Below, in pieces: positions 1 to 64,000 of a DNA stretch of 64,000 nt. The DNA is taken from contig JAODTK010005542.1 of the NCBI GenBank assembly GCA_026419785.1, positions 1 through 64,000 of the forward strand. The letters run 5' to 3'. Every line of letters begins with the position of its first letter. The stretch's first letter is position 1. The position numbers and the translations under genes are program-made. The stretch is from Sclerodactyla briareus (taxonomy: Eukaryota; Echinodermata; Holothuroidea; Dendrochirotida; Sclerodactylidae). The notes beneath the pieces were generated by a model. The model saw only the letters and a program-made list of their open reading frames with translations. It did no database searches and had not been told where the DNA came from.

Positions 1-218
1 AGAGAGTGATCAATGAGGGAATTGTCTCCTGAAAATGTTGTTTGCTCTAAGATTGTTAATGCGTTCAAGAACAATCTTTATTTATTTTTCAGGAATCAAG
101 GGCGTATTATTGAGTTCGAGTTTTGGTTCATTTTCTTTCCTGGTGGTGTTGTGGCTCGGGGTCGGTTATGAGGAGTATGTCCTTCCTGACCCTTAATTAC
201 TAAAACTAAACTAAACAG
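1..218 (+). mobile_element. 3' end of a non-LTR retrotransposon (LINE), cut by the window edge
   Basis: The frame starting near base 12 reads SPENVVCSKIVNAFKN followed by LFFRNQ. This resembles the usual C-terminus of LINE ORF2 proteins, where a 'NAFKNRLDKFW'-type block is the last conserved part after the reverse transcriptase. It is followed by a short 3' UTR that ends in CTGACCCTTAATTACTAAAA and ACTAAACTAAAC, a simple tail typical of such elements. The body of the element lies outside the window. A related tail occurs at about 31,370-31,437. The clade cannot be assigned from so short a piece. Confidence 0.5.
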
Positions 219-2640
219 GTAGAGCGATGCATTATTTTTACATGCTTGTTTAGAAGACAAGCTCCAATTTCAGCCAATTGACGGAAATGACTCTAAATGA
301 CTGAATGTTTCTTGCACACCCTCACTTCGCCGTATATACCTCTCATTAAGAAAATACAGAGGAAGACGCAGTTCACCCAATCGCGACCCGCGACAACAAA
401 ATCGCCACATTCGCGGATTCGCGGCCCCAAGGGAATAAACCCAGATAAGAACATGAGAGCGAAAAATAGCTTTGTAGCGTATAGCACAATTCGCGGGCCT
501 AGTAAAAGCACTTTAAGTTAGATGTGTTTAATTCTAACTAATTTTAGTGCGTTTCGCTCGCCCCAGTATCACTCGAAAATAGTAGAGTTGAAACATTCCA
601 CGCCATCAGAGGGAAAAGCTAGTCCGAGAGAGTGAGAATCCAGTCCGAAGGAGTGGAAATTCGTAAGTCGTGAGTGTCGAAGTCACGATCACTTCGAGGA
701 ATTTACCGCCGTGACTGCATCGGAGTTATGTTCTTTCATCCGAGTAACTGTTTCCCGAGGAATGTTAGTGTAGTGAGGGAATGTAGGAGTTAATTGTCAC
801 GCTTTTGTTTGGTAGACAGTGCATTCAGGAGGAAAAGTCCCACCCTTGCAGATCTATACACCATAGCAAAGTATACTGCATTGGTTCATGTGCATCTTTC
901 AAGAAGCAAAATAACCCCAGAAAACTTAAGTCGCTTATACAGGGACTTGTTACAAAATGAGCATTACTCTTCTATCTAGGCTTGTCCGTCCCCGGAACCC
1001 CCAACTCCCAGCGTGTAAGTAGAAGACAGACAGTATTCCTATGATGTATCATGGTAGCAGGCATTCTGGCAATGTCATCTGATAGTGAGTGGCGAACAAA
1101 ACGACGTCACCGTAACGAAGACACTTGTAATTAGCCCCCTCGGTTAGGGGGCTTCGTCGAACAGGTTATGGCCCATCATTCGAGGAGTGCAGCCTCACTT
1201 GTAAAATCTCCTATTGCCGATGACTGTATTTCTAATGGGATTATGGGAGATCCCATTGAAACCCATAAGTTTTCGAATGGGATTTAATAGGGATCCCATT
1301 GAAATTTTTTCTGGGTAGTACGTGAAATATGTTTCAAACCCACTTGTGAACGCGTCATTCAATACGGTGGGGTGTGGGTTTCAGAGAACAGAACTGAAAA
1401 CATGATCGTGTTTGGAGTTAGGTTACGGTCCTGGGAGGACAGATGATTGAACGTTGTCCTCATGATACCCGAGAAAAACAGGAAAATATCAAGGTTCAAA
1501 ATCAGGCAAGCCAATGGTTGATACCTGTTCTGTGATTTTGTGGCCGTCGGTCAGAAGTCGTTACAGTATGTAAAACCAAATAAACAATAACTCCTTGCCT
1601 ATATAAGGGAGGAGCACACCACGTCCGTTTGACTTTGCCTGAGCAGGTCCTGTACTTGGGCTGAACTCCGTGCAGGGCGATCTTGAGCTGGATCTCCGCT
1701 GACATACTGGCGCGCAGGCATGGCACTTACAATATTTACTAATGTGATAATAACCTGCCTCCCGGATGTGTACCGCCAAGCCAGTTCGCCTTAGAGATGG
1801 AGGAAAAAGTGGGTGCACTTGAAATTTAGTAGTGCATGATTAACCGACTTTTGTATACCCCCGCGAGTGCCCTGGGTTCAATCAAAGCTTGCGAACCCAG
1901 AGACCGTTCGCGATAGTGCCGATTGTCCAAAGCGGCAGCGCGTGAGACCAGAATAATCCAGAGCAGCCCTCGCATGTGATATAGGGTGAGGTGCACTTGA
2001 ACTGTGAGGACGCTAACCCCCTTCCGGGGAAGGGGACCCCATGTGGAACAAAACTGGTCGCTTGAGCTATAAGGCGGGATCAGCTTAACTAGGATTTCTG
2101 TGCTGTATAGCTTCCGGACTGTTGATATTGAATATTGCAAGTCCGATTCTTAATAAAAGCCTGACCAGCATTAAAAATTGCCTGGGTTGATCTCCTCTCT
2201 ACCAGGGGTGTTTGTTATGGGCTCTACACGGGTATGGGGGGGGGAAGAAAAATAGAGTCGGCGCTGTATTATACATGTAGTCTAGTAAGTAGATCGGTAA
2301 TAGAGAAAAAAATGATCGGGATATATGTACGCCCTCGATATTATAGCATGTCAATGAAGAAGAAGCTCCATCATTCGTATACTCAGCGTATAAACCCCAA
2401 GGAAAGAAAACAGCCGAGCATGCCATGACGAACAGACCGGCCTATCGGAAGGACAAAACCAGCAATACTGGAGGTATCGCCTCCTCTGGTAACTATTTCG
2501 TCAACTTCGATCCTCGCCCCTTTCCTGTTCTCCCTCCGACACCGGAAGTTACTCAACTTCCGAGTTCATCAGTCGGTTAGAGCAGTGGCGTAGATTCGTT
2601 TTTGGCATTGGGGCGGATGGTCTGCGGACTATTTAGCGGA
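219..2640. other. Stretch with no recognisable gene
   Basis: All frames are broken by stops and no known domain is seen. A perfect 8-bp-stem hairpin (AGCCCCCT, loop CGGTT, AGGGGGCT) lies at 1133-1153. GGATCCCATTGAAA-like words are repeated at 1250-1303. A 61-codon plus frame at 794-979 is amphipathic and composition-wise protein-like (contains SKITPENLSRLYRDLL) but has no match I recognise; it is at best an exon candidate. Confidence 0.5.
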
Positions 2641-2659
2641 GCGCCACCATTGGTGGCGC
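2641..2659. repeat. Perfect 19-bp palindrome
   Basis: GCGCCACCA and TGGTGGCGC are exact reverse complements around a single central T. It sits just after a GCAGTGGCGTAG word at about 2584-2595, a context often seen at the ends of invertebrate repeats. Function unknown. Confidence 0.8.
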
Positions 2660-5600
2660 AGAGTTCCCAGAAAATTTCTGGATTAGGACCTTCAGATGGC
2701 TGGAAAAGGGCGCTTGTCGGGTGTTTGAGCTGCCATTTAGACAGCGTGATGTATCGTGTGTCTGCCATTTCCAATTTAATGAGAGAAAATCAATCTATAG
2801 AAATGTTAATTGGTTTTGGGGGAGGGGGGGGGGGTTTTTTTAAAGTGTGTCCCAAACCAATTCTCCTTGTGGCCGTTTTCCATATGCTCACGTGTATAGG
2901 TAACACGCATCTGGGGAAAGAACCATTTTTTGCCAAATTTGACAAAGTTATTGCGTATGTACTATACTGTACTATATTTGTAACGCGAAAAATGGAAAAC
3001 AGCGTGCGCCTGTGCGAATTGTTTGCATTTTGGACTTCTCAACATTAAAATTCAAGCAATCTCATTAGAAAAATGTGTAGGTCTTTGGGTTGTTGGTGCC
3101 GCGTACGTACCTTCGTTGTGGACCTTCATTCCACTATCATTCTTTTATGAGATGCATGCCTGGATCAATGGAGGAGGAGGGGGGGGTCATCACGGATGCC
3201 ATCCCCCAAAATAAGATATTGTGGGGATATTTCCCCAATCCCACCCTCCCGGATTGACGCTAGCGTTAGAGTAATTCGTCATTCGAGTTGCAATTCACCA
3301 CGTATGTGAGCGTGGATGACACTGCTTAGTGTTTTGTCCACCAGATCTGCCTTCATTATTTTTTGTTTATTGTGAAAATAACAAAGCAGTCGGACCAAAA
3401 TGTCACCGGACCAGCGCATTCATGGAACTACTATAATAAGGTTAATATAATAGCTCATGGGCGTCAACAGGTGGGGGACGGGGGGAATGGCCCCCCCCCA
3501 CTTTTGCAAAGTGGTGGGGAAATCATATCGTTTGTCCCCCATCCCCCACTTTTCCGGACCGTAATAAAATTAATAGGGAACATGCCCGATTGGGTACCAC
3601 TCTAAATGATTCATTTGTGTTATAGCACAGTCAACTAATTCAGGGCGGACCCAGGTGAAGATCTGGAACCAAATAGGGCCGAAGTCGAATGATTACTCAT
3701 TTTCATACGAGTGGTCTCGAATTTTAATGGGAATAGCCAAAAGTGCATAAATTTTTCAAGTTGTTTCGCGCGCAATGGCGCCTTTTTCGAGGCGGTGTTG
3801 TAGGCTAATATGCGATGTAATGTTCGAATCATTCTTTTCACTCGATTAATTTCAGAAGCCTTGGGGTAGACAGCCCCCCCCCCCCCAAGAAAAAACAATC
3901 TATATGAAAAAATTCGGACGAAAACTCGTGGAAATTTGTGAAGGAAAAAGACAGAGTGAAAAAAACTGCTCGAATAATTTTTTTTCTCGATAAAAATGCG
4001 GTTAAGTAGTTCCCAATGGACTGACAAATTTTCTGCTCCAGATTGGAAGTGGCCCGTGCGCCTATGGCTTTCCCTTCGATCCTACAGAGACCGTCGGAGA
4101 CCCATGGATCCCACGCAAACCATAGTAAGAGTAGAAACGTAATGAAAAAAATACCATGATGTGATATCGGTAAAACATCTTAGCATGCACAATGAACTTT
4201 TTGTCTGTATTGTACTCAAATCACACATGTAGATGGGTGCTTTTGCTATTATATTGAGCCTGGCAAGTGCGTTTCGTCGATCTGGAGGATATGAAAATTG
4301 AATGTCTTGGTACGCCTCGCGCCAACTGATGGTGGCGTTCCGCTTAGATGGTCCATTTGCATTCGATGTGTCCCCCCCCCTCCCCTCCGACGACGCACCC
4401 CCTGTAATAGCTTCCATCAATGTTAACAATTAGCTCCGTAATGCACTGAGACGCTTGTCCACGAGTGCGTGCAATGGGCGGACGATATATTCGCTTTAAA
4501 AGGTTCCTAACTATACAAAACATATTTTCGCATTATTGTTCCTAACAAAGAGCATAAAGGATCGTAGCATATTGATTACGGTAGTTTACAAGGGCAGACC
4601 GGACAGGGTCTGGCGAGAACCGACACGACGAATACGAGCAACGAATGAGGAAAATAGACGGATGCCTTTAGGACATCGTGAACAATATGTTTTGAGTTAG
4701 AACCAGACTGTTCGCCATAAGCAGTAACTTGCAGCGCAATGATCCTTGTCTAATTGTGCATGGGGTGACTGATTCTTTTTGCATGGCAGGATGTACCGGT
4801 ACAACGCCAGCAGGTCTCAAGTACCCGAATTCGAACAACGATTCAATTTTTAAGGCGCCTTTCCCATGTACGGTCTACGGGCATTGGCGTAAATGTGTCC
4901 CGCGTCCCGTAAATGTGTCTGAACGAGTGGGAGGAGCTGAAGTATGACTTTGGGTATTCCAAGGTCCACCCCACGTCCGACCGATCGTTTTTTTTAAATT
5001 TCCAGAGGTTTCACATTTGAATCATCTCCACAGATAAAACAAATCGTATTTTGGAATCAAAAGGCCTGACCTAATAGTCACTTCACGTAAAGGCAGCATG
5101 ACATCCTATGTTTGAATAAATTACAAATTACAAAACATTAATGGGGACAGGTATTTGCGGCCCGGCCGGATAACTGGATATTCAGACATCAAAAACCAAA
5201 GTCATGTTTATACATCAGGTATATGTTGATGTTGATGGGAGACGAGGTCTATTTTGGTGGTCTGAAGGGGTATCGGAAAATCTTGAAATAATAGTCCATA
5301 AACAAGCTAAATTGTGAGTTACGCTAAAGCGCTTTCACTATCTATATGGCCTTGCATATATCCGATTCTCAGATTGCAAAAAATCAGTAAAAACGCCAAA
5401 ACAAAAAGTTGGAAGCGGATGTATGAAATAGATAATGTGAGGGAAGCATTTCTCCGCAAAGGTGAGGGGAACAGCATTTTCTCCGGTTAAAGATCGATGG
5501 AGCCTGTCAGCCAGTAAATATAGGCAGTGCCTTTACTTGTGTTTTTGTATGTGACCAGGGAAATTGCTACTGTGACTTCGGAGACAGCTACAGGATCCTA

Positions 5601-5764
5601 CAGGATATTGTCAGCTGCGAATCCTGCACCAGGTACACGGAATAAGGCAACGCCTCTTTGGCTAGACCTTATATCGGTGGGGTAATCACACGCACGGCAC
5701 ACTCGCAAGTGTCTGCCCCTCGTTGTACTGCCCTAATCTCTTGTGCTGCGGAGCCAGGCGTGAG
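2660..5764. other. Stretch with no recognisable gene; many G/C homopolymers
   Basis: Contains the longest open frame of the window (about 2602-3048, + strand, 148 codons). It runs through a poly-G tract, lacks an ATG at its start and shows no domain, so it is treated as chance. Poly-G or poly-C tracts occur near 2820, 3177, 3488, 3876 and 4372. Nothing else is supported. Confidence 0.5.
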
Positions 5765-5767
5765 CAA

Positions 5768-5853
5768 TATTATACATTAATGATCCTACCGATTCGAATC
5801 CCAATCTCCAGGGTGGAAGGTCAACTCTCTACCAATTGTGTTATTAACTCGGT
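5768..5853 (-). repeat. tRNA-like SINE head
   Basis: Read on the minus strand, AACACAATTGGTAGAGAG (D-arm and A-box-like) is followed 20-odd bases later by GGGATTCGAATC, a good match to the polymerase III B box (GGTTCGANNCC). The intervening bases could form an anticodon-like arm. The acceptor stem does not close and the 3' side is not tRNA, so this is read as a tRNA-derived SINE rather than a working tRNA gene. Confidence 0.4.
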
Positions 5854-8800
5854 TTTAAGAGAGTTGCCCTCTTTGTTCATGTTGGAATGAGAGAGTTTAA
5901 TCAATTAAATCGTATGAGACTAGCGCTAATTTTATCGGATGGGGTGTTCCATGGTGCGATAAAAAGGTCGATAAATAAAATTATCGGGACGGTGTCGGCG
6001 CCTATAAAAGAACGGTTGGTGTGATTGAGCTGAAAAATAAAAGTCTCCCCTTCCAATGCCTCGGGCGGTGGTGTTTAGTTTCTTTTGGCAGAGTTCGTGT
6101 GCACAAAGTTGAAATTTCAAAAGCAAGCGAAACATGTGTCTTTTTCAGTAGGATGGTGATATAGTGCGGATTCCACTTAACTGAAAGCAATCAGCAACAT
6201 TTACAGCCACCTCTCTCTGGTGGTGGACTCCCTTGTGCTCACAACAGGCATCAAGGCACCCCCCACCCCCCCCCCCCCCCCCCCCCCCATAGCTTTTATC
6301 ATTGCCTTCCTTGTTTCTATTCCGGCGTATCATTCTTCACAGTAAGCTAAGCTCGCATGACAACCATCGGGGTGGAGTCCCATCGGAACCCCAGCGAGGT
6401 GTGGACCTCCTCCGGGGGAACGCATACCCCCCACATCAGATGAAATCTGGCGCCGCCCCTCCGGAACGTCTACAATACTCCCGGCTTTTCTGTGTCATCA
6501 GCCCTATCTCTCTTGCTTTGCATGTTTACATTGTTACTTGTGAATACAGGACGCGACTTGACGTCCAATAAATGGATCGTGATCAAACTAGTGTGAATCA
6601 GCATCGCACTAGTTGGGCCAAGCCCTTAATGGTCCTAACACCCCCGACCGAACCCCCCCCCCTCTCCCATCTGCCCATCACTACATGACAATCGCAACAC
6701 ATTATTGCGTCGTCTGCCATTTGTCCGAATGAAGGAGATGGATCCAGGTGCCCAATTATAAGGATTTATAGGACCATACAAAATTGGTAATGGAACTCCT
6801 GTCTTGGAAAAGGGCACAAGTTCGAAGTTAAAAACCAGCAGCACGTCACTCGTATAATATGACTCACGTATTCCAAATATATGTAGCATATGAGACAAAA
6901 TGGCGTGCAAACGTTCTTCATGTTGATCAATATGGGCAGACATCCGGCGGGTTTCCACTTGGTCTCGCCTGAAACGTGCTCGTGGTGAGACATAGTCTAT
7001 CTATTGATCACTTTGTCGTGTGCGTTTGTCTGTTTGTTCTAGTCAGTTGTGAGTCGCGATATCTTCTGAAAGTTTAAATTCCATCACGCTGCTGAATTGT
7101 GTGGGGGTTGCCTTATGAAGAGTTGTCGTACACAAGGCACACTTTTGGTCCCGAACGAGCATAGGAATGTCGCACTAAAAGGTCCGTATAATGAAATTGG
7201 ACTGAAAGCTCGTGTGCAGGATATATCATGATCGAAAAACATGTGGTGGTGATAATGGATACAGTTCAGTGTAGGCCTTTAAAACTTTGTTGGGGGGGGG
7301 TGAACACTAACTGATCAGGTTTGCAGCCTGAACTATGTTATTAGGTTAGAACCAACTAGCTAATTTACGCGAATTTTCAACTCCATCGGATTTCACGGAA
7401 CTTGATAGACAAGGTATTCTTTTAATCCCGATGGATTTTAACAGTTAAGTCTAGCTCACTATAGGCCAATTAATGTGACTCATTTGTATAAATAGCACAA
7501 TTCCAGCAATATTCGAAAACACTCGTGTGCACTCGTGTGAAGACATATGGAAACATGCCTGCTGTCGTGCTGTGAATGACTACATCTTGATTTATAGGCC
7601 AAGTTAATGTGGCTCATTGTTAATTAGCACTATTTATGCCATCTTCGAAAACACTTGTGTACACTTGGGTTGCAAAATAGGAAAAATGCAATGCGGTTGG
7701 CTGGTGACTATTATCTGATTCAACATGACAATTGGTAGATGTGATCTTTCTGGTTCTGAGCATGTAATGCCGGTTTGTTATTTATGACTACGCGTGAAGT
7801 ATTGAAGTCAAGATCAAATAGAATCTTGGTGTCCTCATTTGACTAGCTATGCTCCATCAAGTATGAACTCGAAAACGGAATTGGTGATGAAACATTTAAT
7901 ACCCCTCTCCCACTGCAGTTCTAAAACCTTGATAGCCAAGTATTGACGCACGGTGAGAATGACGATGAGATGATTTCGGGATTTATCTATCGACGAAGAG
8001 TCACGCGGTGTTATCACCTGCGCGCGTGAAACTTATGTTAGTCACAATTTGTTCCCCCCCCCCCCGACTGAACTCAAAGTTTTCCCCTCTGGTCAATAAT
8101 ATTATTTTCGTCTCCCCATCGGGGCTCTTAGAGAAGCACCCCCTCTGCGCACGCCACTGTGTTTCATTAACCGACGCCTAACCCCACTTTGCTGACAATC
8201 CCCCTTCCATTTTCCACCAACTCTTCGGGGTCACGCCATGTAGGCCTACCGACTCCGCCTTATATCGAGCGTTCATATATCTACGATCTTATTACCCGAT
8301 TAAAATAAAAACATAACAATCAAACACCAGTCTATCTTCACACACGAAGGTCAATCTCTTTGCCCTATTTTTCCACGTTCTGAACAATTAAGGTTGCATA
8401 TAAATCATTTTTTAATCGCTTACGGTTATAACACTGGCAGCCAGTGTTTCATTGCTTGGGTATAGTTTGCAAGGTCACTCACAGGGTGAACCAATCAAAA
8501 AACTATCAAATGATTAAGCTATCTCGGCGGAAATTTTTGACGGGCCGTGAAGCTGGCAGCGGCGGGTGTTGGGAGTTAAGTTACAGTGATTGTTTATGAG
8601 TGGTAACTGGTCAGTAATTCGATACAGGCTATCGGAAACCTCATGTGAATCCCAATGAAGCTGGGGGCCAGCACCGCCACAACGCCCAGTTAATGCTCTT
8701 GAACGGTAGGCACGGCCATGCTGATTTGACTTGTTGGTAAAGACGTTTCGCAGACTCCGCTAACAAGAAAACCAAACACACTCCAGGTAAGCATGATACA

Positions 8801-9130
8801 GCTGTACGTTACGTATTCATCGACAAAAAGTATTTACCAATTTACATTTTGGAGAGTAATGTTAGTGCAGGTCTTCTCCTGCTTTCTGTTTTGATGATTG
8901 AAATGTTTCAAGTAAATTTTACTAGTGAATAGTGAAACTAAATGTTTAAGTATGGCATTTTCAGGAACGTTTTATTATGACCACTAAATTCCCATTTGAT
9001 GATCAGTTTATACGTGGAAAGCAATATGATAGTTACACACTCTAACAAATGTCTAGTCATTTTAATAACGTGCACTCAAAGTATTTGAGTATATTTCAAC
9101 CTAATGATGGAATTCTATTAATTTATTAAA
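5854..9130. other. Gene-poor stretch
   Basis: No coding signal found. Contains a 30-base near-pure C tract at 6259-6288 and a two-unit direct repeat at about 7461-7672. Otherwise nothing recognised. Confidence 0.5.
7461..7672. repeat. Two-unit direct repeat, ~80-bp units spaced ~135 bp
   Basis: The block at 7461-7540 (starting ATAGGCCAATTAATGTGACTC and ending in CGAAAACACTCGTGTGCACT) recurs at about 7595-7672 with scattered substitutions and indels. Probably a decayed tandem or dispersed repeat. Confidence 0.6.
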
Positions 9131-9149
9131 AGATTGGGGAACTCCTCGT

Positions 9150-9226
9150 TATTTTATTTATTTTTTTTATTTTTTTTACGTTTATTATTTTTTTTTTTTT
9201 TTTTTTTTAATTTTATTTTTTTTTAT

Positions 9227-9264
<38 letters not shown>

Positions 9265-9373
9265 TTATTTTTTTTATTTTTTTTATTTTTTTTTTTTTTT
9301 ATTTATTTATTTTTTTTATTTTTTTTAATATTTTAATTTTTTTTTTTATTTTTTTTAAGTTTTTTATTTTTTT
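9150..9373 (+). repeat. Extreme T-rich low-complexity tract
   Basis: About 220 bases made almost only of T runs broken by single A, with (T)nA periodicity near 7-9 bases. The open frames over it (poly-Phe with Tyr and Ile) are trivial consequences of composition. Confidence 0.9.
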
Positions 9374-10284
9374 TATACTTCTGTATTTAAATTCGTTTTT
9401 GTTCTTTTTCTGGATCTCTGGTCGTTCTGGAAGAGTCGTGGCTTCGGGAAATATTTATTATTCAGTCCATCAAATTGTGATACGTTTCTAATCAAATATA
9501 AGTAATTGCACAGACTGCATTTGATGTGACGCCCGCACCGGCCCCGCGAATTTTTTTTTTTTTCTTTTCTTTTTACAACGTACAGGTGAAGTGGAGAGCG
9601 CTTCGGTGATTACTTCATGCATGAATAATGTTGAGGGCCAATGAAGTGCTGAACATAATCTTGAATACTATGATTCCTTTCCTTATTTGGATATATTTGG
9701 AAAATCCTACCCTCAAACTGTCTTTCCATCGATAAGACAGTGAAAACTGAGAGACCTAGTATTACGTAACGACATGCTCAACACGAACTCAGGGCAAAAT
9801 TACTTTTTTAGACCAATTGTGTACCTGATTTTCAAAAAAATAATTAGAAACAAAGTAGTTCATTGAAATCGGAGGAAAAATATTCCTTTTCTCCAAGTAT
9901 TCGAAGGAACAATATTACAGCAATTACGTGTGACTCGATTTTGAAGCGACATTTATCTAGTTCCCCCGTGAAGTAGCACGGGACCAGAAGCAATCAAGAG
10001 ATGAAAAAAGACACATTGAGCTTAGATGTTATTAATCACTCTTTTTCATTTATGTAACTTTTGAAGTGAACCATGTCGCTTCTATTGCCCTTTCAAGAGC
10101 TAACGTATAAAAGACAAATTCGATACGGTATATTAAGATGTTTTGTGTTCACGCAGGGGTGGGTGGATAGGTTGACCGTGCCTGATCCAATATTCACCTT
10201 GCTGATCCATAGTTCTTAAGATAAGATACTATTGCATGGGCCACTGTTAGAACGTTTACTTACCACGTACTTTTGTATTTAATG
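9374..10284. other. Stretch with no recognisable gene
   Basis: No conserved frame or repeat unit seen apart from a T run near 9550-9573. Confidence 0.5.
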
Positions 10285-10484
10285 ATAAATGCACATCCAG
10301 CTGTCGAGTGAGCTCTTGCGCTCCATGAGCCGGTGGAGAGGGGTGAGGGGGGTTTCAGGACTATTCCCGACACATTCCATGGAAATAGCGCTCGGGCACA
10401 AAGTCTTTGTCGGTGTTCATACTTCTATCACTCAGCCAACGAGTTCCAAATGTATAATCATTCTTTCCTGTTTGTTATTTTCAG

Positions 10485-10760
10485 AAGCCGATACGGACCC
10501 ATTTGCTACGCGTACGAGATAAAACCGGGATCACAAGATTGTGACATGGCTGTCAATGAAACTGGCACAGCCATTCTCCGAGTTGCAAATCTCGGAAAAT
10601 ACGGCTATAAACTCTTTTCACCACTTTTGAAACCGAATTGACAATGACCGTGGTCATTTACTATAATGTACTTGTCCCATCGGCCTATGCGCCGTCTTTG
10701 AGAGTGGCTGCACTCGTACTCGTCCTCTTAATTACTCTCAATCACTTAAATATGACCCCT
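10485..10760 (+). CDS. Candidate terminal exon of a secreted or membrane-anchored protein
   Basis: A strong 3' splice site (TTCCTGTTTGTTATTTTCAG) ends at 10484 and is followed by an open frame of 52 codons to a TGA at 10639-10641. The frame reads SRYGPICYAYEIKPG and further on CDMAVNETGTAILRVANL, with two cysteines and one N-glycosylation sequon (NET). Across that stop, one base out of frame, the sequence continues as NVLVPSAYAPSLRVAAL then VLVLLITLNHL. That is small residues followed by ~15 hydrophobic residues, as in a GPI-attachment signal or a short transmembrane helix. I infer that the two parts belong together and that the TGA is a single-base error or a recent mutation. The protein family is not recognised and no upstream exon was found. 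Confidence 0.4.
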
Positions 10761-11254
10761 GGGTTGTCGAATCGAATCCACGACAAGAAAACAGGACAAC
10801 TGACCGCTTCACATTACGTTGGGTGTCCGGGCCAATGCGTTAGTTGGCGCCAACACGAATGTGGAGGAGGGGTTCAAATAGAAATGTTAGCATTAAGCTG
10901 TGTCCGTGGGGCTAAAAATCATTTCGGTTGAGGAAGTGTAGTATCCGCATTGAAACGCGCGAGTTACAGATATTCCTCATTCTTCGTCCCCAATTTGCTA
11001 ATTGGAAATTAATAGTAGTAAATACATGCCTCAAGAAAAACTGCTCATTGGATTCAACGAACCATTACTTACCTGCACCTTTTTTAAAACTTGAGACAGA
11101 AAAATTAGACGGCATTTTTCTATTATAAAGATCGAGCGCTAGTATACGAATTCACATTGACTATTAGAATATCAAGAATGCCTGCATATTTCGAACAATC
11201 ACATTTTTTGATCTCACTGCTCATTTGGGAAATTGGAGTACACCGTTAAGACCA
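10761..11254. other. Stretch with no recognisable gene
   Basis: The frame that carries the hydrophobic tail remains open to about 10,931 but loses any protein-like pattern. Nothing else seen. Confidence 0.4.
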
Positions 11255-12083
11255 TACATAGCGGGACATATACACACAATCATCATCGAATTTCATTCTT
11301 ATAGGGGCAGTAAAAACACCCTAATAGGCCATACATAGCCTGCATATTCCACCAAAATATTTCGAATTCTTCATTTTATAAGGGGCAGTGAATTAACCCT
11401 AATAGGCCATGCATAGCCTGTATAATACACCAATCATCATCATCGAATCTCCATTCTTATAAACGGCAGTTGAACTACCCCTATAGGCCATGCATAGCCT
11501 CATATTGCACGCAATCATCAACAAATCTCCATTCTTAAATGGGGCAGTTGAACTACTCTAATAGGCACATAGCTTACAGATGGTACATAATTTTTTCATC
11601 ATGGAATCACCATCTTAAAGGGGCAGTTGGACTACCCCTAATAGGCAAGATTATCCACATAGCTGGCATATTGTACACAATCAGAATGAAATCTCCATCC
11701 ATATAAGGGCCAGTTGAATACCCCTAATAGGCCATCCATAGCTTGCATATTACACACAATCACATCGAATCATTATTATAAGGGGAAGTTGAAACTTACC
11801 TTTAATAGACCACGCATAGCCTGCATGTTGTACACAACCAGAATCGGAATCTCCATCCATATAAGGGGCAGTTGTTTGGTTTGAACTACCCCATAATAGG
11901 CAGATAGGCCACAAGTAGCTTTCATATTGTACACAATCATTACGAATCATCTTAATTCTTATAAACGGCAGTTGAACTACCCCTAATAGGCTGATAGGCA
12001 GATAGGCCACATTAGCTGCATATGTACACATAAACTAATCGGAATCTTCCATTCATATAAGGGGCAGTTGACTACCCCTAATA
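11255..12083. repeat. Minisatellite, about 10 units of ~75-95 bp
   Basis: Each unit contains a core like ATAGGCCATGCATAGCCTGC, then a TACACAATCAT-type segment, then ATCTCCATTCTTATAA, then GGGGCAGTTGAACTACCCCT. Units begin near 11,255, 11,328, 11,402, 11,482, 11,561, 11,640, 11,727, 11,805, 11,892 and 11,985. GGGGCAGTTG...CTACCCCT in each unit can pair as a small hairpin (GGGG with CCCC). Later units are lengthened by internal duplication of an 'AGATAGGC' word. Confidence 0.85.
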
Positions 12084-14889
12084 GGTCAGCAAGTACAAGT
12101 ATGGTTGGCCAGGTATTCATTGTGGTAGTGTAGATTCATGTGTGTAGCTGTGCTTCGATTAAAAAAAATAAGATTGATAGATCTAATTGTCTTTTGTGTG
12201 CATAATTATCATTTCGAGACTCAGTCTGCAGTCATGTAAGATGAATTGATTGCATATTTCCATAACCATTCCCTAAGAGGTTCGATTTGTTCTTTTAAAT
12301 GGGATCTGGAAAAAATTCTACGAGCGCTAAGATATGTTCTTGTTTTCATTAAATGCACCAATTGTCATTAAAACATGAAACTGAAGGTTAGGACTCGTTC
12401 CTGGCATACTGTTTCAGAATTAGCGATTGTAATACAAGTTCCAGTTAGAATCGTTATAGGAGATGGAAGATGATTTTTGATTTGTTAATTATTTGACTTT
12501 CCCACAATGATCGACCATTTTCACCATCTGGATTATTTAAGCAAACAAACTTAAAACTAGAAAAATCAAATAGAATTTGTAAGGGAAAGGGAATAAAAAG
12601 CAAATAAAATAGATTGAAATTATTTGGAAATAATGAAACGCTGTTGTGAATGGAGTGAATCGCTCGAGCGTAGACGGCGGAAAGCCCGCAAGAGGAACAC
12701 CTCGGAAGTGACGAAAGTAACACACTGATATGCACCACTTCAGAGTGACATCCGAGAAATCCCGGTAAATGTCACACGGTAACTGTATGTGTTACTGTAG
12801 CACATTTCACTGGTTTGTTTTTTTTTTCTGAAGTAGATAGGCTGAATCAACGGATGTATCTGTATGTATTCTGACAAAGTAGGTCATAGAGCAACGCAAC
12901 TTTCGTCACAAGACAGTGCCAGGGCAAACCCCCGGAGTTGCATGATCTCACGGTAGCTATGTTTTTCTAAAATTAGGAAACTAGATCTATTAGTCATTCC
13001 AATGGCGAAATGATGTTCCAATATTATTGGCAATATCACTGCCGTAACGGAAAATCTTCCACACCTGTAATATTCTCATTGCGTTCCCTAGATATCGGTT
13101 CACAATGCTGGAGAGTCCTATTACACACGACACGCATACATACACACACCTGCATGACACGACGGCATGAGTACTTTGCCGCCGACTAGGAATAAAACAG
13201 ATTAGAGACCTCCACTGCTCCCACGTACCCCCCTTTCTGAACCATCTATACGTTCACACTTTTTTGATCTCATCTAAGATTGTTGGTCTGTAGCTCTAAT
13301 TGGTGTTCGCAATTTGGTTTCCAATACAGAAGGAAACTTGAGTCTGAATGATAGATTTGATTAATACTGTTTTGTTAGAGGTTCATAATCTACTCCCCTA
13401 CACTACTCCTTCAATCGGCTTCGTTATACTTTCGAATTCAGGAGAACACTTCAATTGACTCCAGGTACCATGATACAGAAAGGAGATTAGTGGCACGAGC
13501 AGGACGACGCGCCACGCAGCTCCGAAACTGACCAGGAAGTTTCTCTATACACATCGTGCTGAATGCCATGAGGAACTTGATATTCCGTAGGCTACTAGGA
13601 ATATTGCTAACACCGCATCACCTGAAATAAGACGGGAAGCCAAGATTCGATCCACAGTGGTCTTTTTGAGAGTGTAACCTGACTGTTCAGAATGAAGTGT
13701 AAGCAGCTGATGACGGACTCTGTCAATATGATCCTAGCCAAGCTGTCAGCATTGGAAGGAGTCAACGCCCCGTATAGTCTCCGAGTTTAAACCCATCCGT
13801 CTCCATATAGGAGAATACGTCCCCATATGCATTTTTCAGTACATCGAGATGACACCAGAGCTCTAGACAGAGCACAGGGGCAGGTCGGCGCCTGGCGGGA
13901 GAGGGGCCAAAAAAGGCATTTTTTATTTGATTTATTATATTATAGTACTCGATTTTCCCTTCTTTCCCGGTTCCCTCTAATTGTTGTAATATTTATGATA
14001 ATTTTCTGAACTTTTCGCAAAACCACCCCGTCACGAAACGTTTTGGTGTATCGCTAATAATATAAAAACATGTCAGCCAGCAATACTGCCTAAATACACT
14101 AGAATGTCTCGGCATGAATTCGGAGAGAAACTTAGTGATCATGTGCCATGTGTGTAGTGTGCTATGGTGTCCCGGTTTGGGATGTATGTAAGTTAGTCAT
14201 CCTTTTCCCCTTAGCAGGATTTCTCAGAAATTCTGTATTTAGTATGAAGGTGAGCGTGGTCAGGTGAAACAGGAATTGATTGGATTCCGGGCAGGAAAGT
14301 CACTAATCAAGCAAGATATTTAACCTTTGATGTATTTTATTGTTCAATGACGAACCGTAGGCCGATATGGTTATGTTGGTTTAGCGAACAGGTACAGAAT
14401 ATTGGAACTGATTAGTAGGATTTTCAGGGCTGAATATGTTTGTTCAGTAATCTAGTTGGTATAATTTGCAAAACACTCACGCTCGTCGTATTCCCACGAA
14501 ACTTGATGGGTTTGTAGTCTTTCCATTGGCTCGAGTAATATGAAATGAGGTTGAGGTTTCTTTGAAGTTCATTTAATGTGTCTAAATTGTTAACTTCAAA
14601 CGAAGGTATTGAGTGGTCCAACTCTGGTCCTGATATATCTAAAGATAGAGCAGGTGTCACTGGGCATAAATATTTTTTATTGCATAACATTGTGTGATTG
14701 GTTTATGTAGACAAGACTCGTTAGACACGGCAACATCCAGTCCACAAGGATGTGAGGTTACTGGGTGTAGGGCTGTTCATATGTGTAAAACAATAGGACT
14801 GGCAAACCATTATTAATTATAATAATATTATTAATAATGAAATCATTTAAGATGCTATACACAAATATTATAGTATTTTTAAAGAACAA
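12084..14889. other. Gene-poor stretch
   Basis: No recognised gene. Isolated minus-strand frames around 12,454-12,738 and 14,424-14,690 and a plus frame at 13,827-14,009 have no domain or splice support. Confidence 0.45.
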
Positions 14890-15260
14890 GGAGCTAGGTA
14901 GAGAACAGATGACGTTTCAGCAGTTGCTTTGAACCTACTCATGGTCTGTGACCGGCTTTGATTCCCACTGTGGGAAATGTATTCAAAGACAACTTTTACT
15001 GGGTTGGCAGGCGATGGGGGTCAAGCGAAAATCTTAGCGCGCGGACGGGGTTATATTTAGGTAGAGAAGCAGACAGGTATTTAGGAGCAAGACCATGTTG
15101 GCATTTATACACGAACAAAAATGAATTGGAGATGACGCGATTTGGAACAGGCGGCCAGTGCAGATCATGCAGCAAGCCGGTTTTTTGAACTTAAGTTCTG
15201 ACGACCAGCACTGCAAACAGTTCCAGCAGCCCCTTCCTGCAGTCACGGTAGGCGAACCAA
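14890..15260 (+). pseudogene. Duplicated membrane-protein fragment, copy I, upstream exon
   Basis: This block is repeated at about 50,320-50,652. Shared landmarks are GATGGGGGTCAAGCGAA, AGCGCGCGGACGG and GGCGGCCAGTxCAGATCATG. In one frame both copies read TGGQ[CF]RSCSKPV, a pair of closely spaced cysteines. In copy II the block ends at a good 5' splice site (AG|GTAAGC); here the same point reads AG|GCGAAC (after 15,251), so the donor is lost, a GC donor, or misread. Frame shifts interrupt it. The family is not recognised; a small Cys-rich ectodomain exon is the simplest reading. Confidence 0.35.
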
Positions 15261-15403
15261 TTTTAGATGACAGTAATGAGAAGACCATTGCAATAACAAA
15301 GAAGTGAAGTGAATGAAGCACGAGCGGCGTGGTGGTGAGAAGTGATAGCATCAATGTACTGACGGATGCGCCATAATTTCTTATATGATGATTTATATTC
15401 TAG

Positions 15404-15678
15404 CGGAGATGACCTATGTAATTATTAACGTCCTAATAGAGTTGACAACTCCGAGGTTCCTAATGAAATTTCAACAGATACTTCTATGGTGGCTTTTGGC
15501 TTTTTTATTCTGCTGCTATTGTTTGCTAACAATTAGTAGCTCTATTTCGGCCTCTAATATCAGGATTGTTCGAAACCAACCGAATATCCCAATAGAAACA
15601 ACCATTAAACGCGAAACAGGTGGGAAGAGCGGTTCGAGAACCCACTTTTTTTCTGAATTCCTGCCTATTATATCATAA
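15404..15678 (+). pseudogene. Duplicated membrane-protein fragment, copy I, transmembrane exon
   Basis: A 3' splice site (TTATATGATGATTTATATTCTAG) ends at 15,403 and is conserved in copy II. The frame stays open to TAA at 15,676-15,678. It encodes a short juxtamembrane part, a hydrophobic run (ILLWWLLAFLFCCYCLL) and a basic, Ser/Arg-rich tail (e.g. NIRIVRNQPNIPIETTIK, ending SRTHFFSEFLPIIS). The aligned exon in copy II has NVPIELKDHSEFLSESNATS before its hydrophobic run. Both fit a single-pass membrane protein, but the two copies are out of register in places because of indels. The tail has no tyrosine motif. Family not recognised. Confidence 0.4.
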
Positions 15679-17369
15679 TCAATAACCAAAACCTATATAG
15701 GACATGGAAGTGATAGTGTGAAAGCAGCAAAGATAGTTGAATGGGGATAGAAGCCGCCTCCCCAACTATGAACACAGGGTTTCATCATAAACCTGGGAAT
15801 AAGGGTCCGGAATTTGCGCACAAGGAAGATCGACCTGGTAATGAAGCATGAACTTCCGGCTCGATCAACCGTTGCTCTTCACATTCAGAATGGGCTGTCA
15901 ATTTTTCTTTACTCAAATGTGCCACATCTGGCAAAGATCGAGAGAAGAGAAGATGGGCCTACAAAAATTAGTGTTTCAGCCGTTTGCATCCTAATGCATC
16001 CGCAATTCCCTGGACGGGGAACATGTTTAGTGCCTACGCAGAGGAGGACTCTACACTTCTCTTTTCCGCCTTGAAAAACATCATGGCCGGGAACAATAAG
16101 TTAAAGTTGCACATGATGAAACGATTTTTCCTGGCGAATATGTCAGCTAGCTTTAGACCACCCAATATTACAGCCGAATATCTTGTTTTCTTGACTTCGA
16201 TGATATATATCTTGTTGTCAGAGCGCTCCCGGATTGGACTAGGGTTAACTGTTTACTTTATCGCCGCGGATTTTTTTAAATTTCCGAATCCCGTTGGAGG
16301 GTGACGAAAACATGGCAACATATATGGAGCAACTGTGATACACCGTGTACTAACGAGGCCAAAGACGTAAGATTCTGTGGGATGTGAGACCCACTGCGAC
16401 CCGCGCGGGTTCCGTGACGGAAGTTACTACTGTTAGATTAGTGGCGTCATCCTCAGTTCATCCCCCAGTGACTGCAGTGACAAATTCGTGACAGTTGAAA
16501 AAGATTCATCATATTATTACTCTTTATAATTGGAATAACACTGACCGAAGATCGTTTAGTATAACGCGCATTACAAATGGGAAAGAGGTGTGTACAATAA
16601 CGTTCTCAAAATAATGATGGCATCACAGCTACTGCAATATGGGGACAATTGATCCAACCGTAACATACACAGTGCATGCGGTTCATGCAGAAGTTAGCTG
16701 AAGAGTGAATTGATATTGCGAAATTACGGTTTTGTACCAAACTCAAAAAGGGATTGTTTTAGAGTGCTTGTCTCGTGCAGATCACTTCTTCCATTCAAGG
16801 AGAAATTTGAATTTTATGATGGGAAAATTCTAAACAACTGAGGTCATGATCGATTTAATTTTACTTTCTAATACCATTCTATATGAAAGTAAGCAGGTTG
16901 TACGGGTGTTTCAAGGCAATTGATAACGAAAAAATGGCCCGTTTAGAAAAGACAAAACTGGGCAAGGATAGCTGTGCAACATTGCGTATGAAGAAGAAGT
17001 GAGCTGCCCACTGCCAAAACAAAGTTCAATAGTTTCATCATGCTCTCACAAAACGTACAAGTTGCATTTTGTCACTCTATTCATGCGAGGCCCAGAACGG
17101 AAGTTTGCTTTCTCGCATAGATATTGATGGATATTGAAAATTATTTCCATCGATATTAAAGCAAATCTGGCCGGTTTTCGACGATAATCACGGGCCTTTA
17201 TTCACGTATGCCAATGTCGTCGCCTGGATTCTCACGTTCATCTCATCTTTCCCACGGTGGTCAGAAACGGCAAAGTGGCAAAGTTAACCGCAGCATTATG
17301 CCTTGCTTTTGGTCAGATTTGTCCATTTCTCATGGCAAGCTATAAGCATGGGTTTGCCGACAACCCCTA
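15679..17369. other. Mostly unrecognised; partial duplicate at 16,270-16,500
   Basis: The stretch 16,270-16,500 (landmarks ACATGGCAACA, then AAGACGTAAGA, then CCCAGTGACTG) recurs at about 52,395-52,625 in the same order relative to the duplicated exons. This indicates a segmental duplication larger than the exons themselves. Two overlapping plus frames at 15,814-16,304 are open for 86 and 106 codons without a domain I can name. Confidence 0.4.
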
Positions 17370-17518
17370 ACCCGGACAATTCCCGACCGCGACAATTCCT
17401 GCCCACCCAACACTTGAACCGAACTTTAGACCCTAAACCAAAATTCTGACCATAAAACATTCCTTTTGGGGTGGAATTGTCCGGGTGGAAATTGTCCGGT
17501 GGGAATTGTCCGGTCACG
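17369..17518. repeat. Inverted array of GGAATTGTCC words
   Basis: At 17,369-17,403 the words GGACAATTCC and CGACAATTCC occur on the plus strand. At 17,471-17,517 their reverse complement occurs three times (GGAATTGTCC, GGAAATTGTCC, GGAATTGTCC). About 70 bp separate the two sets, so the segment could fold on itself. It may be the end of a small non-autonomous DNA transposon. Confidence 0.6.
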
Positions 17519-19825
17519 ATAAGCAAGTGGCCAAGCGTTTCGTCGCGGTAATCCACGGTGGGATCATGGGCGTATAAATGTTCACCAGCTGGTGCGTTAT
17601 GGCTGTACAGTATACGCTCAACTACAATCTGGGATAACGTTGCTGCCGTCCGCGAAAATATATCGAATCCAGGCACGGTAGAGGAGGTATTTGCGATCCT
17701 GAGCATGGAGAAACAATTTGTTCGTTATTCAAACGTGGAGCAGAGGGGAGAAGGAGAGCATTCTTGCTCGTGTCTTAGTCACCGTAACTGGCAGTCGTGA
17801 CTGCTCTATCTAGTCCCCATGTTTTGGGATTAGTTCAGTCGATATAACTCCGGGTTGCAAATCGAAAAGTTTGATGTCCGAAAAATGGTTCCATAGAACC
17901 GATTTCCGCTCTCTGAATGCGGCCCTCGGCAAGGTCTATTGTCTGTAATGCCCATCCTATTCAGACGATGAGTATAACATACGCCTACAATGACAACAAC
18001 ATCTTACTTCCTCTCCGGGATTTTCGGAGACCAGTTTTCCTGTGAATCAAGTAGATATGGCTTTGCACTGACAGCCAGTCAGTATAGAGGCGTTATGAAG
18101 ATACTGGATACTATAATAACAATGCAAGTCGGGAACGTCTTGTAGCTGCGGCAGCAACTTCCTCGTGGCGCATACACTGCCATTTTTTCGCCATTCCTAA
18201 CCCTGTTGTCAGTGAACAGTGGAAACACACTTCCCACAGAAATGATATCTCACATTGGGACACTCATAAGCTATGTTGAACACTCCACAAAGTTAAGTTA
18301 ACAATTAAACAGCATTTAGGTGGGCGGGGGGGGGAGGGACGCAAGCCCCCATTCTAGGTCATCACTAGGAATGGACCGAGATGGAAGTAAACCAATCCTT
18401 GGAGGCGGGTCTAGTAAACTAGGGCGAGCGCGATGCGATGAAAAACAAATCACCACCCCCTGGAAAATAGGTTTATTGTCAACTATTCTGCTGAAATGGA
18501 CCTTCGACAGATAAGGTAAACACTGCTAAGCAGAGGATGGAGTAATGTAAAACAACTTGTCTGGAGTAGGAGCGCTCAAAATAAAAGTGGGAAACTGGGG
18601 TTAATTAATTGGATTTAATAAAACTAATATTTAAAACACTATCGGCAAATAAATGTCGCCAAGGCTGCCAGTAGCAAGCTTCGATCAACCCACCAAGTCG
18701 CAAATGATCGCATGTATGGTTTAGAAGTTATGAAATGGACGTGACGAACGGAAGGCGACGAACGAAGAACGAACGAAAGAACAAACTAACGAACGAACTG
18801 ACGGAGAGACATGATGACTTGTAGAGGGGGGGGGGTTTGCTCTCCCGCAGCTAAAAATAATGAAGTAGTTGCTCTAGCGTAAATAGGAATGCGTTGGAAG
18901 ATTTTTCCAGGTATATGTATGTATAATGGTAAATATTAACATTATATTGGCTCGGCTATAATAGGAAGTGCTTCTGTGTAACCATTGGTTAAAAAAGTTT
19001 TCCACTAATTCGATACAACACTAGTTTTTCTCAGGATCCAATGCTTACAGTACAGAGACATTCATATACCTCCATATACGTATGACACTGATAACGTCTA
19101 GCAAGAACTAGGGTATTTACAGGGGTATTACAAGGGTATTTACATACATTGCCTGACGGGAGAAATGATACGAGTAAAATCCATTCGGATCGAACTACAC
19201 AGAATTAGTTCTTCCCCACAACTAGTGGACTGATACATGCAAAACGCTCACTTTGAAAAAAGAAAGATGGAAGGACACGACTTATTCGACAACGCTTCTT
19301 AAACCACCATTGCCTGATCAACAAGAAAATGTTCGTCAGAAAACGAAAGGAAACGAAATTGACCTAATAGCACACGAACACAGAAGAAGGATAGATCAAA
19401 GCTTGAGGCCGTAAAGGAATGTAGGGCTGATAGTTTTTATTAGTGCTGAGTTAATGCAACAGACCTTGGGGATGTGACTTCAATGCTTACCAAAACGTAA
19501 TGAGAAATCGTTTCAATTGAACGCTGCCGTTGGTTTTTTCACAGAGAGGGTTTTAGGGATGGGACCTGCCATCAATCGACGGTCTCTGGTGCAGGCCTCT
19601 ACACGACAGATAGAGAAGCCCCCCCCGCCCCAAGATCACTGATTGGGCTACTCATTCGCAGCCAAGAACTGAAGCCAGCAGATGATTGAGGCGATCACGC
19701 TAGCACAAGTTGTGGAGACCATAATGCCGGTATCCACCTTCCAATCGTCTTGAAAAACCCAACCACCCCAAGAGATGGTTTAACTACACTCTATACTGTA
19801 CTATTCTAGAAGCTAAATTGTGTAC
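17519..19825. other. Gene-poor stretch
   Basis: No recognised coding sequence. Contains a poly-G tract at about 18,324-18,336, an imperfect ACGA/GAAC tetranucleotide repeat at about 18,736-18,805 and another poly-G tract near 18,828. Confidence 0.5.
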
Positions 19826-20082
19826 CTATTGTTGATGCACTAGCCCCTCCCAGAGATCAAATGTTGATACATTCCAGACCTGGGACCAATCGGTACTCAT
19901 ATATAGGAGCAGACGAGGTACTATTTTGTAAAGTATGTGAGAAGAGTAAGTGCACCTGTAGTGGCAATTGGAGAAATATAGACAGAGAGGGCGGGGAACG
20001 TCGGAAAGAGTTGGACCAGCCAGTGGTGAAAGCTCAGGCTCCAATGGGATTCGAACCGCGGATTCTAGTGCATCAACAATAG
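19826..20082. repeat. 257-bp segment bounded by exact 18-bp inverted repeats, with a B-box
   Basis: CTATTGTTGATGCACTAG at 19,826-19,843 is exactly repeated in reverse complement at 20,065-20,082. On the minus strand the right copy leads directly into CCGCGGTTCGAATCCC, a polymerase III B-box match (plus coordinates 20,046-20,060). This could be a pair of inverted SINE heads or a small MITE. No clear target-site duplication was seen. Confidence 0.55.
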
Positions 20083-21639
20083 AAACTAGCATGTTCAAGT
20101 ATAGATGCAGATTTCACGCTGAAAGGTATCATTATCATGTTTCGAGGACCACCAATTGGCTCTGCCGCAATGGGCAGAGCGCTTGCAGTAGTAGATGCAT
20201 GAATGTGTTGTGGGGGGGGGGGGGTCGCGCCCTAACACATTTTTCATTGTACCTCCGTGCCCCACACAATACGTGGCATATGTGCCCGGAATCTTCCGTG
20301 ATTGGAGACTCTAAGTTCAACTTGTTTATGATCGTGTTTAGCTCCACCAGAGTCACTACGCGGGTTACAGCTTCGTGTTACATTCACGAGAAGTGTTGTT
20401 GGCCCTAACCATTGAGGGATTGTCCATCCCTGCATGAGTAATGTACACTCTACTAATTGTGAGTGTACGGCCCTCCCGAAACATGAAAATGCAGTTCCGC
20501 TCAATACTAGCCTGATCGGTGTAATGGTCATAGCATCGCTTTATCGAGTGAGTCAAAACGGGATACATACCCGTAGGTGTTAGGTAGGATGGTCAGGCAA
20601 AGCGGGTACAAGTGTAAGGTGAGAGGGCACAGCAGGTACAAAGGACCCCTTGTTGAATCACATCTGAGTGGGAAGGTTTTGAGCTATCATGACTGGGTTT
20701 AAACGCGGGCGGGGGGATCCTTATTGTAACGGGGACAGTCTAGTGTAGGTACGTCAATTTAATACTACCCGCGTCAACCAGTTCGATTAGGAAACCATGA
20801 AATTAAGCCGGTGCAGTGGCTTCCGTTGAGAGGTGCTGCAATTGAAAGAAGAGAATATACCTTATAGAAGAGTCAGTTTCCACATGAATGAAATTTGCAG
20901 TCTGCAAAGCCGTTATTGAAGTGGATACAATATAGGTAGCCCAATTCATACAACTAATATTGCGACAACATAAAGTAATTTATAAGGGGTATTCAGAAAT
21001 GATTGAATAATAAAAATAAACAAACTGATAAAAAAAATAATGTGAAACTTGTGTGTTTTGCGCATGATATTTGGAATTGTTCAAAATGGTACTCTTTGTC
21101 ATTACGATGCCTGGAGAACGTATAAGTGATCAACCGACGAAGATATCAGGATCGAGGATATTAAAAGGAATATTCTTGAATCTAGAATATTTGGATTTTT
21201 TATCCCCCAGAAACCAGCGGGAAGGAAGTCGTGAAAAATAAACACTTTTATTCTGCGAACAAAGAGTGGAGTGTAGTTCGTTATTAGATGTTGGTTGGGC
21301 CTACTCCATGTTGAGAGGAGACTACCAAGCCTTATATTTTGGGGTCCAAATTGGAATAAAACTTGACAGCACCTATAGTTTTCACTATGAGTGTACTTAT
21401 TTTCCCTAACTTTAAATCACTTATAAAAGCAGTAGTACCATGGCCTCATCAAAAGACAACCTGGAGGTCATAGTACGTACGCGTCAATCACAAGACAACC
21501 AAAAACACACAGTCCGGCACAATGTGCCAGGAATCTGATAGGTGACATGTTGGGAACCATAAAACGTATTTGGGTGTCGTATGCACTCGAAGGTTCCCAG
21601 AAACATGCAGGCGGATCACATTGCCCATCTGCCTATTTT

Positions 21640-21920
21640 ACCCGGAGCATACAGTACTGCTCATTCGCTCATTGTATTCAGAGCACCATGATCATTTTGT
21701 GTTTTTGAGCACGCTGATCCTTCGCTCATTTTATTTTCAGAGCACACTGCTCATTTTTGTTTTTGTTTTGAGCAGGCTGCTCTTCGTCATTGTTGTTTTC
21801 TTTAGTCGTGTCACACTGCGGCATTTGGTGTTGTGTTTAACACGCTGCTCCTTCCGCCTCATTTAATTTCCAGAGAATACATTCATTCATCTCATTCTGT
21901 TCTGAGCACACTGACTCCTG
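21640..21920 (+). repeat. GAGCA/TGCTC tandem subrepeats, left arm
   Basis: A word like GAGCACACTGCTCATT followed by a T-rich linker with TTTTG recurs about every 45-50 bp, for roughly six units. Each word is a small palindrome (GAGCA...TGCTC). The right arm carries the same array in reverse orientation. Confidence 0.75.
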
Positions 21921-22384
21921 CGCTAAAATTTTTATTCATAGCATTATTGCTGATTGCTAATTGACTCATTTGATTTTGAACGCACTCTCGTTTTATTCAG
22001 TCTAAAGTGACATATGCTCATCTCCGCAATTTCGGAACCGACACAATTTTCAAACGCTGTGGCGGGGGGGAATTGGGGGGAGGGAAAAGTCTTTAAAAAA
22101 TACCACCACACCATGGAATGTGGAACACAAAATTGATACATCAAACCCCCTCAGACAAATTGATGCATGGTTGGGAAAAACAATTATTAAGGTGCATGAC
22201 GCAATCGAACAGAACTTCATATTAAAAAAAAAAATATGTTACTGCGGAATAAAGTGTAGAGATCGGAAAGTTAATTGAAGGATTGTTGGTTCCGTCTACC
22301 TTAAAATACATGTTTAGTATCGTGTTTTCTGTGCAAAATCAACGTTCGACCTCGTTCCACGTCTCGGTATTGCGACGAATCTTT

Positions 22385-22612
22385 GTGTCAACTCGCGTAA
22401 AGACGACGCATCGTTGTGTGAACAACTCGCCACCATGGACGACGCATCATAACGCGTCGTGTCATTGCGTTATAGGTCTCAATTTGCCCACTTACTCTGA
22501 GTACGCTGCTCCATTTTCTAGGAGAACATTGACTGTTTCTCATTTACTAGGACGACGCATCGTCGTGTCATAAAAAGCAAGCGCATTCATCGTGTTCATA
22601 GACGCCGAATCG
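22385..22612 (+). repeat. GACGACGCATCGTCGTGTCA subrepeats, left arm
   Basis: Irregularly spaced copies of GACGACGCATCRT...CGTGTCAT, each partly self-complementary (GACGACGCATCGTCG), occur at about 22,400, 22,440, 22,550 and 22,590. The right arm has the reverse complement at 26,035-26,270. Confidence 0.7.
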
Positions 22613-23550
22613 ACGTCATTGTTCGTTTGCTAGGGGAAGTGACACTGCTCACTGCTCAATTTGTTTGAGATTTTGACTGAATAATCTGATAGTAGAAATA
22701 GACAAGGTGTCTTTTTCTGGAGTTCGTCTCTGCCGTAGTTATTCAGGAAATAGCGTATGTGTGTCAAAACGGGGAAGAGTCGGAGCTGCTGGGGTGTATG
22801 CTCGATTAAGTCTCGGCAGATCAGTCAATTAAGGCTGTCGTGCTTCAATATATATGACGAAATTCCATTAGTGAAATCACTGTCAGCCGTGGCAGTAACA
22901 ATTCCTATAAAAATCCCCACGCTAGCTATATTGCCTTGACGATAGGCTAATAACAAATTACCCACGATAATCATTCCAGCTAGAAAAAAAAAAAAAAAGC
23001 ATGGTGTCGCACAGACTCGGGGAATCCGTAAATTAGTCGTAGGCGGGTCGTGGGTGAGCACCGATGCGATGATATCGCTTGTTGGGGGTATTTGATGGTT
23101 TGTAGGATGTTTCTTCTTGTCGTTTTTCTCTCAAACCATGAGGCTTCGCAGCAGTTGCGCGCGTTTGTCGGCAGCCTGTGATGCACCAATGCGCAAAAAC
23201 GTATAAGGATAGTTGCAAGGGGGGATAAAGGTAAAGAGTACTTAATATATACTCGTATAGCTAACAACTCGGAAAAAGGACAGAGAAAATCACATTCTCC
23301 CCATACCATATTAATTTATCACTCAATTATCCACAATGTTAAAATCGATAGGCCCCAAGATAAAGTAAAAGATGGACTGGGGAAATGAAAACAGGAAAAG
23401 GATAATACTTGCGGACACATGCAACATCAATCACATATTGGAGGAATAATGAGTGACGACAGGAATTTCGGAAAGTACTAGTGGGTCTCTTCATCCAGTT
23501 TATATACGGAAGCTATTAAAACTATTCAAAGTCCGTTTTATATGGATTAG

Positions 23551-23960
23551 TCAATATGAGTGAAACATGCGTTTTCAGCGTATCGTCAGCTACCCTCAAT
23601 CATCAGTTATTTACAAGTCTGAATAAGTAAGTCATCATTTCGTCTGACATTAGTCCTTTTGCGCCTAACAATCCGGCGGAAGTCGCTTAGTGAAACTCGA
23701 TGGATTTCACTAAAGAGCTCCATAGTTCTCTTTCCGACTCATCCTTCGCTACTGGGGTCTTGCCTTACTGGACTGTATTCAGTATCAGTCTCCTCTGCAC
23801 CAGCTGACTCTCATAATCTGAACACTCTTCACTAACAGACGCAACGTACCATCCGATGCGTGTTTCATTATCTGATACATATTCATCACTCGATCGCCGA
23901 CCATTTGAATAGCAATTCTAGGTTCCTTCTCTTTCTCTAGGACTGAAGATCGCATCTACA
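23551..23960 (-). pseudogene. Acidic reading frame at the inner end of the left arm
   Basis: On the minus strand, reading outward from the spacer, one frame gives RRSSDEYVSDNETRIG then ASVSEECSDYES. After a one-base shift it continues as EETDTEYSPV and DPSSEG, then RRIVRRKRTNVRRND. The right arm encodes the same acidic protein (DYEASAG, EQSEEDPSSEEEADREDT). Acidic, Ser-rich N-termini followed by a basic patch are common in transposase ORFs, but no catalytic domain is visible. Translation is broken by frame shifts. It could be the remnant of the element's own gene or a captured host fragment. Confidence 0.35.
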
Positions 23961-24760
23961 TCTTACTCGACCGTTTCGGATGTTAGCAATAAAATCATCT
24001 TTAAACGGAGTGGTTGTTATTTCTCTGTGACCGAAAAAAAATTGTCATCCTTGCGCCCATGTACAGTTCTGATGTGATTTTTTCTGACGCCGAAGGTTTC
24101 TAATTTAAAAACGACCGAGAAAAGGTCTTTTCCCAAAGAAGTACAGGGAAAAGTTAATCATTGTCGGCCTGTACTATCGAATGAGGAGGTAATGGTCCAA
24201 GGATTGTAATATGTATGTTCTTGAAGTTACGCGGGAGTTTCTTCCGCTCTCGCAGGATGCACTGCAATGGGCCATGCAGTCTTCGAGTTTCTGGACCCAC
24301 ATGAAACAGTGCCATTCTCTGTCATACTTCTCATTAGTTTGTCCAAATCAGCTTACTCGTTGCAACGGCCTCTGCTGATATTAAATATCCAATATCCGTG
24401 TCCTAGGCGAGTCGAGGTGTACAAGCTCAGAAGATCATCTACTTTTTGGCGTCAGAGCGCTCACACACAAATTATCTGTTCCGGATTAAACTGAGGCTCT
24501 CGCAAATATTGCATCAATGTGTGAGGACCGCTGCAAATTTTGGTCAGCCTTTGAAGCAAAAGCCCACAGGAAGACGAGAAACATAAATTAAAACCCCTTA
24601 TGAGAATAATTTAAAAAAAATGTTCACAATAATGAATGCAAATGGCAAAAGTACAATTGCCGACCAACATGGTGGGTTATGTGGAGCGGTGACGTTTACG
24701 GAAAAAATCCCGTGTACTTCAAGACCAGACATATAAAAATACCTTGGATAGTACCCGTTC
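23858..24760. other. Spacer (loop) between the inverted arms
   Basis: About 0.9 kb with no counterpart elsewhere in the window. It has open frames of at most ~75 codons (24,267-24,494) and no recognised transposase motif. Homology between the arms fades over the last ~50 bp on each side, so the borders are approximate. The two acidic frames diverge from here, so if they are transcribed their promoters would lie in this spacer. Confidence 0.6.
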
Positions 24761-25074
24761 TCGGATGTGACGATGAGTCTGTTAGTGAAGGGGTTCAGAT
24801 TATGAAGCGTCAGCTGGTTGAAGGGAGACTGATACGAAAGAGCAGTCAGAGGAAGACCCCAGTAGCGAAGAGGAGGCGGATAGAGAAGACACGATGGAGC
24901 TCTTTAGTGGAAAATCCATCGGAGTTTCACTAAGATACTCCTCCGAGGGAAGTGTGAAGCGCAAAAAGGAAGATGCAGACGAAATGGATGGAACTATAAT
25001 CAGACTTTAAATTAACTGATGATGAGGGTGCTGCTGACGATGACGCTGAAACGCATGGGTTTACGCCATATTGA
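24761..25074 (+). pseudogene. Acidic reading frame at the inner end of the right arm
   Basis: Plus strand, reading outward. The frame is open from 24,822 to 25,010: it starts RETDTKEQSEEDPSSEEEA, then MELFSGKSIGVSLR, then SVKRKKEDADEMDG. It continues after a one-base shift as FKLTDDEGAADDDAETHG to a TGA at 25,072-25,074. An in-frame TGA at 24,819-24,821 separates it from DYEASAG. Strongly acidic with one Lys/Arg patch. The mirrored copy at 23,551-23,960 (minus) keeps the same acidic composition, which supports past coding. No known catalytic domain. Confidence 0.35.
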
Positions 25075-26034
25075 ATAATCCCTAGTAACACGGACTTGAC
25101 ATAGGTTTAATACTTCCCGTTTAAGTATAAATGATGAGAGACACAATAGTACAGTCGAAAATTCCTGTCGTAACCTCATGATTCCCTAGTATGTGATTGA
25201 CTGTGATGTGTCGCCCGGAGTATCCATTTCACTGATTATTCCCAAATCCATATTGACGTATCTTGGATTTTATCGATTTTATACATTGTGAGAATGAGTG
25301 ATAAATTAATATGGATATGGAGACGTAATTTTCTGTCCATATCGAATTTGTTAGTCTATACAGTATAGATTAAGTGGTAACATGTTACCTTTAGTCACCT
25401 CTTGAAACATATCCTATCGTTTTCGAGTTGTGCCAGCAACGAGGCTGGGGCTGCGAAAAAAGCGCGCGCAACTGCTCCGAAGCTGCGTCGGTGCCGAGAA
25501 AAACGAAGAAGAAAGAAGAAACCATCCTACAACCATCAAATACCCCAACATAGCGATATATCGCAGACGGTGCTCACCATACCCGCCTCGAATAATTTAA
25601 AGGAGTTCCACGAGTCGTGCAACACCAAGCTATTTTTTTTCTAGCTGGAAATGATGAGTATGTGTAGGTAAGTTGCTATGTTAGCTTAATTCAAGCAATT
25701 ATATAGCTAGTTTGGGTGGGTTAGAGGGTTTATAGCGAAGAGTTACGGCCCGCGACAGTGAGTCAATAATGGGCATTGCTGTTGCATAGATATTTGAAAG
25801 CACGACCAGCCTTTAATTGACTGACTATGCCGAGGGACGTAACGGAGCATTACACCCAAGCAAAGATTCGACACTAATTGCCCCGTTTTGACACAACAGA
25901 CGACTATTTCCTGAATAAACTACGCGGAAGAATACGAAAATCCAGAAAAAGACACATTGTCATATTATCTATTCAGTCCAAAATCTCAAAAAATTGAGAA
26001 GGGTAGAGCAGTTGTAATCCGAGCAAAAGAACAA

Positions 26035-26270
26035 TTGCGTCGATGCGTCGTCTATGACCGATGATGCGTCTAGTTTATGACACGACGATGCGTGTCTAGT
26101 AAATTGAGAATAAAGGGCAAAAGTGATCCGAGAAAATGAGCAGCCGTACTCATAGTAAAGATGGCAAATTGAGAATATAACGCAGGACAAGCCGATGATG
26201 CGTCGTCATGTGTCGAGTTTTTCAAACGATTGCGTCGTCATATGACGCGAGTTGACAGCAAAGGTGCGTC
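26035..26270 (-). repeat. GACGACGCATCGTCGTGTCA subrepeats, right arm
   Basis: Copies of GATGCGTCGTC and TGACACGACGATGCG, the reverse complement of the left-arm array, with differing spacing and several indels. Confidence 0.7.
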
Positions 26271-26759
26271 GCAAAATACCGAGACGTGGAAAGGAGGGCC
26301 GACGTTGATTGGCACAGAAGAAAAACACGATTACTAACATGTATTGTACGGTAGACGGAAAACCAATCATCCTTCAAATTAATTCCAATCTTACACTTTT
26401 TATTCCGACTAGGTAGGAGAACATATTTTTTTTATTACTATTTAAGTTCTGTTCGATGGCGTCATGCACTTATATTGTTTGTTGCCCCAAAACATGCATT
26501 CCACATTTTGTCTGAGGGGGTTGAGTTCAATATTGGTTCCCAGATACAATGGTGTGTGTCATGTTTTAAAGACTTTTCACTCCCCCCATACCCCCCGCCC
26601 AAACGAGCGTTGAAAATGGTCGGTTCGAGAAGTCGGACGATGAGCAGTATGTCACTTGTAGAGTGAGTATTAAAACGGGCAGTGTGAGTATCAAAATCAA
26701 AATGAGTCAAATGAGCAATCAGGCAGGTATGATATGAATAAAATTGAAGGGGGGCCCGG

Positions 26760-27020
26760 GGCCAGGAGCAGTGTGCTCAGCACAGAATGAGAGGAATGAG
26801 ATGTATGTTCTGAATTAAAGGAGCGAAGGAGCACCGTGCTCAACATAAAAAAAAAAAAAAAAAAAAGAGCAGTGATGCTCTGATAAATGAGCGAAGGAGC
26901 AGCTGCTCAAAAAACAAAAACAAAAATGAGCCAGTGGCTCTGAATAAACTGAGCGAAGGAGCAGCGTGCTCAAAACAAAAAATGAGCAGGGTGCTCTAAA
27001 ATGAGCGAATGAGCGGTTAC
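26760..27020 (-). repeat. GAGCA/TGCTC tandem subrepeats, right arm
   Basis: At least five units of GAGCGAAGGAGCA(g)CGTGCTC plus an A-rich linker (AAAACAAAAATGAGC), mirror of 21,640-21,920. One linker has expanded to about 20 A near 26,849. Confidence 0.75.
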
Positions 27021-28500
27021 CGATGCTTCGGGGTTTAAAAGGGGCAGATGCGGCAATCGTGATCCACTGTAGTTGCTGGGAAACGTTCGAGGCATACGAC
27101 CACTATTCCGTTTTAATGGTTATCAACACGTAAATCAGATTCATGGACATACCGTGCCGGTGTGAATCGGACGCGCACAGTACGATGACACTTCCAGGGG
27201 TGGTTCTTATGATGAGGCCAGGTTTATCCATTTGCTTTATAAGGATTAAGTTAGTGGAAAATAGTAGCAAATAGTGAAAACTATGCGGTGTTAACGTTTA
27301 TTTAGCCAATTGACCCAAAATAATAAAGCTTGTACGTCTCCCTCTCACCTCAGTAGGCACATCACATATCTAATAACGAATCCACTCCACGTCTTTGCTT
27401 AGCGAGTAATAAAATTGTAATTCATTGACTTCTTCCTGCTGGTTTCTGGGGGGAATACCCAAAATATAAATATTGGATTAGATTCAAGACTATTCCTTTA
27501 TATAGACTCGATCCTGATATTTCGTCGGTTTGACTAACTTATACAGTTCTCCAGGCATTGTAATGACCAAAGAGTAACATTTTGAACCAATGGCCAATAA
27601 TATGCGCAAAACACACCAAGGTAATACTTGTTCTATATTCAGTTGTTCTATTTATTTATTCAATCATTTCTGAATCCCTTGATAAATTACTTTAGGTTGT
27701 AGCAAATTATGGGACATGAACTTGGGCGCGACCCTATAATTTATCCAGCTTCAATTAACGGCTTGCAGACTGACAAATTCCTCAGGAAAATGACTCGTAT
27801 CTATAAAGGTATATTCATTCTTCGAATGTGCCAGCACCTCTCAACGGGAACACGCAAACCGGCTAATTTATGGTTCCTAAAGCGCAACAGGGACGGGTAG
27901 TAAATAAATTGAACGTACATAAACGAGGATGGACCCCGTTACAATAGAGGAGCCCCGCTCCGCGTTTTTTTTTTTAACCCCAAATCATAGATATAGCTCA
28001 AAACCGTTACCACTCAAGATTGATTAGAAACAAAGGGTACCTCTACGTGTACCTGCTGTGCAGAACGGTAAGACCTTACAACTTGTACCCGACGCTGTGC
28101 AATGACAATCCTACACCTCCCCTAAGGGTATGTACCGTTGACTCAGCCTTCGTATAAACGTTGATGAGGACCCTTACACCGAGCAGGCTATATTGAGGGG
28201 AACTGCATTTCTGTTCGGGAGGGGTACCATCACCAACTTAGGTAGAGGGCACCTTAATCATGCGGGGAGGGGGACAATCCAATGGTGGGCACAACATTCG
28301 GGAACTGAACCACGAAGCTGTAAGCACCGTATCGGGAATGGGGAGCTACCACGATCATAACAGTGGGACGTCGCGTCTCCATCACTGAGGGCCGGGCAAC
28401 ATGCACGTATTGAATGTGGAGGCAGGGGGGTACAATGAAAATGTGGTTAGGCGCAGATCGACCCCCCCGCCCCCCAGACTCCACCTGCATGATAGATAAT

Positions 28501-29185
28501 ATGCATTGCAACGTAAAGCAAGAGGTCCCGGTCGAATACAGGTGGAGCCATGTATCCTCCAATTGCCATTCAGGTGTCAACTTCGGCTTCTCCATATATA
28601 TATATAGAGAGTTTGAGGCAAAACTGTACAACAACATGCTACGTGGAAGAGCGGTAGCGGATCCCGATGAGATACGCAATAGCCAATTTTAGCTAGAAAG
28701 GCGTTAATAAATAAAATCAGCTGATGATTTGGTGCAAAGCTTTCGAGAGAATATAGCGCTTCTTAGGGGCAGTTGATCATAGAAGTGAGAACTTTGCGGA
28801 TGGATAAAAAGCGCTGGCTCGATTGAACTTATACAAAAATGCACAATGAAGGTGACGGAATGTGAGTACTGCCATTGTGTCGTGGTGGGAGTTGGGGCAG
28901 CCCGTAATTTCTCAGATCAATGGTGTGGGCGCCTAATTTGAAACCTTGAGATTGAAAAGGTGTTACTGAGGGTTGATGATGATGGCCATAATCACCCGAT
29001 TCAGCGGTGGGACGCCACATGTGGTGACTGATTGATTAGGGTGCTGACGAGAGAAGAGGCCGGCAGCGAAATCCCAGGAATCAGGAAACACAACTTTCAA
29101 CTGCTCCAATATAGTCAAAACGTTCGGTCATCAGACACTCGTCAGATTGACCCGTATACCGTATAATGAAACCTATACAGATTAG
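28501..29185. other. Stretch with no recognisable gene
   Basis: Only a short (AT)n run near 28,594-28,608. No supported gene. Confidence 0.5.
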
Positions 29186-29189
29186 AACA

Positions 29190-29560
29190 CACATATAGGC
29201 CAGCTACAAGGCTACGAGCATAGTGAACTCGTCTAGGGGTAATTTTTCGTTTCTTTTGTTAAGACCGTTAGGGTTGCTTGTACGTAATTGCGATGTCCAG
29301 AGATTCACGGGGAGGAGTATCATATTGATTTACGCGTGTCCATGACATGTTTCGATAGCAAGGAACGAAAAAATCGACACTTCATGACAGTTTTGTTTGA
29401 AAAGTGTGTTGCCACTTCACATAAATCTTGTGACATGTGTGACTTGTGATTGCGGAATCGAACTTTGAACTCCGCGGAGGTAGATCCGACATACTGACAT
29501 TGAATTTAAAAGGTGCTAGATATATTACATTTCAGTAGTGAGTGACAAGTTTAATACGAT
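29190..29560. repeat. Dispersed repeat shared with 57,730-58,040
   Basis: Shared words in order: CAxCTACAAxGCTAC, ACTCGTCTAGGGGT versus CTCGACTTTCACGGGT, TTCTTTTGTTAAGACCGT and GTGTGTTGCCACTTCA. The second copy lies beside the 3' end of the tyrosine-recombinase element at 58.2-59.1 kb, so this may be a solo terminal piece of that element. Confidence 0.5.
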
Positions 29561-31369
29561 AAGAGCGGGTCTGTGCAGGGAGGAGAATGTACGAGAACTA
29601 TGGGAATATTGGACATAGGTCACAATTCCCGTTGACAAGGGACGTACCCCACATCAGTAGTTGTAGAGGGAGGGATTCTCCTAGAATTTGGAGGGCCCTG
29701 TAGGTTCTTTCAGAGATTGGTTGCGTCTATAAGAGGTAATCGAACCTGCGGAAAGAGTTCTTTCAAGGTTTGCGGAGAGTAGAAAGCAAAAGTGGATGTG
29801 TTCCTGAGTACTCATCGAGAGAAGATGTTGGGAGCAGGCGGGTTGAAGTCAAGAACAAGTGGATACAGATTACGAGAGCTTTAGGCTTGGATTTCAGGAG
29901 GTCTCCTTTAGATTAAGCAAGTGGCACGGCTGAATTGCCTGTCAACAATTATATGAGGGCTTTACTTTTGGTTGGTGACACGGTACTGTGTATTTCGGCC
30001 ACAGCGCGGTACTGTTTCATAAGGGAGCAATCGTAGGCCACCCCGAAGGGATTGCATCCGCGGTGTGGGTGTGGGGAGTGGTTTTAAAACTACTATGGGG
30101 TAGGTACAGTGGCTATCGAGTGGGTTTGGCATAACACAGTTTCAAAAAACATTTGAAAGTTGAATAGTTTACATCCATAAATGCAACTCATTTTATGATA
30201 ACGAGTTCAACGGATTGCTAGGATCAAGAGTTGATGAATCGTAATTCATGCAGCTCTAGGTAATCCATGATCCAAATATCGCCCAATATCATCTCTTAGC
30301 GCCACCAGTTAGGAGCGAGACTTTGAGTTTTAGTCTTATCATCGATTACCCCCCTAGCAAGGTCCTCTAGCGACAGCGTTTTTCGGGCGCCTAGCGCGGC
30401 GGTGCCATGTTTTGGACGTAGTTGCCTATCTCCAATTGGCTGTTTTTATCGTTAACATAGGGTTAACAGCCTCAAGTGCGCGTCAGTGGTGGCAATGTGT
30501 TATCTCTCGTGTCAAGATCTTTAGACACGCAAAATTCCTATATTATGTCCGATATTAGGGAACAGTGCTCCACACCCCAAGAAACTGGTATGTTGATCTT
30601 CAGAAGAGGTCCTGATTTATTGACCTCTTTATTTTGTTAGGGAGGTCGGAGTAATCCCCTAACAAGGGAGGGCAGTTTTGAGCAGGGGCAAGGTGACTCA
30701 ACTGAAGGCTGACAATTGTTTCAATCGCTGCCACAACAAGAAGTAATGAGTCTACGGGCTTACCTTCTTGTTCGTTTTGAATGTTACCCGTAAGCCAAAC
30801 ACCGTGGTTTAGGATCCACTCTGTCAGCCCTTGTAATACGTCATCGCTTAGTTGTCTCCTCCTCCAACCACTTCTTTTGCCCAGGTAAGCCTTAGCCGGA
30901 AATTTGCGTGACGATCCTCAGAAGAGTATTGTATTTGACCATGGTTCGTTAATTTCTGCTCTTCCATCTTATGCCGGTAATTCTTCTCTGGTCCCTGATG
31001 ACAAACGGAACCGTTTTCTTGTTCTCGTGATACGTCGTCTCCGTTAGACTTCTAAGGGATCTCTTTCTCCACGGCTGAGGTTCTTTTTTGGGTTTTGTAT
31101 ATTTCGGTGCGGACATCTCGCGCACGTTGTTTTGAACCTTCTATTCAGGAATTGGTGATTTCGGTGAGCTTTCCAGGAACTTGAGAAGACGTCTGGGAAA
31201 GTGACGTGTATTCCATCGTCATCTTCGTCAGCAAACGGGTCCATATGCCTCGTATCTGTAGCTGGGCCTTGGTGTGTTTCTATCTTGTCTGGTTTCATTT
31301 ACTCATACACGTCAACTTAGGAAGGTCTATGGAACTTTCCTAGCTTTCGGGTTACTCTTCTCTCCCTGG
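29561..31369. other. Stretch with no recognisable gene
   Basis: No domain or splice structure that I can support. A minus frame at 31,044-31,298 (contains FADEDDDGIHVTFPDV) is open for 84 codons but has no family match and no supporting sites. Confidence 0.45.
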
Positions 31370-31437
31370 GATGTGTGGCTTCGGGGTCTTCAATGAGATT
31401 TTGATCTTCCCGACCCTTTTTCACTAACTAAACTACC
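31370..31437 (+). mobile_element. LINE 3' tail like that at the window start
   Basis: GTGTGGCTTCGGGGTCTTCA...CTTCCCGACCCTTTTTCACT followed by AACTAAACTACC matches the end of the element at 130-218 (GTTGTGGCTCGGGGTC...CTTCCTGACCCTTAATTACT, AAACTAAACTAAAC). Only the terminal part is recognisable. The following LINE starts immediately after it. Confidence 0.4.
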
Positions 31438-31439
31438 TT

Positions 31440-32757
31440 TCCAGGACACAAGAACGGTAGGTGGAAGTTGTTCAAGCACTTGTTTACATATAGAAAACCT
31501 TGAATCCAATACGTTAGATTGTGTACCCAGTGCCTCGATTGGAAGAAGGAGTTACACTGAACGTTTTTCGTGACCTCAAAGACAACAAAGAGCCGCATTC
31601 TGTCGTGATCCTCGCTAATGATTAGATATGAGCGCGGCATTTGACATAATCCATCATGGCATTCTGCTAAAAACGCCTTGACAGGCGTTGTGGGGGTTGT
31701 GGTAGCGCTTTGGATGGTTCGCTTCCATATTGAATGGTTGGCACAAACCAGGTACATGTACATGTCTCTATCGGATCCGATTGTGCGATTGTGGGTCCCT
31801 CCAGGTTTTGTACTCGGCCCAATTCTTTCACACCTACATCACTCCTGTGGGCGAGATTATCCGTAAGCAATATTAATTTACAATCTCTATGCTGATGATA
31901 TCAGTTTGTGATGTTCATTTGATCCCAAGTCGCAGGCGATCTCCTGGCCTACTCTCAACCTGGCCACCTGTATTTGGGAGTTAGGTCCGGATGGTCCACA
32001 ACCCATCTGAAACAAATCTAAAGTTCTTCACGCAGCCTCAAGCAAATCAAAAGCTGCTCTACCATTCACTATACTATGGTTAATCAATATTATCCCACTG
32101 TTGCGTTCGCACTTCGGGTTCTCTTTAACTCCTCTATTTCATTTAGTGACCACATCACCAGCTAAGACTATCTGTTAACTTCCAAATTAGGAACCTATGC
32201 GTATCCGCTGATATATTGATGTCAACACGTGTCACCATGTAGTTCGCGCCTTCGTTACATCCCGGCTGAGTATTGTAACGCCCTGTTTCGTATCTGTCTT
32301 AAAAGACCAGGCCCGTTCTACAAGCACGTATTCAGATAGGCTGCCCGCGTTCTTTGTAAAGCAGCAGGCGATGTGAGGGCAAACCCCACCTTTGTAATGA
32401 ACTTTCAATGGTGGTTCGATTCCCAAAGCGATTGTTTAAAGAATCTGGTTTGGATACAAGTGGTCTAAACAATCTAGCGCCCTCTTTACCTTAAGTTGCC
32501 ATCAGCAAAGGTACGTCCCAGGACGTACTGTAAGGTCATCGCATGATCGTAACCGTAGTTAGATCTGCTCTCCGCGATAGAGATTTTTAGCTACTACTCT
32601 GTCAATGAGTGGAATAAGATTCCTCGTGATGTGAGTTCCGCGGAAATCACTGTCAATTTTTAAGAGGTGCTCAAAACCCATCTGTGTTGATTTTGCGTTT
32701 GTACACGCTGTGATGCTTCTGTGAACAGCGTTCTAAATGACTATTATTATTATTATT
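31440..32757 (+). mobile_element. 5'-truncated LINE with reverse transcriptase (CR1/Jockey-like superfamily)
   Basis: Encodes the C-terminal half of an ORF2 polyprotein that copies the element's RNA into the genome. Visible RT landmarks, in frames that shift repeatedly: LNVFRDLKDNK; SAAFDIIHHGILL (RT motif around the first catalytic Asp); VPPGFVLGPILSHLH; the catalytic box LYADD at about 31,885-31,899; YCNALFRICLKR at 32,271-32,306 with RPG after it; and a final SVNEWNKIP-like block near 32,605-32,640. The copy ends in (ATT)n at 32,741-32,757, the usual 3' microsatellite of such LINEs. The endonuclease domain is missing. It is dead as written: at least five frame shifts and several stops. The exact clade is not assigned. 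Confidence 0.8.
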
Positions 32758-32814
32758 CCAATGTCGCTGCAAATCGTCTCATTTCTCTTTTGAAACTGTC
32801 AGGATATATAACAG

Positions 32815-33881
32815 TACAGACAGTATCAAGATCGTTCATTGCCCTCCGGATCGACTATTACACTGGGAGACGTCCAGTGAACTTGTGCCCGTTTTGTGAA
32901 TCTACCACAGCCTCTATTCCGGTCGTGGTACGTGGCGGGCCTCTCCATACGTGATTCCTTGTTGTAGGTTCCTCTAGAACGAATACTTGGTCCGTTCTCC
33001 AAGATGCGTGTTGAGTCTTCTGTTTCGCAGTCTGGGTTAATTTTTTCACATAGGTCCCCATCTTCCCACTGGACTAATCATTCTTTTGCTCCGAAGAGAT
33101 CGCTGTTCTGTTTTTTTTCGTGTCTGAAAGACCCTTCTCCATATTCTTGGCTCCTGCGTTCTCCGAGATCTACACATTTCATATCACTGCCCTATATCCA
33201 ATGTCCTAACGGCAGTTACTGCCAGCTGATACACGGTTACTTCCCTTTTCTGTGGTACGTCTCCAGCACTTTCGTCTATGGGATGTACCATTCCTCATTG
33301 TCTGCAGATAGATGCGGGTGTCCGGGCGGCACAACTACCCCGTCTTTATCTCCAGAACATCTGGATGGAGGATCGTTCCCTGCACTGGCATGATCGTGTT
33401 GATCCAATAATCCTTGGTTGTCGGAAGGATTGTACTTTCTCTTCTGCGCCGAAAATAATAGCATCAAGAAAATTGTAGCAAGAACGATCGACAGGAACAC
33501 CACGATGATTACAGTCAAGAATAGTTTTCTTGGGATTCTCTCCACCGTCACAGCTGTGGAGCTTTATTCCGTTACTGGTCGCACATTCGTTCCTGTCTCC
33601 TCTGTAGGAGGTCGTCGGAGTACAGGGTGTTAAGTACGCTGTGTTGATCGTTACAATTTTACCTGGGCTGATGTTTTGGAAAATAGAAGGTCAGAATATC
33701 ACTGATGACTGACCGATGGTTATTCTATCAAATATCATTAGTTAGAGGATATCCTGTAGAACTCGAACTCAGTCTCCTCTTGAAAGTACAATGTTAAAGA
33801 TAGGTCATCGTTTTGTTACCACATGAAATGGTGCAACTGGTACTGCGATTCTGTTCCACGGCCGGCATGGCCAAGGTTCAC
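32815..33881 (-). CDS. Receptor family copy A: TM domain and tyrosine-motif cytoplasmic tail (last exon)
   Basis: The exon starts after a 3' splice site (CTTCTCTTCCACAG), conserved in copies B and C. First comes a short ectodomain related to the Cys-containing segment of copy B. Then, in the best frame (33,551 downward), a transmembrane helix LFLTVIIVVFLSIVLATIFL is followed by the stop-transfer SAQKRK. The tail keeps pieces of the shared motifs in shifting frames: ITYGEARH (ITIM-like position), GIEAVVDSQNGHKFTGRLPV and a degraded NERS-DTV end. Several single-base indels break the frame. Upstream exon candidates for this gene lie at 36.2 and 36.7 kb. Cell-surface signalling receptor is inferred; the family is not recognised. 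Confidence 0.55.
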
Positions 33882-33899
33882 CTGTGGAAGAGAAGTTAT

Positions 33900-34265
33900 T
33901 CGATTGGCCTATAATCATGGGTGGCAATTCCGAAGGGAGGTAAGTCAGGAGAAAATAGTAGTCTGACAGTAGGAGTGTGTGTCTGGTGTGTGCGTGCGTG
34001 TGGTGTGTGTGTGCGTGTGTGAGCGCGAGGGCGCGCGTGTGGTGTGTGTATGTGCGTGGTAACCGATACCTCGACCCAACCTGCGATGGAAAAGCTCACA
34101 ACGGTATGTGTGTTCTCATTATGGCTAACATGAAGACCAATTGTTTGGGGGTAAGGTTAAAGATCATCTGAGGTAACAGAGGTCAGTCCAAAAACGCTTT
34201 AAACATGAGAGGTTAAGAATGGTTGACATGATCTGGTTGGAATTTGGCATTAGCTTTCTCTTGTG
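33900..34265. repeat. Intron segment shared with copy B, including a GT-rich microsatellite
   Basis: Directly upstream (minus sense) of copy A. Homologous to 57,150-57,380: shared AGTCCAAAAAxGCTT, GTTGAxATGATCxGGTTGGA. A (GT)n/(GTGC)n tract at about 33,976-34,060 is much longer here than the (GT) run at 57,228-57,246. The duplication therefore extends beyond the exon. Confidence 0.6.
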
Positions 34266-34980
34266 GAGAGTATGATGGAGATAGTGATTTTCGTCAAAAA
34301 AAATGAAACGGGAAAAAAGCGTTTTTGGCCAATATTGGCTGAAAAAACATGATGAACTATTCGAACCAATCTCATACTTGGTACGTGAGTTGCATCATGA
34401 TGAGTACATGAACCCTATCGTACTTGGGTTCAGGTCAAAGGTCATCTGAGGTCATTCTGAGGTCAACGGGGGTTTAGTTTGGATTCTTGTGTTTGAACAC
34501 GATAAGTCCAGAATGGTTTTTCTGATCGGGTTGAAAATAGGTGTGTTAGGATTGCCATGGAGAGTACAAGATCCTTTGGTCTTTGGTTTCTGGTCGGGGT
34601 GAATGTGGTCAAATTGAAAATTGTGCATAAGAGGATGATTTGGCAATTTCGGTTTTGTAAAACACGCGATAACTCGACCCGAACTGGATGGTATGACGCT
34701 CTTACTTGGTACTGGGGTTACACATGCAAGAGTAGAAGGGTCAGGGCCCAGGAGGTTCTATGAGGTCAGCAGAGATCCAAATGTATGAAAATCTTGTAAA
34801 AAAGGAATACGTTAAGAATTGGTTGGTTGATTCAGTTGAATTTTATGAAGTCTTCAGGCAGGTTGGAAGAGGAATGTTATTGTAATTGGTACCCCACACA
34901 GTTCATAGCTATGTTTCAAAAACGATGTTTGACCAATTTCAGAGAAAAACGAGGCACATGACAATGCAACATATACGTTC
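34266..34980. repeat. Degenerate dispersed repeat rich in AGGTCA half-sites
   Basis: Related ~210-bp units (starting near 34,150, 34,360 and 34,500) carry 'AACTCxAGAATGxTT..GATCxGGTTGxAAT' and 'CTTGTGGAGAGTA' words. At 34,432-34,465 four AGGTCA half-sites occur in 34 bp, including a perfect direct repeat with one-base spacing (AGGTCAAAGGTCA). Most likely a repeat-family feature. Confidence 0.5.
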
Positions 34981-35084
34981 TACAGTGACCTAACAGCGGA
35001 CGTAAGCGGTCTACGTTAGCTATTCAATGTCTACTATAGATTATGGTTATAAATGGGAAATAAAAATGCAGTTCCGGAGGTCCT

Positions 35085-35700
35085 GTGGGTGAAAACATCC
35101 AATTTATAGGTGTGAAATTTCACTCACCGTGTAACCAGTCTGGGTTTACTAGAGAGAAGCGGATGCAGGGCTGTACCCTAGGCGGGTTCAAACCTGGTAC
35201 AAATCAAACTGCAATTGCTTGGGCAGCTATGGACCATAGCGGCCAAAATTGTTCAAATAAAATGAATGAGAACAGGGTAGGAAAAGATCAAGGCTAACAA
35301 AGCGGCCGCAAAAATGAGAATTTGAGATTTTTACATCCTTGCCGCCACATTCAGCATTCGATTCTAGGGAATCTATAGCTCACAAGAACCAACTAGTAAA
35401 ACTATGCAAATGTGCGGTTTTTGGTTGCTTGATACGCTGCAAATCCTCCATGATAGAGGTTATAACAACACAGGCCAGTGTGGAAGGATGGCAGAATTTA
35501 TTCCTAAAAGGATGAATGGTATGAAGGGGTGCTGTCGATGTGGAAACTTTCTCCCAAGGTGTTTGTATCTTTTCTATAGTAGGGGTCCCAGGGACGCTGC
35601 AAAAGTATTCCATTTCAAAAAAAGTAATGAATTGTTTACCAAGTCTTCAACTTGGCTTTACTACAAGAGTTAAAGTATTTAATACTTTATTTTATTTTAT
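35085..35700 (-). mobile_element. Decayed LINE fragment, duplicate of 62,830-63,690
   Basis: Matches the segment next to receptor copy C: GTGTAACCAGTCTGGGT, CCGCCACATTC..CGATTCTAGGGAAT, CACCAAGTCTTCAAC. On the minus strand a LEYFCSV / AASLGPLL-type reading is the decayed counterpart of the clearer ECCAAVWDPYYKK in the other copy. Confidence 0.45.
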
Positions 35701-36178
35701 AATCTAATACTGTTATCTGTCCCAACGCACGTTGCATTGACTTGCATCCATTTTCTGCTCCAGGCCATATCAATATAGGGAAACCCTGGTATCTTTTTCT
35801 CGACTCATTAAATTTAAATATTAGTTATTATAAAATTAATAATATGATTTAAAAAGTTGTGTTGAAGATGGGGGCTCGTCTCCCAAACATTCATTAAGAT
35901 CTTATGAACTGAGTCGCCATTCTGTTCACGTGACTTCCAACCCACCAATTGATATTGTTTCTGTTGTCGAATACGGTAGTTATATAATAAATAATAAAAT
36001 TTGTATAGCGCAGATCCAACAGTGACTGTCATGCGCTTTACGGGTGTGACCGTAAAAACAACCAATCAATAATAAGAAATAGGATAGAGCAAAGGTACCT
36101 TAAAGAAAAAAGAAAGTATTTAGACAACACCTGAATCGATCGAGGGAATCCGATGATCTGGGATCAGTGGGGAGCGAT

Positions 36179-36400
36179 TCAAAGCCGGGGTTGCATAACC
36201 ACTGGAAACTTCTGCTTACCCAAACGTCCTCGTTCGAGTGTATGGGAACTTTGAGTTGGAACTTGTAATGCGTGCGAGTTGGCCTGTCTGTACTGCTTTC
36301 GCACAAAATTATCGTCACTATGAAAGTCAATTCCAAAATCGTTCCGATATACTGTGAGCGATTTGGTTTTCCTTGCAATGGACATGCACAAACAAAACAC
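36179..36400 (-). CDS. Candidate exon upstream of receptor copy A
   Basis: On the minus strand two frames are open for 73-92 codons up to a consensus 5' splice site (TTTGG|GTAAGCAG, boundary near 36,220). One frame reads KTKSLTVYRNDFGIDFHSDD after an ATG at about 36,386. The other contains a hydrophobic run ILELTFIVTIILCESS like a signal peptide. The true frame cannot be chosen. Orientation and position fit a 5' exon of the copy A gene, but no counterpart was found beside copy C. Low confidence. Confidence 0.25.
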   Translation of the reverse strand: MFCLCMSIARKTKSLTVYRNDFGIDFHSDDNFVRKQYRQANSHALQVPTQSSHTLERGRLGKQKFPVVMQPRL

Positions 36401-36669
36401 AGAACAAGTTTGGGGCGAGAGTACAGTATTTATATATTTTTAATAATGATTTAGTTATGACGTATGTGTTTTTGTTTCTCGAATGCCACATTGTTGTCTA
36501 ACAACCGCTGCCAGTCCGGAATAGTAGCATTGGCCCAGTGTTAAAACGTTTAACGTCATAACAAAAACGTCAGTTCTCACATGAGAGTTCGTTGAGGGGA
36601 GATCAGACTCCTGTGGACTCCCACTTGTACCCTTCCATTCCCGTGAGGCCTCGTCCAGTGAAACATTTA

Positions 36670-36854
36670 TTACTTACCCAAGTTTTAGTGCAAACGTTTG
36701 ACCATGACATCACCGTTCGACAGGAGTATTGAAAACTGAAAGTTTCATTGCCTAACCTGTCACGTGGTGCTGGTTCGACATAGTGTTGTGAACGTATGGA
36801 AAGAATTGCCAAAATAAACGTAGCAGATACTCGATACTCGATTTCACGGATCAA
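36670..36854 (-). CDS. Candidate exon with consensus splice donor, upstream of copy A
   Basis: Minus strand, open frame reading VEPAPRDRLGNETFSFQYSC and then VMSWSNVCTKTW, ending exactly at a near-perfect donor (TGG|GTAAGTA). It has two cysteines, one NET sequon and a preceding hydrophobic stretch (VSATFILAILSI) but no ATG. The block just downstream (36,480-36,590) is duplicated at 63,870-63,970, next to copy C, so the matching exon of copy C would fall just outside the window. Could be an ectodomain exon of the receptor family; not proven. Confidence 0.3.
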
Positions 36855-38225
36855 CGTTTAACAGCTTTACGTTCGATTCAGCGGCATCAATAACAAGAGC
36901 AGAAAAAATTATACCTAGAAGACACAATAGTGTCGTCGAGGACTGAGTCGTCTCTCCAGACAGGCAATATTGTCTAGAGGAAGTAACAATCTATGCAGAT
37001 TTTAGTCAACATTGGAAAACTTGCCAACGCTGTGCGGATCGCCAGTAGAAAAAAAAATATACAAACGAGGGACTAATCCCTGCGTTGCGGGACCTCATCG
37101 CGAACCCCGTGCTCTCCCTGATCACTAACATAACTTGCCATTAACATTCAGTCAAATATGAAGCCTGAGGTCCCCTGACCCTCCATATTTTCAGGAAAAC
37201 CACATGATTCCTAACATTGTACAGGCGGAAAGATGGTATCAGTGACGTTTTGCAACAAATACTTCGGGTTCGATACACAGTCACCGCCGGTTTTTCCTAG
37301 GTGGGATGGGCGAGGTCGTGGGCCGCCACTTCATGTTCCGCGGGATGCAGGTGTACTAGGATTCGTTACAGGTATTGGCAAACAATTTAGTCAGACGGCT
37401 GTTAGCAGTCATGTTGAACTAACAACTTCCGCTCATCTCATGTTCCGAGGAAAGTGTCGGTCTGGAGTTAATGATAGCCACCCCCCCCCCTTTCGGAGAG
37501 GACGTGAATGACGGACACGGAGAGAAGGTTGGGAATGGTTACACCCCTGTCCCGATATAATCTGAGCAACTAGTCCGAAAAGAGGCAGGGAGTAATCGCG
37601 ATGCTCCTCCACGATCAATACCGCCCTGGGCTGGGTGCTGGGTGGGTCAGCAATGAGGGTGACTCTCAAAACAGGTCACGTATCCGTATTGGTGTGTGCA
37701 TGGCATATGGATGTGTGTGTGTGTGCCCTCGCGCGCGTGTGGGTGGTATTGCGTTGTGCGTTAAATGTTTATGTTCTCTTGCAATATCTTATATATTCCA
37801 AAACTGTTAGTTCCAACCATAATTGGGATGCTTACATTTAAGCATATCAGAGATTGAAATCTAAGGAATAGTTCTTTTTGCCCGAGATGTGAGGAGATCC
37901 TGCAATTCCGGTGATTGCCTCGTTCAATTGCAAATCGTAAAAATGAATGTTTGGCCAATATGTGTTCGATATCCGGTAAATAAAGTACACAACTTATTTG
38001 TTTACCTCTTCAAGAATCAAGAATTCATCACATATTTCCAGTTAATTAAATTCTCTGTTAATTATTGGTTCAAATAGTTTTGGCCATTTCCAAATTCGGG
38101 AACCGTCACTATCTGATGGACACGCAAACACAAAGAACAGTGAAGGTGGGTCTCTTCACTGGACCGACTACCCATGGTATGAATGGGACCCTCCTATAGA
38201 GGTCTCTTCAGTAAATACTTCTCAT
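36855..38225. other. Stretch with no recognisable gene
   Basis: No domain seen. A poly-C tract near 37,481 and a short TGTG run near 37,711-37,726. Confidence 0.5.
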
Positions 38226-38528
38226 TCACAAAACTCCGTTTTCGTCGATCTCTGTTGGCAACTCGACCTTTTGCCCGTGGTCCGAAATGATGCGAACGAA
38301 AAAGCTGATCAGTCTGAAATATAGTATATAATAATCTACATTCGCATACAACCAGGTTTCTCCCATAGCAGGCACGTTTTCGATGTTATGCCAACAAACC
38401 TGTGCGAACGCAAGGGACTTGCCGAAGACATAGTGAAACTTTAGCCCTCCACACGCAGTTCGCCGAAAACTGCAGATTCTATGGTTCGAAGTGATGTTTT
38501 TTACATGTTCATTGGGAATTGAAATCAA
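38226..38528 (-). CDS. Candidate exon pair, 100-codon open frame with internal acceptor sites
   Basis: A minus frame of 100 codons, including ITSNHRICSFRRTACGGLKF, AFAQVCWHNIENVPAMGETW and a terminal GQKVELPTEIDENGVL, ending in TGA. Two 3' splice-site-like sequences lie inside: TTGCGTTCGCACAG (boundary 38,399) and ATACTATATTTCAG (boundary 38,313). The real exon may therefore begin at one of them. It has cysteines and tryptophans as in an extracellular domain, but no family is recognised. Confidence 0.25.
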   Translation of the reverse strand: MISIPNEHVKNITSNHRICSFRRTACGGLKFHYVFGKSLAFAQVCWHNIENVPAMGETWLYANVDYYILYFRLISFFVRIISDHGQKVELPTEIDENGVL

Positions 38529-41500
38529 GTAATCTATCGAATTAGTCGATTATTTCTGTGCAGCCCCTACTCCTCTTTCAATCTATTTACACTATCCGTG
38601 TGACAGTATAAAGCCTGTAGAATCCCGGAAAAGTTTGAGGGAAGTTGTTCATAGATATACCCTTGTTACGCGGCGGGAGCCTATAGGGCCGGGGCGTCTT
38701 ATTATAATCAGGGGTTGAGGTCGCAACCATTGTCATCACTTCTATAGTATTGTGGAGAATATTCAAAGGTATTCCCTACATGTACATGTGCCAGGGGCTC
38801 CTACATGCGGTAATCCAGTCCTGCAACCACGCGTCGAAAGTTGGCGGGCGTCTAGAGCAAGTTGGGTGGTGCCACAGAAGAGATTTGGATTATTGGATGA
38901 TGAATAGTTTCACGTTTCATGAATGCCGATGAGATCATGACAACTCGGGAATTGCTCATTGTTTCAGATTTCGATAACGGCAACAAACATACCTGTTTGT
39001 TTCCGTTCCTGATCAAGTCAACTTCCAGATTGAGGGCATAACTGAGGTCAAAACAAAATAAAAGGTCGAAAGACCCCAGAACCACATAGACATCTGTAAA
39101 TTCCGGTCAGGCTTCCAGACCACCCTGTTTCGAAAGAGTGAGCTACGTATGGCATTATGTATGGTCTCTACCTGGATTCAAGGCTCTGTCCCGACCCTTA
39201 TCCAAGGTCCCCCAGGCCATAATACACAAACCGGTGCCAGCACTTTTGTAGGGTTACATATCAACTCCTTTATCTTCGCCAATGACACCGTACACAGTTT
39301 GAATAGAACTCGTTGAAGCAGGGCATGACTGATTCCCCCACAGCGGAGATCAAGGTAATAACAAAAATAACAACACAAACATACTCATTCGTTATTGATC
39401 CACACTATGTGAATTGAAGCTAGATAGGCATATCTTCGATCAGTAAACAACTGTACCTGCAAGGAACAAAATATACTAGGACTCTGTGCTGTAGAAAGCT
39501 GGTTAGTACATCAATCACCATTTGCTGAATATTTTCTCGTCCATTGCCAAAAAAATGTCCACGCCCAAAATGGTTATGGAATGAATATATACAGCCCGTA
39601 TTTACCAAATTAGTAACCAAAAATCGTAGAGCTTGCAGTAACCCACTTCGAGAAAGTATTCTTGCGATAATGGTCAAGGTGGAAGGACCACAGCAAGTGG
39701 AATGAACAATGCACAATCCGTTTTCAATGGTTTTGAATTGCGATGTCGTATAGAAGAAATCCAATCACAGTCGAATGAGTCTCTTGGAATCGAAAACTCG
39801 ATTTTCAATCGGACAACGTCCAAACCACGAAAGTTTAATAAACAAAATAATAGCCACACACAAATACTGCGAAAATTATCTGTTTGTTACCAGATTGTCC
39901 AACCGTGCCGTGAGAAGAAAAAAAACCGCAAACAAATCCATGATTATTCGTACTTTTAGTGAAACTGCTGTTAATGTTGGGCTACTAATAAGCTAAGGGG
40001 TGAGAACGAATGATGATCTCAATTTGTTGACTCACATACTATGCCTATCGATATGTCCGACCGAGTCTTCTGTGCATATACGTTAGCCGTGACGGTATCC
40101 AGATTACTCGGAAGAACAAATTCGAATTCAACGATGACAAGTCCGCTACAAATCTCTACGGCTAGGAACAACAGTGAATGGGCTGGCAAATCGCCTGTTC
40201 ATAGCCATAACAATGCCAAAAATAGCGGCATAAGGTGAAGAGTTGTTGTACTCCTAATAACTGGTTATATCGTGTGTCTACTGCGATGCTGGAAATTTTG
40301 ATTCCTTTGTTGGATATTTTTTAGTGTGTTGTTGTTATCTTCAATTGTCATTCACTACACTACAAATAAATCGAAAGCGAACATTAGGAGAAAACAGCCT
40401 TTGAAAATTCCACTTGCTACAAAACAATTACGGACACACGAAAACACACGTTGACCCAAGTTCTCGGAAATTGAAACCTCAGCCGTTCAGTGACATGCAA
40501 AGAGGCAAAAGGGATTCCTCTAGCTAGGCTGAGATGGCACAGCACCGCCATTCTCTATCGCGAGAAGGTTAATGTTACTGTTACTCGTTAATCGAAAACT
40601 AACAACTGAACTGTTAAATGTTTATCGATTCGGCAACACCTTAAAAAAAGCGCCATAATAGCCTACTATAGGCCTGGTCAATCGAAACCAAGCTTGGAGG
40701 CTCGTGGGATCAAGGTCACAAAGAGAGCTCCGAAAATGGAACTCCGGAAGATTTAGAAACACTTAGGTATTTGGGCAGAAGGCGAAAAATACGGTGGTTT
40801 AGAAGAGGCATTCCCAGGTAGATAGGGGAATATCCTATTCATATGCTATGTAGCACACTGACATACGAGTACGAGACATTCAATTTAGCTGGAACTGGAA
40901 GGAAGTAGAAGAGTATATTGTTGGAAGATACTACTGTACGTCACGCAACATTTTCGGCACATAATCGGTCATTGGATCAATCGGTCAGGGATTTATTATT
41001 TATTATTATAGTAACTATGTGCCCAGCTATTTTGCTAAAATGCTCCGATAATTGTCAAGAACTCGCGGGCAAACAGTTATTCCAGAGTCAAAACGTATCT
41101 CTGATGAATCCTGGAAAATGAACAATCGTTTGGGTTCAGCCAAACAAAAAATCCTGCAACATGCCCTGTGTGTCTGCATGCTCCAGTAAAAAACATTAAT
41201 AATGAAAAGAATCGGATTTGGACGGTTTTTCCAATTTCCTCGAAATAGGGGGGAAATCACTCATAGAACCGGACATGTGTGTGGTTGGTCATTTTTATTG
41301 CATTCGTCTTCTTTAGATGCATTGTGTATTTGTGAATGTCGTTTGTGAATGGGGAAATAATTTCTGCAATAACCGGAAACCTAAATACAGGCGGGACGGG
41401 GAGACTGCCTCAATTTCATTGCGGTAAATCAAATTAGCCCAGGAATTACCGCCAAAAGTAAAGATCCAATAGAAACCTCGGGAGAGAAGAGCCAGAGCTG

Positions 41501-42040
41501 AAACGAAAAAAATGAGTTATGGGATGTTCGATAAAATACCTCCAAAATGTGCACATACAAAAAATCAGAACAGTGCAATTTGGGCAAAATTTCTGGATCG
41601 GGAACTGTGCCCCTTGTTTCCCTTTTTTAGTAGCCAATGGCTCCACTGTTGGTAGTAAGGATCGTCGAGTCGTCCAGATATTTCCATTATGAAAGGCCTC
41701 AGGAATCCGTATTGCTAGACAAGTGTAAGCATTTGAGGAACCACTACCGCCGATATGATGAACTGGCACCACTTTTTTGTTTTTGTTCAAAAAAGGGCAA
41801 TAATCAACTGCGTTCACTCTTGGTAAAAGCCGGAAGTACATGTCGGCTGAAACCATGAGTATTTCAGTCCATTCTTTGTTCCAAAGTCATTGGACTAATG
41901 CAACAGTTATATGGTATACCCCCTTCAATAATTGCGTAAAGTTACAACGTTTGAAAAGGTTGTGCCCACGTCTGGTTTGTGACCCGCTAGACTTTCTGCT
42001 TCTGCTATGAACCCGTTAAATTCTCTTTCGGATCACGCGA
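38529..42040. other. Gene-poor stretch
   Basis: Open frames up to 136 codons occur (41,446-41,856, minus; 39,420-39,764, minus) without a recognised domain or splice support. Short inserts with line-like simple repeats near 40,993-41,010 (TTATTATTTATTATTATAG). Nothing firm. Confidence 0.45.
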
Positions 42041-42049
42041 GGATGTTGG

Positions 42050-42470
42050 TGTAGAGTGAGCATCAGGCAGCATCTAGTAACTGTGTGTGGGAAGGTGTCT
42101 TACCCACTTAAAAAACTGGGTTCCCTTGACAGGGGGTGGTAAAATTCATTCCAGTCTCTAATAGTTCGAGGGTAGAAACGTACTGTAAGGCTTGATATTA
42201 ATGGGGGGTTTTGATGTAGCGCCACACCTACCAAGTCCTCAGGCCATCTGGAACTTGCCACCATGCCATTGATAACTTGAAAAGAAGAGTGTAAGTCGTT
42301 CATTCTTATTATATACAGTTGTTCCCAGTTTGAGGCCTTCAAATCGGGCACACTTGTCTAGTCTACGGAGGTTGTGGGTCCAACCACACGTGAAGCTCTT
42401 CTTTGAATTCTTTTCCATCTATTCATATCAAAGTTATAAGGATTCAAAAGACCCCAAATTTGTGACTTTA
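42050..42470 (-). mobile_element. LINE reverse transcriptase C-terminal fragment
   Basis: Minus-strand reading RIQRRASRVVGPTTSVD, then WEQLYIIRMNDLHSSFQVIN, GMVAS, and FYPRTIRDWNEFYHPLS. This order ('QRRA', 'RR..L..F....G', 'PRT..DWN.LP') is the conserved end of Jockey/CR1-type ORF2 proteins. Two internal stops or shifts; about 140 residues remain. It lies a few hundred bases from another minus-strand LINE and may be from a different family. Confidence 0.65.
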
Positions 42471-42832
42471 AGACTACGAGGATTTGCACGGGTATCTATT
42501 GACATTCAGGATTAGATTTAAGATACTAATTTTGTATACAATTGGGCTCCATGATATGGCTCTGCCAATTTAGCCTAGATAATTTCGACTTCAGTGAAAT
42601 CGCGGTTATGGTCTTGAGATCTAGTAGTGGGTTAAATCTCATGATCCCTAGAATATGCTAAAAACATATGGGAGTCGGGCTTTTTCAGCATGGGTCCTTC
42701 AGTCTGGACGCCTCGCTGAAAATTTTTCAGGAGTCTTCCTTGCCAGCCTCAGTTGAAGTCCAGTCTCAAAACTCACTTTTGAGTCGCTCATCCGTTACCT
42801 CGGCAGCCCATTTGAATACTTTCACAAACACA

Positions 42833-44115
42833 ATTATTATTATTATTATTCATTTATTATCTTATTTCTTCCAACTATTAACAATGTGGAATGGATGTAC
42901 ATAGTTACACGGGGCCTCGCGAATCCGACCCGATTCTGGGAGGTCCAGTAATCGTCTCAGTATGTGGGCGGGTCCGAGTATGGCCTCCAGGTATCTTCTG
43001 AAGGTGTCCTTCCAAGTGCGGGGTTACAGCCCCAGCGCCCCAACTACCACTGGGATTACTTCAGCGCTGACATCCCATAGTCGCTGTATCTCCAGTTCCA
43101 GGTCTTGATATTTTTCGATCTTATCTTTCTCTCTGCTTCTGATGTCGTGATCGTCGGTATGCGACAGCTATGATCTTGGCCTGTCTCCTGCTTTAACATC
43201 CAGGACCGAGATCGGTCTTCTAGCTGTGATTGACCTTATCCCGTTCGAGCTCAAATGCGTCGGATTCTGACTTCATCATTCTCCGTACTGCCTCAGGGTG
43301 GTGCAACCAGGGCTGTTCTGGGACACTACTCGTAATGCTTTGCAGATCCCCAAGGTATGGCGTCTGCACTTTTATTATGTCTGGCCAGTTACTCCGTTGG
43401 GCCCCTTTCTGGCATCCTGCTACCAGTGGTTCACAGTTTCATTCTGAGCACCACACATTCTGCCCTTGCTGTCCGTTGTGTTGTGAAGGATCCTGGCTCT
43501 GTGGCATTTGGTATTCAGGGCCTTGTCCTGTGAGCTGTTCTCAGTCTTTCCGTTTCTATTTTAGTCCTGCTTGGACACCATTTGATGCCGTTTCTTGGGT
43601 TGTGACTTCCTCCATCTTCCGAGGGTACTGACCATGGAGTGGTTTTCCTTCCAGGCATTCTTGTATTCAGAGCCATTGTGTTTTCCCTCTTTTTTTCCCT
43701 GTTGTGTCAGTGGTCCCAATGCACTCCATGCCACCTCATATGGCTCCTCTTTGTCTGGTCGGATTATTCGCACAGTCCCATTTCCTCAACGTTTCCTGTC
43801 CTCTCCACTTGCTTTAGTCCTCTGCCTCCTTGTCGTCGGGAGGTACAGGATGTGGACACCTGCTCGGGGGTGCAGTCACCGTGGATGGCTCAGGGTTTCC
43901 TGGTTTTTTCGGTCGGCTCCCTCACTTGCTTTTTCGTCCATCATTACCCATGCTGTGTAGGAAGATCACGGGCATGGCGTATGTATTGAGGGCCTGTACC
44001 TTGTTTCTGCCGTTCAGTCTGGTCTTGAGAACTTTTCTGACCCCTTTTGATTAGACCTTCACGGCGTTGCCCTTTATTCTTTCTGTAGGTTCTCCACGCC
44101 TTGCTGCATCCTAGT
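42833..44115 (-). mobile_element. LINE ORF2 C-terminal region with zinc-knuckle-like motif and (AAT)n tail
   Basis: Minus strand, reading from 44,115 down, in frames broken by many indels: LNGRNKVQALNTYAMPVI-like start; GMECIGTTD; CLEGKPLHGQYPRKMEEVT; GPEYQMPQSQDPS; RMCGAQNETVNH (Cys/His knuckle, with its first and last Cys displaced by frame shifts); DIIKVQTPYLGDLQ; DKIEKYQDLELEIQRLW; and SAEVIPVVVGALGAVTPHLE. The last two blocks are a hallmark of a widespread animal non-LTR family. The 3' end is the (ATT)n (minus: AAT) at 42,833-42,850. The catalytic reverse transcriptase core is absent, so it is a 5'-truncated copy. Confidence 0.8.
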
Positions 44116-44139
44116 TTTGTACCAGTGGCCACATTAGTA

Positions 44140-44141
<2 letters not shown>

Positions 44142-44189
<48 letters not shown>

Positions 44190-44190
44190 G
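44142..44190. repeat. (TTA)n microsatellite, ~16 units
   Basis: Pure TTA repeat of about 48 bases at the 5' border of the minus-strand LINE. It may be the tail of an older element into which the LINE inserted. Confidence 0.9.
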
Positions 44191-44518
44191 ACGCCCTAGC
44201 TATCCATAATTGTTATACTTGTTTTGACAGTTGCTGTATGAAAACTACTACGTAAAAGTTGCCCTGACGCTTATGGTGTTGGAGATATATTTTGGAAATA
44301 TCGACAGCTTTGTTCACTCCGCGATAATATTACTTGCATGGTTTTTTCCCCAAGCATCCTTTTTTAGGCTCCCGTGTTGTAGAGGCATCTGGCACGCTCT
44401 TCATGTTATGTGTTTTGGATGCGCTATTTGCTACTAGCATCAATGTTGTACCTACGTGTGTCAATCGACGGGGTCTGGCACGCAATGTATATCAGCTGCT
44501 GGGAATGTATCTATCTAT

Positions 44519-44586
44519 TTTATCTGTCTGTCTGTCTGTCTGTCTGTGCCGTCTGTCTGTCTGTATGTCTGTCTGTCTGTCTGTCC
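44519..44586. repeat. (CTGT)n microsatellite
   Basis: Interrupted CTGT repeat of about 67 bases. Confidence 0.9.
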
Positions 44587-45140
44587 CTACTGAAATCCCA
44601 TATATGGCCCGGGTTTCTGGTAACCCCTTTATCTGGCCCATATGAATTTTCATGTCTTCACATCAAGTACATAGTACACAATCAGATAAAATTGATAATG
44701 TGTCTGGTATGGTCCAGATAAAGGATCCAGATATTGCCCAGATATGGCGAGCCATATTTGGTTCCATAGATGGGTCATGTTCCGAATTGGGCACATAAAA
44801 TTTGAAAAACCAAAAAACAAAAAGTTATATCTGTCAACTCCTTTATATGGCCCATAATTTTTATATAGCTATAGCTGGTCCATATGAAGCTATTATGGTC
44901 ATATTCAGAATTTGGAATGAAACTTGATAAAAGTGGCAACTCCCTCATATGGCCCTATAAAAACTGACATTACCAAGATCAAGTAACACATCGTACGTAA
45001 CACAAACAATAACAAATTATTTGACCCAGTTTGGTAAGCTCTATTCTGGTTCTCATAAGCTGCATAAAGGGGTCCTTATTCATAATTGAGCAGATAAATT
45101 GATATGTGTCCAAACATGGTCTCTCTGGCCCAGATTTGAG
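44587..45140. repeat. Degenerate tandem repeat with TATGGCCC words
   Basis: Words such as ATATATGGCCC, CTGGCCCATATGAA, TTTATATGGCCCAT and CTCATATGGCCCTAT recur about every 60-120 bp. They resemble the minisatellite at 47,274-47,843, suggesting one array broken by 46-47 kb sequence. Confidence 0.55.
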
Positions 45141-46470
45141 GTTTTTATACTTAGAATGAAAAATAACATAATCAATCCAATACATATCAACATTTTGTAT
45201 ATAAACAATGTACGTTTCATATATTACCTGTAATGACCATGGTATAGAGGCCTAAATGGATACTTCGGTGACAACTGCATACCCATGTAGAATATAAAAC
45301 AATCGTTGACCTGGGATAGCCTTCAAAATACCCTAATAGGTCACCATTCATAAAAGTGCCTTTGCTACTGATATGAAAAATATATATATTTTAATATCTA
45401 AAAAATCGAGGATTGATTATCCTTTGTGGAAGAGGATGGGGTGAAGGCAAGAACGTGTATGTCTATAATCAATGTGAGTCATAGGTACCATGAAACATTC
45501 TGAATAATAATAATGATGAGTAGTTGTGGTTAAAGGAAACAATCTATAAATATAAGTGACCTTCTGGTTACATTCTATTTATATAAAGTAAGGAGGCCCG
45601 GCCACCCAAAATAATTCAGTTGATTCAAGTGTACTGCTGAGGCATAATCGGCTTTTGGAGAATTCAACTTGTGACATCACGGGGGGGGGGGGGGGGATTC
45701 GCAGGATCCCTGTAATACAAAATCAATGAAATATCTCAAAAACGGCAATATGCTAGAACCTCAAAGATGGGGGGTCGGGGTTTCGATTTACGTCCTCTTT
45801 CCATCTTTGTGCTAGTATAAATTTAAATATGTTACATGACCAGGGCCTCTCTTGAGACACTTATACCTTGCTTACACAGTATGGTGTGTTCATTTTTACA
45901 AAGTAGTCAATAAGAAACAATGCATCAAGGACTTTGCCCATCTGTGATAAAATACAGATGGCAAAAAGAACAAGGTTTTGCTCGCTAAATAAAATATTAT
46001 TACATTATAAAAAATATGAAAAGTAGAGATATGCAGTTATGGAAGACTAATTGATGATGAAAATGTTGTAAGGTTCAAATTCAGAGCTATATTCAAGTGG
46101 GTCACGAAAACAGCTAGTCTCGCTTTTTTTCGCGATCAGTGGTGGTTTTTGCTTTAATTGTTCCACCACCTGATCTTAGAGGTTCGAAAGCGAGCAAACT
46201 ACCAGTAAACTATTAATAACAGCAAAATTAAGCAGCAGTGCGCTTACCGGAAAGTTATACATGATTTCTCACAATACTCCCCTTGACCGCCAGAGTGAGG
46301 CATGTCCCTGGGGAGCCCATGTTGGCTACCACCCTTTTATGGCCCCCCCAGTAATGGCTCTGTAGTTTGTCTACTGCGCTGGGCCAGCCAAGATGCATAT
46401 ACTTCTAGATGTATAGGACCATTACTATTACCATAGAAAACGTGGTTGGCTTGGCCCGCAGGCCAATGAA
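45141..46470. other. Stretch with no recognisable gene
   Basis: A poly-G tract of 17 bases at about 45,680-45,696. No coding signal. Confidence 0.5.
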
Positions 46471-46680
46471 AAACGAGGAAGTGACGCGGAGCGCGCGACA
46501 AACATCAGGTGCCGATGTTCGAATCCAGGTGTTTGGGCACAAATTCCGGCGATCCAAATATTCCCTATTCAAACTAGTCCATTTTTCGCCCCTTCGCTGG
46601 GCGATAATTGTAAAATTTTTTCAGCTCTCAGTTCTCCCGGAACAGATATTCGGCTAGTTTACCCTCCGCCTACCCCAATT
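46471..46680 (+). repeat. tRNA-derived SINE-like repeat, copy 1
   Basis: GTGACGCGGAGCGCGCGACA, then ATCAGGTGCCGATGTTCGAATCC: a D-arm-like stretch followed by a B-box match (GTTCGAATCC) at tRNA-like spacing. After it comes AGGTGTTTGGGCACAAATTCCGGCGAT, shared with the second copy at 59,220. A tRNA-related SINE head is the best reading. Confidence 0.45.
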
Positions 46681-47273
46681 CTTGAGTCGTAAAATAAAGA
46701 TCCATGGGGGAGGCGGTGACCACAGTCATTGGAATGGAATCACTCCCCCAATAAACGCCAACTATTCAATGTGCCACATTGTGCAAACATATGAAGTCCT
46801 GTACCCAGGCGGAATCTGTGGGTCCTTGAATTAATTAATATACCGAATCTCAGACAGTTCCAGTTTTGCGTAGGTCATGACTTGAAGAACCGCGTAGCCA
46901 AAAAACAGACGTCTATCGCGTTGTAACGGACGAGAATTCTCCAGGATACTGATGATGAATTGCCTAATTTACCCTATGCGAGTTTCACATGTGCAACCGC
47001 CCGATTTTCAAGGAGATTTGTGATCTGTTCAACACATGCAAAAAATTCGAAACCACTCAAATTCGCCACTGTATACCTATGCACTAACCAATTAATACAC
47101 TGCACTATATGACACCTACTCCGCAATGTTCTAAGCATCAGATGGACCAATGGACAATTGGATACCAAACCGTGAACTCTAGGATGAAACAACCAAATCA
47201 CCAACGCCTATTGAGAAGCACTTACGAATCAACGTGAGGACATTCACCCTTAATGCCCAAAACTTGCCAGGGT
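46681..47273. other. Duplicated segment without gene
   Basis: 46,905-47,000 (GATACTGATGATGAAT...GAGTTTCACATGTGCAA) recurs at 59,500-59,600. No coding sequence recognised. Confidence 0.45.
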
Positions 47274-47843
47274 AGTCTCTATTAAGTTATATGGGGCTCC
47301 ATATATGATCATATAACACTGTAAACCTATATATTGGCAATCTCCATATAAAGTTCTGTAAGTCTTCATATGACCATTGTAAACAATATGGGGATTCTGG
47401 GTAGTCTCTATCAATAAATATTATGCTTTATGTGCCATAATAACCCGGATATCGATATCTGGGTAGGCTCTATATCAACGTTCTATGAGGCTTCATTTGG
47501 CCCTTGTGAAACTTTAAGATGTATAATCTTGGAGGTAGTCCAATATAAGTTATATTAGCTTTATAACGGCCCATAAAAACTGTATGGTTCCATATCTGGC
47601 CAGCGTCTATATCAAGTTATATTATGGCTTCATATGGCCATCTGAAACTGTATACCTATAATCTCGCAGCCTCCATATCAATGTTATTGAGGCTTCATAT
47701 AGCCTATAGCGTATATATAAATCTGGGTAAGGCTCTATATCATTTTATAATTCATAGCACAATCTGGGTAGGGCTCTATTCCCAAGTTGACACAGGCTTT
47801 ATGTGGCCATATAAAATTGTATACCCTATGTCTGAGCCTCTAT
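47274..47843. repeat. Minisatellite, about 9 units of ~60-70 bp
   Basis: Unit like AGGCTCTATATCAAGTTATA, then TGAGGCTTCATATGGCC, then ATAAAACTGTATACCTATA, then ATCTGGGT. Units begin near 47,274, 47,340, 47,402, 47,464, 47,532, 47,603, 47,669, 47,730 and 47,770. The last runs straight into the (CTAT)n repeat. Confidence 0.75.
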
Positions 47844-47901
47844 ATCTATCTATCTATCTATCGATCTATCTATCTATCTAATCTATCTTCCGGTCTGTCC
47901 T

Positions 47902-47932
<31 letters not shown>

Positions 47933-47960
47933 GTCCGTCATCCATCATCTATCTAAGCGT
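47840..47960. repeat. (CTAT)n followed by (CTGT)n microsatellite
   Basis: About 45 bases of CTAT repeat, then an interrupted CTGT/CCGT repeat, then CATCTATCTA. Confidence 0.9.
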
Positions 47961-49330
47961 TGTCAGCATTAGGCCTGCATATAGGCGAAATTCTGTTAAA
48001 TCTAAAGAATATATGATATCGTATTTGCTATATGCGCTACCCCATTAAATGTGCCAGTAACCGAACTATGCTGTTGTACATTTTCAGTTCTGGGTGTTCT
48101 ATTTGAACAACTTTCTACGGTAATTGTCAAATAATACTGCTGATGTCTAACTCGACAACAAAGCATGTCGCTTTCTGTTTTTGAGCCCTAAAATTTCTCT
48201 TTCTTGTAACCGTTATCTCGATCATTTACCAAATTAACCCGGAAGTGAGACAATGAAGCATGAATCAGTAGCCACTACGTTCTCGCTGACTGAATGTTGA
48301 CCATGTCACATATGACTGACTTAAAAGTTGGGCACGTACCAGGTCCCTCCAAAAAGCTGATAACTTGTGTATCAAATATCTAAATCACATACATTTAACG
48401 ACCTCCAATATAGCCAAGCTATGTTGAATATTATCCGAATTTAGGTCAAAAGTATGCCAAGTTTATTTTCAAGAGCTTTCGGGAAAATCCTTAATTCCAG
48501 TACCCTTCCAAGGACCAAAATACCCATACCTTTTCAGGTATCTATGGAACCTGTTAAAAGTGCTAGGAGTCAGCACTGTTTGTGCCGAGGTACAAACAGC
48601 CTGAAACACTCAGGGAGGGTCATTTCCTGCTATTGCGATAGAGCAGGAGTATTAACCCTTTTTACTTTCTCCCTCGCGCTAACCCAAATCGGCCGGCTTA
48701 ACATTCTTCAATCCCACCCCCCCTCTTCTCAACCTTAAACTTCTTAATACTATTACAGTCTCTATAACTCCCTAATGAGTGATGCCTGAGACTTTCTATT
48801 TGAAAACGCCACCAGTCACTCGATATCCCTGAAAATGTTACTCACCGAACCGGTCTATGTTGTTAGTAAAGTCACTGTGAACTTTGGGCGATCATTTTAT
48901 CTGAGTAACTCTGATATTCACCTCCATCAGGCTTCTGGACTTGATATATCTATGACGGATAGAACAAAAAATTCGTCATGATAGTTCGCTGAATTCTTGT
49001 TGACTAGTGCAGACTGGCTGCACCCTTTAGGATTTTCTGGGAGGTCCGGAAGAATGATTATACGTGATACCTGGTTCAGTTTGGCGGTTAGGTGTGGGGA
49101 GGTGAGGGGGTAATTCGAATGCCCGCAGTTACTGCTCAAGTGATTGCGCGGCAGGTGATGCAGCTAGGTTGTCCCACCCCAGTTCCCCTTTCTCCTCTTA
49201 ATGATGTGATGATGGTGTGATGTATGTTGCATACTAATGTATCAACAAGTAAAATGCGCCATTGTTGTTGCCAGTATATCCTGGCAGCAAGAATGCTACC
49301 ATGACAACCGGGGTATCGCCTCACACCTAA
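47961..49330. other. Stretch with no recognisable gene
   Basis: Open frame of 94 codons at 48,454-48,738 (+) without domain or splice support. Nothing else. Confidence 0.45.
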
Positions 49331-49334
49331 ATCT

Positions 49335-50310
49335 ATCAGATGCATTTTCAACTGCATGCCATGTTGGTATTGGAACTGTACGCTTTAGCTCTGTTCGTAA
49401 ATCAGTACTTTCTTCTTTCTTCTCCGATGATTATGCATACCACAGGGAAAGCCGATAGACACGCCGCGTAAATCAGAATTAATCAATGAGCGCGGGCGTG
49501 GTCCGGCGATGGAGTTGAATTCTCTTTCAACCGGCTGTACAGCATGGTATTCTCATCGAGGATCATCAGGAACGCCACCAACTACATCGCATACGAACAA
49601 TTATGTATATACGACAAGGTGATTAACATATCCAGTTGGGCCGTGGTTCTCGTTCATTTGTGGACGCTTCAGATCATTTAATCTTCATTCAATATTATTT
49701 TAATTCTCTTCGGGTCCATTTTATCTCTGCGGGTTCAGAATAGTGCGGCTCACAAAGCCCGGCCGTATTGATCGTGAATGAGCACCGATGATATTTCGCC
49801 TTCTCTCCTCAACTAGATCCGTGTCGCCCCCTTCTATTGGGGGACATCATGAACTCCAGATTCGAACCAATTTCTCGGAACCTAACGAGTTTAAAAACCA
49901 TTCCAAAACTGACGCCTCACAGACGAACGACCGAGACTTCGGAACGGAGTAACCTATAAGTCGGTCCTACCGATGTTAAAGTTCCATTCAATCTTTGGAT
50001 TATTCGAGAATTTAGGCATCAATGATTTTGAAAATGAATGCAATCGATCGAACGCATCATGTGCAAGAAGAACTTTCAACCACAGTTAACAGCACTCAAA
50101 TCATTTCTATACTTGATCATTCGCGAATTTTGAAAGAAGCCGGGCTGGCCGCAACGAATTATATGTTTTCACTTACAGGGACCTATTCCTCGAAATACTT
50201 ACCTAATACTACTGTTCCAGCGGATTTTTTTTTTTGTAATTTTCATATCAGTCAATACAATTGGTTACTACAGTATGTTTGGTGGCTTCGTGGCTGGAAA
50301 GGAGGGACAT
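49335..50310. repeat. Segmental duplicate of 59,625-60,510
   Basis: Shared in order: TTTTCAACTGCATxxxATGTTG, CGCTTTAGCT, GGTATTCTCATCGAG, ACAAGGTGATTAACATATCCAGTTG, GGGTCCATTTTAT, CGTGAATGAGCACCG, CCTTCTCTCCTC, AACGCATCAT. Both copies contain, on the minus strand, a partly conserved reading (VLIHD...KMD), which may be coding, but frame breaks make this uncertain. Confidence 0.65.
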
Positions 50311-50319
50311 AAATCGAAT

Positions 50320-50652
50320 CAGATGGCGTTTCATCAGTTGCTTCGAACCTACTCACTGTCTGCGACTGTTTATTCACACTTGGGAAAATGTTTCATATCC
50401 AGACACTTGACTGGTTAGCAAGGCGATGGGGGTCAAGCGAAGATCTCAGCGCGCGGACGGAAAATTCAGGGTGAGTAGAATAGAAGCAAAAGGTATTCAG
50501 GAGGCAAGACATTATACACAGGACCAAACAATGAACGAAGATGAACGCTTTGAAACAGGCGGCCAGTTCAGATCATGCAGCAAACCGGTTGAACCAGTTC
50601 TACGACCAATACTGAGAACAAGTCTAGCAGCTCAATTTTGCAGTCACTGTAG
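50320..50652 (+). CDS. Duplicated membrane-protein fragment, copy II, upstream exon
   Basis: Counterpart of 14,890-15,260. The frame from 50,426 is open to a consensus 5' splice site (CACTGTAG|GTAAGCC, exon end 50,652). It reads ERFETGGQFRSCSKPVEPVL and ends AAQFCSHCR, giving two CxxC-type cysteine pairs (CSKP...CSHC region). The start of the exon is not defined. The preserved donor and the longer open frame suggest this copy is closer to intact than copy I. Family not recognised. Confidence 0.4.
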
Positions 50653-50805
50653 GTAAGCCAGATCTTAGATGACATGTAAGTAAGAAGACCATTGCAATTT
50701 CTAGCCGTGACGTGATGAGAGCCCGAACGGCGTGGTGAGAAGTGATAGCATCAATGTACTGACGGATGCCGCCCTAAATCTCTTATATGTTGGTTTATAT
50801 TCTAG

Positions 50806-50934
50806 CGACGAGTCACCTATGTATTTTAACGTCCCTATAGAGTTGAAAGACCACTCCGAGTTTCTAAGTGAATCCAATGCCACTTCTATAATACCTTTGG
50901 CTTCTGGATTCCTGCTGTTTTTAATCTTTTAACA
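50806..50934 (+). CDS. Duplicated membrane-protein fragment, copy II, transmembrane exon
   Basis: Follows a strong 3' splice site (TATGTTGGTTTATATTCTAG, boundary 50,805) about 150 bp after the donor of the preceding exon. That gives a short intron with a polypyrimidine tract. Encodes DESPMYFNVPIELKDHSEFL, an NAT sequon, then SIIPLASGFLLFLIF and a TAA. This looks like the end of an ectodomain with a C-terminal hydrophobic anchor (GPI signal or TM). In copy I the hydrophobic run is longer and followed by a basic tail, so the stop here may result from an indel. Confidence 0.45.
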
Positions 50935-51590
50935 GCAATTAGCTCTAAACCACCTCAAAAATTAGTTATACCAGCCGAAAGCATCATTAGAAGCAGCCAA
51001 CTGACGCGGGAAAAGTTAGAATCGCGGGTCCGGGAACCCCTGGTTTTCTGTATTCCTGCTATTTGTATTATAATCATTAACCGTAACGCCGGCGAGTTGG
51101 AAATGAAAGCAGCGAGAATGTGTTGAAAGGGGCTTTATACTGACCTCGGTATTTTACTTTCGACTTGTATGAAACCTAGTGTTAACGGGAACTCCACCCC
51201 CCCCCCCCCCAAACCGCACGAGACATGTCCCCTACTTGTCTGCATCTTTTCAAACCATTTCCATCCTGCCTTTGGCTATTGCGCCATACCACAGCGCTTA
51301 TTGTGCACGTGCCATCTTAGCGTGACATTGAGAATCCTCCTTTATTGTGGACGTAAAGCGACGACCCAGCCTGCTATTCATCACCGACTAACACGATAAC
51401 AATGTTATACAGTCCAACTATGACTGTTATCTGATCACGTCAGTCGAAATTGTAGGCATGGCCTCGTCGAACACACAAAATCCTTCATAATCTGTTCACC
51501 CCTTCCCCTTTGCAAACTGACATGTGTAGGGGGTAAACCGCCCACGTTTTATCCCCGCTGTTGATCAATCATAGGAAGAAGTATCTAAAC
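50935..51590. other. Remainder of the copy II segment, then unrecognised sequence
   Basis: Similarity to copy I persists to about 51,100. A poly-C tract at about 51,197-51,210. No further gene. Confidence 0.45.
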
Positions 51591-51599
51591 ACCCTCCAT

Positions 51600-52025
51600 A
51601 AAAAAAACCCATTTTTGGTCGAAACCAAGATAAAACTTTATACCCAAGTTTTGTTCTAATCCATGAAAGTTAATGGCCCATTGATCTATAACAAATTTGA
51701 CCCACGATGCTTTGAAATGACTTTTAAACAATGTGCCCTTCCACCAAGTTTCGTTCAAATCTGACAAAGTTTGGAATTCACATTTTTTTTTTACAAATTT
51801 GACTCCGATGGACCTGAAATGACCTCCCTTTTTCGGGATCAACTATAGTCCCTACCCCAAGTTTTGTTCGAATCCGAGACCAATTGAAAATTTGCGTAAT
51901 TAATGCAAATTAGCGGCCCCCAGCATTGCATGATGCCCACTTTCGAACTCAATCCGAGATTTCACTAGGGCGGACATGTGTACCAAGTTTTAGTTCAATT
52001 CGGATAAAGCGTTAAAGAGTTTTGC
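51600..52025. repeat. Degenerate tandem repeat, ~105-bp period
   Basis: The word CCAAGTTTTGTTCGAATCCGA (with variants) occurs near 51,643, 51,742, 51,857 and 51,984. Between copies lie AAATTTGACxC and GAAATGACxT words. A common type of dispersed satellite-like repeat in marine invertebrates, here about four units. Confidence 0.6.
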
Positions 52026-52394
52026 GCTAACGCCTACCGTTTCCGGCGGCGGCGAACGGCATGCGGTGAGGCCTGGGACTGCGGCGGCGGCTACACACCC
52101 AACCATAATCTCCCCCGACACTTCCAGTGTCGCGGGGATATACTTATCATTTTCACCCCAATTTCTGAATTTTGCCTACATAAATCAATCTGACCAAAAC
52201 AAGCAGTCTACACATGATTCCAATGACCGAATCAGATTATGCGCTTCTACGACGACTGTCATGGGAAATTTTGTACGGTGGCATCTCCACTTACACTCAT
52301 CTCCCGGGCAACTCTAATAGACTTTGTGTGTAACGTCGGATCGAGTCGAGTTCGAAAGTTGTTGCGATTGGGCAATTTATGCTTTTGCTTTCTT

Positions 52395-52625
52395 GAAGTG
52401 TCTGAAATCCCGTTGTTGTGAGAGACGTGACAAAACATGGCAACACTATAGCACTTGTTGTATCACGTGAAATAACGAAGCAAGACGTAAGAATCTCCAG
52501 GCACCATGAGACCCCTAGACTCGCCGGAGGGTTTTGTTACGTACTGTTACATGTCGTGGCGTGGTCCTCCTCGTTCCTTTGACGGCTTAACTACTATGTG
52601 TGTTATCCCACAGTGACTGTCATGA
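52395..52625. repeat. Segmental duplicate of 16,270-16,500
   Basis: Shared ATCCCGTTGTTG, ACATGGCAACA, AAGACGTAAGA, CCCACAGTGACTG words in the same order and at the same distance from the duplicated exons as in the first copy. Confidence 0.5.
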
Positions 52626-52766
52626 CACCTTTGATTTTTGTTGACTTAAAAAAAATCGGCACGGCAATGACGTTAATCACTGCCTATCACGTATGCCCAG
52701 TCTCGACTGCATCTCACGTTCACTTCATCCTTTTCACCTCGATCCGTCATGTAATACCAGTAGGAG

Positions 52767-52842
52767 ATCGGACTATAGCTCAGCCGATAGAGCTCCGGAC
52801 TGCATGTAGCGGATACAGGGGGATCCAGGGGTCCGGAACCCC
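52767..52842 (+). repeat. tRNA-like SINE head
   Basis: GGACTATAGCTCAGCCGATAGAGC fits a tRNA 5' end with D-arm and A box, followed by CCGGACTGCATGT in anticodon-arm position (TGC in the loop). The T-arm is degenerate (GGGGGATCCAGGGGTCCGG) and the acceptor stem does not close, so it is a SINE or tRNA pseudogene, not a functional tRNA-Ala. Confidence 0.45.
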
Positions 52843-54288
52843 CCCCCCCTTGCTTGCAGAGCTTTTCGGAACACCAATGCATTCTAATCAATAATGTGGA
52901 TCCGAGGGCTACTGGGGAGTCGGACCCTCCCCTCCCCTAACTTTCCCCCGCTATGTGATGTCATTTGTGCTAAATGTCCCGCTACAAGACATACCCTTCC
53001 GAGATGTACAAGACCCTAAACATTTTGCGCACTATTGTTTGCTTTCTGTGGCTTTGTTATGTGGTCCAGTCCCGTCACTTTACTATCTTCAGGGTTAGCA
53101 CACAGAGAAGACAGGAAGGCATTTCCCCCTATGGAATTTTATCCCCAAAATAAAATTGTTTTCAAATACCGTTTTTAAAAACACGTTTATATTTTGGTAG
53201 GGGTGGGTGGTGGTTATACTAATTAGGGATAAAGTCTGTATTTTTTTTCAATTTGGCGCGCTTGTTTGCCCGCGTTGCCGCGGCTTCTCGTTACCATAAA
53301 TTGTACAATCCACCCCTCATACTGCAAAGGTCCCACGAGCAAATTTGTGAGTAGGCCCGACCATCTCTCTTGCGTTTTTCTTTATGTTAAAGGTTGATAC
53401 CCATAGCATAAACAATAGATGGGGCGAAAAGAACAAGACAAATATACCCCCCCCCCCAGCGAGATCCGTGAAATTTTGTATATTTGAAGAAAAAAAAATT
53501 GCCAAAAAAGTAGTCAACACTAAATCCTGAGGATGATTTGGAGGTAATGGACATCTTTCAATCCGTATTTGACCGACCTATTCATCAACATTCTGTGAGT
53601 TCTCGCGCTTTGCGCGAAGTGGTGTATGTGCGAGTCTCATGGCCACCTTTACGACCGCGGCTCTGGAGGTAGGTTAGTGTTGTAAATCCAGTACGCATGG
53701 ACCAATACCAGCTCTTGTTTTACATATGCAGTGATTTAATAGCAACCAACTTTTAAACGAATTACAGAAGTGGAGATATTCGAACAAACGCCAGAAGGAA
53801 CTAACTGACCAAGCACCAAATCGCATATAGGCCTGGTGAATATGCGAAATCATTCCAAATTAAGGCCCCTCCGGAAATAATTCTTCAGAACCCTCTCACA
53901 GCCCACCCATCCCAATAAAATTAGCAACCCCCCACTAGAAGATACATACCCCCCCCCACTAAAAAATCCTGGCTACGCCCACGAGTTTGTACCCCTCCCA
54001 GAAAATCCTGCATCAGCCACAGAGGCAGCTGCGCCTTCATAACCCATTGTTCACGCCAATGGGTAATGACCCTACCGATTGGAAAGAGCAGAAGAGGCTT
54101 TTGTGTAGCCTTTGTGGAGTGTGAATCTATATACCATTGGGGATGCTTATACACTTTAACTTCATATATTTGCACATGGTCCTTATGAATGAATGAGGGC
54201 GGATGGAACAAAAAGAAGCATTGAAAACATCGCGCGCCGAAGTGCGCAGTTTCGAGGATTCCACCACTGAGAAGTCTATATAAGTAAA

Positions 54289-54289
<1 letters not shown>
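52843..54289. other. Gene-poor stretch with repeat fragments
   Basis: C-rich tracts near 52,841, 53,445 and 53,949. The words AAAAAATCCTGGCTACGCCC and GAAAATCCTGCATCAGCC at 53,961-54,020 look like transposon ends. No gene supported. Confidence 0.45.

Positions 54290-54352
<63 letters not shown>
54290..54352. repeat. Poly(A), ~60 bases
   Basis: An uninterrupted A run. It could be the tail of a processed retrocopy or SINE, but no cDNA-like sequence is recognisable on the 5' side (54,130-54,290). Confidence 0.9.
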
Positions 54353-54354
<2 letters not shown>

Positions 54355-56040
54355 AACCATAATATCACCTGGGTCAAAATTGGGGACGAAATGCACCAGC
54401 GGCGTCCCTTTCTCAACAAAAACACGGGGCTATCTATATCCAACCTTAATTAGCAACATTTTCTATACCAAACTGAAAGATTTCCGCAGCACTCCGGGCG
54501 CCTTGTTAGGTCTGCAACAACAGAGACAACCGCAATCTGAGAATGCAAATTCTGACAGAGGGGTGGGTGAGGTTCGAATTTCTTCGATCGTTACTCAGCA
54601 GGCTCGGACCAGATTTTTTAAATGAAGTTAATGACAATGGTAAGGGACGGGGGTGGGGTGCGGTGAAAAATGTTTGACTGCCCCAGTTTTTCGCTGGAGC
54701 CAAGCTGGACCCCTCCCTTTTGAAAATCCCGGATGACGGGCACCTGGCCACTGCAGGTCGAGGCGGATAGTTCGAACACAAGTCATAGACCGATCCGCTC
54801 TTCTGATGCGGGATTCGGCCCATGGTCAAGGTCCATTTTCCTACTACTGCTTACTTGCTTCCACCCACCCGAAAATGATACAACCTGCGCCTACAATACA
54901 ACAACAACTGACTCTCTGGGTTCTAGGGAGACGTAATGGTTCTTAATGATCAGGTAATTATCGTGAAGGCGCTTTGGTACTGAATGCAGAGTGATAAAGC
55001 TCTATATAGATACCAGAATCTTACTTATGGCAATAAACGAATAATTAATTATTATATGCAATCGTGAATATTTAATAGTTGGAAGACTATAATATGTTGG
55101 CTGCTGGCACGCCACAAGGAAACCAAGTAACTGTCTTTGCTGGAACGACGACTACCTTATGCGCGTACGACAACTACCGTTAGCGCGTATGCTGAGATGC
55201 CTGGCCCTACCTCCTCCTCTGTCTACATTGTAGGGCTCCGTTTTAGTGTGGAAAGATCCCGGCGAATCTCGCCTACCTCTTTTCGAAGAGTGCCCTGAGT
55301 ACGAGGGCAGGGGTGAGAAGTCCTGCTCCCGGGATCGCCCATGCGACGTGTAACTTCACTCATTCAGACACTTTCCTACACGATAAAGGAGCGGGGTGAA
55401 AGTTGGTGTCTTGACGACAACCGAGTTTGAACAGGGACTTAGGCTTGCAGGCGGAAACCAACCTCTAACCGTTTCCTGTCACATCACCCACCAGCCAGCA
55501 GTAGGCTTCCGTCTCTTATGAAATAGCTGTGCCTTCACGCCCCGCTGCCCTGGGTGCCCCAGGCTAAGCGCGCCCTGCCGGTTCCCCTTAGCGAAAACAA
55601 TTACTTTTCTGGTACCCTCAGCGCATCGATGATGCGTAATCCTGTACTGACTCTGTGTGAGCTGGCTGCTTTGGAAGTACACATGCTGCTATAGAAGCAT
55701 CACAATGGAACTAGCATTGTTCGATATTAGATGCAATCCCCTCTGAAATGTATCTGTTCCTCGGGTTCGGACCACCATATGTCGTGTGTTCATGAAATAT
55801 TTCATTTTCCAAAATGCTGGCCCGCTCATTAATACACATAGGAACTTCTGTTCATCTCTAGCCTGCCCCTACGTTTGATGCATTTAGGTTGGTTACGTGA
55901 CAGACCTCTTTGGAATCTCCGGAAATCACGGTGTTCTTGTGATGTTGTTGTATTTGTTTTTTTTCCTTCCTCATTCTCAACACTAGTTAACCACATTGCA
56001 ATCTGCCCCATTCCTCATTCGAAACGTTGGTGACATATGC
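54353..56040. other. Stretch with no recognisable gene
   Basis: 55,130-55,640 is GC-richer than its surroundings and without long homopolymers, which could mark a different repeat, but no family is recognised. Confidence 0.45.
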
Positions 56041-56044
56041 CATG

Positions 56045-57127
56045 TTACAAGACAGTTTCATAGATACGGTCATTGCCTCCTCCGCCTCGACTATTAAACT
56101 GGAAGTCTTCCAGGGAACTAATGCTCGTTTTGTGGATCTTACCACCGCCTCTATTGACCGTGGTAATTTGGCGGATCTCTCTCATACGTGATTCCTTAGC
56201 CACAGATTTTCCTTCACTCCCGACTTCCATACATGGTCCCGTTCTTCGATATGCTGTTGACTCTTTTGATCTCACAATTGGTGTTGTATTGTTTCAACAT
56301 ATGGCCCCTCTCTTTCCCCACGTCCTGTTTAATTCTTATTGTGCCCCGCAGAATCCTCGTTCCGTCTCTCCTTTCGACAGTATCCTCACCCATATTCTGG
56401 CATCCTTGCCTCCTTCGCGAGTTGCACAATCCCATATTTCCGCCTATAGGCCAATGTCTTGCCGCAAGTGACCCCATGATGCGCAGTACTCCCCTGTGTC
56501 GTCCCTTGCAACTTCGTATATGCTTGGCTCATTCCTCCTTGTCTGCGATTGATGTGGGTGTCTATCTAAGGGCGTCACATTAACCACGCCTCCGTCCTCT
56601 TTAAGATCCTGATTCTGGAGCGTTCCCTTCACTGCATATATCGGTTTGATCCAATCCTCCGGAAGAATGTAACTCTATTTTCATGTGCCGAAATATTATA
56701 AGGAAAAAATTGTAGCAAGAACGATCGACATAGACACAACGATGATACAGTCATAATCTTTTTTTCTGGATTCTCTCCCACCGTCACAGTTGTGGAGCTT
56801 TCTTCACTTACTGTTTCCGCATTCGTTCCTGCCTCCTCCGTAGGAATTGTCTTCCGGAGTACTGACGTTAATGTACGGCTGTTGATCGTAAACTTCACCT
56901 GTGCTTGTAGTTTGGACATAGACGGTCGATACACTGATGACTTACCCGCTGGCTTCATTCTTATCAAAATATCATTAGTTGAGGCTCTCCTTTAGAACCT
57001 ACGAACTCATCTCCTCCTTGAAGTACAATTTTAAAGATATGGTACATCCTGCTTCGTTACCATATGAAATGGTGCAATTGGTACTACGGCGATTCTGTCC
57101 ATTCACGGCCGCTGCCAAGGTTTCACA
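56045..57127 (-). CDS. Receptor family copy B: Cys ectodomain, stalk, TM, tyrosine-motif tail (last exon)
   Basis: Begins after a conserved 3' splice site (CTTTCTTTCCACAG). The first frame reads CETLAAAVNGQNRRSTNCTI and SYGNEAGCTISLKLYF, with three cysteines and an NCT sequon. A shifted frame gives KSSVYRPSMSKLQAQVKF and the Ser/Thr/Glu-rich stalk TEEAGTNAETVSEESSTTV. A second shift gives the TM core IIVVSMSIVLATIFSL. The tail has DWIKPIYAV, EPSIYEV, RKYGIVQL, ITYE at the ITIM-like position, and ends GGNDRIYETVL-stop (TAA at 56,045-56,047). The terminal TVL fits a class I PDZ ligand. About 360 codons in one exon. At least four indels break the frame. Signalling through tyrosine phosphorylation is inferred from the motifs; the family is not recognised. 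Confidence 0.6.
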
Positions 57128-57378
57128 CTGTGGAAAGAAAGAAGTTATTCCGATTAGGCCTATAATCATTGGCGGCATTTTTTTTCCCTAATGGAGGTTA
57201 AGTCAGAGAAATATATGTTCCATGACATGTGTGTGTGTGTTTGTGTTCCCCATCATGATACGTGAAGCCCATTGTTCGGAGATAAGGCTAAGGTCAACAG
57301 AGGCTAGTCCAAAAATGCTTCCAAACATGATAGTAAGAATGGTTGATATGATCAGGTTGGAATTTAGTGCTAGCATCC

Positions 57379-57379
57379 T

Positions 57380-57420
<41 letters not shown>

Positions 57421-57535
57421 ATATATATATCTATATTATATATAGATTATATCTAATATATATATAGATATATATATAGATATATATATATATAGATAAA
57501 TATATATATTATAGATAATATTATTATATAGGATC
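57379..57535. repeat. (AT)n and AT-rich microsatellite
   Basis: About 36 bases of pure AT repeat, then interrupted ATAT/TAGATA sequence. It ends the homology between copies A and B. Confidence 0.9.
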
Positions 57536-57729
57536 ATTGAATGATCTGGATAGATCAGAATATAAAACAAACGGAGGTAATTCAACTTTTGCTGCTCCAG
57601 TTATTTAATGCAAACCGTTCCGGTCACTTCGACCTTCTCAGTTGATACAGGGATAAGAATGACTGGCTATACAATATCAGAGAACCGTATGATTACATGC
57701 TTGAGTACATACCCCAAGACCACAAACAA

Positions 57730-58180
57730 ATACAACTACAAAGCCTACCTAGGTTGTACAAACTCGACTTTCACGGGTCGATACATTCGTTCCTTTTGTT
57801 AAGGCCGTCGGGTTGGAGAGTGCGTATTGCCTGTCAGTAGATTTCACGCTTCAGAAGATTCTTCTTTGTGTTGTCTGAGTTCGAGACTTGCTCGATCAGC
57901 GAGAAAGTGAAAACAATTAAATCATGGGGGTCTGTTGTAGTGTGTGGCCACTTAACATGTTTTTTTTACATGCTCGTTATGTTACGAGAACGAACCTGAA
58001 TTGCGTGGAAGTGGAGCCCTGACGTTACTGGAACTTTGCGTTAAATGCAGGTGATCAAATCAATGACATTATGGCTCGTCGTACAGGTGGAGGCCTCCTT
58101 AATAGGATAGAGTGATTGGTTGTGCAGCTATTGAAATACAGTTTTCCTGAGAAAAATGTGACAGAGATCAATTTCTTTCT
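57730..58180 (-). mobile_element. Terminal region adjoining the tyrosine-recombinase element
   Basis: Part of it (57,730-58,040) is repeated at 29,190-29,560. Located directly 3' (minus sense) of the recombinase frame, so it is probably the element's terminal repeat or 3' UTR. Confidence 0.4.
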
Positions 58181-58184
58181 TTGG

Positions 58185-59060
58185 GCATTTCGAATAGCCC
58201 GGGGAATCACTTTGTAAGGGTGGCAGCCCCTGGGATTTTAGGCTTGGAGAGGGCCACTAAACTCCTTGAGGTGTCCTGGTTCTCCTATCTTCATCAGCAC
58301 CCTGAAACACTCAAAATAACCTCATCCCGGGCTATCTATAATTACCACTTGGATTGGCTTCATGTTTGGCTTCGACTGTTTAAGGTGACAATGAATGGTA
58401 AATACGGCTCAGCTCCGTGAGGATTTGGAGTCTACCCAAATCCGCAGAGGCCAATGTTTGAACATCGCTGTGCTGAGGACCAAGGCTACCAACATGCAGG
58501 CTTGTGTGTTAAATCTTTAAGTGAGAGTGTCTCTAATGACCCCTGGGGACGGAAGTAAGTCAACATCATGGCTTTGACATCCCCAGTTTTCGTCATAACG
58601 TTGGTGTGGAGGCTGTAGTTCGGAACACTCCCCTTTAGAAACCTGGTAACCAAAGGATGGGTTCCGAAAGTAAAGTTGTCCAGCTTAATTGCTGGTGACA
58701 AAGCTGATCTGGCCGTGGACTCGAGCCCCTGATTTCGAGTGGGGAAAACCTGACTGTAATGTCTTGGTAGCAAAATTTTGTCCACTTGTTTAGGTGTACC
58801 TGGTATTGCTTTTTGTGGCTTGTCTCCACGATGCCATAAATTTTCTTGCGTCTTGTCCATGTATTCCTCTCTGGTCCGAGGGCTCTCCGGAATAAAGAGG
58901 CCATTACTAGTGTTAGTTTCCCTGTTAAAGAGTGTACCTGGTCTTGGCCTGGTATAATGAAGGGTTGCCGCACTCTGCCGGAAAAACCTGGCGTCTCCAT
59001 GGTCATGGCCAAAATGCTCTGGAGTACCACGTTGCGTCGGCCAGTCGAAATATACTATGC
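58185..59060 (-). mobile_element. DIRS/Ngaro-like retroelement: end of pol and tyrosine recombinase
   Basis: Minus strand. From 59,060 down: GHDHGDARFFRQSAATL and PGTLFN (end of the RT/RNase H protein), then ENLWHRGDKPQKAIP and KQVDKILLPRHYSQVF. Next come TARSALSPAIKLDNFTFGTH, PLVTRFLKGS and ETLSLKDLTHK, the N-terminal SAM-like part of YR-retroelement recombinases. This enzyme class joins the circular cDNA to the genome. Further on are SAQRCSN and FECFRVLMK, in the region that leads to the first catalytic Arg in this family. The C-terminal HxxR and Tyr box was not found, so the copy is truncated or too decayed. Two or more frame shifts. The subclass (DIRS versus Ngaro) cannot be settled here. 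Confidence 0.7.
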
Positions 59061-59159
59061 CCCTTGCTGTCGTCCCTTTCGTATCTTTTGAACTTCTATT
59101 CTAACTATTGTGAAGTTTGCTGTCTGCGCTGGAGCCTGCTAAGGTTTGGTATACGATAG

Positions 59160-59600
59160 AATGTATGGGGCCATCCCATTACCCCAAACGTGGGGCTTTT
59201 CCCAAAATACCTTGATGCAAAACGAGGGAGCGACAGCGGAGCGCGCAGAGAAACATCAGGCTGCCGATGTTCAATCCATATATTTGGGCACAAATTCCGG
59301 CGATTCAAGACTTTCTCCCCTTATGCAACTAGTCGATATTTTGATCACATTTTCATTCTCGTTCTCTAAGTTCCCCGGAACAGATATTCCTGCTTGTTTC
59401 CCCTCCGCCTGCCTACAATTAGCAGTTTCTTTTTTTTTTGCGCATGATACTTTTTAAGACACGGTAGACAAACAGACGCCTTATTTCGCGGCGTAAACGC
59501 GGAGTATTTTCACGGATACTGATGATGAATATGTCAAAATGCACCCTCTTCGAGTTCACATGTTCAACATTACCCTCATTGACAACATGGAAATCGCCTC
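59160..59600 (+). repeat. tRNA-derived SINE-like repeat copy 2 and duplicated flank
   Basis: AGCGGAGCGCGCAGAGAAAC, then ATCAGGCTGCCGATGTTCAATCC (one base lost from the B box), then TTTGGGCACAAATTCCGGCGAT match 46,471-46,580. The following GATACTGATGATGAAT...CGAGTTCACATGTTCAACA matches 46,950-47,000. Confidence 0.5.
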
Positions 59601-59624
59601 AACAACCAAACCTATCCTAATGCT

Positions 59625-60510
59625 TTTCAACTGCATCATGTTGTAGTGGAACTGTTTTATTGGAACACGCTTTAGCTTTTTTTCGCAGATCAAGTACTTT
59701 CTCTTTCTTCTTCATGCCGATGAGTTATAACCGCAATCCAATCAAGCCGATACCACGTCACGTAATCAGAATTATAATCAATGGGACCGTGCGTGATCCG
59801 CGATCGGGTTGACTCCTCTTTCACCGCTGTGACAGCAGGGGTATTCTCATCGAGTGCATCAGAAACATTCACCAACTACATATCCTAGGGAACAATAACC
59901 TACATGACAAGGTGAATAGACATATCCAGTTGATCTGTGGGTCCCGTTCATTTAATGGATGCTTCCAGTCATCTTAATCTTTCCATTCCAATTTTATTTT
60001 ATATTCTGCGGTCCATTTTATTTTTCTGTGCAGGTTCCAGAAATAGTGAGGCTCCATCAAGTGGACCCCTGGTCTTATTATCGTGAATGAGCACCGCGAT
60101 ATCTCGCCTTCTCTCCTCGACTAGTGACGTGTTATGCCCCTTTCGGAAGGACATCATAGACTCAAATTCTCGGAATTTCGCCAGCACCTATAGGAGTGTG
60201 AAGATCATGTCCAAAGTGACGGCTCACAGAAGACCGACGGACTTTGGAAAAAAGTAAACTAACATTCGGTTCTTACTCAATATTAAAGTTCAATTCCGGC
60301 CTTTGAATTAATTCGAGATAATAAAAATCAATCATTTTATTCAAAATGAATTCCATCGTTCGAACGCATCATCTACACCCCAGAAGAAAGATGATGCCAA
60401 GTTACAAGCCCTCAAATACATTTTCTTAGGTTTTTGTAAAAATTATATCAGTCCCCCCCCCCCCACCTGCGAATTTTGAGAAAAGCCGGGTGACTTCGTG
60501 GCTGGAAGGA
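59625..60510 (-). repeat. Segmental duplicate of 49,335-50,310, possible minus-strand coding
   Basis: See the other copy for shared words. Minus strand frame 60,187-59,999 reads FREFESMMSFRKGHNTSLVE, then RRRDIAVLIHDNKTRGPLDG, and ends QKNKMDRR. The 49 kb copy keeps VLIHD and KMD in the same places. A second frame at 59,875-59,690 is open for 61 codons. If coding, it is an unrecognised family. The minus orientation is the same as the receptor exons. Confidence 0.4.
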
Positions 60511-60681
60511 GGACTCGAGGCTGAATGGACTTTAACATGTATAACAGACGCTAGCATGTATTCGAAGACGTCGATGGTGATGAAGTTTTATTGCTGCGCG
60601 GACTATAAGTCCGCTTACACGTGTTCTGAACTGAGGGAATTAAAATTGGCTGAATAACTATTATGATCATTCTTTCTGTAG

Positions 60682-61045
60682 TCGTTACAGGTTTGTCAGT
60701 GAAGTTGTAAGTTTGACTTGTGTAATGAGTGTTGGTCCATACATTGGATACTTATCATGTTGTTGGAGAATTAGTACTATTTATCATTGTACCATTCACC
60801 TTGCATTCGTCACATGGCCCCTCGATACCAATTATATATTGACTGGTACCCCGAATGACAGTGTGGTCGTATCCAAAGTACGAACTGGAACTACTTTCTC
60901 AGAGACACAAAAAGATATTTTTGCGTTGTTCAAGCACTTATCTATGGGTAACCCATTGAAGCGATTTTATGAGAGGAGCTGCAATCCAAAGTCGTTGCAA
61001 TCTTCCAAACTCTCATTCGAACCACCAGTGATCGGTAATAATTAA
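60682..61045 (+). CDS. Candidate terminal exon, ~120 codons, unrecognised family
   Basis: The longest clean protein-like frame near the receptors. It follows a 3' splice site (ATCATTCTTTCTGTAG, boundary 60,681; an alternative CGTTACAG lies 9 bases on) and stays open to TAA at 61,043-61,045. It reads RYRFVSEVVSLTCVMSVG, then a moderately hydrophobic stretch with several cysteines and aromatics (YIGYLSCCWR, YHCTIHLAF), then NYILTGTPNDSVVVSKVRTG, KDIFALFKHLSMGNPLKRFY and SKLSFEPPVIGNN. Its stop overlaps the stop of receptor copy C on the other strand (TTA at 61,042-61,044), a tail-to-tail arrangement. No duplicate was seen next to copies A or B. Could be chance, but length and composition make coding plausible. 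Confidence 0.4.
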
Positions 61046-61963
61046 CAAGACAATTTCAATATAATACGGTCATTGCTCTCCCTCCTCCGGCTCAACTATT
61101 AAACTGGAAGTCCTTCCAGTGAACTTAGCCCTTTTTGGGATTTACCACCAGCCTCTATTCCGTCCATGGTAATGTGGCGGACCTCTTCATATGTGATTTT
61201 CCTTTGTCGTGGGTTCCTCTCGACGTACCACTTGGTCCCGTTCTCCAAGGTGCGTATTGAATCTTTTGTCTTACAATCGTTGTTGTATTTTTCCAATAGG
61301 TCGCTATCATTCCCCCTTATATAATCATTCTTTTTTTTGCTCCGAAGTCGCCTGGTTTCTGTCTCCGGTTTCGGAAGTACCCTTCTCCATATTATTGACA
61401 CCCTTGTCTTCTGTCGAGAGTTCCACGAATTCATATCTCCGCCTATTTCCAGTGTTCCTTCCGGCAGTTGACTCCCAGTGAGACAGATTACCTCCCCCCT
61501 GTGTCGTCTCCTGCAACTTTTTGTATACAGGATTGTGTGCCCTTCCTCCTGGTCTGCGATTGATGTGAGTGTGTATCTTCAAAAGACGCTTGATGCTGAG
61601 CGTTCTCTGCACTGGCAATATATCGGGTTGATCCAATCCTCCTTGTCTTTGGAAGAAATGTAACTTTCTTTTTCCATGTGCTGAAATCTTATCAGGAAAT
61701 TGTAGCAGCAACACGAACCGACAATGGCCCCCACGAAAATTACATTCAAACTCGTTTATCTGGATACTCTCTTGCCGTCACAGTTGTGAGCTTTCGTCGT
61801 CACTTACTGTTAATTCTTCGGTCTAACCTACGAACTTATATTCCTCTTGAAAGTACAATGTTGAAGGATAAGGTACAATCTGCTCCGTCACCACTGAATG
61901 GTGCAATTGGTAATGCGATTCTGTTCCATCCACGGCCGACGTGTCTAGACTTACAACAACAAA
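61042..61963 (-). CDS. Receptor family copy C: TM and best-preserved tyrosine-motif tail (last exon)
   Basis: Starts after a conserved 3' splice site (TTATTCTTCCCACAG). The Cys ectodomain segment is represented by GDGADCTLSFNIVLSRG in one frame and YPSTLYFQEE in another; the stalk is shortened relative to B. TM core VIFVGAIVGS with the LLLQF of the adjacent frame. The tail is the clearest of the three: EDWINPIYCQ (an NPxY motif), HNPVYKKLQETTQGG (a second NPxY), RRRYEFVELSTEDKG, then after one shift RRLRSKKKNDYIRG, DSIRTLENGTKWYVERNPR, KITYEEVRHITMDGIEAGGK (ITIM-like I-x-Y-x-x-V), SSLEGLPV, and an NDRI-Y-E-I-V-L end with two small insertions before TAA. Phosphotyrosine and PTB/SH2 docking is inferred. 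About 300 codons in one exon. Confidence 0.6.
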
Positions 61964-62830
61964 CCTGTGGGAAGAATAATGTGTTCCGATTAGATTATGA
62001 GTCGGCAATATCAGGGCGACTTTTCGAAGTCAATTTTGTTGGCGACAAAAGTCTCCCCTTCTATTTAAGGATTGTTTAAAAATCTAACACTTTGAAGGTA
62101 CAGTAAGGCCTTCTTTCAGTTGCCCGAGATTTGGTGCTAATTCCTTATTAACTTATGAGCAACCTGCAGCAGTTGCAGCATTTTGTGTCGTTAGCTTCCA
62201 TGCCAAGCTCAGACAATGAGAATGCAATTCCATTTCCAGGACCCATCTCTTTTTTGTCTGTGAAACCGGATACTGGTTGAGCATTTGGTTTCATGCATTT
62301 CCGTAACCCCGTTAGCTGTTAACTATTTAGATATTTGCTTCTATATCAATGTCCACTATGAAAGCCACACATGGCCTAGCCTTTGGGTGGTCTCGCCTAA
62401 GGCCGCATACACGCTCGAACAATGCCTCTAGTATACCCACCGGTATGTCAGACTAGCTTGAGGTACTATGCGAGCTTGAGCATAACATCCTCCGCAATAC
62501 CCAGTCCATGTAATTTCTTTATTGGGTCTCTGAGTTTCTCCAGCAAGCTGAAAAGTGTTTAGGCTAATTAGTACCCAATCGCGCAGTTCATAGCTTAACT
62601 GATTTAGACATATCAAGAAGAACGGATCACCTGGCATGCCGACGTAATACGATTTCGTCCTTTTGGATTAGACCAAATGGCCTAGATTCCGGCGGGAGCG
62701 CCCTGGAACTTACTGGTCTTCCTGTTTCTGCCAATAGCTAATAATGTCCACTATAGCCTCCGGTTGCAGCAGGTTGATAGATGAGAGAAAAAAAAAATGC
62801 ATCCGAGTTCTGTAGTTAAACATCCAGACT
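61964..62830. other. Presumed intron or intergenic sequence upstream of copy C
   Basis: No exon recognised. Homology to the copy A flank resumes at about 62,830. Confidence 0.45.
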
Positions 62831-63690
62831 AGGTGTGGAATCTGACAGTGTAACCAAACTGGGTCACTGGAGATGCGGGATGCAGCATGCACCATAAATG
62901 GCGGTTCCGCGATTAAAGACATATACAATGAGCTTACACTTGGTTAACAGGATGAACGGACAAGAGCCATGTGCCATGACAATCGAGCTCGCGTTACTCG
63001 ATTTCATGATCACGCTTTACAATCAAGTGTGCCAAAGCGGCATTAGTGCGAGAGCTAGATTTCACGAAGTTCACCTCTTCATATTTTTTTGTTTGCGGAT
63101 TTTACAGTCTACCGCCACATCGCATCCGAATCTAGGGAATTCTAGCTTTACACAAATTACTCTGTGAGACTACTGCATAATGCCTTTGTTTTGCTCCTGC
63201 ATGATACTGTTTATCTGCAACCATCTCCATGATAGCGCTTTCATGCACGCCAGTGTGGAAGAATGGCAAATTAAATTTTAAAATGTGCCTGCGATATCAG
63301 ACTCGCCAGGAACAGTGACCAAATGGAAGGGGAGGAAGGGATAGGGAAGGGAGGGGTAGTTCACTTTCTAGAAGCCTAGGATACAACTGAGTACTGATAG
63401 CACATTCTATTATAAAGATTATGTGATAAGAATGGGTTTACTGCCTTGGTATCTGTCGAGTAGTTGGCGTTGTCGGTAGCTTGATATCCGTTTAGTAGAA
63501 GTATGATAAAGAAAGCCTAAGCACGTGTACAACATTGTGATTGCACGTCGTTGGAATTTCTCCGAAAGGATCCTATCTTTTTTATAGTAGGGGTCCCAGA
63601 CAGCTGCACAGCATTCCATCTTCGAACAAACTCGATGACTGATCTACCAAGTCTTCAACGAGCTACTACGAGAGTAAGTAGTAATATTAA
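62830..63690 (-). mobile_element. Decayed LINE fragment, duplicate of 35,085-35,700
   Basis: On the minus strand 63,619 down reads ECCAAVWDPYYKKDRILSEK, then FQRRA, and later SYRQRQLLDRYQG. The 'EY..AVWDP....D...LE..QRRA' block is typical of LINE reverse transcriptase C-termini. Farther along a frame gives SSDPVWLHCQIPHLVWMF, also matched in the 35 kb copy. It lies in the same relative place upstream of copy C as the other lies upstream of copy A, so the insertion predates the duplication of the receptor gene. Confidence 0.6.
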
Positions 63691-64000
63691 TTCTATTTGA
63701 TATTACAAATGTATATTGTATTGCATCATAAAAAATGAGGCCAGATGTTGTGAGACAATTTTCCTCTTAGATAAATATAAAATAAATTTGGGCCAGAAAA
63801 TTACTGCTTGCCGTGATGTTATGCAAACGGCAGCGTGTAGTAATTCTATGAGGGCCTTGGAGCGATCCCCATCTTACTGACAGACTGTCTAACGATCTCT
63901 GTCCGGAATGGTAGAATGGCCCAGTGTAGTTAAAAGTTTAACATAAGAACAAATACGGTAAGTTTTCGAATAAGAGTGGCTGTGTGATGACTAGACTTCG
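63691..64000. other. Flank shared with 36,480-36,600
   Basis: 63,888-63,990 (TGTCTAACGATCTCTGTCCGGAAT, GGCCCAGTGTAGTTAAAAG) matches 36,494-36,590. The window ends before the position equivalent to the donor-flanked exon candidate at 36,670-36,854. Confidence 0.5.

Follow-up and report, generated by a model that had tools for sequence, protein, structure and literature searches.

Tandem arrays of single-pass receptor genes evolving by birth and death are familiar from the vertebrate LILR, KIR and FcR-like families. The allorecognition complexes of Hydractinia, Podocoryna and Botryllus are described as containing many duplicated receptor genes, some of them with ITIM or hemITAM tails (PMC12065747, PMC11999971, PMC11067881 and the preprint PMC13119343). 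The Alr genes of Hydractinia are portrayed as lying in clusters and encoding single-pass transmembrane proteins, alongside numerous related models that are suspected pseudogenes (PMC11067881), and the Alr ectodomains as V-set and I-set immunoglobulin (Ig) domains (PMC11999971). FcoR of Botryllus schlosseri is presented as a type I membrane multigene family from a polymorphic locus, with a V-type Ig, a sushi and two C2-type Ig domains followed by long tails with tyrosine motifs, where ITIM or hemITAM are considered possible and splicing can swap the tail motifs (PMC12065747).

Here we describe a receptor-like gene array of Sclerodactyla briareus. The analysed stretch of 64,000 nucleotides (the window) comprises bases 1-64000 of contig C2785 (349,674 bp), which belongs to a 319.5-Mb assembly of 3171 contigs. 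The array resembles the allorecognition complexes in genomic layout and predicted topology, which does not imply membership. Like Alr, the units form a genomic cluster, here ten units on one contig, and appear to encode a signal peptide and a single transmembrane helix, judged from the consensus by hydropathy and reading only; this likeness rests on descriptions of Alr, not on Alr sequences. V-set or I-set Ig domains like those of Alr were not detected in Pfam or PDB with the error-prone consensus. A multigene family with predicted type I topology and a long tail is shared with FcoR, but the same error-prone consensus gave no Ig or sushi match in Pfam. With the LILR, KIR and FcR-like genes, the locus has in common the tandem array of predicted single-pass receptor genes, but no recognisable Ig domain and no ITIM in a supported frame were seen in it.

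The best reading, to which we assign a probability of about 0.6, is that of roughly ten tandem paralogous units of a fast-evolving single-pass receptor family, with frameshifts that are mainly technical. If coding, this would be a birth-and-death receptor cluster without a recognised domain, following the pattern of allorecognition and immune receptor loci. New in this analysis are an upstream exon with a conserved ATG, a middle exon of about 118 bp, and the joining of the consensus exons in phase.

Ten same-strand units on one contig

The initial annotation of the window described three copies, A, B and C, of one receptor family. These copies are homologous minus-strand DNA (pairwise E 1e-64 to 1e-124), with 72% identity between A and B over 1212 columns of the pairwise DNA alignment and 70% for both B/C and A/C, and their shared acceptor, a pyrimidine tract followed by CACAG, sits where it had been placed. 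The homology is real, but the count of three was too low: ten units on the same strand, some of them partial, are spread over about 234 kb of the contig. Their recurring exons are denoted T (upstream), P (middle) and X (the exon to which the originally described copies correspond). The features of the window and its edge are listed below, in window coordinates unless stated otherwise.

38993..39382, minus strand: exon T of gene A, with conserved ATG, signal-peptide-like start, first ectodomain segment and donor CAG/GTATG (profile match 39782-38934, E 3e-153)
36678..36795, minus strand: exon P of gene A, about 118 bp, donor G/GTAAGT (one of nine P copies on the contig)
32818..33881, minus strand: exon X of gene A, with the predicted ectodomain end, stalk, transmembrane helix and tail (copy A of the initial annotation)
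56045..57127, minus strand: exon X of copy B; between it and exon X of gene C, the T and P profiles gave no match
61042..61964, minus strand: exon X of gene C, lacking about 174 alignment columns of the ectodomain
63885..64000, minus strand: exon P region of gene C, crossing the window edge (profile match at contig 64205-63885)
contig 66514-65661, minus strand: exon T of gene C, outside the window (profile match)

Exons were located with nucleotide profiles over contig bases up to 266,800, the last 83 kb being covered by genome searches. The profiles matched 10 X units, 9 P exons and, strongly, 8 T exons; a ninth T match, at contig position 252,930, was weak (E 1e-4). The X units start near 33.9, 57.1, 62.0, 75.0, 108.9, 164.9, 171.7, 191.5, 230.3 and 261.9 kb. 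By position, seven units (A, C, D, G, H, I and J) combine T, P and X, unit I having two T exons. Units B and E have X without T or P; unit F has P and no T, and its X was matched over the first 231 positions only; and the P exon at contig 103,410 is not paired with an X. The X exons of units E and J were matched in pieces. Intron sequence upstream of X is common to A and B (34168-34245 with 57288-57365). Because B and E are reduced to X, F is partial, T is doubled in I and one P exon is devoid of X, the array would seemingly have grown and decayed by unequal crossing-over.

Orphan X exons such as that of B, which lies behind gene C, could alternatively serve as spare tails. The locus would then be an allorecognition-like complex built on a receptor family unrelated to any described, with varying ectodomains and a conserved tail, and one ectodomain could be joined to different signalling tails. 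We regard this arrangement as improbable.

In searches of the 319-Mb assembly, all 17 listed matches to exon X of B lie on C2785 in the minus orientation, and so do all 3 listed matches to exon P, all 6 to exon T and all 14 to the tail protein; among the matches listed, and at the sensitivity used, none falls on another contig. A transposon match, regarded in the initial annotation as fatal to a receptor family, was tested for as dispersed copies, and the confinement of all listed matches to one contig argues against a transposon. That the locus is no gene at all, and instead a non-coding or transposon-derived repeat duplicated together with it, is accordingly hard to credit. The lack of a family match, the modest coding signal and the seemingly retroelement-like fragments between the copies would fit such a repeat, but it accounts poorly for the restriction to one contig and one strand and for three exons with splice signals recurring in several units.

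Exon structure and predicted product

Exon T is found upstream in seven units (eight copies), with the ATG in all eight. The signal-peptide-like stretch of the 8-copy T consensus, MLLLLLLLVSLISAVG, has a hydropathy of 2.41, is judged by hydropathy and reading only, and is read in a frame with 0 stops in 207 codons among the eight copies. The middle exon P, of about 118 bp, is present in eight units; the bases preceding it are GCAG in the consensus of the copies and CCAT in copy A itself. A further segment upstream, S, yielded no convincing exon. The transmembrane helix recognised earlier is borne out: its consensus mean hydropathy of 2.51 is reached by 0.17% of the 11,242 open 19-residue windows of the contig. 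The continuity from helix to tail also holds, copy A staying in one frame from the one into the other.

Judged by eye, the consensus puts the junction of T and P in phase 0 and that of P and X in phase 1; two versions of the P consensus differ by one base at the exon end, and several frame changes within the X and T consensus were bridged manually. Read in this manner, the exons of the consensus fit together in phase to give a predicted protein with a signal peptide, an ectodomain, one transmembrane helix and a tail of about 230 residues. A complete gene would consist of at least three exons, T encoding the signal peptide and the first ectodomain segment, P a short ectodomain segment, and X the remaining ectodomain, the stalk, the helix and the tail. 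Its product would be a type I single-pass receptor of the plasma membrane, whose varying ectodomain might bind some ligand and whose tail may recruit cytoplasmic partners, possibly a PTB-domain protein via an NPVY motif. An immune or self-recognition function is conjecture. The earlier proposal of a duplicating receptor family is supported by the tandem cluster, the exon with the conserved ATG and signal-peptide-like start, the helix and the exons that can be joined in phase, but not in its multi-ITIM tail.

Reading frame of exon X and the tyrosine motifs

Stops were counted in gap-free codons of the copies placed on the 8-copy X consensus, in frames f0, f1 and f2. At the start of X, f0 contains 1 stop in 331 codons versus 14/331 and 15/338 in the other frames; in the helix region (380-464), the counts are 1/176 for f0, 2/178 for f1 and 19/185 for f2; and in the tail (580-1086), f2 stands out with 11/1143, compared to 57/1140 in f0 and 53/1147 in f1. 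The region 470-575 has 5 stops in each frame. Within the tail, the three frames are about equal over 580-700 (3/250, 4/259 and 3/251), and f2 is the most open over 700-800 (2/225 versus 7/224 and 15/218). The substitution test speaks for f2 (synonymous z 2.1, BLOSUM z 2.5) and against f1 (-1.5 and -1.3) over 800-1085, and for f1 (1.8 and 1.4) and against f2 (-1.4 and -1.5) over 640-800; it leans to f1 at the helix (synonymous z 1.7) and favours no frame at the ectodomain start (synonymous z -0.8). The 11 stops of the f2 tail compare with 12.5 expected from the same substitutions placed randomly, that is, there is no depletion. Shuffling produced an open frame as long as the 169 codons of the consensus 12 times in 300 when dinucleotide-type and 12 times in 1000 when by base, and raw contig windows of equal size (n=436) have a 99th percentile of 162 codons for the longest open frame.

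In the initial annotation, the recurrence of motifs at matching positions was taken as the sign of a tyrosine-rich signalling tail. When the tail DNA frames were compared to the other copies with tblastn, the summed bits were 702, 862 and 771 for f0, f1 and f2, and 794, 561 and 793 for the antisense frames. The subject stops (34/1384 in f2, 41/1641 in f1 and 41/1220 in f0; 26/1530, 26/1087 and 33/1440 in antisense) did not single out f2 either. All six frames recur about equally, and therefore the recurrence of peptides follows from DNA identity and is uninformative on coding. More generally, motif recurrence among paralogs is no functional evidence until the reading frame is fixed.

The motifs ITYEEV, RYEFVEL/RKYGIVQL and IYETVL all lie in the stop-rich f1 of the tail and are absent from f2, the end of which reads VYYESVL in the consensus, with final bases that vary in length among the copies. 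In copy C, NPVY belongs to the f2 register; at that place the consensus has HPVYESAGDD and individual copies differ, but the motif falls in the region 580-700 with equally few stops in all frames; NPIY/KPIY fall within 470-575, the region with 5 stops in each frame. Given the f1 position of the first three motifs and the f2 register of NPVY, the ITIM claim was dropped and one possible NPxY in the tail was kept. RYEF (640-800) stays a doubtful case, as the substitution test there leans to f1, its frame. A multi-ITIM tail is not supported, and most of the signalling motifs originally described seem to have arisen from out-of-frame reading of error-rich DNA. The full earlier model, with several ITIM and NPxY motifs signalling in immunity or self-recognition, draws on the tandem cluster, the signal peptide, the transmembrane helix and the design shared by known systems, as well as on the register of NPVY and the f1 lean around RYEF. 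With its main motifs in f1, the 800-1085 substitutions against that frame and the about equal recurrence of peptides in six frames, we give this model little credence.

Frameshifts, selection and decay

In A, B and C alike, all three frames are broken. For the comparison of gap density with divergence, 150 duplicated pairs, each 350 bp or longer, were taken from contig bases 1-264000 after removal of pairs touching a 67-bp array and of overlapping tandem pairs. Across mismatch levels of 8% to 30%, the frequency of gap openings per aligned base holds at about 0.07 (intercept 0.082, 95% CI 0.074-0.089; slope -0.055), and exon pairs (0.068, n=24) do not differ appreciably from the other pairs (0.070, n=126). 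Genuine decay would be expected to bring more gaps at higher divergence; since gap density is flat with mismatch, the frameshifts of all copies look mainly like sequencing or assembly error. An actin gene on contig C1260, the reading of which crosses three frames within about 510 bp, likewise indicates that the assembly carries indel errors, and the alignment of a tandem pair of 2.1 kb at 233.3 and 235.5 kb resembles, by look, uncorrected long reads. Given this constancy of gap density and this error, a frameshift in this contig is not in itself a sign of decay. The noise is uneven, because several exons of actin and HSP70 genes from other contigs have intact frames and a 67-bp tandem array just downstream of exon X of unit I (contig 227,318-228,942) shows about 99% between-unit identity; the clean array is itself a suspected assembly artefact.

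Relative to the consensus, deletions are rarer in exon P (0.042 versus 0.119 in the flanks), in the signal-peptide part of T (0.050 versus 0.092) and in X (0.043 over 900-1086 and 0.067 over 580-1086, versus 0.105), but not in T as a whole (0.089 versus 0.092). Substitutions are fewer than in the flanks for exon P (77/851 versus 225/1834, p 0.015), the start of X (82/1011 versus 93/848, p 0.038) and the last 186 bp of X (p 0.0007), with no significant difference for X 580-1086 as a whole (p 0.12) and no conservation above the flank for exon T (235/2084 versus 308/2616, p 0.61).

For seven exon segments of T, P and X, pooled in frames chosen beforehand by stop counts and reading, the substitution rates at codon positions 1, 2 and 3 are 0.098, 0.088 and 0.109 (p 0.028). 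The BLOSUM similarity of the changes favours the predicted frame (z 1.88, p 0.04; shifted frames, -1.72 and -0.86), and the synonymous excess is not significant (182 versus 173 expected, p 0.2). No significant 3-base periodicity of pairwise mismatches was found, in a test of low power because the gap-free blocks are short. In the dN/dS check suggested at the outset, constraint in the predicted frame points the coding way, but it is weak and masked by sequence noise. Support for coding with fast evolution is modest, and a mixture of live and dead copies is compatible with the data.

A cluster of pseudogenes, in which one or a few genes are live, most copies are dead and drifting, and the frameshifts are real, is unlikely though plausible. 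It would explain the breaks in all frames of A, B and C, the stops that are not depleted relative to neutral placement, the lack of significant periodicity, the exons missing from B, E and F, and an exon T conserved no more than its flank. What it does not predict is a gap density that is flat with divergence and the same in non-exon duplicates, as expected from error, or the deletions below flank level in exon P, the signal-peptide part of T and X, if not in T as a whole.

Searches for relatives

With the error-prone consensus, no Ig or sushi domain was among the Pfam matches listed at E<=10 and nothing passed the cut-off, the lowest E-values, 0.018 and 0.026, belonging to Glycophorin A helix matches. 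No significant match was obtained in PDB with this consensus and the hand readings; P and X as first read by hand gave a putative fimbrial subunit (E 0.016), another weak match was acetyl-CoA synthase (E 0.67), and one search produced no match at all. A PDB match to an antibody chain (E 0.9), suggestive of a V-type Ig domain in exon T, vanished after re-polishing of the consensus, and an Ig strand, as exon P was at first interpreted by hand, was at odds with the stop counts. Viral contigs scanned with the tail peptide gave no confirmed relative.

Repeats and element-like segments around the array

Between the copies lie fragments with the look of retroelements. The translations of 14906-15687, 50320-51082 and 63422-63643 of the window seem similar to the C-terminus of LINE reverse transcriptases, and a candidate exon Q (35541-35701 and 63552-63702) was rejected for the same apparent likeness of its translation to the end of a LINE reverse transcriptase. 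An open frame of 204 residues at 58486-59100 on the minus strand, without a Pfam match at E<=1, presumably resembles the tyrosine recombinase of DIRS-like elements. Several X exons are followed downstream by copies of a segment of about 0.6-1 kb (window 49302-50106 and 59580-60423; contig 72430-73429, and near 189.2 and 223.9 kb).

The window also contains an inverted repeat of 3.7 kb (20212-23856 and 24761-28474; 75% identity, 293 gap openings, spacer of about 0.9 kb), which may reflect either an artefact of fold-back reads or a genuine palindrome, and, at 11252-11874, an array of an approximately 78-bp repeat with 70% matches and 13% indels.
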